A stretch of 64,000 nt of DNA from contig NZ_CP014517.1 of the NCBI RefSeq assembly GCF_001577265.1, positions 2,826,501 through 2,890,500 on the forward strand, in the 5' to 3' direction. The DNA comes from Variovorax sp. PAMC 28711. Lineage in GTDB: Bacteria > Pseudomonadota > Gammaproteobacteria > Burkholderiales > Burkholderiaceae_C. The notes beneath the pieces were generated by a model that saw nothing but the letters and a program-made list of their open reading frames with translations, had not been told where the DNA came from and searched no databases. The translations under genes were made by a program, and so were the position numbers. Positions 1 through 64,000 of the stretch are shown here, piece after piece (positions within the stretch are counted from its first letter, which is position 1; the number at the start of each line of letters is the position of its first letter).

Positions 1-1
1 G

Positions 2-3000
2 GAGCCGCTCGAACCGTGGATGGAAGAGCTCTACCGCCGGGTGAGCGAGCGCCAGACGATGGGCACCGTCGTCGACGAGCTGCGCCTGCATCTGGGTGAT
101 CTCGAAAAATCGCTCGACCAGTTTTTCCGCCGTCCTGCGGAAAAGGGACTGCTGCGTACCGTGCCGAGCCAGCTGCTGCAGATGCGCGGCGTGTTCTCGG
201 TCCTGGGGCTCGACCAGGCCGCGAAGACCGTGCAATGCATGCGCGACAGCGTCGACCACCTGGTGGCCGGCGAGTCCGAAGCGGCCGAAACGCGCGACTT
301 CGATTCGCTGGGCAACAACCTGGGTGCGCTCGGCTTCCTGATCGACATGCTCGGCTACCAGCCCGCGCTCGCCAAACGGCTCTTCGTGTTCGATGAGACG
401 TTGGGCGAACTCAAGCCGCTCATGGGCCGCCAGGCCAACGATTCGGTGGTCGCCGAGCCGCAGCCATTGCCGCAATCGGCGGTCGCGACCGCCTCTGCGC
501 CCGTGACCCGCAACGACACCGTGCTCAGCGTGGCCGAGATCGACGCGCAGATCGCCGCCAAGCTCGCCGCGCTGGCCTCGCCCGGCCGCAAGAGGGCCTC
601 GCCGATCGAGGAATTCAGCCGCGCGGCCGACAGCTGGACGTCCAAAATCACCGGGCCCGCGCCGCTCGAGCCGATGTTGCCGGACACGGAAGTCACCGAG
701 CTCGAAGAAGACGACCTGCAGAACATCTTCCTGGACGAAGCCCGGGAAGTGCTCCACAACGGCCTGGCCGCCGCAGCTGTTCTGGCGCGCGACCCGTCCG
801 ACACCGGCGAGCTGACCGTGCTGCGCCGTGCCTTCCACACGCTCAAGGGCAGCTCGCGCATGGTCGGCCTGACCGACTTTGGCGACGCCGCTTGGTCGTT
901 CGAGCAGGTGCTGAACACCTGGCTGGCCGACCAGCGGCCGGTCGATGCAGAACTGATCGCGATCACCGGCCAGTCGCTGAAGGACTTCGCCAAATGGGTC
1001 GAGGCGATCGCCAGCGGCGAACCGCACGCCTGGCAGTCCGCACCGTTTCGGGCCACCGCCGACGCGCTGCGCACGGGCGAGACCACGGCGCTTCCGGCCC
1101 GCGTGTCCGGCGCCGACGCGCTGGCCGTCGCGGCCCGCCATATCGCTGCCGAGCAAGCGCCGTCGAAGCCGATCGCGCTCTCACTGCCCGCTTTCCCGGA
1201 CCTCCATTTCAACGCCACCTCGTACGAGGCACCTGCCGAGTTCGTGGACTCCGCCCGGCGCGGCTTGCCCGCCGACGACGGCTTCGCGTCGACCGACTTC
1301 CTGGATTTCGACGACAAGCCGGTACCCGCCGAGCGCGAGCCCAGCGTGTTGCCGGGCAGCGAAGACATCGATTTCTTCGCCACGGTCCAGGCACCGATCG
1401 AGCCGACCTTCGACATCACCGATTTCGACCTGCCGCCTGACCTCGCGGAAGAACCCGCGCGCGCGCCGGCGCCGGTCGTTCGGTCGATGTGGGAAGCGCC
1501 GCTGGAGACCGAAGCCAAAGACGGAGTGAAGCCGGATGTCGCACCGGAACCGGTCGTCCAAGCGCCCGTGGTTGCACAAGTTTCACTGTCAGAGCCAGAG
1601 CCAGAGCCAGAGCCAGAGCCCGAACCCGTGGTCGAAGTGGCTGCAGCGCCTGAGCCTGTCGCCGAACTGCCGCCGGCTCTCGAGCCCGAGCCCGTCGCCG
1701 AGGTTGCGCCGCCCGCGCCGAGCGCGGACGATGCGGTCAAGGCGATCGGCCCGCTGCGCATCGGCATCGCGCTCTACAACGTCTACCTGAACGAGGCCGA
1801 CGAATGGTCGCGCCAGCTCGCCAACGAAGTGGGTGAGTGGGCACTCGAGCCGCACACCCGCGTGGCCGACTCGACCATCGCGCTCGCGCACTCGCTTGCG
1901 GGCAGTTCGGCGACGGTCGGCTTCCAGAGTTTGTCCGGCATGGCGCGCTCGTTCGAGGCCGCGCTGCAGCATCTGCACATGCAGGGCAGCGGCACCGCCG
2001 AACAGGGCGTCGTGCTCGTCGCGGCGGCCGAGGAACTGCGTCGCCTGCTGCACCAGTTTGCGGCTGGCTTCCTGAAAGACCCTTCCGAAGCCACGCTTCG
2101 TTCGCTGCGCGAAGTCGCGTCGTCGCAATTGCCGGCCGAGCCGCTCGCGGGCAAGGCGGAGCGCGTGACGACGACCGTCGTCGCGCCGCTCGATTTCGCC
2201 GATGTGGCGATGGAAGACGCCGAGGACGCGATCGACCTGGTCGACGCGGTCGATGTCGACCTGTTCCCGATTTTCGAGGAGGAGGCGGCCGAGCTGTTGC
2301 CCCAACTCGGCGGCGCCTTGCGCCAGTGGGCACAGCGTCCGGACGACGCGGCACCCCGCGCGTCCACGCTGCGCACGCTGCACACGCTCAAGGGCAGCGC
2401 CCGTCTCGCTGGTGCCATGCGCTTGGGCGAGCGGGCACACCGCATGGAATCCGAGATCGAGGCCATCGGCGCGTCCCATGCCGACCCCGTCGCGGTCGAG
2501 CGCTTGCTGGCCCGCTTCGACGCCCTTCAGGCCACGTTCGACGGATTGCGTGTCGCCGACACTTCAGCGCAGGACGAAATGGCGCAACGCGCCGCTGCAC
2601 TGGCTGCGGCATCGAAGGTCGCCGCACCGCTGACGGTCGTCACCTTGCCGGTGGTCGCCGAAGCGGCCGGCGCAGCGCCGGAGGTGCGCGAGGCGCCAGC
2701 GGCGCCGCAAGTTGCCGTCGCCCCGATCGCCATCGACGACACCCCGGCCCGTGCAGGCAACGTGCTCAACCTGCCGACGCCTGTGCCGTTGGTGGTCTCG
2801 CGCGCCGCCTCCAGCGGGGCCGTTCGCATCCGTACACAACTGCTCGACCGGCTGGTCGCGCAGGCTGGCGAAGTCATCATCACGCGCTCGCGGCTCGAAG
2901 CCCAGCTGGGCCAGTTGCGAAGCTCGCTCGGCGACCTCACCGGCAATCTGGAGCGCTTGCGCCAGCAGCTGCGCGACGTGGAGGTGCAGGCCGAAAGCCA

Positions 3001-4681
3001 GATGCAGTCGCGTCTCGCGCAGGCCAAGGACTCGCAGCAGGGTTTCGATCCGCTCGAGTTCGACCGCTTCACCCGCGTGCAGGAACTGACCCGCATGATG
3101 GCCGAGTCGGTCAACGACGTGGCCACCTTGCAGCGCACCTTGCAGAAGACGGTGCAGGCCACGGAAGACGATCTGAGCGCCCAGGCACGGCAAACGCGCG
3201 AGCTCCAGCGCGGCTTGCTGCGCACCCGCATGGTCGAGTTCGAAGGGCTGTCGGACCGTCTCTATCGCGTGGTGCGCCAGGCGTCGAAGGACACCGGCAA
3301 GCAGGTGCGCCTCGATATCACCGGCGGCACGATCGAGATGGACCGCGGCGTGCTGGACCGCATGACGCCGGCCTTCGAGCATCTGCTGCGCAACTGCGTG
3401 GCGCACGGCATCGAAGACGCCGCAACGCGCGAGAAGGCGGGCAAGGACGCCAGCGGGTTGATCGTCATCGAGCTGCACCACGAAGGCAACGACGTGTCGG
3501 TCAGCTTCAAGGACGACGGTGCCGGTCTCAATCAGCAGCGCATCGTCGACCGGGCGCGCGCGCTCGGCCTGATCGAAGCCTCGCAACAGCTGTCGCCGGA
3601 AGAAGCCGCAGAACTGATCTTCAAGCCCGGCTTCTCGACGGCCGACCAGGTGTCGGAACTCGCGGGTCGCGGCATCGGCATGGACGTGGTGCGCTCGCAG
3701 GTCGCAGCGCTCGGTGGCCGGATCGAAACCCACAGCACGGCGGGCCAGGGCACGACCTTCAAGCTGGTGCTTCCGCTGACCACCGCAGTGACGCACGTCG
3801 TCATGATGCGGGCCGGTGCGGTGTCGATCGGCGTGCCCTCGAGCCTGGTCGAACTGGTGCAGCGCGTGAGCGGTGCCGAGGTCGAAGTCGGCTACCGGAA
3901 CCACACCTATGCGTTCGGTGCCGAGCAGGTGCCGTTCTACTGGGCGGGCGCGTTGCTGCAGGCCTCCGCCCGCAGCGACAGCGCGCCCGGCAAGCACAAC
4001 ACCATCGTGATCGTACGGAGCGCGGCGCAGCGCGTGGCGTTGCACGTCGACGAAGTGCTGGGCAACCAGGAAGTCGTGGTCAAGAACCTCGGACCGCAGC
4101 TCTCGCGCCTGCCGGGCATGGCAGGCATCTCGGTGCTCGCGTCGGGTGCGGTCGCGCTGATCTACAACCCGGTGGCGCTGGCCGCGGTGCATGGCGACCA
4201 AGCCGGCAAGCTGCAGCGGGTGAACGCACCGGGCGAGTCGCAAACCGCGCAAGGCCCGGGCGCGGCCGACTTGCTGCCGCCGGTGGCGCCCCGCGTGCCG
4301 CTGGTGCTGGTGGTGGACGATTCGATCACGGTGCGCCGCGTCACGCAGCGCCTGCTGCAGCGCGAAGGCTACCGCGTGGCGCTCGCGGCCGATGGCTTGC
4401 AGGCGCTTGAACGCCTGCAGCAGGAGCGCCCGGCGGTCGTGTTGTCGGACATCGAAATGCCGCGCATGGACGGCTTCGACCTGGCGCGCAATATTCGCGC
4501 AGACGCGGCGCTGGCCGACCTGCCGATCATCATGATCACCTCACGCATTGCCGAGAAGCACCGCGACCACGCGCGCACGCTGGGCGTCAACCACTACCTC
4601 GGCAAGCCGTATTCGGAAGAAGAGCTGATGCGGCTGGTGCGCAGCTACACGAGCGACGTTCCGCTGGCCGTTCCGGCCTGA
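2..4681 (+). CDS. chpA: ChpA/PilL-type hybrid CheA histidine kinase-response regulator (5' partial)
   Basis: Chemotaxis-type kinase, probably for the type IV pilus/twitching pathway: Hpt histidines and a CheA core pass phosphate to receivers. The frame is open from base 2, so the N-terminus lies outside the window. Counting from the ATG at 20, Hpt-type signatures occur near residues 272 (FHTLKGSSR), 624 (LAHSLAGSS) and 788 (LHTLKGSAR). An H-box/dimerisation region follows around 940-1110. The HATPase N box (LRNCVAHGIED) is near 1125, with G boxes DDGAGL and GRGIGMDVV, then a CheW-like domain (about 1255-1390). A C-terminal receiver runs from about 1430 with the acceptor Asp in LSDIEMPRMDGF. 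Long Glu-Pro/Ala linkers separate the Hpt domains. The multi-Hpt plus REC layout is typical of ChpA/PilL rather than flagellar CheA. Its pil partners would lie upstream, unseen. Confidence 0.9.
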   Translation, partial: EPLEPWMEELYRRVSERQTMGTVVDELRLHLGDLEKSLDQFFRRPAEKGLLRTVPSQLLQMRGVFSVLGLDQAAKTVQCMRDSVDHLVAGESEAAETRDFDSLGNNLGALGFLIDMLGYQPALAKRLFVFDETLGELKPLMGRQANDSVVAEPQPLPQSAVATASAPVTRNDTVLSVAEIDAQIAAKLAALASPGRKRASPIEEFSRAADSWTSKITGPAPLEPMLPDTEVTELEEDDLQNIFLDEAREVLHNGLAAAAVLARDPSDTGELTVLRRAFHTLKGSSRMVGLTDFGDAAWSFEQVLNTWLADQRPVDAELIAITGQSLKDFAKWVEAIASGEPHAWQSAPFRATADALRTGETTALPARVSGADALAVAARHIAAEQAPSKPIALSLPAFPDLHFNATSYEAPAEFVDSARRGLPADDGFASTDFLDFDDKPVPAEREPSVLPGSEDIDFFATVQAPIEPTFDITDFDLPPDLAEEPARAPAPVVRSMWEAPLETEAKDGVKPDVAPEPVVQAPVVAQVSLSEPEPEPEPEPEPVVEVAAAPEPVAELPPALEPEPVAEVAPPAPSADDAVKAIGPLRIGIALYNVYLNEADEWSRQLANEVGEWALEPHTRVADSTIALAHSLAGSSATVGFQSLSGMARSFEAALQHLHMQGSGTAEQGVVLVAAAEELRRLLHQFAAGFLKDPSEATLRSLREVASSQLPAEPLAGKAERVTTTVVAPLDFADVAMEDAEDAIDLVDAVDVDLFPIFEEEAAELLPQLGGALRQWAQRPDDAAPRASTLRTLHTLKGSARLAGAMRLGERAHRMESEIEAIGASHADPVAVERLLARFDALQATFDGLRVADTSAQDEMAQRAAALAAASKVAAPLTVVTLPVVAEAAGAAPEVREAPAAPQVAVAPIAIDDTPARAGNVLNLPTPVPLVVSRAASSGAVRIRTQLLDRLVAQAGEVIITRSRLEAQLGQLRSSLGDLTGNLERLRQQLRDVEVQAESQMQSRLAQAKDSQQGFDPLEFDRFTRVQELTRMMAESVNDVATLQRTLQKTVQATEDDLSAQARQTRELQRGLLRTRMVEFEGLSDRLYRVVRQASKDTGKQVRLDITGGTIEMDRGVLDRMTPAFEHLLRNCVAHGIEDAATREKAGKDASGLIVIELHHEGNDVSVSFKDDGAGLNQQRIVDRARALGLIEASQQLSPEEAAELIFKPGFSTADQVSELAGRGIGMDVVRSQVAALGGRIETHSTAGQGTTFKLVLPLTTAVTHVVMMRAGAVSIGVPSSLVELVQRVSGAEVEVGYRNHTYAFGAEQVPFYWAGALLQASARSDSAPGKHNTIVIVRSAAQRVALHVDEVLGNQEVVVKNLGPQLSRLPGMAGISVLASGAVALIYNPVALAAVHGDQAGKLQRVNAPGESQTAQGPGAADLLPPVAPRVPLVLVVDDSITVRRVTQRLLQREGYRVALAADGLQALERLQQERPAVVLSDIEMPRMDGFDLARNIRADAALADLPIIMITSRIAEKHRDHARTLGVNHYLGKPYSEEELMRLVRSYTSDVPLAVPA
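1592..1621 (+). repeat. Hexanucleotide tandem repeat in chpA linker
   Basis: Four exact GAGCCA units and a fifth GAGCCC unit are in frame and encode alternating Glu-Pro in a linker between Hpt domains. Copy-number change would alter linker length by two residues per unit without breaking the frame. Confidence 0.8.
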
Positions 4682-4724
4682 ACTTTCCTTCAGCCGGCCC
4701 GGGCACCGGATGCCATGAACGCCA

Positions 4725-6224
4725 TCATTTCGTTGGCGTCTTGGCGTTCGGTCCGCGCACCACGCCGTAGCGCTGCAAAGTGCGCTCTCGCGCCTCTGCG
4801 TGGTCGATCACGGGCTTTGGATAGTTCTCGCCGAGCTTCACTTCTGCGGCTTCCAGTTCCACCGGCGTCGCCGCCCAGGGCGCATGGATCGAGGTGTTCG
4901 ACAGCTTGGCCAGCTGCGGCAGGTAGCGCCGGATGAACTTGCCTTCGGGATCGAAGCGCTCGCTCTGCGTCACCGGATTGAAGATGCGGAAATAGGGCTG
5001 CGCGTCGCAGCCGCTGGAACTCGCCCACTGCCAGCCGCCGTTGTTCGATGCAAGTTCGAAGTCGTTCAGGTGCGTCGCGAAGTACGCCTCGCCGCGGCGC
5101 CAGTCGAGCCCCAGGTCCTTGCAGAGAAAACTCGCCACGACCATCCGCAGCCGGTTGTGCATGTAGCCGCTCTGGTTGATCTGCGCCATGGCGGCATCGA
5201 TCAGCGGATAGCCGGTCTGGCCGTTGCACCAGGCGTCGAACAGCAGGTCGGCGTGCTTGCCGTGATGCCAGACGATCTTGTCGTATTCCGGCCGGAAGCT
5301 CTTGCCTTCGGCGATGTGCGGGTTGTGTGCCAGCACCTGGAAATAGAAGTCACGCCAGATCAGTTCGCTGAGCCAGGTCGTGGCGCCGGCATCGCCTTGC
5401 AGCGACAGCTGGTGCGCAATGCCGGCCAGCTGGCGGATCGACACCGTGCCGAAGCGCAGGTGCACGCTGAGGTAGCTCGGCCCACGCACTGCGGGGAAGT
5501 TGCGCGCCTCGTCGTAGCGGTCGATGCGCTGGAAGAAATCGTCGAACAGCGCGGCCGCGCCTTGCGCGCCGGTGGGGATTTCCAGTTCGACCAGGTTGGT
5601 CTTCGTGAAGCCGAGGTCCTTGAGCGACGGCACCGGCGCGTGATGCGACGGGGGCGGCGGTGCGAGCGCATCGGCGTAGCCGCGGGACGGATAGGCCTTG
5701 AGAAAGAACGGCTCGATCTTCGCGAGCCAGGCCCGCTTGTACGGCGTGAACACGGTGTAGGGCTGCCCGGTCTTGGTCAGCACCTCGTCGCGCTCGAAGA
5801 GGGTCTGGTCCTTAAACGTCTGGAACGTCACGCCCACGTTCGCCAGCGCGCCGAACACCTGGGTGTCGCGCGCCAGCGCGGCAGGCTCGTCGTCGCGGTT
5901 CGCGAACACGGCCTGCACGTCGAGCGCGTGCGCCAGCGAGGCGATCTCGTCGACCGCCACCGCATGCCGCACGATGAGGCCGCCGCCCAGACGCTTGAGC
6001 TCGGCCTCCAGCTCGACCAGCGACTCGCGGATGAATTCCACGCGCCGGTCGGCTTCGGGCAGCGCGTCGAGGATCGCGCGATCGAAGATGAACACGCAGA
6101 GCACTTGCCGGCAGGTGCGCAGGGCGTGATAGAGGGCCGCGTTGTCGTCCACGCGCAGGTCGCGGCGGAACCACATCAGGCCCTTGGGATAGGTTTTGTC
6201 GACGGCCAGTAAAATCGGAGGCAT
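4725..6224 (-). CDS. phrB: Deoxyribodipyrimidine photolyase (cryptochrome/photolyase class I)
   Basis: Light-driven repair of cyclobutane pyrimidine dimers using FADH- and an antenna cofactor. The 499-residue protein opens with the antenna-domain strand LMWFRRDLRVDD at about residues 16-27. It carries the C-terminal FAD-domain signatures MHNRLRM and WASSSGCDAQPYFRIFNP in the last 130 residues, as in class I CPD photolyases. The start chosen is the ATG at 6224; an upstream GTG (6254) would run deep into yqgE. Its start codon shares the CATG palindrome with the divergent yqgE start, so the two genes are back-to-back with a 2-base overlap. It ends 43 bases from the convergent chpA stop. Confidence 0.93.
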   Translation of the reverse strand: MPPILLAVDKTYPKGLMWFRRDLRVDDNAALYHALRTCRQVLCVFIFDRAILDALPEADRRVEFIRESLVELEAELKRLGGGLIVRHAVAVDEIASLAHALDVQAVFANRDDEPAALARDTQVFGALANVGVTFQTFKDQTLFERDEVLTKTGQPYTVFTPYKRAWLAKIEPFFLKAYPSRGYADALAPPPPSHHAPVPSLKDLGFTKTNLVELEIPTGAQGAAALFDDFFQRIDRYDEARNFPAVRGPSYLSVHLRFGTVSIRQLAGIAHQLSLQGDAGATTWLSELIWRDFYFQVLAHNPHIAEGKSFRPEYDKIVWHHGKHADLLFDAWCNGQTGYPLIDAAMAQINQSGYMHNRLRMVVASFLCKDLGLDWRRGEAYFATHLNDFELASNNGGWQWASSSGCDAQPYFRIFNPVTQSERFDPEGKFIRRYLPQLAKLSNTSIHAPWAATPVELEAAEVKLGENYPKPVIDHAEARERTLQRYGVVRGPNAKTPTK

Positions 6225-6822
6225 GTCTTCCGATTCTGCCCCGATGAACCTCACGCATCATTTTCTGATTGCCATGCCGGGGTTGCAGGACGAGACCTTC
6301 AGCCGCAGCGTGGTCTACCTGTGCGAGCACAGCGAACGCGGCGCGCTCGGGCTGGTCATCAACAAGCCGAGCGACATGAACCTCAAGGTGCTGTTCGAAA
6401 AGATCGAGTTGCGCCTGTCGAGCCCCGAATTCGGCGAGCCGATGGTCTACCAGGGCGGCCCGGTACAAACCGAGCGCGGCTTCGTGCTGCACGAACCCGT
6501 GTTCGCCGATGGCGACAAGCCCGAAGAAGCCGTCTACGCCTCGACCATGACCATTCCGGGTGGCCTGGAGATGACCACGTCGAAAGACGTGCTCGAAGCG
6601 CTGGCCACCGGCGCCGGACCGCGCAAGGTGCTGGTGTCGCTCGGCTACGCGGCGTGGGAGCAGGGCCAGCTCGAATCCGAGCTCGCCGAGAACAGCTGGC
6701 TCACCGTCGATGCCGACCCGGCCGTGATCTTCGACACGCCGGTCGAGCAGCGCTACGACCGTGCGCTGATGCTGCTGGGCCTGGAGGCCTGGAAGCTGTC
6801 GCCGGACGCGGGGCACGCATGA
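6223..6822 (+). CDS. yqgE: YqgE/AlgH family protein (UPF0301)
   Basis: Cytoplasmic protein of the YqgE/AlgH family, 199 residues, exact biochemical role unsettled. The family hallmark LTHHFLIAMPGLQD is at residues about 9-22, followed by SVVYLCEHSERGALGLVINKP. A GGAGG lies directly before the ATG at 6223 (1-base spacing), so translation could instead begin at the TTG at 6196 or the ATG at 6244. The ATG at 6223 is preferred because it matches the usual family N-terminus. It overlaps ruvX by ATGA, heading an operon into pyrimidine synthesis, an order common in beta- and gammaproteobacteria. Confidence 0.92.
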   Translation: MSSDSAPMNLTHHFLIAMPGLQDETFSRSVVYLCEHSERGALGLVINKPSDMNLKVLFEKIELRLSSPEFGEPMVYQGGPVQTERGFVLHEPVFADGDKPEEAVYASTMTIPGGLEMTTSKDVLEALATGAGPRKVLVSLGYAAWEQGQLESELAENSWLTVDADPAVIFDTPVEQRYDRALMLLGLEAWKLSPDAGHA

Positions 6823-7264
6823 GCGCTGTGGCCATGCCAACCAACGCACCCGTCCCTGTTCCCGTTTCCGTTCCCGTTCCCGCCCACTTCCAGAGTTTCC
6901 TGGCCTTCGACTTCGGTCAGAAGCGCACCGGCGTCGCCACCGGCAACCGCCTGCTGCTCACCGCGACACCGCAAGCCACCATCAAGGCCGAAGGCGATGC
7001 GCGCTTCGCGCAGGTGGCCGAGCGCATTCGCGAATGGCAGCCCGATGCGCTGGTCATCGGCGTGCCGTACCACCCCGACGGCGCGCCGCACGAGAACACG
7101 CGCCTCGCGCAAAAGTTCGGGCGGCAGCTGCGCGGCCGCTTCAACCTGCAGGTCTACGAGGTCGACGAGCGCTACAGCACGACCGAGGCGCTCGCCGCCG
7201 GTGCCCGCGACGCCGATGCCGCGTCGGCCTGCATCATCCTGGAACAGTTCCTGAGGAGTCTTCC

Positions 7265-7268
<4 letters not shown>
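6819..7268 (+). CDS. ruvX: Putative Holliday junction resolvase / pre-16S rRNA nuclease RuvX (YqgF)
   Basis: RNase H-fold nuclease of the YqgF family, proposed to trim the 5' end of 16S rRNA or resolve junctions. The catalytic strand [13 protein letters not shown] is near residues 30-42. IGVPYHPDG follows mid-protein, and [10 protein letters not shown] plus the C-terminal [11 protein letters not shown] (Asp near the end) complete the active site. The ATG overlaps the yqgE stop by ATGA. The first 25 residues are an unusual Pro-Val-rich extension encoded by degenerate hexamers (6851-6880), absent from most family members as far as is known. The 149 residues are otherwise normal for the family. 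The stop overlaps the pyrR GTG. Confidence 0.9.
6851..6880 (+). repeat. Degenerate hexamer repeat (CGTTCC-like) in ruvX 5' end
   Basis: Five near-identical six-base units (CGTCCC, TGTTCC, CGTTTC, CGTTCC, CGTTCC) encode a Pro-Val/Pro-Ser run before the nuclease core. Confidence 0.6.
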
Positions 7269-7764
<496 letters not shown>

Positions 7765-7765
<1 letters not shown>

Positions 7766-8727
7766 TGCTCTACAAACGCAATCCGCAGCTCAACAAGAAC
7801 GGCGAGCTGATCCACCTGCTGTCGATCGAAGGGCTGCCCAAGAGCATCCTCACGCACATCCTCGACACCGCCGCGAACTTCACCAGCGTGAGCGATCGCG
7901 AGGTGAAGAAGGTGCCGTTGCTGCGCGGCAAGAGCGTGTTCAATCTGTTTTTCGAAAACTCGACGCGCACCCGCACCACCTTCGAGATCGCGGCCAAGCG
8001 CCTGTCGGCCGACGTGATCAACCTCGACATCGCGCGCTCGTCGGCGACCAAGGGCGAATCGCTGCTCGACACCATCGCCAACCTCTCCGCGATGGCGGCG
8101 GACCTGTTCGTGGTGCGCCATGGCGAATCGGGCGCACCGTACCTGATCGCGCAGCACGTCGCGCCGCATGTGCACGTGGTGAATGCCGGCGACGGGCGCC
8201 ATGCGCATCCGACGCAGGGCCTGCTCGACATGTACACGATCCGTCATTACAAGAAAGACTTCGCGAACCTCACGGTGGCGATCGTCGGCGACGTGCTGCA
8301 CTCGCGCGTCGCGCGCTCCGACATCCATGCGCTCACCACGCTGGGCTGCGCCGAAGTGCGCGTGGTCGGCCCCAAGACGCTGGTGCCGGGCGACATGGCG
8401 CAGATGGGCGTGCGCGTGTGCCACACGCTCGAAGAAGGCATCAGGGACTGCGACGTGATCATCATGTTGCGGCTGCAGAACGAGCGCATGAGCGGCGCGC
8501 TGCTGCCGTCGAGCCAGGAATTCTTCAAGACCTACGGCCTCACGCCCGAGAAGCTGCAACTCGCCAAACCCGACTGCATCGTGATGCACCCGGGCCCGAT
8601 CAACCGCGGCGTCGAGATCGACTCGGCCGTGGTCGATGGCAAGCAGAGCGTGATCCTGCCGCAGGTCACGTTCGGCATCGCGGTGCGCATGGCCGTGATG
8701 AGCATCGTCGCAGGCAACGAAGCATGA
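7765..8727 (+). CDS. pyrB: Aspartate carbamoyltransferase catalytic subunit
   Basis: Cytoplasmic enzyme that condenses carbamoyl phosphate and aspartate, committing flux to pyrimidines. The 320 residues include the carbamoyl-phosphate loop [13 protein letters not shown] at about 52-64, [11 protein letters not shown] mid-protein and [12 protein letters not shown] near the C-terminus. Length is normal for class A-type chains (about 310-330). No regulatory pyrI gene is present. Instead pyrB overlaps a catalytically dead dihydroorotase homologue, the arrangement known for the PyrB-PyrC' dodecamer of pseudomonads. This suggests the same complex here. Confidence 0.96.
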
Positions 8728-9995
8728 ACATCCTCATCACGAATGGCCGCGTCATCGACCCGGCTTCCGGGCTCGACCAGCAGGGCGACATCGCCATCGC
8801 CGACGGCAAGATCCTCTCCATCGGCCAGGCGCCGAACGGCTTCGAGGCCGGGCGCACGCTCGATGCGGCGGGCTGCATCGTCGTGCCCGGGCTCGTCGAC
8901 CTTGCTGCGCGCCTGCGCGAGCCCGGCTATGAACACGAAGGCATGCTCGGCAGCGAGATGGCGGCGGCTGTGGCCGGCGGCATCACGAGCCTCGTGTGTC
9001 CGCCCGACACCGATCCGGTGCTCGACGAACCCGGCCTCATCGAGATGCTGCGCTTTCGTGCCGAGAAGCAGCGAGGCGCGCGCCTCTATCCGCTCGGCGC
9101 CCTCACGCGCGGCCTGGCCGGCGAGGTGCTCACCGAAATGGCGGCGCTCACCGAGGCCGGCTGCATCGGCTTCAGCCAGGCCGACGTGGCGCTGGCCGAC
9201 ACGCAGGTGCTGCAACGCGCGCTGCTCTACGCCAGCACCTTCGGCTACACCGTGTGGCTGCGCCCGCAAGACCGCGACCTCGGCAAGGGCGTGGCCGCCA
9301 GCGGTCCGCTCGCCACGCGGCTCGGGCTCGCGGGCGTGCCGGTCGCGGCGGAAACCATCGCGCTTTTCACCCTTATCGAACTCATGAAGAGCACCGGCGC
9401 GCGCGTGCACGTGTGCCGCCTGTCGAGCGCGGCGGGCGTGCAACTGGTGCGCGATGCCAAGGCGCTCGGGTTGCCGATCAGCTGCGACGTCAGCATCAAC
9501 TCGCTGCACCTCATCGACACCGACATCGGTTTCTTCGACAGCAAGGCGCGCCTGAACCCGCCGCTGCGCCAGCAACGCGATCGCGATGCGCTGTCGACCG
9601 GGCTCGCCGACGGCACCATCGATGCGCTGGTGTCCGATCACACACCGGTCGAAGCCGATGCCAAGACGCTGCCTTTCGCCGAGAGCGAAGCCGGCGCCAC
9701 GGGGCTCGAACTGCTGCTGCCGCTCGCCATGAAGTGGGGTGAGGACCGCGGCGTCGGCCTGCTGCGTGCGCTGGCAGTCGTGACCGCCGCGCCGGCAAGA
9801 CTGCTCGCGGTGTCCGGCGCCGGGCAGCTGGCGGCGGGCGGCGTGGCCGACCTCTGCGTGGTCGACCCAGCCAACGAATGGCAAGTGCTGCCCGACGCGC
9901 TGCTGAGCCAGGGCAAGAGCACGCCGTTTGCGGGCTATGCGCTGCGCGGCCGCGTGCGGCACACGCTGGTCGGCGGCCGCATCGTGCACGGCTGA
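8724..9995 (+). CDS. pyrX: Inactive dihydroorotase-like subunit (PyrX/PyrC')
   Basis: Amidohydrolase-fold homologue of dihydroorotase that in Pseudomonas is non-catalytic and needed for assembly of active aspartate carbamoyltransferase. The 423-residue protein keeps the scaffold ([19 protein letters not shown] at about 52-70, [21 protein letters not shown] later). It lacks the paired metal histidines: the HxH after PGLVD is replaced by LAA. The zinc site is therefore incomplete, and a true pyrC must lie elsewhere. The ATG overlaps the pyrB stop (ATGA), consistent with stoichiometric co-translation of the two partners. Confidence 0.88.
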
Positions 9996-10012
9996 CTTCG
10001 CCGATCGACGCC

Positions 10013-10756
10013 GTGCACTCGCTTGCTGCTGTTCTGAAATTCTGGCGCGCCGTCGGCCTGGTGCTGCGTGGCTGGTGGACCATCCGCTTCACCTTTCCGA
10101 AGCTCTCGCCGGACGAACGCGCGCTGCGCGTCCAGCAGTGGGCGCAGCAGATGCTCGCGGCAATGGGCGTGCAGCTGGTCGTGCAGGGCACGCCGCCGGC
10201 CGTTGGGCCGGTGCTGGTCATCAGCAACCATCTCTCGTGGCTCGACATCCTCGCGATTCACGGCGCGCGGCATATGCGCTTCGTGTCCAAGTCGGGTGTG
10301 AAAGCGTGGCCGGTGATCGGCGCGCTGTCGACCGGCGCGGGCTCGCTCTACATCGAGCGCGAACGGCGGCGCGATGCCTTGCGCGTGGTGCACCACATGA
10401 CCGAGGCACTGCGCAGCGGCGACCTGGTCGCGATCTTTCCCGAAGGCACGACGAGCGATGGACGCGGCCTGTTGCCCTTTCACGCCAACCTGCTGCAGGC
10501 AGCAATCTCGTCGGGCGCGCCGGTGCAGCCCGCTGCGCTGCGCTTTGCCGAAGCGGCCACCGGGGAAACCAGCCAGGCGCCTCGCTACATCGACGACGAC
10601 AACCTGCTCACCTCTGTGTGGAACACGCTCAAAGCGCCGCCGCTGCTGGCCATCGTGCGTTTCGGCGAACCGCAATCCTCGTACGCGCGCGAGCGCAGGA
10701 GCTGGGCCCAGTCGCTTCACCAGGACGTGCAGCAACTGCGCCGCGACACCTTCTAG
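10013..10756 (+). CDS. plsC: 1-acyl-sn-glycerol-3-phosphate acyltransferase (PlsC family)
   Basis: Inner-membrane-associated acyltransferase that makes phosphatidic acid from lysophosphatidic acid. The NHxxxxD catalytic box appears as NHLSWLD near residues 71-77, and the acceptor-binding motif as FPEGTTSDG near 142-150. An N-terminal hydrophobic stretch precedes them. The GTG at 10013 is chosen because no ATG lies between the pyrX stop and the conserved region and it gives the usual ~247 residues; the ribosome-binding site is weak. It is likely the last gene of the yqgE-pyr operon. The acyl specificity and a possible lyso-ornithine lipid role cannot be decided from sequence. Confidence 0.85.
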   Translation: MHSLAAVLKFWRAVGLVLRGWWTIRFTFPKLSPDERALRVQQWAQQMLAAMGVQLVVQGTPPAVGPVLVISNHLSWLDILAIHGARHMRFVSKSGVKAWPVIGALSTGAGSLYIERERRRDALRVVHHMTEALRSGDLVAIFPEGTTSDGRGLLPFHANLLQAAISSGAPVQPAALRFAEAATGETSQAPRYIDDDNLLTSVWNTLKAPPLLAIVRFGEPQSSYARERRSWAQSLHQDVQQLRRDTF

Positions 10757-10762
10757 CGGGCG

Positions 10763-10791
10763 AAAAAAAGGGCGTCCCAAAGGGCGCCCTT
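10763..10791 (-). terminator. Rho-independent terminator (minus strand)
   Basis: A 7-bp stem (AAGGGCG paired with CGCCCTT) precedes a run of seven T on the minus strand. It lies 39 bases beyond the stop of the 25-residue peptide gene. The orientation fits termination of the minus-strand transcript, converging with plsC. Confidence 0.75.
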
Positions 10792-10829
10792 GAACGGCGC
10801 GGAGTGCGCGCCGGAGGAGGAATAACCGG

Positions 10830-10907
10830 TTACAGGATGCCGAAGATCTTCAGCGCGATGATCGCGACGATTGGCACGCCGCAGAGCCAGAGGATGATGC
10901 TTTTCAT
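10830..10907 (-). CDS. 25-residue single-pass membrane peptide
   Basis: Very short ORF encoding MKSIILWLCGVPIVAIIALK plus five more residues: one continuous hydrophobic helix with a Lys at residue 2 and another near the end. Support comes from signals, not homology. A GGAG lies 6 bases before the ATG, the stop is TAA, and a rho-independent terminator follows. The gene sits about 100 bases downstream of nadM on the same strand, so it could be the tail of that transcript or a separate unit. Function unknown; small hydrophobic peptides of this size often bind membrane complexes, but nothing here names a partner. Confidence 0.6.
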   Translation of the reverse strand: MKSIILWLCGVPIVAIIALKIFGIL

Positions 10908-11007
10908 GAAGGTCTCCGGTGGTTGAACTAAGCAGTGAGCTTCGTCCGTGCCACTCGGCCACCCTGCCGGAGAACGCATCCGCTGCGCGTGGGCGCGTGC
11001 CTACACC

Positions 11008-12036
11008 TCAGGCGCCGGGCAGAGCGATGAAGTGCATGAGCATCTGGAAGTGGTCGTCCATGAAATGGTCTTCCTGCGGCACGATCTCCGCGATCGGCGT
11101 CCAGGCGACAGAGGCCGCGTCGTCGTCGGCGCGCACGGCGGGCAACGGCCGCTCGCCGAGATCGAAAAAGTGCACGTGCGTGATCGTGCGGCCACGCTCG
11201 CTGCGGTCCGGATGGTCGAACACCGCGGTCGCATGGAGGCAGGCATGCAGGTCGTCGTCGCGCACGTCGAGGTGCGTTTCTTCTTCCAGTTCGCGCAGGG
11301 CCGAACGGCGCGTCGTTTCGCGTCGCTCCATGAAGCCGCCGGGTACTGCGAGCAGGCCCTTGCCGGGTGCCGCACCGCGCCGGATCAGCAGGACGTGGTC
11401 GCCGCACCGGACCACGCAGTCCACGGTGACGAGCACCGGCGGGTAGGGCGCGACGGCCCAGGTGGCGCGGTAGCCCTGCAGCATCTGCCACTCCTGCTGG
11501 AGTTCGGCGAAAGCAGGTCGTGCGGCCCAGGCGCGGAGCCCTTCGACGAGCGTTGCGGGCACCCATTCGGCGGCGGCGTCCACGCCCTGGCCGAACAGGG
11601 CATCGCGCGCGGCGAGGGCGGTGGCCTGCGGTACGGCGGGGAGGATGCGCAGCTGAAACTCGGGGAACTGCCGAAGGTAGTCGGTGGTCGCGTCCTTGAG
11701 GTGACCGATGAGGAGCGTGTTCGCGGGCGCCGTGCCGCTGTGTAGCGCAATGCCTTGGCGCACCGCTGCAGCCCAGCGCGCGTCGTCGTGGTGGTCACGC
11801 ACCGGCACGAAGCGCAGCCGTGCCCGGTCGGCCGCAGGCAGTACGCCGCAGACCATCTCGGCGCGCTCCTGCCAGCTGAACGGATGCCGCGGCGAGCGCG
11901 CGTGGAAGGCCGAACCGATCACGACGATGCACAGCGGCGCCGCCGCGAGCGCGGCGGTCAGCAGGGCGAGATGGCCGTTGTGGAAAGGCTGGAAGCGGCC
12001 GATGAGGACGGCGGCGTCGTGCGTGGGGAGAAGCAT
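11008..12036 (-). CDS. nadM: Bifunctional NMN adenylyltransferase / Nudix hydrolase
   Basis: Fusion enzyme of NAD metabolism. The N-terminal nucleotidyltransferase makes NAD from NMN and ATP (GRFQPFHNGHL at about residues 13-23 and SPRHPFSWQER further on). The C-terminal Nudix domain (about 200-342) is typically an ADP-ribose pyrophosphatase. The Nudix box is present as GFMERRETTRRSALRELEEE, with the usual G near its end replaced (EETHL). Its ATG is only 6 bases from the CCA end of tRNA-Arg, leaving no room for a normal ribosome-binding site after tRNA processing. The length of 342 residues is typical for the fused family. Confidence 0.93.
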   Translation of the reverse strand: MLLPTHDAAVLIGRFQPFHNGHLALLTAALAAAPLCIVVIGSAFHARSPRHPFSWQERAEMVCGVLPAADRARLRFVPVRDHHDDARWAAAVRQGIALHSGTAPANTLLIGHLKDATTDYLRQFPEFQLRILPAVPQATALAARDALFGQGVDAAAEWVPATLVEGLRAWAARPAFAELQQEWQMLQGYRATWAVAPYPPVLVTVDCVVRCGDHVLLIRRGAAPGKGLLAVPGGFMERRETTRRSALRELEEETHLDVRDDDLHACLHATAVFDHPDRSERGRTITHVHFFDLGERPLPAVRADDDAASVAWTPIAEIVPQEDHFMDDHFQMLMHFIALPGA

Positions 12037-12042
12037 GGAATC

Positions 12043-12117
12043 TGGTGCCTTCGACAGGAATCGAACCTGTATCTGAGCCTTAGGAGGGCCCCGTTCTATC
12101 CATTGAACTACGAAGAC
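12043..12117 (-). tRNA. tRNA-Arg (anticodon CCT)
   Basis: Full cloverleaf on the minus strand. The acceptor GTCTTCG pairs with CGAAGGC, and the D-stem GTTC with GAAC. The anticodon stem GGGCC/GGCTC encloses loop CTCCTAA, giving anticodon CCT (reads AGG). The T-arm is ACAGG-TTCGATT-CCTGT, and the CCA end is encoded. It lies between tamB and nadM and runs in the same direction as both. Confidence 0.95.
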
Positions 12118-12152
12118 TTCGGGTGCGGCAGAGCGCGGGCGACTTTACCAGC

Positions 12153-15100
12153 CTAGTCGTACTTGAGCGTGTAGATCAGGTCCAGCCCGCTCTTCACGCC
12201 GGCCTCGCCGCGCAGTGTGAGGCGTTGCGTGAGGTCATAGAAGATGAAGATCGAACCGAACGCGCCGCCGAGGCTGCGCTCGTAGGTCACGTAGAAGTCT
12301 TTCGACAGTCGCTTGCCGAGCGTGACGGCGGATTCGCGCAGGTCGCCGCCGCTGCCCGGCCCCTTGAAACCGATCTCGTCCAGCCCGAACCGGCTGGCGA
12401 GGCTCCCGCCAGTGCCGCCCTTGCCGAGGCCGCCGAGCATGGCCAGCGCAGCCTGTTGCAGCAGCGCCGACTCGCCGCCGCTGGTGGCCTGCGCGCGACC
12501 GAGGATCACCCACGACAGCGTTTCGGCGTCCGACAGGGTGGGTTCGGAATACAGCTTCACGCGCGGCGCCTGTGCGCTGCCGGTGACCTGCACGCCCGCG
12601 CGCTGGGTGATGTTCGGGCGGATCGCCAGGATGTCGAGCGCTGGGTTGTCGAAAGGCCCGTTGAAGCGGGCGATGCCGCTCTCCACATCGAGCTCCTGAC
12701 CGTAGGCGCGGTAGCGGCCGCGCACGGTGCGCACTTCGCCGGTGATGCGCGGCGGTGCACTGAGCACGGTGCTGCGGATGTCGAGCTTGCCTTCGAGCCG
12801 GGTCGTGATGCCGCGGCCCTGCACCGCGAAGTCGTCGCCCAGGTCGAACACCACCGCGATGTCCGGTGGCTTGGCGGTTTGCGGCTGGTTCACCTTGACG
12901 TCGTCGCGCGCGGCCTGGCGCGCCAGCTTGCGCGCTGCTTCCGCGGCTTCGCGGTCCTTGGCGGCGGAATGCACCACCACGTCGCTGCCCAGGCTGGGCG
13001 CGGTCTCGTCGGGCAGGATGATCACGGCGCGATCGGTCTTGAGGTTGCCGCGCACGGTGAACTGCCCGTTGTCGAGACGCGCCTGCAGGTCGCCCGACAG
13101 CGTGACCTGCCGATCGCTGCGCACCAGCACACGCAGGCGCGCCAACCGGGCCTCCAGCGCCATGCGGATGCCCGAGCCACCGGAGGGCGCGTCGGCGCCC
13201 CAGCGCATGTCGCCCGTGGCCGAGACGCTGCCGCCATCGGTGGCGGCCTCGCTGGCCGCGGTGCTGCGGTTGCCACTCTGCCCGCCGATGCGGGCGGTGC
13301 TGCCGGCGCCGCCCTTGAGCGTGAATTCGGTGATCTGCACGCGGTCGCCGCTGAGCACGGCGCGCAGGCGGCCATCGCGCAGGTCGAGCCCTTCGACCGG
13401 CGCCCGCAGCGCGAGCTGGTCGGCGCCGAGCGTGCCGCTCCAGCGCGGCGCTGCGCGGCTGCCCGACAGCGTGGCGTTGGCGTCGAGCGTGCCGGCCACG
13501 CGCCAGCCCGGTGGCGCGAGCATCGACCACACCCCGAGGCTCGGCAGACTGGCGCTCACGCGACCGGAGAGCGGTGCGTCGTCGGCCCACTGCCAGCCAC
13601 CGTCGCGCTGCACGACACGCGTGCCGGCTTCGGCGTTGACCTTGCCGGCGCGCTCGCTGTCCCAGGCGAGGGTGGCTTTGATCGCGTCGCCCTGGGCGTC
13701 GAGCGTGAGCTCGGCCTGGCGCAGGCCGGCCGGCGTGCTCGGACTCACGGCGCCTGCGCCGGCCGCCGTTCCGTTGGTCATCGTGCGCTCGCTGGCGGTG
13801 CCGGTGCCGTGGCTGGTGATGCGCGTGACCAGTGCCGCCTCGCCCGCCTGCACCCGGATGTCGCCGCTCCGACGCGCCAGCCGGGCGCGGGCACGCAGGG
13901 CGTCGCCGGCGTCGATGTCCCAGTCGCCGTCGAACAGCAGGTCGCCGGTCACGCCGGCGTCGGCCAGCGCGGTGCTGGCGCCCAGCACTTCGGCCCATGC
14001 CATCGGCAGGCCTTGCAGCGTCCCTTTCGATTGCAGGCGGTAGGCGCGCTGGGCCGCGGTGCCGCTCTGGCTGAAGCGCAGCGGCTGCCAGTCGATGCGC
14101 ACGGTGCCGGGTGCCGGGCCGCGCACGCTTGCCGATGCGGCCGAGGCTTCGACGTCGAGCCGATCGCCGCCGGTGCGCACGCTCGCGGTGACGGGCTTGC
14201 CCAGTTCGAGCATCCACGCACCCGGGCGCGTGCTGTCCTGCGCTTGCAGGCGCAGGCTGGCGAGCGCGGCACGCCATTGGTTGGCGCGCTCCAGGCCGCC
14301 GCTGGCGCGCGTGTCGAGCGCGAATTTTCGGGTGCCGGTGGCCGCTTCGCCTTGCAGCGACAAGGTGGCCTGCGCCAGGCTGCCGCCGAGCTCGGCGCGC
14401 AGATTGCGCAGCTCGACCGAGGTCGCCGGCCCGGTGGCGGGTGCGGGCAGGCGCAGGTCGAGCTTCGGTGCGGCGAGCGTCGCTTGCAGCGTCGGCTCGG
14501 TCACGCCGCGCGCCGCCGGCGCGTTCACATTCTGCAGGCGCTGCTGCACGGCTTGCCAGCCACCTTGCCATTTGGCGTCGAGTTGCGCCGCGCCTTGCGC
14601 CGCCATGCCGCCGAATGCGCCCGCGAGCCCGGGCAGGCTCTCGACCCAGCGTTGCAGGGTCGCCGCATCGTCGATACGCGCCTTGAGGTCGCCACTGCCC
14701 TGGTTCGGCGCGATGCGGCCCTGCAGTTCGGCGCCGCCGCCCGGCAACACGAGCAGCAAGTTGCCGCTGCCGGCCTTCTCGGCCACGCGCACCTGCAACT
14801 TGCCTTCGACGCGGGCGCGCTCGGCCTCGATGCGCAGCATGCGCAGGTCGAGCACCTGGTCTTTCCATCGGCCTTGGGCCAGCGCGCGATCGAGGCCGAA
14901 GCCCTTGAGCGCCGCGCTGCCGGCACCGCCCTGGGCTTGCAGCGCGACGTCGAAATCGATCGCGTCGCCCTTCTGCTCGGCGGTGAGGCGGCCACTGATC
15001 GGTGCGCCGGCCAGTTCGGTGTGCAGTTCGCCGGGGCGCACGCCGGTCACGGTGGCCTTGGCCTGCCACGGCTCGGGTGCCGGGCTCCATTCCCCCTGGG

Positions 15101-16232
15101 CGGCGATGCGGCCGCCGCCGGCCCGCACGACCGCATCGGGCAGCGTCCAGGTCTTCCCGTCGTAACCGAAGCGCGCGGCAAGCTGTTCGACCGGCAGCCG
15201 GCCCTTGTCCCACGGGCCCGGCACGGCGTTGCGGATGTCGACCTGGCCCTGCCAAGCCGAGGCGCCCGTGGCCGCATCGGGGCGGATGTCGACGGTGCCC
15301 GTCAGCTGCGTTTGCGGCGCGTCCGGCAGCAGCCGGGCGGCATCGACGTTTTTCAGGTCGGCGTGCGCTTCGATCACCGGTTGCGGTTGCCACGGCGCGA
15401 TCTGCGCGCGCAAGCTGGCTTGCATCGGTCGGTCGGCGTCTTCGTCGGCGGGTTTCAGGTCGGCCGCGACGTCGAGCCGCGCATCGGCGCCGGCCAGCGT
15501 GCCCGTCACCTTGGCCGCGGCGAGCACGTCGAGGCTGCGGCCTTCGGTCAGCGGCGCCTTGACGCGGCCATCGAGCGTCGCGTCGATCGCCATCGGCGCA
15601 GGGCCTTGCAGCTTGACGCGCGCGCTGTAGTGGCCGTCGGCCAGGTCGACGCCCTCGATCTCGAGATCGTGATGCGCGTTGGCGTACCGATAGTGCCCCG
15701 CAAGATGGATCGCTTCCACGAGCGGTGGCCCGGCCCAGCGCAGGCTGTCGATGCGAAAGGGCACGTCGATGTCGATCGGCAACGCGAGCTGCGTCAGCGG
15801 CTCGGAAGGCTTGCCGCTCGGCGGACCGCGGCGCTCGATCGAGAGCTGCACGGCATGCACTTCGCCCAGCTGCACCTTGCGTTGCAGCAACGGCGCGAGT
15901 CGCCAGCCGATGGTCGCGTCCTTCACCTCGACCGCGAGCGTCGGGCTTTGCCAACGCAGCCAGCCGATGTGCCCGCCGGTGCGCAGCGAACCGCTCACAT
16001 CGCGGCTTTCGAGCGTCTGGCCTGCCGGAATGTAGCGCGCAGCTTTCGCCAGCGCGAAAGCGAGCGACTGGTTGGAGCCGAGCCACCACCAGCTGCCGGC
16101 GCCGAGCGCCAGCACCAGGGCGATCAGGCCGGCGAAGCTCCACGCCAGCGCGCGCAGCACGCGGCGCGCGCGTGAACGCTTCACGGGAGGCGGTGCCGCT
16201 GCGGATGGGGAAGCGGGGATCGGTTCCGCCAT
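12153..16232 (-). CDS. tamB: Translocation and assembly module subunit TamB
   Basis: Inner-membrane-anchored periplasm-spanning protein that works with TamA in outer-membrane protein insertion and/or anterograde phospholipid transport. The 1359 residues comprise a cytosolic basic stretch, one N-terminal membrane helix (about residues 25-50), long beta-rich repeats forming a hydrophobic groove, and the conserved C-terminal DUF490 domain. The last portion includes the region from GRGITTRLEGKLDIRS to the terminal LDLIYTLKYD. The start at 16232 is one base after the tamA stop (TGA-G-ATG); the longer reading upstream is out of keeping with the family N-terminus. Two-gene tamA-tamB operon. Confidence 0.93.
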   Translation of the reverse strand: MAEPIPASPSAAAPPPVKRSRARRVLRALAWSFAGLIALVLALGAGSWWWLGSNQSLAFALAKAARYIPAGQTLESRDVSGSLRTGGHIGWLRWQSPTLAVEVKDATIGWRLAPLLQRKVQLGEVHAVQLSIERRGPPSGKPSEPLTQLALPIDIDVPFRIDSLRWAGPPLVEAIHLAGHYRYANAHHDLEIEGVDLADGHYSARVKLQGPAPMAIDATLDGRVKAPLTEGRSLDVLAAAKVTGTLAGADARLDVAADLKPADEDADRPMQASLRAQIAPWQPQPVIEAHADLKNVDAARLLPDAPQTQLTGTVDIRPDAATGASAWQGQVDIRNAVPGPWDKGRLPVEQLAARFGYDGKTWTLPDAVVRAGGGRIAAQGEWSPAPEPWQAKATVTGVRPGELHTELAGAPISGRLTAEQKGDAIDFDVALQAQGGAGSAALKGFGLDRALAQGRWKDQVLDLRMLRIEAERARVEGKLQVRVAEKAGSGNLLLVLPGGGAELQGRIAPNQGSGDLKARIDDAATLQRWVESLPGLAGAFGGMAAQGAAQLDAKWQGGWQAVQQRLQNVNAPAARGVTEPTLQATLAAPKLDLRLPAPATGPATSVELRNLRAELGGSLAQATLSLQGEAATGTRKFALDTRASGGLERANQWRAALASLRLQAQDSTRPGAWMLELGKPVTASVRTGGDRLDVEASAASASVRGPAPGTVRIDWQPLRFSQSGTAAQRAYRLQSKGTLQGLPMAWAEVLGASTALADAGVTGDLLFDGDWDIDAGDALRARARLARRSGDIRVQAGEAALVTRITSHGTGTASERTMTNGTAAGAGAVSPSTPAGLRQAELTLDAQGDAIKATLAWDSERAGKVNAEAGTRVVQRDGGWQWADDAPLSGRVSASLPSLGVWSMLAPPGWRVAGTLDANATLSGSRAAPRWSGTLGADQLALRAPVEGLDLRDGRLRAVLSGDRVQITEFTLKGGAGSTARIGGQSGNRSTAASEAATDGGSVSATGDMRWGADAPSGGSGIRMALEARLARLRVLVRSDRQVTLSGDLQARLDNGQFTVRGNLKTDRAVIILPDETAPSLGSDVVVHSAAKDREAAEAARKLARQAARDDVKVNQPQTAKPPDIAVVFDLGDDFAVQGRGITTRLEGKLDIRSTVLSAPPRITGEVRTVRGRYRAYGQELDVESGIARFNGPFDNPALDILAIRPNITQRAGVQVTGSAQAPRVKLYSEPTLSDAETLSWVILGRAQATSGGESALLQQAALAMLGGLGKGGTGGSLASRFGLDEIGFKGPGSGGDLRESAVTLGKRLSKDFYVTYERSLGGAFGSIFIFYDLTQRLTLRGEAGVKSGLDLIYTLKYD

Positions 16233-16233
16233 C

Positions 16234-18126
16234 TCAGAATGTGAAGCCCAGCCGCAGATGCAGCCGCAATTTCTTGACATCGACGCCGTACGCGACATCG
16301 GCCTGCACCGGGCCGACCGGGCTGCGCCAGCGCGCGCCGACGCCCACGCCGACCTTGGCTTTCAGCTCGGCCGGCTTGTCGGCCACCGCACCGGCGTCGA
16401 CGAAGGCGACCGTCTCCCAATCGGTCAGCTTGCCCTGGTAGACGAAGGGGCGCTGCCACTCGATGCTGGCAACGCCGAGGTAGCGCCCCGCGACGATCGT
16501 GCCGTCGGCCTGCACTGTGCCGATCTGCCGGTAGCTGTAGCCGCGCACCGTCGTGTCGCCGCCCGTCAGGAACTGCAGGGTGGAGGGAACCTGCGCGTTG
16601 TCTTTCGCCGACACGACACCGCCTTCCAGTCTGAATTGCAGCCGGCTGCGACGCGCTTCGGTGTCACCTTCGCCGTCCACGCTGCCGATCGGCAGGATGC
16701 CGAGCCAGCGCCCGTACGTGCGCACGAAAGGCAGGCGTTCGCCCGTGAGCGTGTAGCCGGCGCCCAGCTCCAGGGCGAGCGCCTGCCCCTGGGTGGGGAT
16801 CGTGTTGTCGTTGAAGTAGCGCCCGGTCCAGCCCCAGTTGGCGCTGACCGCCGACGCAGAGGGCGGGGCGTTCTCGCCGCGGTTCTGGGCATAGTCGTAT
16901 TGCAGGAAATAGCTGCGATCGATGTGGTCGCTCGACTTGCTGCGTCCGCCCCGCACGCGGCCGCTGTCGACCTCGTAGGTGCCGGAAGCTTCCCGCTTGA
17001 TTTCGCCGCCGCCGAACCAGCGCCAGCCGCGGTCGTCGGGGATCGAGTTGAGCTCGGTGCCGAGCGATTTGGTTTCGCGGTCGAACGACAGCTTGGACAC
17101 CGCGCGCCAGCCGAGCAGCGGCACCTGGTTGTGGATGTGGTCGACCGACAGGCGCGGCCCGCTGTCGGTGGTGAAGCCGACGCCGAGCACGATCTTCTGC
17201 AGCGGCGCTTCGCGCAATTGCGCCACCACGGTGGCGAATTGCGGGTCGCTGCCTTCCGTGTCGAGCGTGAGGAACACCGAGTCGTAGTAGCCGCTGCTGG
17301 CCAGGCGCTGCTGGGCATCGAGCAGCTTTTGCTGGTCGTAGTCGGTGCCGGTCGGCAGGCGCGCGATGCGGCGCGCGCCATCGGCCGCGTAGCGCTCGCT
17401 GCCGTTGATCTGCAGGAGGCCGAAGCGGTAGGCCGGGCCGGAGTTATAGCTCACGCCGAGTTTGGCTTCGCTGCGGTCGGCATCGATGTCGGCGCGGCTG
17501 GTAGCGATGCTGGCGGTCGGAAAGCGTTTGGCCGTCAGGTTGCGCAGTGCCACTGTCTTGGCGTTGTCCCACGCCGACTGGGTGAAAGGCTGGCCGGCGC
17601 GCAGCGACCACGCGGTGCGGAGCGTGTCGCGCTGCGATTCGGCCGCGGCGTCGTTCGCGATCGCGCCGCCGAAGCCGATCTGCACGTTGCTGACGCGGGT
17701 CAGCTCTCCGGGTTCGACCGTGACCACCACTTCGCGCGGCGCCTTGGCGTCGGGGGTTTCGTTCAGTACGAGGGTGAGCGTCGGCGTGAAGTAGCCGAGC
17801 GTCCCGAGCAACTCGCGCGCGTTGCCCTCGGCAGCCACCATCAGTCGCGACAGCTCGGAGGCCCCGAGGTCGGCGACCTGGCGATAGCGCTGGATTTCGA
17901 GATGCAGCGTGAGGTACTCGCGCACCGTGTCGGGCCCACGGACCTCGAGAGAGAAGGCGTCGCGCGACGCAGCGGTGCTGCTGCTGCTGGCGACCGGACT
18001 GCCTTCCTGGGAATCGGCCGGCTTGGCTCGGCCCGGCAGCAAGCTGCATCCCTGCAGCAGCAGGACACTTGCAAAAAATAAAGCCGGCATCCATGCCGGC
18101 ACAAAACGGGACACGACCCTGACCAT
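16234..18126 (-). CDS. tamA: Autotransporter assembly complex outer-membrane protein TamA
   Basis: BamA/Omp85-family outer-membrane barrel preceded by POTRA domains. The 630 residues begin with a hydrophobic signal ending LLLQGCSLL, which fits a lipoprotein lipobox (Cys about residue 27). POTRA modules fill roughly residues 55-290, and a 16-strand barrel the remainder. The protein ends LRLHLRLGFTF, with the terminal Phe typical of outer-membrane barrels. It overlaps nothing upstream, and its stop is one base before tamB. A lipid-anchored N-terminus on an Omp85 barrel is less usual than a plain signal peptide; an inner start at residue 13 would keep the same lipobox. Confidence 0.92.
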   Translation of the reverse strand: MVRVVSRFVPAWMPALFFASVLLLQGCSLLPGRAKPADSQEGSPVASSSSTAASRDAFSLEVRGPDTVREYLTLHLEIQRYRQVADLGASELSRLMVAAEGNARELLGTLGYFTPTLTLVLNETPDAKAPREVVVTVEPGELTRVSNVQIGFGGAIANDAAAESQRDTLRTAWSLRAGQPFTQSAWDNAKTVALRNLTAKRFPTASIATSRADIDADRSEAKLGVSYNSGPAYRFGLLQINGSERYAADGARRIARLPTGTDYDQQKLLDAQQRLASSGYYDSVFLTLDTEGSDPQFATVVAQLREAPLQKIVLGVGFTTDSGPRLSVDHIHNQVPLLGWRAVSKLSFDRETKSLGTELNSIPDDRGWRWFGGGEIKREASGTYEVDSGRVRGGRSKSSDHIDRSYFLQYDYAQNRGENAPPSASAVSANWGWTGRYFNDNTIPTQGQALALELGAGYTLTGERLPFVRTYGRWLGILPIGSVDGEGDTEARRSRLQFRLEGGVVSAKDNAQVPSTLQFLTGGDTTVRGYSYRQIGTVQADGTIVAGRYLGVASIEWQRPFVYQGKLTDWETVAFVDAGAVADKPAELKAKVGVGVGARWRSPVGPVQADVAYGVDVKKLRLHLRLGFTF

Positions 18127-18183
18127 CCGGCCATTCTGACAGCAGGGCGCGGCGTGGCTTGTAAGACCCCGGCCCGCGGACCT

Positions 18184-19080
18184 TCAGCGGCCGGTGACTT
18201 TCTTCAGCGCCGTCCAGACGATGGGCGGCGTCATCACCCGTGCGATGGCCACGAAGCGGTCGGCACCAAAGCGCGTCATGAAGTTCGTGAGCATCTTGTC
18301 CTGGCTGGGCTTTCCGGCTTCGGGGCTGCTGTAGTAATAGGCTGCGATCGAGCGACGTGGCCGGCCTTCAGGCGCTTTGGAAGGGGTCGGATGGCCGTGG
18401 AAGCTGGCGGGTCCGTGCAGCATGAAGATGCTGCGGCCGAATTCCGGCTCGACGCGCTTGACGCACGCCTTCTTGTTCTTGTCCCACAGCTCCAGCGCGG
18501 CATGCCATTCGGGCTGCCAGTCCTTGTTGAGGTAGGTGATGAGCACCATCTCGTTCTGGAGGCCGGTCGCCCGATGGCGGTTGAAGTCGCGATGGATCGC
18601 AAACGCGGCGCCGGTGCGGCTTTCGTGCAAGCCGCCGCCATAAAGATGCGGGTCGGACAGCAGGTAGGGCGCACCGGTGATGCTCGACACCCATTCGACG
18701 AACCAGCCCGAATTGACGACATCGAAATAGAGCTGCGAGGCCGGCCCGAGGCGGCCACCCATCACCGAGCGGCGAAAGGATTCGTAGCGGGTCTTGACGT
18801 CTTGCCAGGCGAGGCCCGAATGCTGTTCGAACTCTTCACAAACGAGCTTGAGCAAATCGGGATGGAAGATGCCTTCGACCACCAGGTGGGGGAAGGGCTT
18901 GGCCGCGAGCAGCTCGTCGCGAAGCTTCTTGCGCGCTTCGGGCTCGAAGAGCTTGCGGTTGACGAGTTCCGACAGCTGAAGCCGGACGCCGCGGATGGTG
19001 ACGAAATCGCCTTCGCCCGTGGCAACGGGTGCGGCACTCGCTTCGGTCCGCAATGGATCGGGAGCCATGACGTTCGACAT
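18184..19080 (-). CDS. 2-oxoglutarate/Fe(II)-dependent oxygenase
   Basis: Likely hydroxylase of the 2OG-Fe(II) superfamily (prolyl-hydroxylase/Tpa1-like). In 298 residues the metal triad can be read as the HxD in HRDFNRH (about residues 160-166) and the distal His in SFHGHPTP (about 234-241). The 2OG-binding Arg lies in RRSIAAYYY a few residues later. Substrate unknown; relatives act on protein prolines, small molecules or sugar chains. It is transcribed alone, with an AT-rich upstream region that carries repeats. It follows the VWA gene on the same strand but across an 86-base gap that looks like its own promoter. Confidence 0.78.
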   Translation of the reverse strand: MSNVMAPDPLRTEASAAPVATGEGDFVTIRGVRLQLSELVNRKLFEPEARKKLRDELLAAKPFPHLVVEGIFHPDLLKLVCEEFEQHSGLAWQDVKTRYESFRRSVMGGRLGPASQLYFDVVNSGWFVEWVSSITGAPYLLSDPHLYGGGLHESRTGAAFAIHRDFNRHRATGLQNEMVLITYLNKDWQPEWHAALELWDKNKKACVKRVEPEFGRSIFMLHGPASFHGHPTPSKAPEGRPRRSIAAYYYSSPEAGKPSQDKMLTNFMTRFGADRFVAIARVMTPPIVWTALKKVTGR

Positions 19081-19085
19081 TGTTT

Positions 19086-19154
19086 TTACAGATGTAAGTC
19101 GACTGTTAAAGTTTGTGTAATGTAGTCGAAAGTTTCCGTTTTATTACAAAGTTT
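19086..19154. promoter_or_regulatory. AT-rich control region with palindromes and phased AAAGTTT repeats
   Basis: Upstream of the 2OG oxygenase. It contains TTACA-GA-TGTAA (19086-19097), the perfect palindrome AGTCGACT (19097-19104), and three AAAGTTT copies starting at 19108, 19129 and 19148, about two helical turns apart. Base composition is strikingly lower in GC than its surroundings. Regulator unknown. Confidence 0.45.
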
Positions 19155-19166
19155 TTCGAAATGCTC

Positions 19167-20354
19167 TTATTTTGACAACAGCCGCATCGCCTCTTCCAGG
19201 CCCTTGAGTGTCAGCGGATACATGCGCATCGACACCAGTTGCTGCATCACCGAAATGCTCTGGCGGTATTGCCACACGCCTTGCGGTTCGGGGTTGATCC
19301 AGGCGAACTTGGGGAAGGCATGGGTCAGCCGCTGGATCCATTCCGCACCGGCTTCCTCGTTGTTGTATTCGACGCTGCCGCCCGGCTGCAGGATCTCGTA
19401 GGGGCTCATGGTCGCGTCGCCCACGAAGATCAGTTTGTAGTCCTTGTTGTACTTGCGCAGGATGTCGAAGGTCGCGAACTTCTCGGAGAAGCGGCGCTTG
19501 TTGTTCTTCCACATGAAGTCGTAGACGCAGTTGTGGAAGTAATAGAACTCCAGGTGCTTGAACTCCGTTTTGACGGCCGAGAACAACTCCTCGACGCGCT
19601 GGATGTGTTCGTCCATCGTGCCGCCGACGTCCATCAGCAGCAGTACCTTGACGTTGTTGTGACGCTCGGGCCGCATCTTGATGTCGAGGTAGCCCGCGTT
19701 CGCCGCGGTCTTGCTGATGGTTTCATCGAGGTCGAGCTCTTCCTCGTGGCCTTCGCGGGCGAACTTGCGCAGGCGCCTCAGCGCCACCTTGATGTTGCGC
19801 GTGCCCAGCTCCTGCGAGTCGTCGTAGTCCTTGTAGGCGCGCTGGTCCCACACCTTCACTGCGCTCTTGTTCTTGCCCGCGCCGCCGATGCGCACGCCCT
19901 GCGGGTTGTAGCCGCCGTTGCCGAAGGGAGAAGTGCCGCCGGTGCCGATCCACTTGTTGCCGCCTTCGTGGCGCTCTTTCTGTTCTTCGAAACGCTTCTT
20001 GAGGGTTTCCATGAGCTCGTCCCAGCCCATCTTTTCGATCTTGGCTTTTTCTTCGGCGGTGAACTCGCGTTCCATCGTCTTGCGAAGCCAGTCCAGCGGC
20101 ATTTCCTTCGTGAAGTCGGCCAGCATGTCGACGCCCTTGAAGTAGGCGGCAAACGCGCGGTCGAACTTGTCGTAGTGCTTCTCGTCCTTCACCAGCGCCG
20201 TGCGGCTCAGGTAATAGAAATCATCGAGGCCGTAGGCGCCGTCCGAGTCGGGTCCGACCACATTGGCCTTGAGCGCCTCGAGCAGCATCAGGTATTCCTT
20301 GACCGATACCGGCAGCTTCGCCGAGCGCAAGGTGTAGAAAAAGTCGATCAGCAT
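19167..20354 (-). CDS. VWA domain protein (CoxE-like, MoxR partner)
   Basis: Von Willebrand factor A-type metal-binding protein of 395 residues, of the kind that pairs with MoxR AAA+ ATPases as chaperone or metal-insertion systems. The C-terminal half is the VWA fold. The metal-ion site reads DVGGTMDEH near residue 247, a degenerate MIDAS in which the usual DxSxS is DxGGT. FVGDATMSPYEI lies further on. The N-terminal half is helical and charged. It is the last gene of a coupled four-gene set with moxR, a small membrane protein and an acetyltransferase. Target protein unknown; CoxE proper serves CO dehydrogenase, whose genes are not seen here. Confidence 0.85.
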   Translation of the reverse strand: MLIDFFYTLRSAKLPVSVKEYLMLLEALKANVVGPDSDGAYGLDDFYYLSRTALVKDEKHYDKFDRAFAAYFKGVDMLADFTKEMPLDWLRKTMEREFTAEEKAKIEKMGWDELMETLKKRFEEQKERHEGGNKWIGTGGTSPFGNGGYNPQGVRIGGAGKNKSAVKVWDQRAYKDYDDSQELGTRNIKVALRRLRKFAREGHEEELDLDETISKTAANAGYLDIKMRPERHNNVKVLLLMDVGGTMDEHIQRVEELFSAVKTEFKHLEFYYFHNCVYDFMWKNNKRRFSEKFATFDILRKYNKDYKLIFVGDATMSPYEILQPGGSVEYNNEEAGAEWIQRLTHAFPKFAWINPEPQGVWQYRQSISVMQQLVSMRMYPLTLKGLEEAMRLLSK

Positions 20355-20360
20355 CGCGCA

Positions 20361-20972
20361 TCACTCCCTGGGGGGTCGGGGCTTGTTCAGCAGATAAAGC
20401 AACTGGGCCTTGATTTCGGGCCACTCGCCGGCCGCGACGCTGTACATCACGGTGTCGCGAACGGTGCCGTCGCGCCGCAGCGCGTGGCCGCGAATCACGC
20501 CGTCCTTTTTTGCGCCGAGTCGTTCGATCGCGTTCTGCGAGGCGAAGTTGAAGTTGTCGGTGCGCCAGCCGACCACGTTGCACTGCAGCGTCTCGAAAGC
20601 GTGCGTCAGCAGGAGCAGCTTGCAGGTGGTGTTGATGTGGGTGCGCTGGCAGCGCTTGGCATACCAGGTCCAGCCGATCTCCACGCGCTTCACGGCCGGC
20701 ACGATGTCGTGATAGCTCGTGCTGCCGAGCACCTCGCCTGTTGCCTGGTCGGTCACGGCGAACGCGAAGCGGCTCCCGGCTTCGCGCAATTGCATCGCGT
20801 GCTCGATGTAGGCGCGCGTGTCCCTGGGCTCCGGCACCGAGGTGACCCGCAGCGTCCAGAGCTCGCCGTCGGCGGCCGCCCCGCGCAGCCCGTCTTCGTG
20901 CGCCGGGCTGAGCGGCACCAACGCGATACCGCGCGACGACAAGGTGACAGGTTCGACAAAAGCCAACTTCAA
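20361..20972 (-). CDS. GNAT N-acetyltransferase (RimJ/RimL-like)
   Basis: Acetyl-CoA-dependent acetyltransferase of 203 residues resembling the RimJ/RimL branch. It opens with a substrate-side segment (LSSRGIALVPLSPAHEDGL) and has the core VEIGWTWYAKRCQRTHINTTCK, where Q/RxxGxA-type acetyl-CoA contact is expected, then NFNFASQNAIERLGAKKDG, the characteristic helix-turn before the last strand. The start is taken as TTG at 20972 because it overlaps the upstream stop (TTGA); no better in-frame start lies nearby. It ends 6 bases before the VWA start codon. Substrate unknown; it may modify a component of the MoxR-VWA module or simply be carried along. Confidence 0.8.
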   Translation of the reverse strand: MKLAFVEPVTLSSRGIALVPLSPAHEDGLRGAAADGELWTLRVTSVPEPRDTRAYIEHAMQLREAGSRFAFAVTDQATGEVLGSTSYHDIVPAVKRVEIGWTWYAKRCQRTHINTTCKLLLLTHAFETLQCNVVGWRTDNFNFASQNAIERLGAKKDGVIRGHALRRDGTVRDTVMYSVAAGEWPEIKAQLLYLLNKPRPPRE

Positions 20973-21214
20973 CTCCTCGGATTGCCGTATTTGCGCCGGT
21001 ACCAGGCGCGTGCCAGCTGCAGTCCGGCGCCACCCCCCAGGCCGATCAGCAGAATGCCGAAAATCTCGCTGTTGCCGTAGCCTGCGCTCGCAAAGGCATC
21101 GAAGCCGAGCAGCAGGCCGATCCAGCGGCCGAGCAGCGCACCGGCCACGAACAGCACCGCCTGGGCGACACCCAGCAAGAGCAACTGACGCGTCGGGTGC
21201 GGCGCTGGCGTCAT
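20969..21214 (-). CDS. Small two-helix membrane protein in moxR operon
   Basis: The 81-residue protein has two hydrophobic helices (about residues 11-37 and 50-68) and a positively charged tail (ARAWYRRKYGNPRS), predicting an inner-membrane hairpin with both ends in the cytoplasm. The ATG overlaps the moxR stop (ATGA), and its stop overlaps the acetyltransferase start, so it is translated as part of the chain. I do not recognise a named family. Its place between the ATPase and the VWA protein suggests it may tether the module to the membrane; that is inference from context only. Confidence 0.8.
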   Translation of the reverse strand: MTPAPHPTRQLLLLGVAQAVLFVAGALLGRWIGLLLGFDAFASAGYGNSEIFGILLIGLGGGAGLQLARAWYRRKYGNPRS

Positions 21215-22065
21215 CGGTTGTTGCGCTGCATGAAGACGAGCTTCTCGAACAATGTCACGTCCTGTTCGTTCTTGAGCAGCGCGCCCACCAGCGGCGGCAC
21301 CGCGACCTTGTCGTCCTTGCTCTGCAGCGCTTCGACTGGAATGTCCTCGGCCACCAGCAGCTTGAGCCAGTCGAGCAGTTCGGAGGTCGAAGGTTTCTTT
21401 TTCAGGCCCGGCAGGTTGCGCACGTCGTAGAAGGTCTTCATCGCGGCGGTGAGCAGTTCCTGCTTCAGGCCGGGGAAGTGCACGTCGACGATCTGCTTCA
21501 TCGTGGCGGCGTCGGGGAACTTGATGTAGTGGAAGAAGCAGCGCCGCAGGAACGCGTCGGGCAGTTCCTTCTCGTTGTTCGACGTGATGAACACGACCGG
21601 TCGGTGCTTGGCGCGGATGAGCTCGCGCGTCTCGTAGCAATAGAACTCCATGCGGTCGATTTCGCGCAAGAGGTCGTTCGGGAACTCGATGTCGGCCTTG
21701 TCGATTTCGTCGATCAGCAAGGCGACGGGCTGGTCGGCGGTGAAGGCTTGCCACAGCACGCCCTTGACGATGTAGTTCTGGATGTCCTTGACGCGCTCGC
21801 CGCCGTCGACGTCGGACAGCTGCGAGTCGCGCAGCCGGCTCACCGCGTCGTATTCATACAGGCCCTGCTGTGCCTTGGTGGTCGACTTGATGTGCCATTG
21901 CAGCAAAGGCAGCTTCAATGCTTCGGCCACTTCCTCGGCCAACATGGTCTTGCCGGTGCCGGGTTCGCCCTTGACGAGCAGCGGTCGTTTGAGCGTGATG
22001 GCGGCGTTCACCGCGAGCATCAGGTCCTGCGTGGCAACGTAATTGTCAGAGCCCTGGAATTTCAT
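21211..22065 (-). CDS. MoxR-family AAA+ ATPase
   Basis: Hexameric-type AAA+ ATPase of 284 residues used as a chaperone in metalloenzyme or envelope-complex maturation. Walker A is GEPGTGKTML at about residues 38-47, Walker B LLIDEIDKAD at about 110-119, and a sensor 1 Asn lies in FITSNNEKELP. The start MKFQGSDNYVATQDLM at 22065 is preferred over the longer reading, which extends into the promoter of the divergent cytochrome gene. First gene of the moxR - small membrane protein - GNAT - VWA operon. Confidence 0.92.
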   Translation of the reverse strand: MKFQGSDNYVATQDLMLAVNAAITLKRPLLVKGEPGTGKTMLAEEVAEALKLPLLQWHIKSTTKAQQGLYEYDAVSRLRDSQLSDVDGGERVKDIQNYIVKGVLWQAFTADQPVALLIDEIDKADIEFPNDLLREIDRMEFYCYETRELIRAKHRPVVFITSNNEKELPDAFLRRCFFHYIKFPDAATMKQIVDVHFPGLKQELLTAAMKTFYDVRNLPGLKKKPSTSELLDWLKLLVAEDIPVEALQSKDDKVAVPPLVGALLKNEQDVTLFEKLVFMQRNNR

Positions 22066-22150
22066 GAATGAGGTGACGCGAAGCGCGATGAGAGGTGGAT
22101 GAAAAGGCACATCCGATCGACATGGCGGAGCGTTTGGCACTCGCCGCAGA

Positions 22151-22177
22151 GGGCATCAGGATGCCCCCGCATATAAT
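22151..22177 (+). promoter_or_regulatory. Cytochrome c promoter -10 with palindrome at the -35 position
   Basis: A consensus TATAAT at 22172-22177 lies 47 bases before the cytochrome c ATG. The -35 position has no TTGACA but is covered by the inverted repeat GGGCAT-CAGG-ATGCCC (22151-22166), suggesting activator-dependent or operator-controlled transcription. Confidence 0.55.
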
Positions 22178-22224
22178 CGAATGTTGATGAGAAACCAGAA
22201 GTTCCACGAGATTGTGCGCGCAAA

Positions 22225-22914
22225 ATGAACAAGTTGTTGACCACGATGTTTGCCCTCGCTGTCGCTTGCGTGACGGTCTCGGCCCAGGCCCAGAAGGTCG
22301 CAGGCAACGCCGAGAACGGTGCCAAGAAAGTGGCGATGTGCGTGGGCTGCCACGGCATCATCGGCTACCAGGCCAGCTTCCCCGAGGTCTACAAAGTGCC
22401 CAAGATTGCGGGCCAGAGCGCCACGTACATCACGGCCGCGCTCACAGCCTACAAGGGTGGCGACCGCAAGCACCCGACGATGCGCGCGATCGCCGATTCG
22501 CTCACCGAACAAGACATCGCCGACCTCTCCGCCTACTACAGCCAGCTCGGGCTGAAGGAAGGCGACGCACCGCCCGCCAGTGCCGCAAAGGCACCGAGCG
22601 AAAATGTCCAGGCGCTCATCTCGCGCGACAAGGACAACGCCTGTACCAAGTGCCACGGCGTCAACTTCAACACCCCGAACGACGGTACCGTGCCCAAGCT
22701 CGCGGGCCAGAACGCCGACTTCCTGTTCGTCGCCCTCAAGGCCTACAAGGCCGACACGCATCCGCTCACCGGCCGCTCGAACGGTGTGATGGGCGGCGTC
22801 GCCAAGAAGTACACCAACGCGGAGCTCAAAGACCTGTCGGGCTACATTGCCTCGCTGCCGGGCGAAGTGAAAACGGTGCCTGAGTCGCGCATTCATCGCG
22901 CTTCAGGCAATTGA
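22225..22914 (+). CDS. Dihaem cytochrome c (c4-like)
   Basis: Periplasmic electron carrier. The 229-residue protein starts with a Sec signal peptide (about 1-22, cleavage after SAQA) and has two class I haem sites, CVGCH near residue 39 and CTKCH near residue 139. Each is in its own cytochrome domain with a distal Met expected downstream (for example HPTMRAIADSL and SNGVMGGVA). Two tandem c-domains with this spacing resemble cytochrome c4, a donor to terminal oxidases; the cox operon in this window is a plausible acceptor. Monocistronic, with its own -10 box and a terminator after the stop. Confidence 0.9.
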   Translation: MNKLLTTMFALAVACVTVSAQAQKVAGNAENGAKKVAMCVGCHGIIGYQASFPEVYKVPKIAGQSATYITAALTAYKGGDRKHPTMRAIADSLTEQDIADLSAYYSQLGLKEGDAPPASAAKAPSENVQALISRDKDNACTKCHGVNFNTPNDGTVPKLAGQNADFLFVALKAYKADTHPLTGRSNGVMGGVAKKYTNAELKDLSGYIASLPGEVKTVPESRIHRASGN

Positions 22915-22938
22915 TTCGGACGGCGTTTCGCCGCAATG

Positions 22939-22965
22939 AAAAAGCCCGCGTCAGCGGGCTTTTTT
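22939..22965. terminator. Bidirectional rho-independent terminator
   Basis: AAAAAGCCCGC - GTCA - GCGGGCTTTTTT lies between convergent cytochrome c and pcaG. A-tract and T-tract flank the stem, so it can serve both strands. Confidence 0.9.
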
Positions 22966-22987
22966 GCGGGCGTGACGGGGTTGCCGA

Positions 22988-23593
22988 TCAGACGTCGAAG
23001 AAGACCGTTTCTCCGGCGCCCTGCATGCGGATGTCGAAGCGGTAGCTCACGGCGCCACCTTGCGCAACACGTTCGGCGATGAGCGTGTTGCGGCGTTCGG
23101 CGGGCACGCTCGCCAGGACCGGGTCGCTGGCGTTGGCGTTTTGCTCGTCGCTGAAATACACACGCGTGAACGCGTGCAGCAACAGGCCGCGCATGAGCAC
23201 GATCACGTTGATGTGCGGCGCCTCGCCGGGGGTTTCGGCGCCCGGCTTCACTGTGTGGAACACGAAGCGGTTCTGCGCATCGGTGCCGGTGCCCGTGCGA
23301 CCGAAGGCGCGAAAGCCGAGGTTGTGCGCTTCTTCCACCGATTGCGGATAGCGGCCTGCGCCGTCGGGTTGGCTGATCTCGATCAGCGCATCGCCGATGA
23401 CCTTGCCGTCGCCGTCGATCACGCGGCCTTCGAGCCGGATGCGCTCGCCGTTGGCGCCGTCGAGCGCGAGCACGCTGTCGAACGGCTGGTCGAAGTCGTA
23501 GCCGTATTGGGTGGCCGTGAGGCCGTAGGCGAAGTAAGGGCCGACAGTCTGCGACGGCGTCTGGCCGAAATTGGTTTCGAGCGAACTCATCAT
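22988..23593 (-). CDS. pcaG: Protocatechuate 3,4-dioxygenase alpha subunit
   Basis: Non-catalytic chain of the intradiol dioxygenase that opens protocatechuate to beta-carboxy-cis,cis-muconate. The 201 residues show the family start QTPSQTVGPYFAYGL and the beta-sandwich core DALIEISQPDGAGRYP, ending in RFDIRMQGAGETVFFDV. As expected for the alpha subunit it lacks the full set of iron ligands. Two adjacent ATGs at 23593 and 23590 are possible starts. It follows pcaH by 20 bases and is followed by a shared terminator. Confidence 0.95.
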   Translation of the reverse strand: MMSSLETNFGQTPSQTVGPYFAYGLTATQYGYDFDQPFDSVLALDGANGERIRLEGRVIDGDGKVIGDALIEISQPDGAGRYPQSVEEAHNLGFRAFGRTGTGTDAQNRFVFHTVKPGAETPGEAPHINVIVLMRGLLLHAFTRVYFSDEQNANASDPVLASVPAERRNTLIAERVAQGGAVSYRFDIRMQGAGETVFFDV

Positions 23594-23613
23594 GGTGCGG
23601 GTGCTCCTTCTGT

Positions 23614-24339
23614 TCAGCGGGTTTCGAACGGCGTCTCGTCGGCACCGCGCAGCACGATGTCGAACTGGTAGCCCAGCGCATAGCCGTCTTCGGTGATGTC
23701 GAGGCTGAAGTCGGCGATGAGGCGGTTGCGCGTTTTCTCGGGCGTGCCGGTCACCATGGGGTCGTACTGCAACAGCGGGTCGCCGGGAAAATACATCTGC
23801 GTGACCAGGCGGCTCGCGAAGTGCGGGCCGAACAACGACAGGTGGATGTGCTGCGGACGCCAGGCGTTCGGGTGGTTGCCCCATGGGTACGCGCCCGGCT
23901 TGATCGTCAGGAAGCGGTAGCGGCCTTCGGCATCGGTGAGACAGCGCCCGGCGCCCAGGAAGTTCGGGTCGAGCGGCGCGTCGTGCTGGTCGACCTTGTG
24001 CACGTAGCGGCCCGAGGCATTGGCCTGCCAGAGCTCGACCAGCGTGTTCGCGACCGGGCGCTTGCGCTCGTTGAGCACCTGGCCGGTGAGGATCATGCGT
24101 TCGCCGAGCGGCTCGCCGTTCTTGCGGGCGTTGCGCGTGAGGTCGTGGTCGAGCTCGCCGATGCTGCCGTGGCCGTACACCGGCTGCTGCAGTTCGCCGA
24201 GCGTGGCCTTGAGCGGAACCAGCGGCTGCAGCGGGCCACGTTTCGCGGTCGATTTGTAGCCGGAATAAACGTATTCGGGGTGGCTGGCCCAGTCGCGTGG
24301 CGCGAGCGTGGCGAGCGGTGCCTGGATGGCAGTCGGCAT
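23614..24339 (-). CDS. pcaH: Protocatechuate 3,4-dioxygenase beta subunit
   Basis: Fe(III)-bearing catalytic chain of protocatechuate 3,4-dioxygenase. In 241 residues the iron ligands can be placed as Tyr112, Tyr151, His164 and His166. Their spacing (39, 13, 2) matches Tyr408/447 and His460/462 of the Pseudomonas enzyme. Flanking sequence includes LWQANASGRYVHK and PQHIHLSLFG. A GGAG ribosome-binding site precedes the ATG. It is the first gene of pcaHG and is divergent from pcaQ, so both are likely controlled from the palindrome-bearing gap. Confidence 0.97.
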   Translation of the reverse strand: MPTAIQAPLATLAPRDWASHPEYVYSGYKSTAKRGPLQPLVPLKATLGELQQPVYGHGSIGELDHDLTRNARKNGEPLGERMILTGQVLNERKRPVANTLVELWQANASGRYVHKVDQHDAPLDPNFLGAGRCLTDAEGRYRFLTIKPGAYPWGNHPNAWRPQHIHLSLFGPHFASRLVTQMYFPGDPLLQYDPMVTGTPEKTRNRLIADFSLDITEDGYALGYQFDIVLRGADETPFETR

Positions 24340-24380
24340 GGCTTGTCTCCTGTGGATGTGGCGTCACTTTAGGCGGCAGC

Positions 24381-24417
24381 TTCGATGATGTAAATTGAAG
24401 ATTCATCGAAATTACAT
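24381..24417. promoter_or_regulatory. Nested inverted repeats in the pcaH-pcaQ gap (probable PcaQ operator)
   Basis: TTCGATGA (24381-24388) and TCATCGAA (24403-24410) form a perfect 8-bp inverted repeat. ATGTAA (24388-24393) and TTACAT (24412-24417) form a second one offset from it. The region is low in GC and lies between divergent pcaH and the LysR gene, as expected for LysR recognition and activation sites. Confidence 0.6.
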
Positions 24418-24462
24418 AAGCATCGGTAATTGAAATCGCACCCCGATTCCTCGTTGGCTTTC

Positions 24463-25422
24463 GTGCGCAACGTACAGCTGCGGCACCTGCGCTGCTTCGT
24501 CGCTGTCGCGCAGGAGCGTCACCTCGCGCGCGCGGCTGTGCGGCTGGCGCTGAGCCAGCCTGCGGTTTCCAAGACCCTGGCGGAACTCGAAGCCATGGCC
24601 GGCACGCGCCTCGTCGAGCGCGGCACCGCGGGCCGGCGCGGCGTGCAGGGCTTGAGCGCGGCGGGCGAGCAACTGCTCGCTCATGCGTTGCGCGTGCTGG
24701 AGGCGCTGGAGGCCAGCGCGCAGTCTCTGGCGCCCTCATCTGGCGAGCGCCTGGAGCGGCTGCGCATCGGCGCGCTGCCCAGCGTCGCGCCGGCGCTGCT
24801 GCCGCAGGCGCTCACGGAGTTTCGCGAGCGCTGGCCCCACGTGCAGGTGATCGTCAAGAGTGCGGCCAATGCGTCGTTGCTCGACGAGTTGCGCGCCGGT
24901 GAACTCGACCTCGTCGTTGGCCGCATGAGCGAGCCGGGGCTGATGGCCGGGCTGAGCTTCGAGTTGCTGCTTGCCGAACCGCTGGTGTTCGCCGCGCGCG
25001 CCGGTCACCCGCTGGCGCGGCGCGGCGCATCGGTACAGGGTGTGCTGGGCTGTCCGCTCGTGATCTACGGCGAGGGCACGATCCCGCGCCACAACACCGA
25101 GAGCTTCCTGTCGGCGCTCGGACTGGCGTTGCCGGCGAACACGTTGCAGACGCTCGACGTGTCCGTGGCGCGCGCGCTGGTCCTGCTCTCGGAGGCGATC
25201 TGGATCACGCCGCTCGGTGCTGCGCGCGCCGATCTGGAAGAAGGTCGACTGGTGCGCTTGCCGATCAAGACGGCCGGCACCGAAGAGCCGGTCGGTCTTT
25301 TGCTGCGCAGCGACGCGGAACCATCGGCCCTGCGCAGTGCGATGGCGGCACTGCTGCGCGTGGGTGCAAAGCGGCAAAGTGCGTTGCCGCGCCGGCGTCA
25401 GTCGCGCGTCGCGCGGCGCTGA
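24463..25422 (+). CDS. pcaQ: LysR-type regulator, probable PcaQ
   Basis: Transcription regulator with an N-terminal winged HTH (LRHLRCFVAVAQERHLARAA... followed by LSQPAVSKTLAELE) and a periplasmic-binding-fold effector domain from about residue 90. Divergence from pcaHG and the conserved RHL-CF N-terminus fit PcaQ, which activates pca genes with beta-carboxy-muconate or a related intermediate as effector in other bacteria. The frame is open from a TTG at 24430, but that codon is only 12 bases from the operator. I therefore prefer the GTG at 24463 (319 residues); a TTG at 24454 is also possible. The 3' end overlaps convergent DUF1841 by 25 bases. Confidence 0.83.
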   Translation: MRNVQLRHLRCFVAVAQERHLARAAVRLALSQPAVSKTLAELEAMAGTRLVERGTAGRRGVQGLSAAGEQLLAHALRVLEALEASAQSLAPSSGERLERLRIGALPSVAPALLPQALTEFRERWPHVQVIVKSAANASLLDELRAGELDLVVGRMSEPGLMAGLSFELLLAEPLVFAARAGHPLARRGASVQGVLGCPLVIYGEGTIPRHNTESFLSALGLALPANTLQTLDVSVARALVLLSEAIWITPLGAARADLEEGRLVRLPIKTAGTEEPVGLLLRSDAEPSALRSAMAALLRVGAKRQSALPRRRQSRVARR

Positions 25423-25832
25423 ACGCAGTCCACGTAGGCCTCGCCGTCGGGCGGGCGACCGGCGCGCTGCGCTTCCCACATCATCCGGCCGAGGCACTCC
25501 ATGGCTTCGTGGTGCGCATTCAGCAGCGAGTCGCGGCGCGCGGTCAGCAACTCGACCGCCTGGCGGATGCCGCGCGGCTGATCGATGGAACACTGCTCGC
25601 TGATCGACAGATGCATCGAGAGGTGCAGGAACGGGTTCTCGCGGCCGTCCTTGCCGTCGTAGACGCGCGCCACGGCGGCGTCTGCATCGGCGAGGTCGGC
25701 GTGGTATTCAGGATGCTGGTCGATCCAGCCGGCCGCGATGGTTTCGAGCGCCTCCATCGGCAGGCCCTGGCGCTGCTTTTGGTAGACGTCACAGAAAAAG
25801 CGGCGGACTTGTTCCGGGGTGGGATTGAACAT
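25398..25832 (-). CDS. DUF1841 family protein
   Basis: The 144-residue soluble protein begins MFNPTPEQVRRFFCDVYQKQ and contains LHLSMHLSISEQCSIDQP, the signatures I associate with DUF1841. Function unknown; two His in HLSMHLSISEQ and a conserved acidic pattern (PEYHADLADADAAV) could bind metal. Convergent with pcaQ, overlapping its 3' end, and divergent from the TIM-barrel gene 36 bases away. Confidence 0.82.
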   Translation of the reverse strand: MFNPTPEQVRRFFCDVYQKQRQGLPMEALETIAAGWIDQHPEYHADLADADAAVARVYDGKDGRENPFLHLSMHLSISEQCSIDQPRGIRQAVELLTARRDSLLNAHHEAMECLGRMMWEAQRAGRPPDGEAYVDCVQRRATRD

Positions 25833-25868
25833 GGTCGCAAGGCTAGCATTGCGGCAAAGGAGACGCTC

Positions 25869-26921
25869 ATGAAGACCATCAAGGGACCGGCCATTTTCCT
25901 GGCCCAGTTTCTCGGCGACACCGCGCCGTTCGACACGCTCGATTCACTCGGCCGCTGGGCCGCAGGCCTCGGCTACAAGGGTGTGCAGCTGCCGACCGAT
26001 CCGCGCCTGGTCGACCTGCAGAAAGCCGCCGAGAGCCAGACCTATTGCGACGAGCTCAAGGGCACGCTGGCGCAGCACGGCGTGGAGATCACCGAGCTGT
26101 CGACGCATCTGCAGGGCCAGCTGGTGGCGGTGCATCCGGCCTACGACGACGCGTTCGACGCCTTCGCGGCGCCCGAAGTGCGCGGCAACCCGGCGGCGCG
26201 CCAGGCGTGGGCGGTGCAGCAGCTGATGTATGCGGCGAAAGCGTCGGAGCGCCTCGGCCTCACGGCGCACGCCACCTTCTCGGGCGCGCTGGCCTGGCCG
26301 TATCTGTATTCGTGGCCGCCGCGGCCGCCCCGGCTCATCGAGGACGCGTTCGACGAACTCGGGCGCCGCTGGCTGCCCATCCTCAATGCCTTCGACGATG
26401 CCGGTGTCGACGTCGCGTACGAGATCCATCCGGGCGAAGACCTGCACGATGGCGTGACCTACGAGATGTTCCTCGAACGCGTCGGCCACCATCCGCGCGC
26501 CTGCCTGCTCTACGACCCGAGCCACTTCGTGCTGCAGCAGCTCGACTACCTGGCCTACATCGACCACTACCACTCGCGCATCAAGATCTTTCATGTGAAG
26601 GACGCCGAGTTCAATCCGACCGGCAAGCAGGGTGTGTATGGCGGCTTCCAAAGCTGGATCAACCGGGCCGGGCGTTTCCGCTCGCTGGGTGACGGGCAGG
26701 TCGACTTCAAGGCCATCTTTTCGAAGATGGCGCAGTACGACTTTCCGGGCTGGGCGGTGCTGGAGTGGGAGTGCTGCATCAAGCATCCCGAAGACGGCGC
26801 GCGCGAAGGCGCGGTCTTCATCGCCGACCACATCATCCGCGTGGCCGACCGGGCTTTCGACGACTTCGCGGCGGGGGATGCGGGCAACAGCGTCAACCGC
26901 AAGATCCTCGGGCTCGACTGA
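25869..26921 (+). CDS. Sugar phosphate isomerase/epimerase-like TIM-barrel protein
   Basis: Xylose-isomerase-like TIM barrel of 350 residues. Probable divalent-metal ligands follow the family order: Glu in VAYEIHPGED, Asp in LLYDPSHF, His in KIFHVKDAEF and Glu in VLEWECCIKHPEDG near the C-terminus. A clear AAGGAG precedes the ATG by 7 bases. The family covers isomerases, epimerases, dehydratases (including 3-dehydroshikimate dehydratase) and AP endonucleases. Location beside pcaHG makes a route into protocatechuate conceivable, but the sequence looks more like the sugar/inosose group and the substrate cannot be assigned. Confidence 0.8.
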   Translation: MKTIKGPAIFLAQFLGDTAPFDTLDSLGRWAAGLGYKGVQLPTDPRLVDLQKAAESQTYCDELKGTLAQHGVEITELSTHLQGQLVAVHPAYDDAFDAFAAPEVRGNPAARQAWAVQQLMYAAKASERLGLTAHATFSGALAWPYLYSWPPRPPRLIEDAFDELGRRWLPILNAFDDAGVDVAYEIHPGEDLHDGVTYEMFLERVGHHPRACLLYDPSHFVLQQLDYLAYIDHYHSRIKIFHVKDAEFNPTGKQGVYGGFQSWINRAGRFRSLGDGQVDFKAIFSKMAQYDFPGWAVLEWECCIKHPEDGAREGAVFIADHIIRVADRAFDDFAAGDAGNSVNRKILGLD

Positions 26922-26941
26922 GCCTCGGCGTCATCGGCTGG

Positions 26942-27727
26942 TCAGAGCAGGCCGGAGATTTTTTGCGCCGCATCGCGCAGCGCCGGCAGCATCGTCTCCT
27001 GCATCACCTTGGCGCTCGTGCGGTTCGCCTGGCCGCTGATGTTGAGCGCCGCGACCATGCGGCCGCTGCGGTTGACGATGGGCGCCGCAATGGAAACGAG
27101 GCCTTCTTCCAACTCCTGGTTGACCAGGCACCAGCGCTGCTTGCGTGCCTGCGACACCTTGGCGACGAGCGCTTCGATGTCGAACACCGTGTGTTTGGTG
27201 AGCGCCTCCGGTGCCGAGGCTTCGAGGCGGGCTCGCAGCGCGCTGTCGTCCAGTTCGGACAGCAGCAGCCGGCCCATCGAGGTGCACCAGGCCGGCAGCC
27301 GCGAGCCGACGCCCAGGCTGATGCTCATGATCTTGTGCGTGGGCACGCGCAGCACGTAGACGATGTCGGTCGCGTCGAGCACGGCCGCCGAGCACGACTC
27401 CTGCACCGCCTGCACCAGGGCTTCCATCACCGGCTCGGCGCGGTTCCAGATCGGCATGGACGAGAGGTAGGCGAAGCCGAGGTCGAGAATGCGCGGCGTC
27501 AGGCTGAAGAGCTTGCCGTCGGTCTCCACATAGCCCAGCGTTTGCAGCGTGAGCAAGATGCGGCGGGCGCCGGCCCGCGTGAGCCCACTGGCGGCGGCCA
27601 CTTCGCTGAGCGTCTGGCGCGGTGCCTTCGCGCTGAACGAGCGGATGACTTCCAGGCCGCGCGCGAACGACTGCACGTAGCTGTCGCCGGGGCGCGGATT
27701 TGCGGCTTTTTCGAGGGCGCTTGCCAT
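26942..27727 (-). CDS. pcaR: IclR-family regulator, probable PcaR
   Basis: The 261-residue regulator has an N-terminal winged HTH (SFARGLEVIRSFSAKAPRQTLSEVAAASGLTRAGARRILLTL in two adjoining stretches at about residues 20-60). An IclR effector domain follows, ending near SAAGIVNRS-type motif SIAAPIVNRSGRMVAALNISG. The N-terminal YVQSFARGLEVI is typical of PcaR/PobR-type proteins that control the beta-ketoadipate pathway with beta-ketoadipate or aromatic effectors. It is divergent from pcaIJF with a palindrome between them, and its own -35 box falls inside that palindrome, predicting autoregulation. Confidence 0.85.
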   Translation of the reverse strand: MASALEKAANPRPGDSYVQSFARGLEVIRSFSAKAPRQTLSEVAAASGLTRAGARRILLTLQTLGYVETDGKLFSLTPRILDLGFAYLSSMPIWNRAEPVMEALVQAVQESCSAAVLDATDIVYVLRVPTHKIMSISLGVGSRLPAWCTSMGRLLLSELDDSALRARLEASAPEALTKHTVFDIEALVAKVSQARKQRWCLVNQELEEGLVSIAAPIVNRSGRMVAALNISGQANRTSAKVMQETMLPALRDAAQKISGLL

Positions 27728-27751
27728 GGTGTGTGCGATCTCCTAAAATTC

Positions 27752-27797
27752 ATTATAAGAACAAACGTTCGTTATGCGAACAAATCCAGCGAACAAA
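27752..27797. promoter_or_regulatory. pcaR promoter and probable IclR (PcaR) operator
   Basis: On the minus strand, -35 TTCGCA (27780-27775) and -10 TATAAT (27757-27752) are 17 bases apart and serve pcaR. Overlapping them, GTTCG-N5-CGAAC (27767-27771, 27777-27781) is a perfect inverted repeat. GAACAAA recurs at 27759, 27778 and 27791. This resembles the repeat-plus-palindrome operators of PcaU/PobR proteins. Confidence 0.65.
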
Positions 27798-27851
27798 ATA
27801 TCGGCGCGTTTGCTTGGTGATTTCCCTCAATGCAACAGGAGACAAACTCAC

Positions 27852-28553
27852 ATGATCGACAAGATCGCCCACTCCGTCGCCGAGGCGATGGCGAACATCA
27901 AGGACGGTTCAACGGTCCTCATCGGCGGCTTCGGCACCGCCGGCATTCCCAACGAGCTGATCGACGGACTGATCGCACAGGGCGCGAAAGACCTCACCGT
28001 GGTCAACAACAACGCGGGCAATGCCGAAGTGGGTTTGGCCGCGCTGCTCAAGGCCGGCCGCGTGCGCAAGATCATCTGCAGCTTCCCGCGCCAGGCCGAC
28101 AGCCACGTATTCGACGGCCTTTACCGCGCCGGCAAGCTCGAACTGGAACTGGTTCCGCAAGGTAACCTGGCCGAGCGCATCCGCGCGGCGGGCGCCGGCA
28201 TCGGCGGATTCTTCTGCCCGACCGGCTACGGCACGCAACTCTCCGGCGACCGCGAAACGCGCGTCATCGACGGCGTGCACTACGTGCTCGAGTACCCGAT
28301 CCACGGCGACGTGGCGCTCATCAAGGCGGAGCGCGGCGACCGCTGGGGCAACCTGGTCTACCGCAAGGCCGCGCGCAACTTCGGCCCGGTGATGGCCATG
28401 GCCGCGAAGCAGACCATCGCGACCGTGCACGAGATCGCCGAGCTCGGGACGCTCGACCCCGAAACCATCGTGACGCCGGGCATCTTCGTGCAACAGATCG
28501 TCAGGATCGACCGCGTCGCCACCCAGGCCGGCGGCTTCAAGAAGGCAGCATGA
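27852..28553 (+). CDS. pcaI: 3-oxoadipate CoA-transferase subunit A
   Basis: Alpha chain of the heteromeric CoA-transferase that moves CoA from succinyl-CoA to beta-ketoadipate. The 233 residues contain the GxxxxxG-type CoA-binding start STVLIGGFGTAGIPNELID and the conserved NNAGN segment, followed by CSFPRQADSHVFDGLY. An AGGAG precedes the ATG by 9 bases. It overlaps pcaJ by ATGA, ensuring 1:1 expression. First gene of pcaIJF, driven from the pcaR-pcaI gap. Confidence 0.95.
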   Translation: MIDKIAHSVAEAMANIKDGSTVLIGGFGTAGIPNELIDGLIAQGAKDLTVVNNNAGNAEVGLAALLKAGRVRKIICSFPRQADSHVFDGLYRAGKLELELVPQGNLAERIRAAGAGIGGFFCPTGYGTQLSGDRETRVIDGVHYVLEYPIHGDVALIKAERGDRWGNLVYRKAARNFGPVMAMAAKQTIATVHEIAELGTLDPETIVTPGIFVQQIVRIDRVATQAGGFKKAA

Positions 28554-29221
28554 CCATGATCTCCACCCCAACCCATGCCGCCACTTATCAGCGGCGCACC
28601 AAGGACCAGCTCGCCGCGCGGGTGGCACAGGACATCTTCGACGGCGCCGTCGTCAACCTCGGCATCGGCCAGCCGACGCTCGTCGCCAACCATCTGCCCG
28701 CGGGCCGCGAAGTGATTTTGCAGAGCGAGAACGGCATCCTCGGCATGGGTCCGGCGCCCGCCGCCGGCGAAGAAGATTACGACCTCATCAACGCCGGCAA
28801 GCAGCCCGTCACGCTGCTGCCGGGCGGCTCGTTCTTCCACCATGCCGACAGCTTCGCGATGATGCGCGGCGGCCACCTCGACATCTGCGTGCTCGGCGCG
28901 TTCCAGGTGTCGGCCACCGGCGACCTGGCCAACTGGCACACCGGCGAGAAGGACGCGATTCCCGCCGTCGGCGGTGCCATGGACCTCGCCATCGGCGCCA
29001 AGCAGACCTGGGTCATGATGGATTTGCTGACCAAGCAGGGCGTGAGCAAGCTCGTCGAGCAGTGCACCTATCCGCTGACCGGCATCGCGTGCGTGAAGCG
29101 GGTGTATTCCGATCTCGCCACACTCGAATGCACACCGCTGGGCCTCAAGCTGATCGACAAGGTCGACGGCCTCGAACACGCCGAACTCGAAAAGCTGGTC
29201 GGCCTGCCGATCGCCACCTGA
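28550..29221 (+). CDS. pcaJ: 3-oxoadipate CoA-transferase subunit B
   Basis: Beta chain of the CoA-transferase, carrying the catalytic Glu in SENGILGMGP near residue 63. The 223-residue protein also has the conserved LPGGSFFHHADSFAMMRGGH and GAMDLAIGAKQTWVMM segments. The ATG at 28550 overlaps the pcaI stop; a second ATG at 28556 would remove two residues. Followed by pcaF after 23 bases. Confidence 0.95.
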   Translation: MTMISTPTHAATYQRRTKDQLAARVAQDIFDGAVVNLGIGQPTLVANHLPAGREVILQSENGILGMGPAPAAGEEDYDLINAGKQPVTLLPGGSFFHHADSFAMMRGGHLDICVLGAFQVSATGDLANWHTGEKDAIPAVGGAMDLAIGAKQTWVMMDLLTKQGVSKLVEQCTYPLTGIACVKRVYSDLATLECTPLGLKLIDKVDGLEHAELEKLVGLPIAT

Positions 29222-29244
29222 ACACCCTTCACGAGAGACACCAC

Positions 29245-30450
29245 ATGACGAATCAAGCTTTCATTTGCGACGCCATCCGCACGCCCTTCGGCCGCTACGG
29301 CGGCGCCCTCAGCAGCGTACGCACCGACGACCTCGGCGCGGTGCCGTTGCGCGCCTTGATGGAACGCAACCCCAACGTCGACTGGCAGGCCGTGGGCGAC
29401 GTCATCTATGGCTGCGCCAACCAGGCCGGCGAAGACAACCGCAACGTCGCGCGCATGTCGGCGCTGCTGGCCGGCCTGCCGCTCGAACTGGGCGGCGCGA
29501 CCCTCAATCGCCTGTGCGGCTCGGGGCTCGATGCAGTGGGCACGGCGGCGCGCGCGATCAAGGCCGGCGAGGCCGGCCTGATGATCGCCGGCGGCGTCGA
29601 GAGCATGAGCCGGGCCCCCTTCGTGATGCCCAAGGCCGAGAGCGCGTTCAGCCGCGCCAATGCGGTTTACGACACCACCATCGGCTGGCGCTTCGTCAAC
29701 AAGAAGATGAAGGAACTCTACGGCGTCGACTCGATGCCCGAGACCGCCGAGAACGTCGCGACCGACTACAAGATCGAGCGCGAAGCGCAAGACCGCATGG
29801 CGCTCGCGTCGCAGCAGCGCGCGGTCGCGTCGCAGAAGTCCGGCTTCTTCGACGCCGAGATCGTGCCGGTGCATGTGCCGCAGAAGAAGGGCGACGCGAT
29901 CGTCGTCAACAAGGACGAGCACCCGCGCGAGACCAGCATGGAGTCGCTGGCCAAGCTCAAGGGCGTGGTGCGGCCCGACGGCACGGTCACGGCCGGCAAT
30001 GCCAGCGGCGTGAACGACGGCGCCTGCGCGCTGCTGCTGGCCGATGAAGCCAGCGCCACCAAGTACGGCCTGACGCCGCGTGCACGCGTGGTGGGCATGG
30101 CCACGGCGGGCGTGGCGCCGCGCGTGATGGGCATCGGCCCGGCGCCGGCCACGCAAAAAGTGCTGGCGCTCACCGGCCTCACGATCGACCAGATGGACGT
30201 GATCGAACTCAACGAAGCCTTCGCGGCGCAAGGCCTCGCGGTGCTGCGTTTGCTGGGCCTGAAAGACGACGACGCGCGCGTCAACATCAACGGCGGCGCC
30301 ATCGCTTTGGGCCACCCGCTGGGCGCCAGCGGCGCGCGGCTGGCCACCACCGCGGTGAACCAGCTGCACAAGCAGGGCGGTCGCTATGCGCTGTGCACGA
30401 TGTGCATCGGCGTGGGGCAGGGCATCGCCGTGATCCTCGAACGCGTCTGA
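29245..30450 (+). CDS. pcaF: Beta-ketoadipyl-CoA thiolase
   Basis: Thiolase that splits beta-ketoadipyl-CoA to acetyl-CoA and succinyl-CoA, ending the protocatechuate branch. In 401 residues, the acyl-accepting Cys is in LNRLCGSGLDAV near residue 90. The second half has NEAFAAQGLAVL, the catalytic His in GGAIALGHPLGASGAR, and the C-terminal Cys in LCTMCIGVGQG. The PcaF subtype is inferred from the SVRTDDLGAVPL N-terminus and its position after pcaIJ. A GAGAGA element precedes the ATG. Confidence 0.96.
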   Translation: MTNQAFICDAIRTPFGRYGGALSSVRTDDLGAVPLRALMERNPNVDWQAVGDVIYGCANQAGEDNRNVARMSALLAGLPLELGGATLNRLCGSGLDAVGTAARAIKAGEAGLMIAGGVESMSRAPFVMPKAESAFSRANAVYDTTIGWRFVNKKMKELYGVDSMPETAENVATDYKIEREAQDRMALASQQRAVASQKSGFFDAEIVPVHVPQKKGDAIVVNKDEHPRETSMESLAKLKGVVRPDGTVTAGNASGVNDGACALLLADEASATKYGLTPRARVVGMATAGVAPRVMGIGPAPATQKVLALTGLTIDQMDVIELNEAFAAQGLAVLRLLGLKDDDARVNINGGAIALGHPLGASGARLATTAVNQLHKQGGRYALCTMCIGVGQGIAVILERV

Positions 30451-30458
30451 GACCTGCC

Positions 30459-31409
30459 ATGACCCATCCCTTCACCGACACCCCCAGCCTCTGCGGACCG
30501 CTGCGCAAGCCGCACCAGATGCTCGCGCATCAGAAGTACGACGGCCACAAGTCCATCCACGACGACGCGATGGCCGAAGGCCTCGGCCTGCGCGCCGGCC
30601 CGATCGAGGGGCCGACGCACTTCAGCCAGTTCGATCCGCTCCTGTTCCAGGTCTTCGGGCAGGCCTGGTTCGAGACCGGCTGCATCAGCGCGCATTACCA
30701 GAACATGGTGGTCGAGGGCGAAGAGGTGCGTGCCTTCGTGCTGCCGCCGACGCGCCCGGACGACCGCTTCGTGCGCATCCATGCCGAGAAGCGCGACGGC
30801 ACACCGGTGCTCACCGGCAGCGCGTCGATCGGCAATGCCGAAGGCCTGCCGCACGAGATCCAGTTGCGCATGGCCAAACTGCGCCCTGCGACGGGGCTTG
30901 TGATCAACCGCGACCTGAAGGTCGGGCAGCGCGGCGCCGCGGTCGAAAAAATCCGCATGGGCTTCGACCAGCACATGGGCGACCACTATCCATTCACGCT
31001 GGCCGACAAGCTGAAGGTCATCACCGAGCCCTGCGCCTGGTACACGAAAGAAGAGGGTGCGAAGTCGCCGTGGGGCCGCGCGATCATCCCGATGGAAATG
31101 ATCAGCGTGCTGCTCGGCAGCACCAGCCCCGAAGCCGGGCTCAGTGGGCGCAAACCGGCGGTCGGCCTGTTCGCCGGGCAGGAGATCCGTTTGCTGAAGG
31201 GACCGCTGTTCGTCGACCAGGACTACGAGCTCGAACGCGAGATCGTCGCGCTCAGCGAGAGCGCTCGCACGGAATCGGTGTGGATCCGCACGCGTGTCTA
31301 CGAAGCGGGTTCGCGCGCGTTGGTGGCGGAGATGATCCTCAACGGCGCGGTGATGAAGGCCTCTTATGCGGCCTACGAGGCTGAGGCGAAGCAGCTGGGC
31401 CTGAGCTGA
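30459..31409 (+). CDS. Hot-dog-fold-like protein downstream of pcaF (function unknown)
   Basis: The 316-residue protein starts 8 bases after the pcaF stop and is clearly in the same operon. Sequence suggests a double hot-dog protein of the MaoC/thioesterase kind. The segment AGPIEGPTHFSQFDPLL resembles a hot-dog active-site helix, and IVALSESARTESVWIRTRVYEAGS resembles the second hot-dog sheet. A catalytic HD motif is not obvious. It might hydrolyse or hydrate an acyl-CoA from an aromatic or branched acid, but no named family is recognised. The stop codon is the first arm of a strong hairpin. Confidence 0.7.
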   Translation: MTHPFTDTPSLCGPLRKPHQMLAHQKYDGHKSIHDDAMAEGLGLRAGPIEGPTHFSQFDPLLFQVFGQAWFETGCISAHYQNMVVEGEEVRAFVLPPTRPDDRFVRIHAEKRDGTPVLTGSASIGNAEGLPHEIQLRMAKLRPATGLVINRDLKVGQRGAAVEKIRMGFDQHMGDHYPFTLADKLKVITEPCAWYTKEEGAKSPWGRAIIPMEMISVLLGSTSPEAGLSGRKPAVGLFAGQEIRLLKGPLFVDQDYELEREIVALSESARTESVWIRTRVYEAGSRALVAEMILNGAVMKASYAAYEAEAKQLGLS

Positions 31410-31431
31410 CCGGCCGTCGATCGGCCGGTCA
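31407..31431. terminator. Perfect 10-bp hairpin between convergent genes
   Basis: TGACCGGCCG - TCGAT - CGGCCGGTCA overlaps the stop codon of the hot-dog gene and lies 18 bases from the stop of convergent icd. It has no T-tract, so it may block 3' exonuclease or aid factor-dependent termination rather than act as a classic terminator. Confidence 0.5.
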
Positions 31432-31448
31432 GGGGTTCAGGCTCAGGC

Positions 31449-33686
<2,238 letters not shown>

Positions 33687-33731
33687 GGGTGACCTCTTGT
33701 GCAATGAACCCGCAACTTTAGCGCGTCGCTC

Positions 33732-34196
33732 TCAGCGTCGATGTTTTTTGGCCCATTTGGCAGGGGGTTTTGGTGGGATACCGAGCGCGGCGCGTGCGAG
33801 GGCGTCGGCCTCGCCGTTGCGATGACGCGGGATCCACTGCACCTCGGCGCGCTCGAAGCTGTGCAGCAGCGTGCGCGCTTCGTCGAAGAGCGCGGCCAGG
33901 CGCACGACCGGTTTCGCCGGCACGGCGGCGAGCTGCGCGACCAGCACGCTGTTGTCGCTGAACGCCCGCACGGCGGTCGCGCCCTGGGCGTTGAGCGCCT
34001 GCAGTGCCGCGATCAGTGCGCGCAGTTCGGCTTCGTTGTTGCAGCCGATGGCGTGCGTGGCGACGGAAAGCGTCTGGCGCGCGCCGTCCGGCGCGGTGAT
34101 GACGGCGCCGAGGCCCATGCGTCCCGGATTGGGAACCGCGCTGCCGTCACAGAAGACGGTCCATTCGCCAGCGGCCGCCGGCGCGGGCGCGCTCAT
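33732..34196 (-). CDS. RNase HI-like protein
   Basis: The 154-residue RNase H-fold protein retains all acidic catalytic positions: Asp in FCDGSAVPNPG, Glu in NNEAELRAL, Asp in FSDNSVLV and Asp in HRNGEADALAR. It probably cleaves RNA of RNA-DNA hybrids. It resembles the short RnhA paralogues lacking the basic handle rather than canonical E. coli RnhA, and has a basic Pro/Lys-rich tail (PPKPPAKWAKKHRR). The ATG overlaps the stop of the deoxyribosyltransferase gene (ATGA), giving a two-gene nucleotide/nucleic-acid unit. Confidence 0.85.
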   Translation of the reverse strand: MSAPAPAAAGEWTVFCDGSAVPNPGRMGLGAVITAPDGARQTLSVATHAIGCNNEAELRALIAALQALNAQGATAVRAFSDNSVLVAQLAAVPAKPVVRLAALFDEARTLLHSFERAEVQWIPRHRNGEADALARAALGIPPKPPAKWAKKHRR

Positions 34197-34741
34197 GGCC
34201 GCTGGGAAGCGCGCAGCAGCACGGCCAATTGCGCCAGTGCAGCCGCCGACGAGGGGGCGATGTCCACCGAACGGGTGAGCATCAGGTTGAGTCGTTGGCC
34301 CAGCCCCTCGACCATCGCGCCGCTCGCGATCTCGCGTGTGACGCCTTGGCTGTCGAGCGCGCACGGAATGGTGCGCCCGACCCGATCGGCATAACTGTCT
34401 TCGGCCACGCCGTAGGCCACGACGGGCTTGCCCAGCGCGCGCGCGAAGCCGACTTCGAACACGGTGCCGGAGTCGGGCTCGTGCCCGCGGAAATTCACCA
34501 GGTTGGCGATCACGCCGTCGGCCGAGCGGATCAGCGCGATGTTGCCGTCGTAGATGCGCTGCGCGAGCGCCTCGTCCGAGCCGGTGAATCCCTCTGCAAG
34601 ACCGCCGTCCGACGGTTCGATGCCGGCCAGACCGAGCCGGTCGCACGTCGCGCGCAACCCGTCGAAAACCTGCCGGCTTTGGGGGAAGAAAACGTCGGGC
34701 CCGGCGAGGTAGATGCGAGGCCGCGAAAGGGTGGAGTTCAT
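34193..34741 (-). CDS. Nucleoside 2-deoxyribosyltransferase
   Basis: The 182-residue enzyme transfers deoxyribose between bases or cleaves deoxynucleotide N-glycosidic bonds in salvage. Family marks are the start RIYLAGPDVFFPQ (nucleotide-binding loop), NIALIRSADGVIANLVNFRGHEPDSGT and the catalytic Glu in GTVFEVGFARALGKPVVAY. Co-translated with the RNase HI-like gene. Whether it prefers free bases or nucleotides (a house-cleaning role) is not resolvable. Confidence 0.88.
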   Translation of the reverse strand: MNSTLSRPRIYLAGPDVFFPQSRQVFDGLRATCDRLGLAGIEPSDGGLAEGFTGSDEALAQRIYDGNIALIRSADGVIANLVNFRGHEPDSGTVFEVGFARALGKPVVAYGVAEDSYADRVGRTIPCALDSQGVTREIASGAMVEGLGQRLNLMLTRSVDIAPSSAAALAQLAVLLRASQRP

Positions 34742-34954
34742 GAAAACGTGTGTCGCGCGGTGCTCGGGTTCGAAGTATAGAAGTCGGCTTTTCCGTCCTC
34801 CCGGCGATGGAGGTCGCTTGGCTTAGAACTTTGTGCCGCGTCCGGGCGCGTTTTGCGTGCCGGTGTTAGCCAAATGGCGAATAGAGCCCAACGCGCAGAA
34901 GTGTGAGACTGCGTTTCGTCCCAACCGCTGCCGGAAAACCGGCGGGAGCCCCTC

Positions 34955-35245
34955 ATGCACGTTCTCTCGCAGACCGGATTCGTCGTCGCACTTCTGTGCG
35001 TCCTCAGCGTGGGGCTGTTCGTGGTGGTGGCGATGAGCCGTTACGCCAACCCGCTGGATGACGAGCTGGCGCACAGCATCCGCGAATCGGCGGTGCTGGT
35101 CGACAGCTGCGCGCACACGATCGACGGAAAACCGTTGGTGGAAAGCGCTTTCATGGAACTTGGCGCCGCACGACGGCAGCCACCTGCGCGTCGCCTTCAC
35201 CTGACGCACCCGGCGTCTGGCGGGAGCGCAGCGACGCAACGCTGA
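34955..35245 (+). CDS. Small N-terminally membrane-anchored protein, possibly frameshifted
   Basis: The 96-residue ORF has a GGGAG ribosome-binding site 7 bases upstream and one N-terminal membrane helix (about residues 7-27), then a soluble segment (MSRYANPLDDELAHSIRESA). Codon third positions are strongly G/C up to about base 35145 and then degrade into an Arg/Ala-rich tail. The +1-shifted frame carries high-GC3 codons for WNLAPHDGSHLRVAFT and a stop at 35204. The real protein may therefore be about 83 residues with a single-base error or mutation near 35140-35150. No family recognised. Confidence 0.5.
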   Translation: MHVLSQTGFVVALLCVLSVGLFVVVAMSRYANPLDDELAHSIRESAVLVDSCAHTIDGKPLVESAFMELGAARRQPPARRLHLTHPASGGSAATQR

Positions 35246-35312
35246 GCGCAGCGCGGGCCCGATCTGGGCATGATGGCGGTCCACCCCGAACCCATCACGA
35301 CCCGGAGACCCC

Positions 35313-36077
35313 ATGTCCACATCCCATCTCATCCTGCTCACCGGCGCTTCACGCGGCATGGGGCGCGCCATGGCCGAGCAGTTGCTGCAGCCGGGCAATG
35401 TGCTGGTCTGCCTGTCGCGCCACAGCGTGGCGGAACTCTCGGCGGCCGCGAAGGCGCACGACGTGTCGCTCGAACAATGGGAAGCAGACCTCGCCGATCC
35501 GGTGCCGGTCGCGGCGCGCGTCGCCGAGTGGCTGGGCCAGCAGGATGCGCAAGCCTTCGACCATGCCACGCTCATCAACAACGCCGGCACCATCGGCGAC
35601 CCGCGACCACTGGCCGCCGCCGATGCCGCTTCGCTGGCGCAGGCGATGCGCGTCGGACTCGAAGCGCCGTTGCTGCTCACCTCGGCGTTCCTGCGCGCCA
35701 CCCGGGACTGGCGCGCCGCACGCAAGGTGCTGAACATTTCGTCGGGGCTCGGCCGCAACGCGATGGGGAGTCAGGCGTCGTACTGCGCGGCCAAGGCCGG
35801 CATGGACCATTTCTCGCGCGCCGTGGCGCTCGAGGAAGCGGCCGCGCAGAACGGTGCGCGCATCGTGTCGCTGGCGCCGGGCGTGATCGATACCGACATG
35901 CAGGTGCAGTTGCGTGCGACCGATCCGTCGCTGTTCCCGGACCGCACGCGCTTCGTCAACCTGCAGGCGCAGGGCCTGCTGGATTCGCCTGCGACCGCGG
36001 CCGGCAAGGTGCTGGCCTACCTGGCCCGGCCGGACTTCGGCAGCAACCCGGTGGCGGACGTTCGCGACGCTGCCTGA
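35313..36077 (+). CDS. Short-chain dehydrogenase/reductase (sepiapterin reductase-like)
   Basis: NAD(P)-dependent oxidoreductase of 254 residues. The cofactor loop TGASRGMGR is at about 10-18, NNAG at about 90, the catalytic Ser in ISSGLG, and YCAAK as the Tyr-Lys pair at about 160-164. A GGAG precedes the ATG. Arg after the first Gly of the loop favours NADP(H). The pattern resembles bacterial sepiapterin reductase/SDR YueD-like enzymes, but the substrate is unknown. Monocistronic; convergent with the marR gene 16 bases away. Confidence 0.85.
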   Translation: MSTSHLILLTGASRGMGRAMAEQLLQPGNVLVCLSRHSVAELSAAAKAHDVSLEQWEADLADPVPVAARVAEWLGQQDAQAFDHATLINNAGTIGDPRPLAAADAASLAQAMRVGLEAPLLLTSAFLRATRDWRAARKVLNISSGLGRNAMGSQASYCAAKAGMDHFSRAVALEEAAAQNGARIVSLAPGVIDTDMQVQLRATDPSLFPDRTRFVNLQAQGLLDSPATAAGKVLAYLARPDFGSNPVADVRDAA

Positions 36078-36093
36078 GCCGCGCCCGACGCGG

Positions 36094-36564
36094 TCACTGG
36101 TAGATTTTTTGCAGCAGGCGGATGAGTGACTCGCGCTCGCGCGCGCTCAGCCTGGCGCTGGCGTCGAGCTCCAGTTGCGTCACCGCTTGCTCGGCCTCGC
36201 GCACCAGCGTGTTGCCCGCTGGTGTGAGATGCAGGCCGACGGCACGACCGTCGTGCGGATGCGGGCGCCGTTCGATCAGGCCGCGGCTGTCCATCGACGC
36301 GATCAGGCTCACCAGGTTCGGCGGCAGCATGCCGAGCGTGCTGCACAGCTGGCGCGAGGTGGCGCCAGGGTTGTGCGCCAGCAGCGAGAGCACCGAAAAA
36401 TCGACCTGCTTGAGCCCGTACGGCGCCATGCGCTCGGCGAACACCTCGCTGATCATCGAATAGGCCCGCCGCGCGTTGTAGCCGACCAGTTCTTCGAGCA
36501 CCTGGCTGTCGAGCCGCTCCGACAAGGTCGGCGCTGCGGCGGGTTTTTTGCGGGAGGTGGCCAT
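36094..36564 (-). CDS. MarR-family regulator (candidate CouR-like)
   Basis: The 156-residue winged-helix repressor includes the wing/recognition region TSRQLCSTLGMLPPNLVSLIASMDSRG... and the RRPHPHDGRAVGLHLT beta-wing typical of MarR. It is the last gene of the long minus-strand run with the liv transporter, acyl-CoA dehydrogenase and hydroxycinnamate-type genes. In Rhodopseudomonas and Rhodococcus, MarR proteins (CouR) repress p-coumarate genes and are released by the aryl-CoA. The same role here is inferred from position only. It starts 29 bases after the dehydrogenase stop. Confidence 0.85.
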   Translation of the reverse strand: MATSRKKPAAAPTLSERLDSQVLEELVGYNARRAYSMISEVFAERMAPYGLKQVDFSVLSLLAHNPGATSRQLCSTLGMLPPNLVSLIASMDSRGLIERRPHPHDGRAVGLHLTPAGNTLVREAEQAVTQLELDASARLSARERESLIRLLQKIYQ

Positions 36565-36593
36565 CGGCGAAGGGTACTGCCGAAAGACGCGGC

Positions 36594-38318
36594 TCAGGCC
36601 GCCGTCGACGCGGCGTGCTTTGCCATCGTCGCGTCGCAGGCCCGCTTGACGATGCCCAGGCGCATGTCGAATTCGGGCAGCACCCAGCGACGGAAAGCCG
36701 CCGAGGGCCGCGACCAGCGCGCGTCGCCGGGCGGCGCGGCGACGTCGATGCGCGCCCAGGCCCAGGCGAGCATCGTGATCATCACCACGCGCAGGTAGTC
36801 GTCGGCGATTTCGTAGGGCAGCACCGGATCGATGTGCGATGCCATGGCGATGGTGGTGGTGAGGTAGCGCAGTTGCGCCAGGCGGCGCTGCACGTCGGCA
36901 TCGGTCTCGCGCGAGGCTTCGAGCGCATCGCGCAGTTCGATCAGTACGGCCGACATGCCGGTGCCGCCATCGGCCAGCACCTTGCGGACCAGGAGATCGA
37001 TCGCCTGAATCTCGTTGGTGCCCTCGTAGATCATGGTCACGCGCGCGTCGCGCACCACCTGCTCGATGCCCCATTCGCGCACGTAGCCATGGCCGCCGAA
37101 CACCTGCAGACATTCGCTCGCGCCCTGGAACGCCTGTTGCGTGCACGCCGCCTTGAGCACCGGCGTGACCAGCGTGCACCAGCGTTGCGCCTTGTCGCGT
37201 GCCTTCGTGTCGTCGGCGTGCTTCGCCACATCGAGCTGGATCGCGGTGCGGTAGGCCAGCACGCGCGCACCGTCGATCCACGCGCGTTGCGTATCGAGAA
37301 TGCGGCGCATCGCGGGGTGTTCGGCCAGCAGGCTGGGACCGCTCCCGTCGGCGCCCGGTGCGCGCATCTGGCGGCGCTCGTTGGCATAGGCGTCGGCTTT
37401 CTGCCAGGCCGCGTCGAGCAGGCCGATGCCCTGCATCGCACAGTGCAGGCGCGCGGAATTCATCATCACGAACATCGCAGCCAGGCCGCGGTTCGGCTGG
37501 CCAATGAGCCAACCGGTCGCATTGTCGAAACGCATGCTGCAGGTCGAGCTGCCGTGCAGGCCCATCTTTTCTTCGATGCGCTCGCAGACCACCGCGTTGC
37601 GCGTGCCGTCGGGCAGCCGCTTGGGCACGAGCACCAGCGACAGACCCTTCGACCCGGCCGGTGCATCGGGCAGGCGGCACAGCACGAGGTGGACGATGTT
37701 CGGCGTGAGGTCGTGTTCGCCACCCGAGATGAAGATCTTGCTGCCGCTGACGACATGACTTCCATCGGACTGCGGCAGGGCGCGTGTGCGCACCTGCCCG
37801 AGGTCGCTGCCGGCATGCGCTTCGGTGAGGCACATCGTCGCGAGCCACTCGCCGGTGGCGACTTTCGACAGGTAGCGCGCCTTCAGGTCGTCGCTCGCGT
37901 GGTGCTTGAGGCATTCGTACGCACCGTGCAGCAGGCCCGGCGCCATCGTGAGCCCGTGGTTGGCCCCGCTGAGCCACTCGAAGACGATCGCTTCGAGCAC
38001 GCCCGGCAGGCCCTGGCCGCCGTCTTCGGGCGCCGCCGACACTGCCGGCCAGCCGCCTTGCCGGAAGCCGGCGTAGGCCTCGCGAAAACCCGGTGGCGTG
38101 ACGACTTCGCCGTCTTCGAAGCGGCAGCCGATCTCGTCGCCGACGCGGTTCACCGGCGCGACGACCTCGGCTACGAACTTCGCAGCCTCGTCGAGCACCT
38201 GCAATTGAAGCGCTTCGTCGGCATCGGCGAAAGGCGAGAGCGCGCGCAGTTGCGGCGTGGCGTCGAGCACGGCGTGCAGCACGAAGCGCACGTCATCGAG
38301 GCGGGGCTGGTAGTTCAT
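36594..38318 (-). CDS. Acyl-CoA dehydrogenase (DmdC-like, long form)
   Basis: FAD flavoprotein oxidising acyl-CoA to enoyl-CoA. The 574 residues exceed the classic ~380 and match the long DmdC/FadE-like group with N- and C-terminal extensions. FAD-binding segments MCLTEAHAGSDLGQVRT (about 155-171) and VSGSKIFISGGEHD are present. The catalytic Glu is in IYEGTNEIQAIDLL near residue 436. The ATG at 38318 is preferred; the frame is open slightly further up, into livF. Within a hydroxycinnamate cluster it could dehydrogenate dihydro-phenylpropanoyl-CoA to the cinnamoyl-CoA, feeding side-chain-reduced substrates into the same path. It ends the transport block and precedes marR. Confidence 0.9.
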   Translation of the reverse strand: MNYQPRLDDVRFVLHAVLDATPQLRALSPFADADEALQLQVLDEAAKFVAEVVAPVNRVGDEIGCRFEDGEVVTPPGFREAYAGFRQGGWPAVSAAPEDGGQGLPGVLEAIVFEWLSGANHGLTMAPGLLHGAYECLKHHASDDLKARYLSKVATGEWLATMCLTEAHAGSDLGQVRTRALPQSDGSHVVSGSKIFISGGEHDLTPNIVHLVLCRLPDAPAGSKGLSLVLVPKRLPDGTRNAVVCERIEEKMGLHGSSTCSMRFDNATGWLIGQPNRGLAAMFVMMNSARLHCAMQGIGLLDAAWQKADAYANERRQMRAPGADGSGPSLLAEHPAMRRILDTQRAWIDGARVLAYRTAIQLDVAKHADDTKARDKAQRWCTLVTPVLKAACTQQAFQGASECLQVFGGHGYVREWGIEQVVRDARVTMIYEGTNEIQAIDLLVRKVLADGGTGMSAVLIELRDALEASRETDADVQRRLAQLRYLTTTIAMASHIDPVLPYEIADDYLRVVMITMLAWAWARIDVAAPPGDARWSRPSAAFRRWVLPEFDMRLGIVKRACDATMAKHAASTAA

Positions 38319-38325
38319 GGTGCGA

Positions 38326-39054
38326 TCAGGTGCGTGCAGCGCCGAGGTAGGTGTCGATGACACGCGAATCGCCAGCGAGCTGACGGGCCGGCCCTTCCAG
38401 GCTCACATTGCCCATCTCGAGCACGTAGCCATGATCGGCCACCTCGAGTGCGGCGCGCGCGTTCTGCTCGACCAGCAGGATCGTCACGCCGGTCGCGCGC
38501 AACGCCTCGACGGTGCGGAAGATTTCCTGCACCACCAGCGGCGCGAGGCCAAGGCTGGGTTCGTCGAGCATCAGCAGCGAGGGTCGCGACATCAGCGCGC
38601 GGCCGACCGCAAGCATCTGGCGCTCGCCGCCCGAGAGCGTGCCGGCGAGTTGCGCCCGCCGCTCTTTCAGGCGCGGGAACAGCGTGTAGACCTGGTCGAT
38701 CTGGTCGCGCCACTGCTTGTTGCGCAGGCGCACCTGGCGGAACGCGCCGAGCACGAGGTTGTCTTCGACCGGCATCGTGCCGAAGAGCTCGCGCTTCTCG
38801 GGCACCAGCGCGATGCCGAGCATCACGCGCTCCTCGAGCGACAGCGCGGCGATCGACTGGCCCTGGTACTCGATGCCGCCCTTGGCCGGCAGGATGGCCA
38901 TGAGCGCGTTGAGCAAGGTCGACTTGCCCGCGCCGTTGGGGCCGATTACCGTCACGACGCTGCCCTTGTCGGCTTGCAGGGCGATGCCGTGCAGCACCTC
39001 GGCCCGGCCATAGCCGGCGTGCAGATTGCGGATGCGCAAAAGCGGAGTGGTCAT
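38326..39054 (-). CDS. livF: Branched-chain amino acid-type ABC transporter ATPase LivF
   Basis: ATP-binding subunit of a HAAT-type importer, 242 residues. Walker A is GPNGAGKSTLLN near 38, the signature LSGGERQMLAVGRAL near 140, and Walker B LLMLDEPSLGLAP follows. HAAT importers carry branched amino acids but also aromatic acids. The neighbours (CoA ligase, hydratase, acyl-CoA dehydrogenase) favour an aryl-acid substrate. It follows the LivM-LivG gene by 120 bases that hold a hairpin-rich repeat, and its stop is 7 bases from the acyl-CoA dehydrogenase start. Confidence 0.93.
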   Translation of the reverse strand: MTTPLLRIRNLHAGYGRAEVLHGIALQADKGSVVTVIGPNGAGKSTLLNALMAILPAKGGIEYQGQSIAALSLEERVMLGIALVPEKRELFGTMPVEDNLVLGAFRQVRLRNKQWRDQIDQVYTLFPRLKERRAQLAGTLSGGERQMLAVGRALMSRPSLLMLDEPSLGLAPLVVQEIFRTVEALRATGVTILLVEQNARAALEVADHGYVLEMGNVSLEGPARQLAGDSRVIDTYLGAART

Positions 39055-39074
39055 AAGGCCTGCCTGTCGTGGTG

Positions 39075-39127
39075 AACACCGCGGAACCGGCTTTGCCGGG
39101 CCGCTGGTGTTGCCCCCGGTGAGGGGG
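39075..39127. repeat. Intergenic double-hairpin element
   Basis: AACACC-GCGG ... CCGGC-TTT-GCCGG ... CCGC-T-GGTGTT forms one long, almost continuous stem (39075-39111). CCCCC-GGTGA-GGGGG (39113-39127) forms a second. It sits inside the livMG-livF gap. The composition matches what I recall of dispersed intergenic repeats in Comamonadaceae, but no second copy was spotted in this window. Confidence 0.55.
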
Positions 39128-39174
39128 TTGGCGAAGCGACACGAAGTGCGCGAAGACTGGGGGTGAGCTTCATC

Positions 39175-40968
39175 CTAGTGTTCCGTGCCCAGGTACGCCG
39201 CGCGCACCTTCGGGCTTTGCTGCACTTCGGCGGGCGTGCCTTCCATCAGGTGCGTGCCGAACTCCATCACGACGATGTGATCGCAGATGTCCATCACCAG
39301 GCCCATGTCGTGCTCGACCAGCAGGATGCTCATGCCTTCGCCGGCGAGCGTGCGCAGCACATCGGCCAGCGCCTGCTTTTCCTTGTGGCGCAGGCCCGCG
39401 GCGGGTTCGTCGAGCAGCAGCAGCGCCGGGTCGGCGCACAGCGCGCGTGCGATCTCCAGCAGGCGTTGCTGGCCCATGGCCAGGTTGCCCGCGGTCTCGT
39501 GCATCAAGTCAGCCATGCCGACGCGCTGCAGCTGGCGTTCGGCCTCGCGAAACAGCGCGCGCTCTTCCGCGCGATCGATGCGCAGCATGGCCGCGACGGC
39601 GCCCTTGCGGCCGCGCAGGTGGGCACCGAGTGCGACGTTTTCGAGCACCGTCATGTCCGGCACCATCTTCACGTGCTGGAAGGTGCGCGAGATGCCACGC
39701 TGCGCGATCTGGCGCGACGAGAGGCCCGCGATCGGTTCGCCGCGGAACTGCACTGCGCCGCCGCTCAGGCTCAGCAGTCCGGTCACGAGGTTGAAGGTGG
39801 TCGACTTGCCCGCGCCGTTCGGCCCGATCAGCCCGACGATCTGGCCGGCGCGCGTCTGGAAGCTGATGTCGTTCACGGCCACGAGGCCGCCGAAAGTCTT
39901 GCGGATCGCCTGCACGTCGAGCACCACCGCGCCGGCTGCGGGCTTCACGCGGAACGGCAGGTCGGCCACGCCGGTACCGTCGTGCCAATCGGCCGTGCGC
40001 TGCGGCCGCGGCAAGCGCCGGTCGACGAAAGCCCAGAGCCCGTCGGGCAGGTACTTCAGCACCAGCACGATCATGATGCCGAAGACAATGAGCTCGTAGT
40101 TGCCGCTGGTGCCGATCAACTTGGGCAGCAGTACCTGCAACTGGTCTTCGAGCAGCTTGACAATGGCCGCGCCCGCGATGGCGCCCCACACATGCGCCGC
40201 GCCGCCCAGCACTGCCATGAAGAGGTACTCGATGCCCATCTTCAAGCCGAAGGGCGAGGGGTTCACCGTGCGCTGGAAGTGCGCGAAGAGCCAGCCCGAC
40301 ACCGAGGCGAACATCGCCGCCAGCACGAAGATGCCGATCTTGAAGCGCAGCGTGTTCACGCCCATCGCCTCGGCCATCTGCGAACCGCCGGCCAGCGAAC
40401 GGATCGCGCGACCGCTGCGCGAGTCGAGCAGCCGGATGACGGCGAGCGATGCGATCAGCACGAAAGCCCACACCACGCCGAAGAAGACGCGCTGCTGCCC
40501 GATCTCCAAGCCGAACAGCGAGAGCCCCTTCACGCCCAGAATGCCGTCGTACTTGCCGAGCGCATCGAGGTTGCCCATGAGGTAGTAGAGCGCGAGCGCC
40601 CAGGCGATGGTGGCCAGTGGCAGGTAGTGCCCTGACATGCGCAGCGTGATCGCGCCGATGAGGGCCGCGCTGATGGCCGTGAGCCCGAGCCCGATGAAGA
40701 GCGTGAGCCAGGGCGAGAGGTCCAGGGTCGTCGTGAGGTAGGCCGAGGTGTACGCCCCGATGCCCACGAACGCCGCCTGCCCGAAAGAAGTGAGCCCGCC
40801 CACGCCGGTGAGCAGCACCAGCCCGAGCACTGGCAGCGCGTAGATGCCGATGTAGTTGAGCTGGAGGATCCAGAAGTCGGGCAGCGGCAACAGCGGCAGT
40901 GCGACGAGCACCGCCACCAGGACCAGCGGGCCCCCGGTGCGCAGCATGCTTTTTTGTGCGGCCGCCAT
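39175..40968 (-). CDS. Fused LivM permease - LivG ATPase of HAAT-type ABC importer
   Basis: A single 597-residue polypeptide. The N-terminal permease (LivM, about residues 1-310) has many hydrophobic helices and the EAA-like GINTLRFKIG-type coupling segment (GVNTLRFKIGIFVLAAMFA). A linker follows, then a LivG ATPase (about 345-597) with Walker A GPNGAGKSTTFN, signature LAMGQQRLLEIARAL (first position LAMG instead of LSGG/LSYG) and Walker B LLLLDEPAAGL. The ATG at 40968 follows the livH stop by one base (TGACATG); an earlier ATG at 40983 would overlap livH by 14 bases. Confidence 0.93.
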   Translation of the reverse strand: MAAAQKSMLRTGGPLVLVAVLVALPLLPLPDFWILQLNYIGIYALPVLGLVLLTGVGGLTSFGQAAFVGIGAYTSAYLTTTLDLSPWLTLFIGLGLTAISAALIGAITLRMSGHYLPLATIAWALALYYLMGNLDALGKYDGILGVKGLSLFGLEIGQQRVFFGVVWAFVLIASLAVIRLLDSRSGRAIRSLAGGSQMAEAMGVNTLRFKIGIFVLAAMFASVSGWLFAHFQRTVNPSPFGLKMGIEYLFMAVLGGAAHVWGAIAGAAIVKLLEDQLQVLLPKLIGTSGNYELIVFGIMIVLVLKYLPDGLWAFVDRRLPRPQRTADWHDGTGVADLPFRVKPAAGAVVLDVQAIRKTFGGLVAVNDISFQTRAGQIVGLIGPNGAGKSTTFNLVTGLLSLSGGAVQFRGEPIAGLSSRQIAQRGISRTFQHVKMVPDMTVLENVALGAHLRGRKGAVAAMLRIDRAEERALFREAERQLQRVGMADLMHETAGNLAMGQQRLLEIARALCADPALLLLDEPAAGLRHKEKQALADVLRTLAGEGMSILLVEHDMGLVMDICDHIVVMEFGTHLMEGTPAEVQQSPKVRAAYLGTEH

Positions 40969-40969
40969 G

Positions 40970-42010
40970 TCAGTGGTCCTCATCGGAATGGCCGCTGCGC
41001 AGCGACCGCCACAGAAGCACCGGCAGGATGATCGTGAACACGATCACTTCCTTGAAGGCGCTGGCCCAGAAGGATCCGAACGCCTCGATGACGCCCACGG
41101 CGAGCGCACCGATCAACGCGCCGGGGTAGCTTGCGAGCCCCGCGATCACGCCGGCCACGAAGCCTTTCAGGCCGATCAGAAAACCCGAGTCGTAGAAGAT
41201 GGTCGTGGTCGGCCCGATGAGCAGGCCCGAGAGCGCACCGATGAGCCCGGCCATCGCGAAGGTCAGCTGGCCGGCCGCCTGCGTCGAGATGCCCATGAGC
41301 CGTGCCCCGAGGCGGTTGACTGCGGTCGCACGCAGCGCCTTGCCGTAGAGGCTGCGCTCGAAGAAGAGCCACAGCAGAACGATGAGCGCAGCCGAGGCAC
41401 CGAAGATGATGAGCGTCTGACCGCTCAGGTTGATCGGGCCGAGCGCGAAGCGCACGTCCCAGAACGGCGGGTTGCGAAAACCCTCTGCCCCGAAGAAGAG
41501 AAGACCGAGGCCGGTCATCGCGAAGTGCACGCCGACCGAGACGATCAGCAGCACCAGTGAACTCGAGCCCGCCAGCGATTGGTACGCCACCCGGTACACC
41601 AGCGGTCCGAAGGCGGTCACGATGCACACGGTGAGCAGCGCCTGCACCGTGAGTGGCAGGTTGCGCGGGCCGGCCCAGGCCGCGATCGCGCAGATGACCG
41701 CCGGCGCGATGAACGTGCGCAGCGCCGCCATCACCGCCGGCCCCGCGCTGCCGCGGTGCCGCCAGGTGGTGACGAGTTCCATCAGCGCCGCGACCCCCGC
41801 GAGGATCAGCAGCAGCCAGACGGTGCCCGGCGTCTTGCCGGTCTGGAAGATCGCCAGCGTGAGCGCGCCGTAGGCCACGAACTCACCCTGCGGGATGAAG
41901 ATGACGCGGGTGACGGTGAACACGAGCACGATGCCCATGCCCAGCAGGGCGTAGATCGCGCCGTTGGTCAGTCCGTCCAGCGTCAGGATGCTGGCGATCG
42001 AAAAATCCAT
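40970..42010 (-). CDS. livH: ABC transporter permease LivH (HAAT family)
   Basis: Integral membrane permease of 346 residues with about nine hydrophobic helices, beginning [22 protein letters not shown]. It carries the conserved coupling segment [18 protein letters not shown] near residue 225. It is somewhat longer than E. coli LivH (~308) owing to an insertion around residues 75-120. It pairs with the LivM half of the next gene, and lies 4 bases after the livK stop. Confidence 0.93.
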
Positions 42011-42014
42011 CGGT

Positions 42015-43148
42015 TTACTGTTCGACCTTGAACTTGCCGTCGACGACCTTGAGCATCACGCCGGTCTCGTTCGTGTAGCCCCAATGGTCCTGTGCCGTCC
42101 AGTTCAGCACGCCGTGAGCGAGCACTGTGCGCCCCATGTTCTCCAGGGCGTCGCGCAGCGCGGAGCGGAATTCCGGTGTTCCCGGCTTGGCTTTCTTCAG
42201 CGCGACCGGTATCGCTTTTTCGAGCACCGTGAGCGCGTCGGCCGAGTGGCCGGCGAACTGGTTGCGCGAACCGACGCCGTAGGCCTTCTCGTAGTTCTGC
42301 ACGAAGGCCACCGCCATGGCCTTCGACGGATGGCTGTCGGGCAGCTGCTCGGCGACGGTCGCCGGGCCGGACACGACGTAGGTGCCTTCTGCGTCCTTGC
42401 CGGCGGTGCGCATCAGGTCCTGCGTTGCGGCGGCGTGCGTCTGGTAGACCTTGCCCTTGAACCCGCGCTCCATCACCGCTTTCTGCGGCATGCCTGCGCC
42501 GCTGCCCGAGGCGACGATCAGGATCGCATCCGGGTTTGCCGCGTTGAGCTTGAGCACCTGACCGGTGACGCTGGTGTCGGCGCGCGCGAAGCGCTCGGTT
42601 GCGACGATCTTGAGGCCGTTCTTCTCGGCCTCCGCCGTCAGCGCCTTGAGCCACAGTTCGCCGTAGGCATCGGTGTAGCCGAGAAAGCCGACCGTCTTCA
42701 CCCCGTGAGCCTTCATGTGCTTGACGACCGCGAAGGCCATCACGTCGTTCGACTGCGGCATGCGGAAGAACCACTTGTCCTTGCCCGGCGGCAGGCCGGC
42801 CGGAGAGGTGGCCAGCTGAGGCGTGCCCGCTTCGGCCGTCACGTCGGCCATCGGGATGGCCACCGGCGTGGCACTCGATCCGACAATCACGTCGACCTTG
42901 TCTTCAGTGACCAGACGCTGCGCGTCCTTCACGCCGAGCGTCGGATCCGAGGCATCGTCCAGCACCACGACCTTGAGCGTCTCGCCCGCGATGGTCTTGG
43001 GCCAGATCATGATCCCGTTCTTCACGGGAATGCCAAGGCCCGAAGCGGGGCCGGTGAGCGGCTGCACGACGCCGACGGTGATGTCGGCATGGGCGGCCAT
43101 GGCCATGAGGGCGAACGCGGTCGCGAGGACGGTCTTGGTGAACTTCAT
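42015..43148 (-). CDS. livK: Periplasmic substrate-binding protein LivK-like
   Basis: Receptor of the HAAT importer, 377 residues. It has a Sec signal peptide ([21 protein letters not shown], cleaved before DIT) and the type I periplasmic-binding fold starting [24 protein letters not shown] receptors in aromatic-acid clusters (for example CouP/CouT-type) bind hydroxycinnamates. The surrounding genes suggest the same, but ligand residues cannot be assigned by eye. The ATG at 43148 is supported by the signal peptide and a GGAG upstream. It lies 52 bases after the SDR gene. Confidence 0.92.
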
Positions 43149-43200
43149 TGGTTTGTCTCCTGAAGGAAGGGATGAAACGAAACTGCGGTCGTCCGCGCGC

Positions 43201-43965
43201 TCAGCGCGGTGCCATGCGCAACGCGCCATCGAGGCGAATCACTTCACCGTTGAGATGGCCGTTGGTGACGATGTGACAGGCGAGTTCGGCGAACTCCGAA
43301 GGCTTGCCGAGCCGGGGTGGGAACGGGATCGATGCAGCCAGCGATTTTTGTACCGGTTCGGGGAGTTCCATGAGCAAAGGCGTTGCGAACAAACCTGGAG
43401 CGATGGTGCACACCCGGATGGCGTGCTGCGCCAGATCGCGTGCCATCGGCAATGTCATGCCGACCAGGCCGCCTTTCGAGGCGCTGTAGGCCTGCTGGCC
43501 GACCTGGCCGTCGAACGCGGCGACCGACGCGGTGAAGAGCATCACGCCGCGCTCGCCGTTGTCCAGCACATCGAGCTTGGCGCAGGCCGCAGCGAACAGA
43601 CGCGCCATGTTGTAGCCGCCGATCAGATTGATGTTGACCACGCGCACGAAGTCTTCGAGCGGCGCCGGCGTGCCGTCCTTGGCGACGATGCGCCTGGCGC
43701 TGCCGACGCCCGCCACGTTCATGAGGATGCGCGCCGGGCCGTGCGCCGCCGTGGCCTTGTCGAGCGCGGCGGTCACGCTCGCGGTGTCGGTGATGTCGCA
43801 GGTGCACGCGACGCCGCCGATCTCGGCCGCGATCTTCTCTGCCAACTCGGCGTTGCGGTCCAGCACTGCGACCTTGGCGCCGAGGCGTGCCAGTTCGCGT
43901 GCGGTGGCTTCGCCGAGGCCCGATGCGCCGCCGGTCACGAGGGCGGCTTGTCCTTGGATGTTCAT
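43201..43965 (-). CDS. Short-chain dehydrogenase (3-hydroxyacyl-CoA dehydrogenase type II-like)
   Basis: NAD-dependent SDR of 254 residues. Cofactor loop TGGASGLG is at about 11-18, DR after strand 2 (VAVLDRNAELA) favours NAD, and the catalytic YSASK is at about 161-165. The overall pattern resembles HSD10/FabG-like 3-hydroxyacyl-CoA dehydrogenases. Co-translated with the upstream CoA ligase (ATGA). In the proposed hydroxycinnamate path it would oxidise the 3-hydroxy-3-arylpropanoyl-CoA made by the crotonase to the beta-keto thioester, the role of CouN in Rhodococcus. Confidence 0.88.
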   Translation of the reverse strand: MNIQGQAALVTGGASGLGEATARELARLGAKVAVLDRNAELAEKIAAEIGGVACTCDITDTASVTAALDKATAAHGPARILMNVAGVGSARRIVAKDGTPAPLEDFVRVVNINLIGGYNMARLFAAACAKLDVLDNGERGVMLFTASVAAFDGQVGQQAYSASKGGLVGMTLPMARDLAQHAIRVCTIAPGLFATPLLMELPEPVQKSLAASIPFPPRLGKPSEFAELACHIVTNGHLNGEVIRLDGALRMAPR

Positions 43966-45839
43966 GGTGTCTTGTCTCCGGTGGGTTGCAGGGTGAAAGG
44001 CAGGCCGCCGGTGTGAAGCGCCTCGACTTCGGCGGCGCGGTGCTTGAGCACCGCACGCTGGTTGAGCGAGCCCTTGTCGGTGACCTCGCCCTTGTCGATC
44101 GACGGTGGCTGCGCGACGAAATGCGCGCGCGCGATGCGGTTGGCGCTGCCGGTGGCATGCGCCGCGAGCGCATCGAGGATCTGCTGCAGCCGCGCTTGTA
44201 CCGGCGCGCTCTGCAGCACCTGCTGCATCGATGCGTCGGCCGGCAGGCCGGAGAGCGGGCGCACCGCCTGCGTCGGGAAGATCAGCGCGCCGACTTCCTT
44301 CAGGTTGATGCCGGTGAGCACCACGTCCTGGATGTACGGCGCGCCGGCCGCGATGATCTTCGCGCGCAGCGGGCCGACGCTCACGAAAGTGCCGGTCGCG
44401 AGCTTGAAGTCTTCAGCGATCCGACCGTCGAAGCGCAGGCCCTTGTGGATATCGTCGGCATCGATCCAGGTCACGGCGTCGCCGGTGCAGAAAAAGCCTT
44501 CGTCGTCGAAAGCCTCGGCGGTGGCGTCGGGCGCGCGCCAGTAGCCGGGCGTGATGTTGGGGCCGCGGTAGCGCACCTCGGTCTTGCCCTCGGTGTCGAC
44601 CAGCTTGATTTCCAGGCCCGGCGCGGGCAGGCCCAGGTCGCCCGAACTCACCTCGGGCCGGCTGATGTAGAGCGCGAACGGCGACGACTCGGTCATGCCG
44701 AGGCCGGTGCCCATCACGATGCGCTCGCCGACTTCGGCTTCCTGGGTGCGGTGCAGGCTGTCCCACACCGGCTGCGCGAGCGCGGCGCCGGCATAGAAGA
44801 ACATCCTCACCCGCGAGAGCAGTTTCTTGCGCAGCACTTCATCGGTTTCCATCGCGTTGGCAATGGCCTCGAAGCCGGTCGGCACGTTGAAGTAGACGGT
44901 CGGCGCGATCTCGCGCAGGTTGCGCAGCGTCTCGGCCATGCCGCCGGGCGTGGGCTTGCCGTCGTCGATGTAGAGCGTGCCGCCATTCGCCAGGGCGATG
45001 CCCAGGTTGTGGTTGCCACCAAAGGTGTGGTTCCACGGCAGCCAGTCGACCAGCACCGGCGGCTCGTCGGCCAGCGCCGGGATGGATTGCCGCAACTGCT
45101 GCTGGTTGGTGCACCACATGCGGTTGGTGTTGACGACGGCCTTGGGCAGCTTGGTGGAGCCCGAGGTGAAGAGGAACTTGGTGATCGTGTCGGGGCCGGT
45201 CGCGCGCATGGCGGCATCGACCGCGGGCGTCGCGACGGTGGCATCGAGCGCCGCGAAGCTCGTCGTGGCGCGATCGTCGAGCGTGCCGTCGGCCAGCACC
45301 ACTTCGACATCGGCCGGCACCACCGCCGCGATGGCTCGGCCATAGCGCGCCGCGTCGCTCGCGAACACGAGGCCGGGGGTGAGCGTGTCGAACACGTGGC
45401 GCAGCTTGTCGAAGTCCTGGCTGATGACGGAATAGGGCGGCGACACAGGGCAGTGCGGCACGCCGACGTAGAGGCCGCCGAGCGCCAGCAGCGCGTGTTC
45501 GATGCTGTTCTCGCTGAGGATCGCGAGCGGGCGGTCGGCATTCAAGCCGCGGTCGAGCAGCGCCTGGCCGATGCGGCGCGCGTGTTGCAGCGCCTGGGCA
45601 TAGCTCACGCGCAGCCAGTCCCCGGTGGTGCCGTCGGGAAGACGCTCGCGGCGCGCGATGAAGGTGCGATCGGGCGCGGTTTCGGCCCAGTGCACCAGCC
45701 GGTCGATCATGCGGTCGCAGCAAGGTGCGAGCGGTGTTTCCGCCATCAGGTAACGGGTGCCCGGCGCGCCGTCGCGCAGCACGCCGCGCGTGACGCCGAA
45801 GGCGAGCGGACGGTAGCGAACGCCGGGCGCGGCGGTCAT
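43962..45839 (-). CDS. fcs: Feruloyl-CoA synthase-like aryl-CoA ligase
   Basis: ANL-superfamily acid-CoA ligase of 625 residues, the length usual for feruloyl-CoA synthases (longer than ~550-residue 4CL types). The ATP/AMP loop is FTSGSTKLPKAVVNTNRM at about 210-227, with LPWNHTFGGNHNLGIAL and GLGMTESSPFALY following. A C-terminal domain carries the catalytic Lys region. It activates hydroxycinnamates such as ferulate, p-coumarate or caffeate to CoA thioesters. The ATG at 45839 overlaps the crotonase stop (ATGA), and the stop overlaps the SDR start. The sequence does not tell which cinnamate is preferred. Confidence 0.9.
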   Translation of the reverse strand: MTAAPGVRYRPLAFGVTRGVLRDGAPGTRYLMAETPLAPCCDRMIDRLVHWAETAPDRTFIARRERLPDGTTGDWLRVSYAQALQHARRIGQALLDRGLNADRPLAILSENSIEHALLALGGLYVGVPHCPVSPPYSVISQDFDKLRHVFDTLTPGLVFASDAARYGRAIAAVVPADVEVVLADGTLDDRATTSFAALDATVATPAVDAAMRATGPDTITKFLFTSGSTKLPKAVVNTNRMWCTNQQQLRQSIPALADEPPVLVDWLPWNHTFGGNHNLGIALANGGTLYIDDGKPTPGGMAETLRNLREIAPTVYFNVPTGFEAIANAMETDEVLRKKLLSRVRMFFYAGAALAQPVWDSLHRTQEAEVGERIVMGTGLGMTESSPFALYISRPEVSSGDLGLPAPGLEIKLVDTEGKTEVRYRGPNITPGYWRAPDATAEAFDDEGFFCTGDAVTWIDADDIHKGLRFDGRIAEDFKLATGTFVSVGPLRAKIIAAGAPYIQDVVLTGINLKEVGALIFPTQAVRPLSGLPADASMQQVLQSAPVQARLQQILDALAAHATGSANRIARAHFVAQPPSIDKGEVTDKGSLNQRAVLKHRAAEVEALHTGGLPFTLQPTGDKTP

Positions 45840-46609
45840 GCCTTCTTCACCTTCTCGGCGCGGCCTTCGAGGAAATCGCGCAGGCGCGTCTTGGCTTCGG
45901 GCGCGCTTTGCGCGATGCCGGCGATCAGCGCTTCGGTGAAGTAGCCCTGGTCGGCCGGCTGCTCGGCAATGCGGGGCAGCGCGTGCATCAGCGCGTAGTT
46001 GGTGAGCGGCGCGTTCTGCGCGACGCGTTTGGCGAGCTCGAAGGCCTTGTCGAACGCCGTGCCTTCGGGCACGAGGTACTGCGCGAAGCCGGCGCGCTCG
46101 CCGTCTTCGGCGTTGTAGACGCGGCCGGTCAGCATCATGTCGGTCATGCGCGCGACGCCGATCAGCTTGGGGATGCGCACCGAGCCGCCGCCGCCGACGA
46201 AGATGCCGCGCGAGCCTTCGGGCAGGGCATAAAAAGTCGAGGCATCGGCCACGCGGATGTGGCAAGCGCTCGCGAGTTCGAGGCCGCCGCCGACCACTGC
46301 GCCGTGCAGTGCCGCGATCACCGGTACCGGGCCGTACTGCACACAGTTGAGCGCGGCGTGCCACATGCGCGAATGCTGCATGCCCTGGCCTGCGTCGCGC
46401 TCCTTCAGTTCGCTCAGGTCGAGGCCGGCGCAGAAGTGCGGACCCTCGCCGTCGATGACCGCTGCGCGCACGCTGGCGGGCAGCGTTTCGAAGGTGTTTC
46501 GCAAGGCCAGGATGAGGCCGTCCGACAGCGCGTTGCGCTTGGCGCCGCGCGTCAGGCGGATCACGGCGACATCGTCGTGAACTTCGAGCTGGAGATCAGG
46601 GTGGGTCAT
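45836..46609 (-). CDS. Crotonase-family enoyl-CoA hydratase
   Basis: The 257-residue crotonase has oxyanion-hole segments FCAGLDLSEL (about 60-69) and GAVVGGGLELASAC (about 104-117). The acid/base Glu lies in FYALPEGSRGIF (about 126-137). It may hydrate aryl-enoyl-CoA to the 3-hydroxy thioester. In one-step vanillin-forming Ech enzymes the same family also performs retro-aldol cleavage. Presence of an SDR and an amidohydrolase beside it argues for hydration only. First gene of the long minus-strand operon; a promoter with 17-base spacing lies just upstream. Confidence 0.88.
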   Translation of the reverse strand: MTHPDLQLEVHDDVAVIRLTRGAKRNALSDGLILALRNTFETLPASVRAAVIDGEGPHFCAGLDLSELKERDAGQGMQHSRMWHAALNCVQYGPVPVIAALHGAVVGGGLELASACHIRVADASTFYALPEGSRGIFVGGGGSVRIPKLIGVARMTDMMLTGRVYNAEDGERAGFAQYLVPEGTAFDKAFELAKRVAQNAPLTNYALMHALPRIAEQPADQGYFTEALIAGIAQSAPEAKTRLRDFLEGRAEKVKKA

Positions 46610-46631
46610 GATTGCATTCGGGGTTGGCTTC

Positions 46632-46661
46632 GATTATGGTTATGCGAAATAATCAATTCAA
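46632..46661 (-). promoter_or_regulatory. Promoter of the hydroxycinnamate-type operon with overlapping palindrome
   Basis: On the minus strand, -35 TTGAAT (46661-46656), 17-base spacer, -10 CATAAT (46638-46633). The inverted repeat GATTAT (46632-46637) / ATAATC (46649-46654) covers the -10 and most of the spacer, a position suited to a repressor such as the MarR protein encoded at the far end of the operon. The same gap must also drive the divergent amidohydrolase. Confidence 0.65.
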
Positions 46662-46711
46662 GCCTCAAAGTCGCCCCCGGCATCAGGACTTACCCTCACT
46701 GGAGACACCGC

Positions 46712-47587
46712 ATGGACCACGCCAATCTCATCGCGATCGACACCCACACGCACGCCGAAATCAGCTGTTGGAACCCGTTCGATAACTACGGCGAGGAGTA
46801 CGACCGCGCCGCCGACAAATACTTCAAGTCGGGCAAGCGGCCGACCATCCAGGAAAGCATCGACTACTACCGCGAACGCAAGATCGGGCTGGTGATGTTC
46901 ATGGTCGACGCGGAGTCGAACATGGGTCGGCGCCGCATCCCGAACGAAGAGATCGCGGAGCACGCGCGGGCCAACAGCGACATGATGATCGCGTTCGCCA
47001 GCATCGATCCGCACAAGGGAAAAATGGGTGCGCGCGAGGCGCGCCGGCTCATCACCGAGTACGGCGTGAAGGGCTTCAAGTTCCATCCGACGGTGCAGGG
47101 CTTTCACCCCTACGACAAGATGGCATGGCCGATCTACGAGGTCATCAACGAATACGGTTTGCCGGCGGTGTTCCATACCGGACACAGCGGCATTGGTTCG
47201 GGCATGCGCTGCGGTGGCGGCTTGCGCCTGGAGTACAGCAACCCGATGCACCTGGACGATGTCGCGATCGATTTTCCCGACATGCAGATCGTCATGGCGC
47301 ACCCCAGCTTCCCGTGGCAGGACGAAGCGCTGAGCGTCGCGATGCACAAGCCGAACGTGTGGATCGACCTGTCGGGCTGGAGCCCGAAGTACTTCCCGAA
47401 GCAGCTCGTGCAGTACGCCAACACCTTGCTCAAGGATCGCGTGCTGTTCGCGAGCGACTACCCGTTGATCACGCCGGACAAGTGGCTCAAGGATTTCCAG
47501 GATGCGGGGTTCAAGCCGGAAGTCGTGCCGGGGATCCTGAAGGGGAACGCGGTGCGGCTGCTGAAGCTGGACGCGCCAGCGTCCTGA
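46712..47587 (+). CDS. Amidohydrolase family protein (candidate 4-hydroxyphenyl-beta-ketoacyl-CoA hydrolase)
   Basis: The 291-residue metal-dependent hydrolase of the amidohydrolase-2/ACMSD group has HxH in DTHTHAE (about 10-16), GFKFHPTVQGFHPYD, His in VFHTGHSGIGSG, MAHPSFPWQ and the metal Asp in LFASDYPLI. A GGAG precedes the ATG by 7 bases. Divergent from the crotonase-CoA ligase-SDR genes. In Rhodococcus an amidohydrolase (CouO) cleaves aryl-beta-ketoacyl-CoA to a hydroxybenzoate and acetyl-CoA. The matching gene set makes this the best guess, though related proteins are decarboxylases. Confidence 0.82.
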   Translation: MDHANLIAIDTHTHAEISCWNPFDNYGEEYDRAADKYFKSGKRPTIQESIDYYRERKIGLVMFMVDAESNMGRRRIPNEEIAEHARANSDMMIAFASIDPHKGKMGAREARRLITEYGVKGFKFHPTVQGFHPYDKMAWPIYEVINEYGLPAVFHTGHSGIGSGMRCGGGLRLEYSNPMHLDDVAIDFPDMQIVMAHPSFPWQDEALSVAMHKPNVWIDLSGWSPKYFPKQLVQYANTLLKDRVLFASDYPLITPDKWLKDFQDAGFKPEVVPGILKGNAVRLLKLDAPAS

Positions 47588-47591
47588 CGGG

Positions 47592-49436
47592 CTACGAAAC
47601 GTTCTCCTCTTCGATCTTTCCCCAGTCCACGCCCGAGCGCTTCTGCCGCTCTTCGCGCTCGCGGGCCATCTGGTCTTCGAACTGCGCGCGGCCTTCCTTG
47701 GCGACGGCGATCACCTTGGCGCGGTCCTTGTAGTGCGGGTAGGTCGCGTCCATGAGCTTGATGTTCCGGTGCCGGAAACGCATGGTGACTTCGCGTGCCT
47801 CGTGGGCCGGCCAGCCGAGACCCTCGAGCGCCGCGCGCGCGCTGCGTAGCGAGGACTCGAACAGTTCGCGCTCGATGTGTTCCACGCCGCGGTCGCGCAG
47901 CTGGAAAAGGTGACCGAGGTTCCGTGCCCGCGCCACGATGCGTGCCTGTGGAAAATGCTCTTTCAGCAGATCGACGATCGCCAGCGACTGCTCGACGTCG
48001 TCCACCGCGACCACCACCACCTTGGCCGTCGCTGCGCCGGCCGTTCGCAACAGGTCGAGCCGCGTCGCGTCGCCGTAGAACACCCGAAAGCCGAACTGGC
48101 GCAGGCCTTCGACCGTGTCGGCGTCGTGGTCGAGCACCGTCACCTTCAACCCCTGCGCAAAGAGCGCGCGGCCGACAATCTGGCCGTAGCGCCCGAAGCC
48201 GCAGATCAGCACTTTGGGTTCCTGCTGCTCCGAAATTTCTTCCATTTGCGGCCCCTTCAGCTTGCTGTACCGCGGGAGCACCCACTTGTCGAGCGCCACC
48301 AACAGCAGCGGCGATACCAGCATCGACAGCGCCACCGCGCCGATCAGCAATGACGTGATCTCGGGCGGCAGCACGTCGGGCCCGGCGGCCTGGAACACCA
48401 CGAACGCGAACTCACCGCCCTGCGCAAGCAGCAGGGTGAACACGGGTCGCTCCTGGTACGGAATGCCCATCGCCTTGGCGAGCGTGTAGATCACGACCAG
48501 CTTGATGACCATGAAGCCGACCAGCAGCATCAGCATCAGCATCGGCTGGGCGATCAACACGCCAAAGTTGATCGACATGCCGACCGCGATGAAGAAGAGA
48601 CCGAGCAGCAGGCCCTTGAAGGGCTCGATGTCGGTCTCGAGTTCGCGGCGGTATTCGCTTTCCGCCAGCAGCACGCCGGCCAGAAAGGCGCCGAGCGCCA
48701 TCGAGAGGCCGACGAACTGCATCAGCGCCGCGATCGCGACCACGAGCAGCAAGGCGGCCGCAGTGAAGATTTCAGGCGTGTTGCTGCGCGCGATCCAGCG
48801 CAGGATCGGCCGCAACGCGAGGCGGCCGCCGAGGATGATGCCGCCGATCACGCCGATGATCTTGAGCGCCTCGAAGGCGCGCGACCAGCCCGTGACGGAT
48901 GGGTCGGCCGCGCTGGCGCCCGCCAGCAGCGGAAGCAGTGCGAGGATCGGGATGGCAGCCACGTCCTGGAACAGCAGGATCGAAAAGCCCGCCTGGCCGC
49001 TGGAGGTCTTGAGCAGGTTGCGTTCGCCCAGCACCTGGAGCGATATCGCGGTGGACGAGAGCGCCAGGCCGAGCGAGGCGACGAGGGCGACGCGCCAGCT
49101 GGAACCGGCCATCCAGCCCACGGCGAACAACACGACGGCGCAGCTCAGCACCTGGGCCGTGCCCCAGCCGAAGATAGGGCGCCGCAGGTTCCAGAGACGC
49201 TTGGGTTCGAGTTCGAGGCCGACCAGGAAGAGCATCAGCACGACACCGAATTCCGCGAAGTGCAGCACGTCCTGCACGCTCGACACGAGCCCGAGGCCCC
49301 AGGGGCCGATGGCGATGCCGGCCACGAGGTAGCCGATGATCGAGCCGAGGCCCATCGCCTTCGACAGCGGCACCACGAGCACGGCGGCCCCCAGGTAGAT
49401 CAGGCTGCTGGTGAGCCAGGCAGGCGCGTGTTCCAT
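47592..49436 (-). CDS. kefC: Glutathione-regulated-type K+/H+ antiporter KefB/KefC
   Basis: CPA2-family antiporter of 614 residues. It has about 12-13 membrane helices (residues 10-380) with the exchanger motif SSTAISLQVLGERNLL and the LFQDVAAIPIL helix. A cytosolic RCK/TrkA-N domain follows from about 407 (VLICGFGRYGQIVGRAL), then a charged C-terminal tail. It releases K+ and acidifies the cell to protect against electrophiles. Co-translated (ATGA) with a flavodoxin-fold oxidoreductase, the KefF/KefG-type partner, which supports the glutathione-gated assignment over a generic CPA2 transporter. Confidence 0.9.
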   Translation of the reverse strand: MEHAPAWLTSSLIYLGAAVLVVPLSKAMGLGSIIGYLVAGIAIGPWGLGLVSSVQDVLHFAEFGVVLMLFLVGLELEPKRLWNLRRPIFGWGTAQVLSCAVVLFAVGWMAGSSWRVALVASLGLALSSTAISLQVLGERNLLKTSSGQAGFSILLFQDVAAIPILALLPLLAGASAADPSVTGWSRAFEALKIIGVIGGIILGGRLALRPILRWIARSNTPEIFTAAALLLVVAIAALMQFVGLSMALGAFLAGVLLAESEYRRELETDIEPFKGLLLGLFFIAVGMSINFGVLIAQPMLMLMLLVGFMVIKLVVIYTLAKAMGIPYQERPVFTLLLAQGGEFAFVVFQAAGPDVLPPEITSLLIGAVALSMLVSPLLLVALDKWVLPRYSKLKGPQMEEISEQQEPKVLICGFGRYGQIVGRALFAQGLKVTVLDHDADTVEGLRQFGFRVFYGDATRLDLLRTAGAATAKVVVVAVDDVEQSLAIVDLLKEHFPQARIVARARNLGHLFQLRDRGVEHIERELFESSLRSARAALEGLGWPAHEAREVTMRFRHRNIKLMDATYPHYKDRAKVIAVAKEGRAQFEDQMAREREERQKRSGVDWGKIEEENVS

Positions 49437-50140
49437 CAGGCGACTGCTTTCGTTTCGGTGGTGGAAGTCGCGCGCAGCGAGGTGTCGGCGAAAACGTGGC
49501 GTTCGCTTTCCGAGTCGTCCGCCGGTCGGTCGGTTTCAGGCACGACGCAGGTCGGGCAGTCGCCCATCTCGTCGATTTCCGGCCAGTTCGGATAGCTGCC
49601 GAGGCGGTCGGCAAAGGTCTTGACGTGGGCCGTGATCTCGCTGTCGGCGGCGCTGCGCGCGCCGTGAAAGACCAGCGGCGGCAGGAAGCGCATACCGCAC
49701 AGCGCCGCCGTCTGCTCGTAGGGCGGCAGGAAGGCATCGAAGAAATAGCGGTTGTAGCTTTGCGGGTGGTAGCTCTCTTCCGGGCCACCGGTGGTCGCGA
49801 CCAGCCACATGTCCTTGCCCTGCAGCGCGGTCCCGCCGGTGCCGTAGGCCCAGCCGTAGCTCAACACCTCGTCGAGCCAGAGCTTTTGCAGGGGCGGCAT
49901 CGAATACCACTGGATCGGGTGCAGCAGCACCACGAGGTCGGCGCGCGCCAGCTTTTCCTGCTCTGCCTCGATGTCGATCACATAGTCTGGGTAGCTCGCG
50001 TAGAGGTCGTTGATTTCGACCTGCGGCACGCCGTGCGCAGCGCGCACCAGCAGGCGGTTGACACGCGAATCCCGCCAGTGCGGATGGGCGGCGATGAGGT
50101 AGATGCGTCCCTGGGCGCCTGCGGCTGTTGTGGTACTCAT
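49436..50140 (-). CDS. KefF/KefG-type NAD(P)H-dependent oxidoreductase
   Basis: Flavodoxin-fold quinone-reductase-like protein of 234 residues and probable ancillary subunit of the antiporter. Typical segments are IYLIAAHPHWRDSRVNRLLV, VVLLHPIQWYSMPPLQKLWLDEVL and LVATTGGPEESYHP. A C-terminal extension of about 50 residues beyond the family core contains a CPTC motif (GDCPTCVVPETD), unlike E. coli KefF (~176 residues). The stop overlaps the kefC start. Confidence 0.88.
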   Translation of the reverse strand: MSTTTAAGAQGRIYLIAAHPHWRDSRVNRLLVRAAHGVPQVEINDLYASYPDYVIDIEAEQEKLARADLVVLLHPIQWYSMPPLQKLWLDEVLSYGWAYGTGGTALQGKDMWLVATTGGPEESYHPQSYNRYFFDAFLPPYEQTAALCGMRFLPPLVFHGARSAADSEITAHVKTFADRLGSYPNWPEIDEMGDCPTCVVPETDRPADDSESERHVFADTSLRATSTTETKAVA

Positions 50141-50246
50141 GCCGTGAACATAACGCAGTTCATTGCGCGCTTCATGGCACCGCCGCGGTGCTTGTCATGG
50201 CGGCCCACTACGATGCGCACTTGCCCAATGGATGGAGGAGACTGTC

Positions 50247-50867
50247 ATGCCGGTGGTTCTGGTTGCCAACCCCAAAGGTGGCGTCGGGAAATCGACGCTC
50301 GCCACGAACGTCGCGGGTTATCTCGCGAGCCGCGGCCATGCCGTGATGCTCGGAGACGTCGACCGCCAGCAGTCGTCCCGCCTCTGGCTCAGCCTGCGGC
50401 CGATGGCAGCGCGCCGCATCACCAGCTGGGAGGCGACCGGCGACGGCACCGTGGCGCGGCCGCCGCGCGGCACCACGCATGCGGTGCTCGACACGCCGGC
50501 CGGCCTGCACGGCTGGCGTTTCAAGGATGTCGTGGCGCTGGCCGACAAGGTGCTGGTGCCCCTGCAACCCAGCATCTTCGACATCTACGCGACGCGGGAC
50601 TTCCTCGACAAGCTGCTCGAACAGCGCGGCATGACGCGCGAAAAGGTCGCGCTGGTCGGCATGCGCGTGAACGCGCGCACGCTGGCGTCCGACCGGTTGC
50701 ACGAGTTCGTCGCCACGCTCGGCGTGCCGGTGCTGGGCGATCTGCGCGACACGCAGAACTATGTTCAGCTCGCTGCGCGCGGGCTCACGTTGTTCGACGT
50801 GGCGCCGGCCCGGGTCGAACGTGACCTGTCGCAATGGGAACCCCTTTGCGAGTGGCTCGAGGGGTAG
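50247..50867 (+). CDS. Orphan ParA/MinD-family ATPase
   Basis: The 206-residue P-loop ATPase with deviant Walker A NPKGGVGKSTLA is at about 8-19; Walker A' is GDVDRQQSS. It has a GGAGGA ribosome-binding site 7 bases before the ATG. No ParB, parS-like repeats or flagellar/chemosensory cluster sits beside it, so it is unlikely to be the chromosomal ParA. Such orphans position protein assemblies or carboxysome-, pilus- or chemoreceptor-type cargo. It is followed 10 bases later by a MaoC gene, probably in the same transcript. Confidence 0.85.
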   Translation: MPVVLVANPKGGVGKSTLATNVAGYLASRGHAVMLGDVDRQQSSRLWLSLRPMAARRITSWEATGDGTVARPPRGTTHAVLDTPAGLHGWRFKDVVALADKVLVPLQPSIFDIYATRDFLDKLLEQRGMTREKVALVGMRVNARTLASDRLHEFVATLGVPVLGDLRDTQNYVQLAARGLTLFDVAPARVERDLSQWEPLCEWLEG

Positions 50868-50877
50868 AGTCTCGCGC

Positions 50878-51336
50878 ATGAAAAAAACATTCCAGACCCT
50901 CGGAGACTTGGCCGCTTGTGTCGGGCAGGACGTCGCGACCAGCGACTGGATCACCGTCACGCAGGCGCAGGTGAACCAGTTCGCCGAAGCCACGGGCGAT
51001 CACCAGTGGATTCACGTCGACGTGGAGCGCGCCACGGCGGGGCCGTTCGGCGCTCCCATCGCGCACGGCTTTCTCACGCTGTCGTTGCTCCCGAAAATTT
51101 TTGAAGGCGCCGTGGAAGTGGTCGAGTCGCGCATGGGCGTGAACTACGGGCTCAATCGTGTGCGCTTCATGTCGCCGGTGCCGGTCGGTTCACGTCTGCG
51201 CGGCCACATCAAATTGCTGAGTAGCGAGCCCGTCGCGAACGACGGCGTTCAGATGGTCTGGGAGACCACCATCGAACTCGAAGGAGCGCCCAAGCCGGCA
51301 TGCATCGCCGAATCGGTGGTACGACGCTATCCCTGA
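50878..51336 (+). CDS. MaoC-family (R)-specific enoyl-CoA hydratase/dehydratase
   Basis: Single hot-dog protein of 152 residues. The catalytic Asp/His pair lies in FAEATGDHQWIHVDVERA (about residues 33-50), and the hydratase helix in PIAHGFLTLSLLPKIFE (about 60-76). Likely hydrates trans-2-enoyl-CoA to (R)-3-hydroxyacyl-CoA, for polyhydroxyalkanoate or fatty-acid metabolism. Downstream of the ParA-like gene by 10 bases and followed by a strong terminator. Confidence 0.9.
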   Translation: MKKTFQTLGDLAACVGQDVATSDWITVTQAQVNQFAEATGDHQWIHVDVERATAGPFGAPIAHGFLTLSLLPKIFEGAVEVVESRMGVNYGLNRVRFMSPVPVGSRLRGHIKLLSSEPVANDGVQMVWETTIELEGAPKPACIAESVVRRYP

Positions 51337-51354
51337 GCGACAACGATCGCGCGC

Positions 51355-51387
51355 AAAAAAGCCGCCTGTTGGTTCAGGCGGCTTTTT
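51355..51387. terminator. Bidirectional rho-independent terminator
   Basis: AAAAAAGCCGCCTG - TTGGTT - CAGGCGGCTTTTT lies between convergent maoC and the small secreted-protein gene. It has an 8-bp GC stem with A/T tracts on both sides. Confidence 0.9.
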
Positions 51388-51409
51388 GCTTTTGAGAGGC
51401 GCCACGTGC

Positions 51410-51697
51410 TTACATGCGGCGGTCTGTCACTTCCCCATAGGTGGCGGCGCCCATTGCGGTGATGGCCACGGCGCTGGCACGAACCGTTGCCCGGTCATTG
51501 GCGTTGGTGACAGCCTTCACTCCGGTACCGCCATTGGTGATCGGAACTGCGTTGCGAGCGTCGGCCTGAACCGTGGCGCGCGACTGGGTCGATTGAAACG
51601 GTTGCGGCGGCAGCGGGTTCTGTTCGCCCTGGAACGCGTGTGCGCCCATGGTGGCGAAGCCCGAAAAGGCGGCAATGGCAATCAGCTTGGTGTTCAT
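51410..51697 (-). CDS. Small secreted protein of unknown function
   Basis: The 95-residue protein has a Sec signal peptide (MNTKLIAIAAFSGFATMGAHA) and a mature part of about 74 residues. The mature part is rich in Gln, Ala, Thr and Asn (FQGEQNPLPPQPFQSTQSRATVQADARNAV, read in two stretches) with an internal near-repeat (RATVQADARNAV / RATVRASAVAIT). It is probably periplasmic. I do not recognise a family; it has the look of short DUF4148-like proteins of Burkholderiales. Divergent from a LysR gene, so it may be its target. GGAAGG precedes the ATG. Confidence 0.75.
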   Translation of the reverse strand: MNTKLIAIAAFSGFATMGAHAFQGEQNPLPPQPFQSTQSRATVQADARNAVPITNGGTGVKAVTNANDRATVRASAVAITAMGAATYGEVTDRRM

Positions 51698-51823
51698 GAT
51701 GGAAGGTTCCTTGAAGCAGTGATGGGAAAGCGATGACTTCAATTTAGGCCATTGGGATCGAAAGAAAAACCATATAGTCTGAAATTGAACGTTCCAGTAA
51801 TTGCAACAATCGCGAGAAAAAGA

Positions 51824-52783
51824 ATGGATAGATTGCTATCGATGCGCGTATTCCAGCGTGTCATCGACGACGGTGGCTTCGCCGCCGCCGCCCGCTCACT
51901 CGAGTTGTCGCCCGCTGCGGTGACGCGCCTGATCGGCGACCTCGAAAGCCACCTCGGCGCGCGCCTGGTCCAGCGCACGACCCGCAAGATCAGCCTCACC
52001 GACGCCGGCCAGCGTTATCTCGAAAGCGTGCGCGGCATCCTGCGTGAAATCGATGATGCCGAGGCCGCTGCGGTGGCCAGCACCCGCGAGCTGCAGGGCA
52101 CGCTGCACATCCTGTCCACGCCCGTGCTCGCCACGCACCTGCTCGCGCCGCGCATCGCGCGCTGGCGTGAAATGCATCCGGGCGTGACGCTGGACATCGT
52201 GGTCGACCCGTTTCCGCAGCACCGCGTCGAGGCCTTCGATGTGAGCTTTCTGTTGCTGGAAGACGGAATCGACCTGAACGTGGTCGCGCGGCCGCTGGCC
52301 CACACCGACCTGATCGTCTGCGCGTCGCCCAGATACGTGAAGCGCGCCGGCACGCCGCTGCGGCCAGAAGACCTGGCGAACCATCAGTACCTCAAATTTC
52401 CCTGGCAGCAGTCGACCGGCCACAGCGCGCGGCGCTTTCGCCTGCAGTCGCGCGACGGCAGCGAGGCGACGGTCGAGATCGACATGCCGGTGGCGGTGCA
52501 GTCGGCCAGCTTCGACGTGCTGTATCGCGCGACGCTGGAAGGCGCGGGCGTCGCTGCGCTGTCGACCGCGTTGGTGGCGCCGCACATCGAGAGCGGCGCG
52601 CTGGTGCATCTGTTGCCCGACTGGATCTTCGGGCGCTTCACCATCTACGCCGCGCTGCCGAGCCGCAAGCTGCTGCCGGCGCGCACCCGGGCGTTTCTGG
52701 ACTTTTTATCGGCGCCGGCGCCGGCGCCTGCGCGGCGCGCGCCCGCCCCGTCGACACCCAATTCGAACCGGACAGGGGGATAG
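51824..52783 (+). CDS. LysR-family transcriptional regulator
   Basis: The 319-residue regulator has a winged HTH at about residues 1-60 (MRVFQRVIDDGGFAAAARSL, LSPAAVTRLIGDLE, LVQRTTRKISLTDAG) of the CrgA/AaeR-like subgroup, and a LysR substrate domain from about 90. The ATG at 51824 is chosen by family start; the frame is open to 51752, but that part is AT-rich intergenic DNA. The C-terminal 25 residues are an Ala/Pro-rich tail coded by GCGCCG-type repeats. Divergent from the small secreted protein. Confidence 0.88.
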   Translation: MDRLLSMRVFQRVIDDGGFAAAARSLELSPAAVTRLIGDLESHLGARLVQRTTRKISLTDAGQRYLESVRGILREIDDAEAAAVASTRELQGTLHILSTPVLATHLLAPRIARWREMHPGVTLDIVVDPFPQHRVEAFDVSFLLLEDGIDLNVVARPLAHTDLIVCASPRYVKRAGTPLRPEDLANHQYLKFPWQQSTGHSARRFRLQSRDGSEATVEIDMPVAVQSASFDVLYRATLEGAGVAALSTALVAPHIESGALVHLLPDWIFGRFTIYAALPSRKLLPARTRAFLDFLSAPAPAPARRAPAPSTPNSNRTGG

Positions 52784-52788
52784 CGAAG

Positions 52789-53250
52789 TCAGGCGAAGTC
52801 GATTTGCCTCCAGGCCTCGAACACCGTCACCGCGACCGCATTCGACAGGTTCAGGCTGCGCTGGCCTTCGCGCATAGGCAGGCGCAGACGCTGCGGACCG
52901 GGAAAGCGATCCCGCAGGGCCGGGTCGAGCCCCCGCGTTTCCGACCCGAACACCAGCCAGTCGCCGGCCGCGAACGCCACTTCGTGCACGGTGCGCGTGC
53001 CACGCGTCGTCATCGCAAAGAGCCGATCGGGCGGCGGCGATTCGGTGGTGAGCAGTGCGCCCCAGCCGGCGTGGCGGCGCACCTCGGCGTACTCGTGATA
53101 GTCGAGCCCGGCGCGCCGCAGCAGGCGGTCGTCCATCGAGAATCCCAGCGGTTCGACCAGGTGCAGCATGCAGCCGGTGTTGGCCGCGAGCCGGATCACA
53201 TTGCCGGTGTTGGGTGGAATTTCGGGTTCGACGAGGACGATATGGAACAT
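52789..53250 (-). CDS. trmL: tRNA (cytidine(34)-2'-O)-methyltransferase TrmL
   Basis: SPOUT-class methyltransferase modifying the wobble base of leucine tRNAs. The 153 residues contain the family start FHIVLVEPEIPPNTGNVIRLAA and the trefoil-knot SAM-binding loops LVFGSETRGLD and LRLPMREGQRSLNLSNAVAV. The length is typical. Convergent with the LysR gene (5 bases apart); comF lies 31 bases upstream on the same strand. Confidence 0.95.
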   Translation of the reverse strand: MFHIVLVEPEIPPNTGNVIRLAANTGCMLHLVEPLGFSMDDRLLRRAGLDYHEYAEVRRHAGWGALLTTESPPPDRLFAMTTRGTRTVHEVAFAAGDWLVFGSETRGLDPALRDRFPGPQRLRLPMREGQRSLNLSNAVAVTVFEAWRQIDFA

Positions 53251-53281
53251 GCGACCGATTGTCGCGGGGCGGGCCGACCGC

Positions 53282-53998
53282 TCAGCCGGGCAACGGCGTG
53301 CGCGCCAGCACGACAGCGGTGATGTGCGTCGCGCCGGCGGCGCGCAGCACCTGCGCCGCCGAAAACAGCGAAGCGCCGCTGGTCATCACGTCGTCCACGA
53401 GCACGATGCGTCGGTCGCGCACCGCCTCGGCGCGCAGGGGTTCCAGCGCGAACGCGCCGCGCAGGTTGCGCAGGCGCTCGGCGCGGGTGAGATCGCTCTG
53501 TGCCGGCGTTTCGCGGGTGCGCAGCAGGAGGCGTGCGTCGGTCTTGCCGGGCGAGAGGCGTCGCGCCAATTCCAGCGCCTGGTTGAAGCCGCGTTCGCGC
53601 AGCCGCTCGCGCGACAGCGGCATCGGCAGCACGAGGTCGCAGCGTTCGAGCGCAGGCTCGACCCAGGGGGCGCTGCGCATCAGGGTGGCGAGCGGGCCGG
53701 CCCAACCCGGTTCGGCACGAAACTTGAACTGCGCGATGCAGTCCGGCCAGGGCCACGCGTAAGCGCAGGCGGCCAGGCAGGCGTCGAGCGGCGGCGCTTG
53801 TCGCACGCACTCGCCGCAGCACAGGACGCCCGGCGGCACGGGCAATGCGCAGGTGCCGCAGCGGTCGGTCGGTGGCGCGAACCGGCTCACGCAGGCATCG
53901 CACACCGGCCGCGAAGGCCACGCGCGGCAGACGACGCACTGGCTGGGCAAGTGCGCGAGCCAGGCGGCGAAAGGCCGGTTGATCCAGAGGCGAAGCAT
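53282..53998 (-). CDS. comF: ComF family phosphoribosyltransferase-like protein
   Basis: The 238-residue ComF/GntX protein has an N-terminal zinc-binding region with paired cysteine motifs (CVVC...CDAC at about 21-36, CGTC...CCGEC at about 47-64). A phosphoribosyltransferase domain follows, with PRPP loop IVLVDDVMTSGAS at about 197-209. Linked to DNA uptake in naturally competent bacteria; the enzymatic activity is unproven. Divergent from the BioC-like methyltransferase. Confidence 0.93.
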   Translation of the reverse strand: MLRLWINRPFAAWLAHLPSQCVVCRAWPSRPVCDACVSRFAPPTDRCGTCALPVPPGVLCCGECVRQAPPLDACLAACAYAWPWPDCIAQFKFRAEPGWAGPLATLMRSAPWVEPALERCDLVLPMPLSRERLRERGFNQALELARRLSPGKTDARLLLRTRETPAQSDLTRAERLRNLRGAFALEPLRAEAVRDRRIVLVDDVMTSGASLFSAAQVLRAAGATHITAVVLARTPLPG

Positions 53999-54040
53999 CG
54001 CTCAATATACTGGCCGCCCCATGCCGACCGACCGCCGACC

Positions 54041-54934
54041 GTGACCCAGCGCCCGCCCACCATCGATCCCGCAGCCGCTGCACGGTGGGCCCGCGCAGCG
54101 CCCGCCGACGGCTCGCCTTGGCTGCACGAGGAAATCGGGCGGCGCATGGAAGACCGGCTGCAGTGGATCACCGCCGAGCCCGCGAGTTGGGCCGACTGGG
54201 CACCCCTGCGCGGCGGTCTCGTCGCGCATGCGATGGTGGCGCGTCGCTATCCCAGAGCCACGACATTCGTCGTCGAGCCTGATGCCGCGCTGGCCGACCG
54301 CACCACCGCCCGGCTGGCCGCGCCGTGGTGGAGCGCGCGGCGTTGGCAAGGCGGCAACGCCCGTTTCGACGCGCTGCCGGATGACGGCGTCGACTTGCTC
54401 TGGGCCAACATGGCGCTGCACATGGCGGCCGACCCCGAAGCGCTGATTGCGCAGTGGCACCGGTCGGTCGCGGTCGACGGCTTTCTCATGTTTTCTTGCC
54501 TGGGCCCCGATACGGTGCGTGAGCTGCGCGACCTGTACGCACGGCACGGCTGGCCGCCCGCCGGCCATGCGTTCACCGACATGCACGACTGGGGCGACAT
54601 GCTGGTAGGCGCGGGCTTCGCCGAACCGATCATGGACATGGAGCGCATCGTGCTGACCTGGGCCACGCCCGAGGCGGCGCTGGCGGAACTGCGCACGCTG
54701 GGCCGCAACCTGCATCCTGCGCGCTTTGCGCAGTTGCGCGGAAAGGGCTGGCGCGGCCGGCTCGGCACGGCGCTCGGCGAACTCGAAGGCCATGGCGACA
54801 ACGCCGGCCGGATCACGCTCACCTTCGAAATCATCTACGGCCACGCCTTCAAGCCGAGCCCGCGTGTCGCCTTGTCGCCACAGAGTGCGGTCTCCCTGCG
54901 CGACATGCGCGCCATGCTCCACAGAGGCCGTTAG
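54041..54934 (+). CDS. SAM-dependent methyltransferase (BioC-like)
   Basis: The 297-residue class I methyltransferase has a weak motif I (the GxGxG is not intact: LRGGLVAHAMVARRYPRATTFVVEPD). The acidic end of strand 2 (VEPD) and motif DLLWANMALHMAADP are present, and FLMFSCLGPDTVRELRDLY resembles the BioC segment before strand 5. BioC methylates malonyl-ACP to start biotin synthesis; no bio genes are adjacent, so the role is tentative. The GTG start at 54041 overlaps the stop of a seven-codon ATG reading frame (54021-54044), which may be chance. Confidence 0.78.
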   Translation: MTQRPPTIDPAAAARWARAAPADGSPWLHEEIGRRMEDRLQWITAEPASWADWAPLRGGLVAHAMVARRYPRATTFVVEPDAALADRTTARLAAPWWSARRWQGGNARFDALPDDGVDLLWANMALHMAADPEALIAQWHRSVAVDGFLMFSCLGPDTVRELRDLYARHGWPPAGHAFTDMHDWGDMLVGAGFAEPIMDMERIVLTWATPEAALAELRTLGRNLHPARFAQLRGKGWRGRLGTALGELEGHGDNAGRITLTFEIIYGHAFKPSPRVALSPQSAVSLRDMRAMLHRGR

Positions 54935-54999
54935 CCTGGGGGGATGGGCGAATCCCTCCGCTACAATCCGCCGTTGCGCGAACTCACGGGAATTGTCCT

Positions 55000-55539
55000 G
55001 TGAACGAGGCTTGTCGGACACGGTCCGATGCGCTTCGGTGCACCGATTTGCCGAACTCGCCTGTGTCGAATTCCGTGTTTCGTTTTGCCACCGTTTCGGG
55101 CCAGAGCATCCACTGGTTCCTGAAGCGTAATTGCTCGGTCACGCCGAGCCAGCTGGTCTGGCTCTATGCGTCGCTGTGTGTCGTGTCGTTGGGCATCGGA
55201 ACCGTTTTCTGGCTCAACGGTGCGCCGCTGGTGTTGCCGTTTGCGTGGCTCGAACTGGCGGCTGTCGGATTTGCTTTCATGCTGTATGCGCGGCACGCCA
55301 CGGATGGCGAAAAGATTGCGCTGCAGGGTGGTCGGCTGGTGGTCGAACTTGAAAACGGCGGCCACTACGAACGCGCGGAGTTTTTGCCGCATCAGGTACG
55401 GATCGAGCCGCAGGACGGCGACCGGTCCCTGATCGAAGTGTCGGGTCAGGGTCGTTCGGTCAAGGTCGGGCGCTACGTGCGCCCCGAGCTGCGGGCAGCG
55501 CTGGCGCGAGAAATTCGCATGGCGTTGCGCGGCGCCTGA
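55000..55539 (+). CDS. DUF2244 domain membrane protein
   Basis: The 179-residue protein has two adjacent membrane helices (about residues 51-96) between FLKRNCSVTPSQLVWLY and a soluble beta domain (ALQGGRLVVELENGGHYERAEF). The FLKRNCSVTP segment is the DUF2244 hallmark. It leads the cox operon, as often in Comamonadaceae; function unknown. The GTG at 55000 has a GGGAA upstream, but an inner GTG at 55063 gives a start nearer the family consensus. Confidence 0.85.
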   Translation: MNEACRTRSDALRCTDLPNSPVSNSVFRFATVSGQSIHWFLKRNCSVTPSQLVWLYASLCVVSLGIGTVFWLNGAPLVLPFAWLELAAVGFAFMLYARHATDGEKIALQGGRLVVELENGGHYERAEFLPHQVRIEPQDGDRSLIEVSGQGRSVKVGRYVRPELRAALAREIRMALRGA

Positions 55540-55614
55540 GGAGACAAGCTCGCGCAAGCGGGTGGCCGGCGGGCGGGCGACCAAGGGTTAACTGGTTTAG
55601 AAGAAGTGAACACG

Positions 55615-56793
55615 ATGAAGAGCATTTGGCGGAACATTCACAGGCCGGCGAATCTGCTGCTGGCGGCCAGCGCAGTTTTCAGCGGCGCGGCGCATGCAGT
55701 CAACGATCTGGCTGGCGGGCCGTCGGTGCGCCAGCTCAACATGCCTGTCGGCGTCACGAAGATCGCGCAGGAGCAGCATTTCCTGCACACCGTGATGATG
55801 ATCCTGTGCACCGTGATCTTCATCGCCGTATTCGCGGTCATGTTCTATTCGATCTGGAAGCACCGCAAGTCGGTGGGCCACAAGGCTGCCAACTTCCATG
55901 AGTCGGTAGTGGTCGAGGTCATCTGGACCATCGTGCCGTTCCTTATCGTCATCGTGATGGCGCTGCCCGCCACCAAGGTCCTGGTCGCGCAAAAAGACAC
56001 GACCAACGCCGACCTCACCATCAAGGCGACCGGCTACCAGTGGAAATGGGGCTACGACTACCTCAAGGGCGAGGGCGAAGGGCTGGGCTTCGTGTCGACC
56101 CTGCTTGCGTCGCATCGCGAGTTCTCGAACAACGGCGCCAAGGGCGCGGTGCCCGACAACTACCTGTTCGCTGTCGACAACCCGCTGGTCGTGCCGGTCG
56201 ACAAGAAGATCCGCATCATTACCACGGCCAACGACGTGATCCACGCCTTCGCCGTGCCGCAGTTCGGCATCAAGCAGGATGCGATTCCCGGCTTCGTGCG
56301 CGACACCTGGTTCCGCACCGACACCATCGGCGACTACTACGGGCAGTGTCAGGAACTCTGCGGCAAAGAGCACGCCTACATGCCGATCCACGTGAAGGTG
56401 GTGTCGGCCGCCGATTACACGACCTGGGTCGACGGCAAGAAGAAGGAAGCCGCCGCCAAGCTCGACGACCCGACCAAGGTCTGGACGCTGCCCGACATGA
56501 TGGTGCGTGGCGAGAAAGTGTATGCGGCCAACTGCGCGGCCTGCCACCAGGCCAACGGCAAGGGCGCCGGCCCGATCAAGGCGCTCGACGGCGACGAGAA
56601 GGTGCTGGCCACCGACCACGCCATCCAGATTCAGGTGCTGCTCAAGGGCCAGGCCAACGGCGCGATGCCGTCGTGGAAGCAGCTCAGCGACACCGATCTC
56701 GCGGCTGTCGCCACTTTCACCAAGAACAGCTGGTCGAACAAGACGGGTCAGATCGTGCAGCCGGCCGAAGTGCTGGCGCAGCGCGGCAAGTAA
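55615..56793 (+). CDS. coxB: Cytochrome c oxidase subunit II with fused cytochrome c (caa3-type)
   Basis: Receives electrons at the CuA centre and passes them to subunit I. The 392-residue protein has a signal peptide, two membrane helices (about 60-85 and 100-120) and a cupredoxin domain whose CuA ligands include CQELCGKEHAYM near residues 244-255. An added C-terminal haem c domain has CAACH near residue 304 and a Met ligand in GAMPSWKQL. The fusion makes it caa3-like, so it can take electrons without a separate cytochrome c. A GTG 9 bases upstream (55606) is an alternative start. Confidence 0.96.
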   Translation: MKSIWRNIHRPANLLLAASAVFSGAAHAVNDLAGGPSVRQLNMPVGVTKIAQEQHFLHTVMMILCTVIFIAVFAVMFYSIWKHRKSVGHKAANFHESVVVEVIWTIVPFLIVIVMALPATKVLVAQKDTTNADLTIKATGYQWKWGYDYLKGEGEGLGFVSTLLASHREFSNNGAKGAVPDNYLFAVDNPLVVPVDKKIRIITTANDVIHAFAVPQFGIKQDAIPGFVRDTWFRTDTIGDYYGQCQELCGKEHAYMPIHVKVVSAADYTTWVDGKKKEAAAKLDDPTKVWTLPDMMVRGEKVYAANCAACHQANGKGAGPIKALDGDEKVLATDHAIQIQVLLKGQANGAMPSWKQLSDTDLAAVATFTKNSWSNKTGQIVQPAEVLAQRGK

Positions 56794-56832
56794 GCCGCGC
56801 GTCACCACGAAGAAATCGCAAGGAATACCAAG

Positions 56833-58470
56833 ATGAGCGCAGTTCTCGATCCCCACGGCCACGCACACGGCCATGACGACCATGGTCACGACGACCACCA
56901 CGCTGCGCCCACCGGCTGGCGCCGCTGGGTGTTCGCGACCAACCACAAGGACATCGGCACGCTGTACCTGCTGTTCAGCTTCACCATGTTGATGATCGGC
57001 GGCGTCCTGGCGCTGCTGATCCGCGCCGAGCTGTTTCAGCCCGGCCTGCAACTGGTGAACCCCGAGCTGTTCAACCAGTTCACCACGATGCACGGCCTGA
57101 TCATGGTGTTCGGCGCGATCATGCCGGCCTTCGTCGGCTTCGCGAACTGGATGATCCCGCTGCAGATCGGCGCGTCGGACATGGCGTTCGCGCGCATGAA
57201 CAACTTCAGCTTCTGGCTGCTGATTCCGGCCGCGCTGATGCTGGCGGGTTCGTTCTTCATGCCGGGCGGCGCACCGGCAGCCGGCTGGACGCTTTACGCG
57301 CCGCTGACGCTGCAGATGGGCCCCTCGATGGACGCCGGCATCTTCGCGATGCACATCATGGGTGCCTCGTCGATCATGGGCTCGATCAACATCATCGTGA
57401 CCATCCTCAACATGCGCGCCCCCGGCATGACGCTGATGAAGATGCCGATGTTCTCCTGGACCTGGCTGATCACGGCCTACCTGCTGATCGCGGTCATGCC
57501 CGTGCTGGCCGGCGCCATCACCATGACGCTGACCGACCGCCATTTCGGCACCAGTTTCTTCAATCCGGCCGGCGGCGGCGACCCGGTGATGTACCAGCAC
57601 ATCTTCTGGTTCTTCGGCCACCCCGAGGTCTACATCATGATCCTGCCGGCCTTCGGCATCATCAGCCAGGTTGTGCCGGCTTTCGCCCGCAAGCGCCTGT
57701 TCGGCTATGCATCGATGGTCTACGCGACCTCGTCGATCGCGATCCTCTCTTTCATCGTGTGGGCGCACCACATGTTCACGACCGGCATGCCGCTCACCGG
57801 TCAGCTGTTCTTCATGTACGCGACGATGCTGATCGCGGTGCCCACGGCTGTGAAGGTGTTCAACTGGATCGCGACGATGTGGCAGGGCTCGATGACCTTC
57901 GAGACGCCGATGCTGTTCGCGGTCGGCTTCATCTTCGTGTTCACGATGGGGGGCTTCACCGGTCTGATCCTCGCGATCGCGCCGATCGACACGCAGTTGC
58001 AGGACACGTACTACGTGGTGGCCCACTTCCACTACGTGCTGGTGGCCGGATCCCTGTTCGCGATGTTCTCCGGCTTCTATTACTGGTCGCCCAAGTGGAC
58101 CGGCGTGATGTACAACGAAACGCGCGGCAAGGTCCACTTCTGGTGGTCGCTGATTTCGTTCAATGTCACCTTTTTTCCGATGCACTTCCTGGGGCTTGCC
58201 GGCATGCCGCGTCGCTATGCCGACTACCCGATGCAGTTCGCCGACTTCAACGCGCTCGCGTCCATCGGCGCCTTCTTCTTCGGCTTCGCGCAGGTCTACT
58301 TCTTCCTGTTCATCGTGCTGCCCACCATGATGGGCAAGGGCGAAAAGGCACCTCAGAAGCCTTGGGAAGCTGCCGAAGGCCTGGAATGGGAAGTGCCGTC
58401 GCCGGCGCCTTTCCATACCTTCGAAACGCCGCCGCGCCTCGACGCGACCGCGACCAAGGTCATCGGCTGA
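56833..58470 (+). CDS. coxA: Cytochrome c oxidase subunit I
   Basis: Proton-pumping haem a/a3-CuB subunit, 545 residues and 12 expected helices. Haem and copper ligands can be located: the first haem a His in [10 protein letters not shown], the CuB His-Tyr crosslink motif [16 protein letters not shown] in WAHHMF, and haem a3/a His pair in [12 protein letters not shown]. The N-terminus carries a His/Asp-rich stretch (nine His in about 20 residues) before the conserved [19 protein letters not shown]. Third in the operon, 39 bases after coxB. Confidence 0.98.
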
Positions 58471-58481
58471 TCGCGCGCACC

Positions 58482-58592
58482 GTGACACCCGAACAAAAGA
58501 AGGCCAATCGACGCATGGGGCTCACGCTGGCCTCCATCGCCGTGCTGTTCTTCATCGGTTTCCTCGTGCGCATGGTCGTGGTCGGACGTTGA
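58482..58592 (+). CDS. Cytochrome oxidase small assembly protein (36 aa)
   Basis: GTG-started ORF of 36 residues: a charged N-terminus (TPEQKKANRRMG) and one membrane helix (about 14-34). It sits exactly between coxA and ctaG, 11 bases after coxA and 7 before ctaG. A tiny single-helix protein with a PEQKKANR-type start is a recurrent companion of betaproteobacterial ctaG, so I take it as real despite its size. Precise role in Cu insertion or subunit assembly is not known. Confidence 0.8.
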   Translation: MTPEQKKANRRMGLTLASIAVLFFIGFLVRMVVVGR

Positions 58593-58599
58593 CGGCACC

Positions 58600-59220
58600 A
58601 TGAGCCTCGGTCTCCGTATTCGTCGCGCAAACGCCCGCATGGTCGGCAAGCTGGCCATCGTGGCGGTCGGTATGTTCGCGTTCGGCTATGCGCTGGTGCC
58701 GCTGTACCGAGCCATCTGCGAGATGACCGGTATCAATGTGCTGGCCTTGTCCGAGCTCGAAGTGCCTGGCGGTGCGAAGGGCGGCAAAAAAGTCAGCCTG
58801 CCGGACAACACGCAGGTCGACCTGACCCGCACGATCACGATCGAGTTCGATGCGAACGTGCGCGGTCTGTGGGATTTCAAGCCCGCGCAAAGTTCGATGC
58901 AGGTGCACCCCGGCCAACTCAATACTGTGATGTACGAGTTCCAGAACGTGCAGAACCGGCGCATGGCAGCCCAGGCCATTCCAAGCTACGCACCGCAGCA
59001 GGCCGCGCCGTACTTCAACAAGCTCGAATGCTTCTGCTTCAACCAGTACACGCTGGACGCCGGCGAGAAGAAGCAGTGGCCGGTCGCGTTCGTGATCGAC
59101 CCGAAGATTTCGAAGGACGTGAAGACGATCACGTTGTCGTACACGTTCTTCGAAGTGGGCGGCAAGACGCCGCCCGCACCGGTCGCCGCAGCGCCGATCC
59201 CTCCCGGGCCGCGCTCATGA
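58600..59220 (+). CDS. ctaG: Cytochrome c oxidase assembly protein CtaG (Cox11)
   Basis: Copper chaperone for the CuB site. The 206-residue protein has one N-terminal membrane helix (about 20-40) and a periplasmic Ig-like domain with the copper-binding motif ECFCFNQYTL (Cys-x-Cys near residue 143). The PxMxxQ-type strand and YTFFEVGG at the end follow. Its stop overlaps the DUF2970 start (ATGA). Confidence 0.95.
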   Translation: MSLGLRIRRANARMVGKLAIVAVGMFAFGYALVPLYRAICEMTGINVLALSELEVPGGAKGGKKVSLPDNTQVDLTRTITIEFDANVRGLWDFKPAQSSMQVHPGQLNTVMYEFQNVQNRRMAAQAIPSYAPQQAAPYFNKLECFCFNQYTLDAGEKKQWPVAFVIDPKISKDVKTITLSYTFFEVGGKTPPAPVAAAPIPPGPRS

Positions 59221-59423
59221 GTACCGAGGCGCCTCGCAAGGGCTCGCTGCTGGGCACCATCAAGGCGGTCGGCTGGTCGTTTTTCGGGGTGCGAAAGAAC
59301 AGCGCCTACCAAAACGATGTGGCCAAACTGAATCCGCTGCACATCATCGCGGTGGCTTTTGTCGGTGTAATCGTTTTTGTCGGCGGACTCATCCTGCTGG
59401 TCCGCTATGTGGTCGCGCCCTGA
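59217..59423 (+). CDS. DUF2970 family small membrane protein
   Basis: The 68-residue protein begins with a segment typical of DUF2970 (GSLLGTIKAVGWSFFGVRKN) and ends in one membrane helix (about 43-66). Co-translated with ctaG and followed by coxC after 49 bases, consistent with an accessory role in oxidase assembly; no activity is known. Confidence 0.87.
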   Translation: MSTEAPRKGSLLGTIKAVGWSFFGVRKNSAYQNDVAKLNPLHIIAVAFVGVIVFVGGLILLVRYVVAP

Positions 59424-59472
59424 GGCGCCACTTTGAAGAATCTGAATCGAGAGAAGAAAGCCAGGAGCTGAT

Positions 59473-60354
59473 ATGACTTCAACCACCCACGGCACCACGC
59501 CCTACTACTTCGTGCCCGGCCCATCGGCCTATCCGGTGCTGGCGTCCATCGGCCTGTTCTTCGTGATCCTCGGCGCGGGGCAGTGGATCAATGCCCACGC
59601 CTGGGGCGCCTATTCGCTGGCTGCCGGCATGGTGATCTGGCTGGGCACCTTGTTCGCCTGGTTTCGCGAGTCCATTGCGGAAAGCGAAAGCGGCCAGTAC
59701 GGCCACAAGATCGACCTGTCGTTCCGCTGGAGCATGAGCTGGTTCATCTTTTCGGAAGTGATGTTCTTCGGCGCGTTCTTCACCGCACTCTGGTGGACGC
59801 GTACCCATTCGCTGCCCGCACTCGGCAGCCTCGACAACGCCCTGCTCTGGCCCGACTTCAAGGCCGTGTGGCCCAGCATGGCCGCCGGCGCGACCGGCTC
59901 GCCAGCCGGCATCGTGGAGCCGTTCCAGACCGTCGGTCCGTTCTGGCTGCCGACCATCAACACCGCGCTGCTGCTGAGTTCGGGCGTGACGCTCACGATC
60001 GCTCACCACGCGCTGCGTGCCGATCACCGCGCCCAGTGCATCCGTTTCATGTGGCTGACGGTGCTGCTCGGCGTCGTGTTCCTCGGCGTGCAGGGCTATG
60101 AATACCACCATCTCTACACCGAGCTGAACCTGAAGCTGACCTCCGGCGCCTACGGCTCCACGTTCTTCATGCTCACCGGGTTCCATGGCCTGCATGTGTT
60201 CATCGGCATGTTGATGCTGTTTTTCATCACGCTGCGCCTGCAAAAGGGGCACTTCACGCCGGAGCGCCATTTCGGCTTCGAAGGTGCCGCCTGGTACTGG
60301 CACTTCGTCGACGTCGTCTGGCTCGGGCTCTACATCCTGGTTTATTGGCTTTGA
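59473..60354 (+). CDS. coxC: Cytochrome c oxidase subunit III
   Basis: Core membrane subunit of 293 residues and seven expected helices. Conserved segments include the acidic helix SEVMFFGAFFTALWW, TVLLGVVFLGVQGYEY and the C-terminal WYWHFVDVVWLGLYILVYW. AGGAG precedes the ATG by 5 bases. A strong terminator directly follows, so transcription of surf1 and later genes probably depends on a separate promoter or on readthrough. Confidence 0.97.
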   Translation: MTSTTHGTTPYYFVPGPSAYPVLASIGLFFVILGAGQWINAHAWGAYSLAAGMVIWLGTLFAWFRESIAESESGQYGHKIDLSFRWSMSWFIFSEVMFFGAFFTALWWTRTHSLPALGSLDNALLWPDFKAVWPSMAAGATGSPAGIVEPFQTVGPFWLPTINTALLLSSGVTLTIAHHALRADHRAQCIRFMWLTVLLGVVFLGVQGYEYHHLYTELNLKLTSGAYGSTFFMLTGFHGLHVFIGMLMLFFITLRLQKGHFTPERHFGFEGAAWYWHFVDVVWLGLYILVYWL

Positions 60355-60373
60355 GCGGGAAAAACGGCACCAC

Positions 60374-60399
60374 AAAAAAGCGCCGCAAGGCGCTTTTTT
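60374..60399. terminator. Bidirectional rho-independent terminator
   Basis: AAAAAAGCGCC - GCAA - GGCGCTTTTTT lies just after coxC and before the convergent DUF2909 gene. Confidence 0.9.
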
Positions 60400-60434
60400 C
60401 ATGGCTCGGCGGCGGCGATACCGAACGGCAAGCG

Positions 60435-60656
60435 CTACTTGCCAACCGGAAGGCCCCCTGGCTGGATGTACCCGAGTTTCCAGGCAATCAGGACGCAGAG
60501 GAACAAAAGCACCGACAGGCCAATCCGAACGGTGAGCGCGCGCGCCATGCCGCCGCTCTTCGCGCGGCCGTCCCGACCGTCTTTCAGCAAGAAGAACAGC
60601 GCAAACCCAAGGCTTCCCAGGATGCCCACGAACGCCAGGCCAATGACATATTTCAT
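60435..60656 (-). CDS. DUF2909 twin-helix membrane protein
   Basis: The 73-residue protein has two membrane helices (about 3-20 and 42-60) joined by a basic loop (KDGRDGRAKSGG), the signature of DUF2909/twin transmembrane proteins that accompany surf1 in beta- and gammaproteobacteria. It runs opposite to the oxidase genes and is divergent from surf1 with a 27-36 base gap. A second ATG nine bases upstream (60665) is an alternative start. Confidence 0.85.
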   Translation of the reverse strand: MKYVIGLAFVGILGSLGFALFFLLKDGRDGRAKSGGMARALTVRIGLSVLLFLCVLIAWKLGYIQPGGLPVGK

Positions 60657-60692
60657 GGCGCTCATTATCGACCGGCCGGCTCGCCGCTTGTC

Positions 60693-61490
60693 ATGACCGG
60701 CGCCCCCAAGAGCCGTTTTTGGATCGTCACGGTCGCGACCTTCCTGACCATCGCCGCGACGGCGTCGCTCGGACGGTGGCAGCTTTCGCGCGCTGCGCAA
60801 AAAGAAGCGCTGCAGGCTTCCATCAATGCCCAGGCGCAGCGCCCCGCGCTCGATCAGCTCACATTTCTCGCGACTGCCAAGGTCGACGGGATGTTGCATC
60901 GCCCCGTGCAGTTGCGCGGCCTGTGGCTCGGGTCGCAGACGGTCTATCTCGACAATCGGCAGATGCGCGGCGTGCCGGGGTTTTACGTGGTGACGCCGCT
61001 CGCGCTCGAAGGCAGCGACCAGACCGTCCTGGTGCAGCGTGGTTGGATCCAACGCAATTTCGAGAACCGCACGCAATTGCAACCGATCCAGACGCCGGCC
61101 GGTCTGGTCGATGTCGTCGGGCGTATCGAGTTGCCGCCGTCGCACCTGCTCGAGCTGGGCACGTCGAAGACGGCCGTCCCGGCACCGACAGCCGATGGCA
61201 GGCCGCCTGCCGAAGGGCTTTCGTCCATCCGGCAAAATCTCGACTTTGAAGCGTTTCGCGCTGAAACCGGATTGCCGCTGCGGACCGACGTGTCGCTGCA
61301 GCAAACCGGCGGGCCCTCCGAAGGGCTGCAGCGCGACTGGCCGGCGCCTGCTCTGGGGGTCGAACGGCACTACGGCTACGCGTTCCAGTGGTTCGGCCTC
61401 GCAGTCCTCGTCGCATTTCTCTATGTCTGGTTTCAATTCATCGCGCCCCGGCGCAAGGCCCGGCGTGAACCCGGCGCACGTCATGGCTGA
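60693..61490 (+). CDS. surf1: SURF1 family cytochrome oxidase assembly protein
   Basis: Haem a chaperone for subunit I. The 265 residues have a membrane helix at each end (about 8-25 and 232-252) flanking a periplasmic domain. The typical segments are LGRWQLSRAAQKEAL, QMRGVPGFYVVTPLAL, LVQRGWIQRN and the C-terminal HYGYAFQWFGLAVL. It overlaps the Sco-like gene by 8 bases. Confidence 0.95.
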   Translation: MTGAPKSRFWIVTVATFLTIAATASLGRWQLSRAAQKEALQASINAQAQRPALDQLTFLATAKVDGMLHRPVQLRGLWLGSQTVYLDNRQMRGVPGFYVVTPLALEGSDQTVLVQRGWIQRNFENRTQLQPIQTPAGLVDVVGRIELPPSHLLELGTSKTAVPAPTADGRPPAEGLSSIRQNLDFEAFRAETGLPLRTDVSLQQTGGPSEGLQRDWPAPALGVERHYGYAFQWFGLAVLVAFLYVWFQFIAPRRKARREPGARHG

Positions 61491-62157
61491 CGAACCGCTG
61501 GGCCTGACCGTGCACTCGATGCCGTCGCCGCAACAGTCGATCGACGGCAGCGCGGTGCGACGCACGACGACGGGGCGCTGGAAGATGGTGGCCGTCATGG
61601 TGTGTTGCGCCGCGCCCGTCATCGCTTCCTATTTCACCTACTACGTGATTCGACCGGAGGGTCGCAGCGTGTACGGGGAACTGATCGATCCGCAGCGCCC
61701 CGTGCCCGCACTGACTGCGACCGCGCGCGACGGCCAGCCGGTCGACGTGCGATCGCTCAAAGGCCAATGGCTTCTGGTGACGGTGGCCGGCGGCGCCTGC
61801 AATGCGCTGTGCGAGCAACAGCTCTACTTTGAACGTCAACTGCGCGAAAGCCTCGGCCGCGAAAAGGACAGGCTCGACCGCGTCTGGCTCGTCAGCGATG
61901 CCGCGCCGATCCCGACGAGCCTCGACAACGGCTTGCGTGGCGCGACCGTGTTGCGCGTGCCCGCAACCCAACTCGCGCAGTGGCTGGCCCCGGCATCGGG
62001 CCAGGCCCTCGAAGAGCACCTCTACGTCGTCGACCCGATGGGCAACTGGATGATGCGTTTCCCCGCGCGCATGGATGCCAAGGGCGCCGCCCGCGCCAAG
62101 CGCGACATCGAGCGCCTGCTGCGCGCCTCCGCGTCGTGGGACGAACCTGGCCGCTGA
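61483..62157 (+). CDS. Membrane-anchored thioredoxin-fold protein, Sco-like with CxxxC
   Basis: The 224-residue protein has a cytosolic N-terminus, one membrane helix (about 35-55) and a periplasmic thioredoxin-like domain (RPVPALTATARDGQPVDVRSLKGQWLLVTV). It contains CNALC, the Cys-x3-Cys spacing used by Sco proteins for CuA copper, and a His shortly before LYVVDPMGNW where Sco carries its third ligand nearby. It lies between surf1 and ctaA. Possibly the CuA metallochaperone or thiol reductase of this oxidase, but overall similarity to true Sco is weak. An inner ATG at 61519 is possible. Confidence 0.78.
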   Translation: MADEPLGLTVHSMPSPQQSIDGSAVRRTTTGRWKMVAVMVCCAAPVIASYFTYYVIRPEGRSVYGELIDPQRPVPALTATARDGQPVDVRSLKGQWLLVTVAGGACNALCEQQLYFERQLRESLGREKDRLDRVWLVSDAAPIPTSLDNGLRGATVLRVPATQLAQWLAPASGQALEEHLYVVDPMGNWMMRFPARMDAKGAARAKRDIERLLRASASWDEPGR

Positions 62158-62161
62158 CCCC

Positions 62162-63355
62162 ATGCAGACCGAATCGCTTTACGACCTCTCCCCGATCCTC
62201 TGGCTCATGGCCGCAGGTGTGCTGATCGCGCTCGGCCCCCTGGTGTGGGTGTGGCGGCGCAATGCGGGCGAGGGCGCTGCGCGACGCCTCCACGCGCTGA
62301 CGGTGCTCACACTCTTCCTGACGTTCGACCTCACGCTCTTCGGCGCTTTCACCCGGCTCACCGATTCCGGCCTCGGTTGCCCGGACTGGCCAGGTTGCTA
62401 CGGCAACGCGAGCCCGCTGGGTGCCCGGCACGACATCGCGACGGCGCAGGCTGCGCAGCCCACCGGCCCCGTCACGCACGGCAAGGCCTGGGTCGAGATG
62501 GTGCACCGCTACCTGGCAACCGGCGTGGGCGTGCTGATCGTGGTGCTCGCCATCGCCACCTGGGTGGCGCGGCGTCGTCAACGCTTGGCACCTGTGTCTG
62601 CGTCGCAGCAGCGCGCATTGAGCGCCTGGTGGCCGGCCGCGACGCTGGTCTGGGTTTGCCTGCAAGGCGCGTTCGGGGCGATGACGGTGACGTGGAAGCT
62701 CTATCCCGCCATCGTGACCTTGCACCTGCTTGGCGCGATCGGGCTGCTCGCGTTGTTGTGCGTGCAGGCGGTCCGCTACCAACAGGCCGCGATGCAGCGG
62801 ATGCCGGCGCCATTGCCCGGCGGCTTGCGCACCTTGCTCGTCGCCACCACGGGCTTGCTTGTGCTGCAGATCGCGCTCGGCGGCTGGGTCAGCACCAATT
62901 ACGCGGTCCTGGCATGCACCCAGTTCCCGACCTGCCAGGACAGCTGGTGGCCGGCCATGAACTTCGCGCAGGGGTTCGAGATCTGGCGCCACCTCGGCAT
63001 GACCGCCGAAGGCGTGCCGATCGAGTTCTCGGCGCTCACCGCCATTCACTACGTACACCGCCTCATGGCCTACCTCGTGTTCGTCGCGCTCGGCGTCCTC
63101 GCGTGGCGGCTGCTGCGCATTGACGCGCTGCGCACGCAGGCGAAGTGGCTGGGCGCACTGGCGCTGCTGCAGCTCGCCACTGGTCTCGGCAACGTGCTGC
63201 TCGGCTGGCCGCTGGCGGCAGCCGTGCTCCACACCGGCGGCGCTGCGGCGCTCGCGGTCGTGCTCACCTGGGCCTTGTGCGAGAGCCGGCGGGCCACGGC
63301 GTCGGCTTCGGTGACCGGCGGCGCGAGCCAGCGTCGAAAGCTGGAGACCGCATGA
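62162..63355 (+). CDS. ctaA: Haem A synthase (CtaA/COX15)
   Basis: Oxidises haem O to haem A in the inner membrane. The 397 residues have about eight helices and haem-liganding histidines in [26 protein letters not shown] and [10 protein letters not shown] first periplasmic loop carries a Cys pair (CPDWPGC), and a second Cys pair lies in CTQFPTC. The ATG is 4 bases after the Sco-like stop and the stop overlaps ctaB (ATGA). Confidence 0.95.
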
Positions 63356-64000
63356 GCACACCCCTGCCCGTGCAACAGACCAGCACCGCCAACGTGCTGC
63401 GCCAGTTCTACGCACTGACCAAGCCGCGTGTTGTGCAGTTGATCGTGTTCTGCGCGCTCATCGGCATGGTGCTCGCCGTGCCCGGCATCCCGACCTGGCA
63501 GGACGCGCAGCGCGGCTTGCTCGCGTGCATCGGTATTTGGCTGGTGGCCGGCGCGGCGGCGGCGTTCAACTGCCTGGTCGAGAAGGGCATCGACGCCAAG
63601 ATGAAGCGCACCGCGTGGCGCCCGACGGCGCGCGGCCAGCTCAGCGACACCCAGGCACTGGTCTTCTCGGGGCTCCTTTGTGCAGCGGGCTCGTCGGTGC
63701 TCTGGTTCACCGTCAACCCGCTCACCATGTGGTTGACCTTCGCGACCTTCGTCGGCTACGCGGTGGTCTACACCGTCATCCTCAAGCCACTGACGCCGCA
63801 GAACATCGTGATCGGCGGCGCGTCGGGCGCGATGCCGCCGGTGCTCGGCTGGGCCGCGATGACAGGCGAGGTCAGCGGCGGGGCGATGATCCTCTTCCTC
63901 ATCATCTTCCTGTGGACGCCGCCGCATTTCTGGGCGCTCGCGCTCTACCGCGTCGAGGACTACCGCAAGGCCGGCTTGCCGATGCTGCCGGTCACGCACG
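63352..64000 (+). CDS. ctaB: Protohaem IX farnesyltransferase (haem O synthase), 3' partial
   Basis: UbiA-family prenyltransferase that farnesylates haem B, feeding CtaA. The frame is open from the ATG at 63352 to the window edge (216 residues seen of about 300). Prenyltransferase signatures are [20 protein letters not shown] near residue 80-100 with the acidic motif, and the second region [23 protein letters not shown] near the edge. Translationally coupled to ctaA. Confidence 0.95.

What the first reader, a model, noticed from the sequence alone, without database searches (positions are those of the whole stretch)
36094..47587. Probable hydroxycinnamate uptake and beta-keto-thioester catabolic cluster beside pca genes
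One strand carries crotonase, feruloyl-CoA-synthase-like ligase, SDR (all ATGA-coupled), a four-function HAAT importer, a long acyl-CoA dehydrogenase and a MarR regulator. A metal amidohydrolase diverges from the head. Ligase + hydratase + dehydrogenase + amidohydrolase is the CouLMNO set described for Rhodococcus p-hydroxycinnamate breakdown, and MarR-type CouR plus an ABC importer is known in Rhodopseudomonas. Combining all of these in one coupled operon near pcaHG/pcaIJF in a betaproteobacterium suggests a complete ferulate/coumarate-to-TCA module. The dehydrogenase may add dihydro-substrates.
Basis: partly seen in the sequence, partly recalled or inferred. Interest (0 to 1): 0.7.

Follow-up and report, generated by a model that had tools for sequence, protein, structure and literature searches.

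The report
Cou-type hydroxycinnamate uptake and breakdown operon
This is a bacterial gene cluster that very probably imports plant phenolic acids such as p-coumarate and ferulate and cuts off their side chain; every part has known relatives, but the mix joins two separately described versions of the pathway.

Summary
In detail: nine minus-strand genes (46609-36094) face a divergent amidohydrolase (46712-47587). Import, ligase, hydratase and regulator genes are homologous to the Rhodopseudomonas palustris cou locus (47-64% identity; regulator 33-39%). The binding protein keeps all five residues with which CouP hydrogen-bonds ferulate; six equally distant relatives each lose at least one. The regulator's best PDB match is CouR, and a palindrome with a 5-bp spacer, of the form found at Rhodopseudomonas cou hydratase genes, lies between the divergent genes. 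The SDR belongs with type II 3-hydroxyacyl-CoA dehydrogenases. In 15 related Burkholderiales-type loci, amidohydrolase and/or a thiolase occur in 12 and an aldehyde dehydrogenase in none. Two amidohydrolase relatives sit in hydroxyacetophenone-type (hpe-like) clusters, where the same aryl-beta-keto-CoA chemistry is proposed. I favour beta-oxidative side-chain removal ending in CouO-type hydrolysis. The main rival is the non-beta-oxidative route described for R. palustris, whose hydratase is 62% identical. "Complete pathway beside pca" is overstated: pobA, VanA-type genes and pcaB lie elsewhere, and pcaF was near only 1 of 15 related loci. A hybrid variant of known systems, not a new kind; no experimental evidence.

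The parts
46712..47587 (+). Amidohydrolase (PF04909), 291 aa; proposed CouO/HpeF-type aryl-beta-ketoacyl-CoA hydrolase
   Evidence: Pfam 171.8 bits; no NCBIfam family. H12, H14, H125, H155, H197 and D249 kept in at least 28 of 29 family sequences. Tree: inside a 9-row set (99/99), all beside cou-type genes. Single match in own genome.
46637..46655 (.). Predicted CouR-type operator (TGGTTAT-N5-ATAATCA on the + strand) between the divergent genes
   Evidence: Only match of TGRTTATN5ATAAYCA in the window with up to 2 mismatches; 0 in 100 shuffles. Looser motif within 200 bp upstream of the hydratase in 75 of 95 loci (window included), against 28 in 2.69 Mb elsewhere.
45836..46609 (-). Crotonase-type hydratase, 257 aa (CouA-like)
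   Evidence: NF006013 423.7 bits, cut-off 232. 62% to PDB 3hin, which is 98% identical to the Rhodopseudomonas cou-locus hydratase. Two conserved Glu (E111, E131) aligned with those of relatives.
43962..45839 (-). Acyl-CoA synthetase, 625 aa (CouB-like; relatives annotated feruloyl-CoA synthase)
   Evidence: NF009232 707.3 bits, under its cut-off 777. 50-52% to Rhodopseudomonas cou-locus ligases. No close solved structure.
43201..43965 (-). SDR, 254 aa, type II 3-hydroxyacyl-CoA dehydrogenase group
   Evidence: Of the 16 best PDB matches (E 1e-76 to 1e-59) 13 are named 3-hydroxyacyl-CoA dehydrogenase or HADH2; the next match is E 4e-32.
42015..43148 (-). Periplasmic binding protein, 377 aa (CouP-like)
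   Evidence: 172 of 353 residues identical to R. palustris CouP; T102, R197, S222, Q305, H309 equivalents all conserved.
40970..42010 (-). LivH-type permease
   Evidence: PF02653; 52-54% to Rhodopseudomonas cou-locus genes.
39175..40968 (-). Fused LivM permease / LivG ATPase (alternative start 40983)
   Evidence: PF02653 + PF00005 + PF12399; 55-57% to Rhodopseudomonas cou-locus genes.
38326..39054 (-). LivF-type ATPase
   Evidence: PF00005; 55-57% to Rhodopseudomonas cou-locus genes.
36594..38318 (-). Acyl-CoA dehydrogenase, 574 aa; proposed 3-arylpropionyl-CoA (dihydro-substrate) dehydrogenase
   Evidence: Closest PDB chains are long ACADs 8r1e, 8png, 8pns, 8pu5, 6ijc (E 3e-137 to 2e-120). 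Present in 7 of 15 related loci.
36094..36564 (-). MarR-family regulator, 156 aa (CouR-like)
   Evidence: Best PDB match 6c28, named CouR (E 5.6e-19); Rhodococcus CouR 5cyv only E 2.5e-8.

Best explanation
A CouR-type repressor controls a divergent operon that imports 4-hydroxycinnamates (p-coumarate, caffeate, ferulate) through a CouPSTU-type ABC importer and activates them to CoA thioesters with the ligase. The side chain is removed by CoA-linked beta-oxidation: hydration by the crotonase, NAD-linked oxidation of the 3-hydroxyacyl-CoA by the type II SDR, then hydrolytic cleavage of the aryl-beta-ketoacyl-CoA by the amidohydrolase to acetyl-CoA and a free benzoate (4-hydroxybenzoate, vanillate). 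The benzoates reach protocatechuate by PobA and VanA-type enzymes encoded elsewhere and then enter the beta-ketoadipate pathway. The acyl-CoA dehydrogenase probably feeds dihydro-substrates (phloretate type) in at the enoyl-CoA level. Shown by sequence: gene identities, homology to the cou locus, ligand-contact conservation, operator-like palindrome, SDR family. Inferred: substrates, reaction order, hydrolytic final step, role of the ACAD, repressor ligand.
For: Seven genes homologous to the R. palustris cou locus. All five CouP ferulate contacts (PMC3610893) conserved at 49% identity, while SBP relatives at 46-56% in L018, L154, L161, L176, L187 and L189 each lose Q305 and/or H309. MarR nearest to CouR in the PDB. 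Operator motif rare in the window and upstream of the hydratase in 75 of 95 loci. SDR group. In 15 loci with ligase >=55%: hydratase 13, SDR 11, amidohydrolase 8, thiolase 7, either 12 (both 3), ALDH 0. Amidohydrolase relatives (73%, 56%) in hpe-like gene orders L017 and L217; HpeF is reported 95% identical to CouO and proposed as beta-ketoacyl-CoA hydrolase (PMC9618137, passages). Same enzyme set in Rhizobium sp. Q54, hydrolase annotated 4-hydroxyphenyl-beta-ketoacyl-CoA hydrolase. Tannase/feruloyl esterase genes in L151 and L148 and L020. Own genome: pobA 677.7 bits, cut-off 538.7; two VanA_C matches; no PRK09120 Ech over cut-off.
Against: The hydratase is 62% identical to the R. palustris cou hydratase, whose pathway is described as non-beta-oxidative, and both keep the same two glutamates, so sequence does not tell hydratase from hydratase/lyase. 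Amidohydrolase homologues (57-61%) were in 16 of 16 searched Rhodopseudomonas/Bradyrhizobium-type genomes; in six of seven fetched stretches they lay away from recognised cou genes, four of them near a HAD-type hydrolase (L233 and L236 not scanned for it), so this identity level does not fix the role. Of 15 plasmid contexts looked at (of 248 records with a match), seven were neither cou- nor hpe-like. Two of 11 SDR-bearing loci (L151, L152) had neither amidohydrolase nor thiolase over the thresholds; of 59 CouP-fetched loci over 20 kb, 43 have the SDR but none of the cleaving enzymes. L154, a cou-like locus, has an SBP that lost T102 and Q305. Operator motif absent upstream of the hydratase in 13 of 21 Burkholderiales-type and 4 of 4 plasmid loci. 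Own genome has ALDHs, one about 6 kb from a VanA gene. No CouO, CouL, CouN or Pcd sequence was compared directly. No expression or enzyme data.
Confidence: 0.8

Rival explanations
1. Non-beta-oxidative (retro-aldol) route as described for R. palustris: the hydratase is a hydratase/lyase giving an aromatic aldehyde plus acetyl-CoA, an aldehyde dehydrogenase elsewhere oxidises it, and SDR and amidohydrolase serve side substrates.
For: 62% identity to the Rhodopseudomonas cou hydratase; its route is described as non-beta-oxidative (PMC3610893; that couAB yield p-hydroxybenzaldehyde is recalled, Hirakawa 2012, not held). Own genome has ALDHs, one about 6 kb from a VanA gene.
Against: ALDH in 0 of 15 related loci, although the two own-genome ALDH queries did find ALDHs in L018, L020, L164, L165 and L216, L220; SDR in 11 of 15; amidohydrolase or thiolase in 12 of 15. 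SDR groups with 3-hydroxyacyl-CoA dehydrogenases. No classic Ech over cut-off.
Confidence: 0.12
2. The operon handles another 3-substituted propionate or propenoate (3-arylpropionate only, methylthiopropionate, other acyl), with hydroxycinnamates incidental.
For: Second-best PDB match of the hydratase is 4izb/4izc and a close one of the ACAD is 6ijc, recalled as DmdD and DmdC of dimethylsulfoniopropionate breakdown. The ACAD suggests saturated substrates.
Against: The binding protein keeps the residues that contact the 4-OH and carboxylate of ferulate; 3hin scores 320 bits against 232 for 4izb; MarR closest to CouR.
Confidence: 0.05
3. The amidohydrolase belongs to a different pathway (for example hydroxyacetophenone breakdown, hpe-type) and only neighbours this operon; cleavage of the beta-ketoacyl-CoA is by a thiolase encoded elsewhere.
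For: Closest plasmid relative (73%) is in an hpe-like cluster; L154 and L160 have SDR and a thiolase but no amidohydrolase.
Against: No hpe-like carboxylase gene among the neighbours scanned; divergent from the hydratase across a promoter region with one operator-like site; within the 9-row set beside cou-type genes; no thiolase other than pcaF found in the window.
Confidence: 0.05

Closest known systems
Rhodopseudomonas palustris cou locus (couAB, couPSTU, couR)
   Same: Homologous hydratase, ligase, binding protein, LivH, fused LivMG, LivF and MarR in one locus; same operator form upstream of the hydratase
   Different: No SDR, amidohydrolase or ACAD found within the fetched flanks of the Rhodopseudomonas loci; pathway described as non-beta-oxidative; also has the TRAP importer TarPQM (PMC3610893, passages)
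Rhodococcus jostii RHA1 cou genes
   Same: CoA activation, beta-oxidative deacetylation, amidohydrolase-superfamily last step (CouO) giving an aromatic acid, MarR CouR with a 5-bp-spaced inverted repeat between divergent promoters (PMC4737184, passages)
   Different: Regulator distant (5cyv E 2.5e-8); CouL/M/N/O sequences not compared
Corynebacterium glutamicum phd pathway
   Same: Ligase, enoyl-CoA hydratase, 3-hydroxyacyl-CoA dehydrogenase, 3-oxoacyl-CoA ketohydrolase (PMC5479773, passages)
   Different: Sequences not compared; no CouP-type importer mentioned in the passages seen
hpe acetovanillone/hydroxyacetophenone cluster, HpeF
   Same: Proposed beta-ketoacyl-CoA hydrolase, 95% identical to CouO (PMC9618137, passages); amidohydrolases in hpe-like gene orders are 73% and 56% identical to ours
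   Different: Reaches the beta-keto acid by carboxylation, not beta-oxidation
Pseudomonas fluorescens pcd (PFLU3296) phloretoyl-CoA dehydrogenase
   Same: An acyl-CoA dehydrogenase gene in a hydroxycinnamate operon, needed for phloretate (PMC12642758, passages)
   Different: Pcd sequence not compared; that operon has Fcs, Ech and Vdh

Membership tests
CouP-type hydroxycinnamate-binding protein | Residues H-bonding ferulate: T102, R197, S222, Q305, H309 | tested here: met
   5 of 5 conserved. Of 20 related SBPs chosen for comparison 12 keep all five (7 Rhodopseudomonas/Bradyrhizobium-type, L147-L149, L155, L215) and 8 do not (L018, L154, L161, L176, L187, L189 and the distant L196, L216)
CouP-type hydroxycinnamate-binding protein | Nanomolar binding of coumarate/ferulate | not testable with these tools
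   needs purified protein
CouR-type MarR repressor | Closest characterised relative is CouR | tested here: met
   6c28, named CouR, E 5.6e-19; next chain E 1.3e-9. That 6c28 is the R. palustris CouR is recalled
CouR-type MarR repressor | Binds an inverted repeat at the operon promoter | tested here: inconclusive
   Palindrome present and conserved in form; binding not shown; motif generalised after seeing the sequences
CouR-type MarR repressor | Released by p-coumaroyl-CoA | not testable with these tools
   needs binding assay
CouO/HpeF beta-ketoacyl-CoA hydrolase | Amidohydrolase-type metal ligands | tested here: met
   H12, H14, H125, H155, H197, D249 in at least 28 of 29 sequences; a 33% outgroup (L221) keeps HxH and Asp but lacks the other three His. 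That these bind metal is inferred from the superfamily
CouO/HpeF beta-ketoacyl-CoA hydrolase | Groups with cou- and hpe-linked hydrolases rather than decarboxylases | tested here: inconclusive
   Both hpe-linked rows (only two) fall among cou-linked rows in the tree; decarboxylases in the PDB only E 4e-7 or weaker, but none was in the tree
CouO/HpeF beta-ketoacyl-CoA hydrolase | Direct sequence identity to RHA1 CouO | not tested
   CouO sequence not obtained (one search failed)
CouO/HpeF beta-ketoacyl-CoA hydrolase | Hydrolyses 4-hydroxybenzoylacetyl-CoA | not testable with these tools
   needs enzyme assay
Beta-oxidative cou/phd pathway | Ligase, hydratase, 3-hydroxyacyl-CoA dehydrogenase and keto-hydrolase candidates encoded together | tested here: met
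   (gene families; activities not shown)
Classic Fcs/Ech/Vdh pathway | PRK09120-type p-hydroxycinnamoyl-CoA hydratase/lyase | tested here: not met
   No match over cut-off in own genome; best 133.7 bits against 276

The most novel reading that the evidence does not exclude
The operon is a natural hybrid: an uptake-activation-hydration-regulation block shared with the non-beta-oxidative R. palustris cou system has been rewired to beta-oxidation by adding a type II SDR, and its final cleavage step is an exchangeable slot filled by either a CouO-type hydrolase (free benzoate) or a thiolase (benzoyl-CoA). The same CouA-type hydratase clade would then serve retro-aldol in one lineage and plain hydration in another.
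Probability: 0.4. Interest if true: 0.5.

Novelty: new variant of a known kind. Interest (0 to 1): 0.4.

Why it matters
It would place CouO-type beta-keto-thioester hydrolysis in a recurrent betaproteobacterial operon with its own high-affinity importer and regulator, widen the known reach of the cou regulon, and give matched natural sets (hydrolase, thiolase or aldolase around homologous hydratases) to test what decides between beta-oxidative and retro-aldol breakdown of lignin monomers. For annotation, the names feruloyl-CoA synthase and branched-chain amino acid transporter at such loci could be made precise.

Tried and rejected
Rejected: simple branched-chain amino acid uptake (binding protein is CouP-type). 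Classic Fcs/Ech/Vdh (no ALDH found in the window's queries). Decarboxylase identity for the amidohydrolase (weak PDB matches; decarboxylases were not in the tree). Conserved physical linkage to pca (pcaF >=60% near 1 of 15 related loci). My recollection that PhdC of C. glutamicum is an acyl-CoA dehydrogenase was wrong: PMC5479773 gives PhdC as the ketohydrolase; the claim was dropped.

Led nowhere: the ligase has no close solved structure. Paper searches for a betaproteobacterial cou-type operon listed none that I recognised from titles and abstract starts, in an open-licence library; one search returned no paper. The nearest, PMC3560178 on Cupriavidus basilensis (passages), proposes the Hca aldehyde route and mentions a beta-oxidative alternative. 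I looked for CouO through Rhodococcus genomes (one search failed). R. palustris's own amidohydrolase does not reveal its role. I did not run structure prediction.

Caveats on method: loci L022-L101 are close relatives, so the 67 of 70 operator counts among them are not independent. The operator pattern was written after seeing the window and its relatives and loosened after seeing Rhodopseudomonas. Identity thresholds and the cou/hpe/other labels were set by me. Of 51 ligase places, 49 were fetched (own and one partial place, G271:C224, were not). L191, overlapping L155, was dropped; of the remaining 48 loci, 9 of 15 kb or less were left out of the tables. In one search two of the four sequences meant as aldehyde dehydrogenase queries (from L202 and L204) were longest open frames that look like shadow frames, so the ALDH test rests on two real queries (L199, L200).


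Full report
WHAT IS THERE. The window is G000:C1:2826501-2890500 of a 4.32-Mb single-contig genome. On the minus strand, from 46609 to 36094, lie a crotonase-type hydratase, a 625-aa acyl-CoA synthetase, an SDR, a periplasmic binding protein, a LivH-type permease, a fused LivM-LivG protein, a LivF ATPase, a 574-aa acyl-CoA dehydrogenase and a MarR regulator; a PF04909 amidohydrolase diverges at 46712-47587. Hydratase-ligase and ligase-SDR junctions are ATGA overlaps.

RELATION TO THE R. PALUSTRIS COU LOCUS. The best PDB matches of the binding protein are 3uk0, 3tx6/4f8j/4fb4 and 4jb0/4jb2; PMC3610893 (passages) names 4JB0, 4JB2, 4F8J and 4FB4 as CouP of R. palustris. Scanning genomes with the CouP sequence found 253 relatives, of which the best 80 were kept. 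The ten Rhodopseudomonas-titled loci carry, where the contig is long enough, hydratase (59-64% identity to ours), ligase (50-52%), binding protein (47-51%), LivF, fused LivMG and LivH (52-57%) and MarR (33-39%) in one stretch. PDB 3hin, the closest structure to our hydratase (62%), is 98% identical to the Rhodopseudomonas gene in that position. The MarR's best PDB match is 6c28, named CouR (E 5.6e-19; that it is the R. palustris protein is recalled); Rhodococcus CouR, 5cyv (PMC5487221, passages), is E 2.5e-8.

WHAT IT IMPORTS. PMC3610893 names five CouP residues that hydrogen-bond ferulate. Numbering was checked against the chain, and all five (T102, R197, S222, Q305, H309) are conserved in our protein at 49% identity (172 of 353). 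Six relatives of similar divergence (L154 56%, L176 52%, L018 51%, L187 49%, L189 49%, L161 46%) each lose Q305 and/or H309, the 4-OH contacts. L154 is itself in a cou-like locus, so the pocket may vary among such loci. This makes a 4-hydroxycinnamate ligand likely, not proven.

HOW THE SIDE CHAIN IS REMOVED. Two routes start with the same ligase and hydratase: a non-beta-oxidative cut to an aldehyde, described for R. palustris, and beta-oxidation to a beta-ketoacyl-CoA, described for RHA1 (CouO, amidohydrolase superfamily; PMC4737184, passages) and C. glutamicum (PMC5479773, passages). Three results favour the second. First, the SDR groups with type II 3-hydroxyacyl-CoA dehydrogenases by a wide margin. 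Second, among 15 related loci from 15 genomes whose ligase is >=55% identical, 13 have the hydratase, 11 the SDR, 8 the amidohydrolase, 7 a thiolase, 12 one or both of the last two (3 both), and none an aldehyde dehydrogenase in the 20-kb stretch; the ALDH queries did find ALDHs in L018, L020, L164, L165, L216 and L220. For comparison, 6 of 12 loci at 48-54% and 1 of 12 below 48% have amidohydrolase or thiolase, and 2 and 1 an ALDH. A thiolase instead of the amidohydrolase in L154 and L160 is what is expected if both cleave the same beta-ketoacyl-CoA. Third, amidohydrolase relatives occur in cou-like clusters (L019, L215, L216, L220) and in gene orders like hpe (L017, L217), where HpeF, 95% identical to CouO, is proposed to act on hydroxyphenyl-beta-ketopropionyl-CoA (PMC9618137, passages). 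In a 37-row tree the window protein lies in a 9-row set beside cou-type genes (99/99) with one hpe-linked row just outside (12-row set, 100/100); the other hpe-linked row is nested among cou-linked ones.

AGAINST. The hydratase alone cannot settle the route: the same two glutamates are in ours and in the Rhodopseudomonas proteins. Amidohydrolase homologues (57-61%) are in 16 of 16 Rhodopseudomonas/Bradyrhizobium-type genomes searched; in six of seven stretches fetched they stood away from recognised cou genes, four of the six near a HAD-type hydrolase, and in the seventh (L237) beside MarR, hydratase and ligase relatives. Seven of the 15 plasmid contexts I looked at were neither cou- nor hpe-like. 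Of 59 CouP-fetched loci over 20 kb, 43 have the SDR yet none an amidohydrolase, thiolase or ALDH in the stretch. L151 and L152 have the SDR but neither cleaving enzyme over the thresholds (L151 has a 29% thiolase-like match). NCBIfam has no family for the amidohydrolase.

REGULATION. The 102-bp divergent region holds TGATTATTTCGCATAACCA (minus strand), arms of seven with one mismatch and a 5-bp spacer; it is the only such site in 64 kb. Rhodopseudomonas loci have TCGTTATAGTCTATAACTA or the like some 70-75 bp upstream of the hydratase. The motif TNRTTAT-N5-ATAAYNA is within 200 bp upstream of the hydratase in 75 of 95 loci (67 of 70 CouP-fetched, 8 of 21 Burkholderiales-type with the window, 0 of 4 plasmid) against 28 occurrences in 2.69 Mb elsewhere. 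RHA1 CouR also uses a 5-bp-spaced repeat shared by divergent promoters, of different sequence.

IMPORTER AND ACCESSORY VARIATION. Five of 15 loci have the HAAT importer and five a TctC-type receptor; plasmid loci L019, L020 and L220 have TRAP importers. Tannase/feruloyl esterase genes occur in L151 and L148 and L020, in keeping with hydroxycinnamate esters as sources. The acyl-CoA dehydrogenase is in 7 of 15. Its proposed role rests on analogy with Pcd of P. fluorescens (PMC12642758, passages); sequences were not compared.

DOWNSTREAM. pcaHG and pcaIJF with a PcaR/PcaU-type regulator are about 6-13 kb away. pobA, VanA-type genes and pcaB are elsewhere; the best PcaC match, next to pcaB, is under its cut-off (136.3 against 155.7 bits). 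The route to the TCA cycle is plausible in the genome but is not one locus.

PAPERS. Passages only were seen of PMC12642758, PMC4737184, PMC12442348, PMC9618137, PMC5948850, PMC3610893, PMC9594313, PMC5487221, PMC3560178 and PMC5479773; others only as search listings; Hirakawa 2012 is recalled.

VERDICT. A hybrid cou-type operon, recurrent in outline: strong computational support for hydroxycinnamate uptake and activation, good support for beta-oxidative cleavage by a CouO-type hydrolase, no experimental support yet.

Noticed in passing
L148, L150, L154, L155, L156, L159, L160: A thiolase (63-100% identical to the L150 gene) lies in the same stretch as the cou-type ligase, sometimes with and sometimes without the amidohydrolase.
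   Followed up: partly
L151:5003-6817 (-): A tannase/feruloyl esterase gene stands where other loci have the acyl-CoA dehydrogenase.
   Followed up: partly
L232-L236, L238: Rhodopseudomonas/Bradyrhizobium-type amidohydrolase homologues stand apart from recognised cou genes, at least four of six near a HAD-type hydrolase; role unknown.
   Followed up: partly
L017, L217: Plasmids of Pseudomonas putida YC-AE1 and Rhizobium leguminosarum BT01 carry hpe-like gene orders (biotin carboxylase, HAD hydrolase, acetoacetate-CoA-ligase-like gene, amidohydrolase); the P. putida one has pobA nearby.
   Followed up: no
39055-39174: A 120-bp gap between LivMG and LivF in an otherwise tightly packed operon; not examined.
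   Followed up: no
19167-22140 (-): MadB-like AAA ATPase (21211-22140) near a protein with a weak SAV_2336-type match (19167-20354).
   Followed up: no
G000:C1:3402692-3417000: An aldehyde dehydrogenase, a VanA-type oxygenase and a distant branched-chain-type importer lie together, possibly a vanillin/vanillate locus.
   Followed up: no
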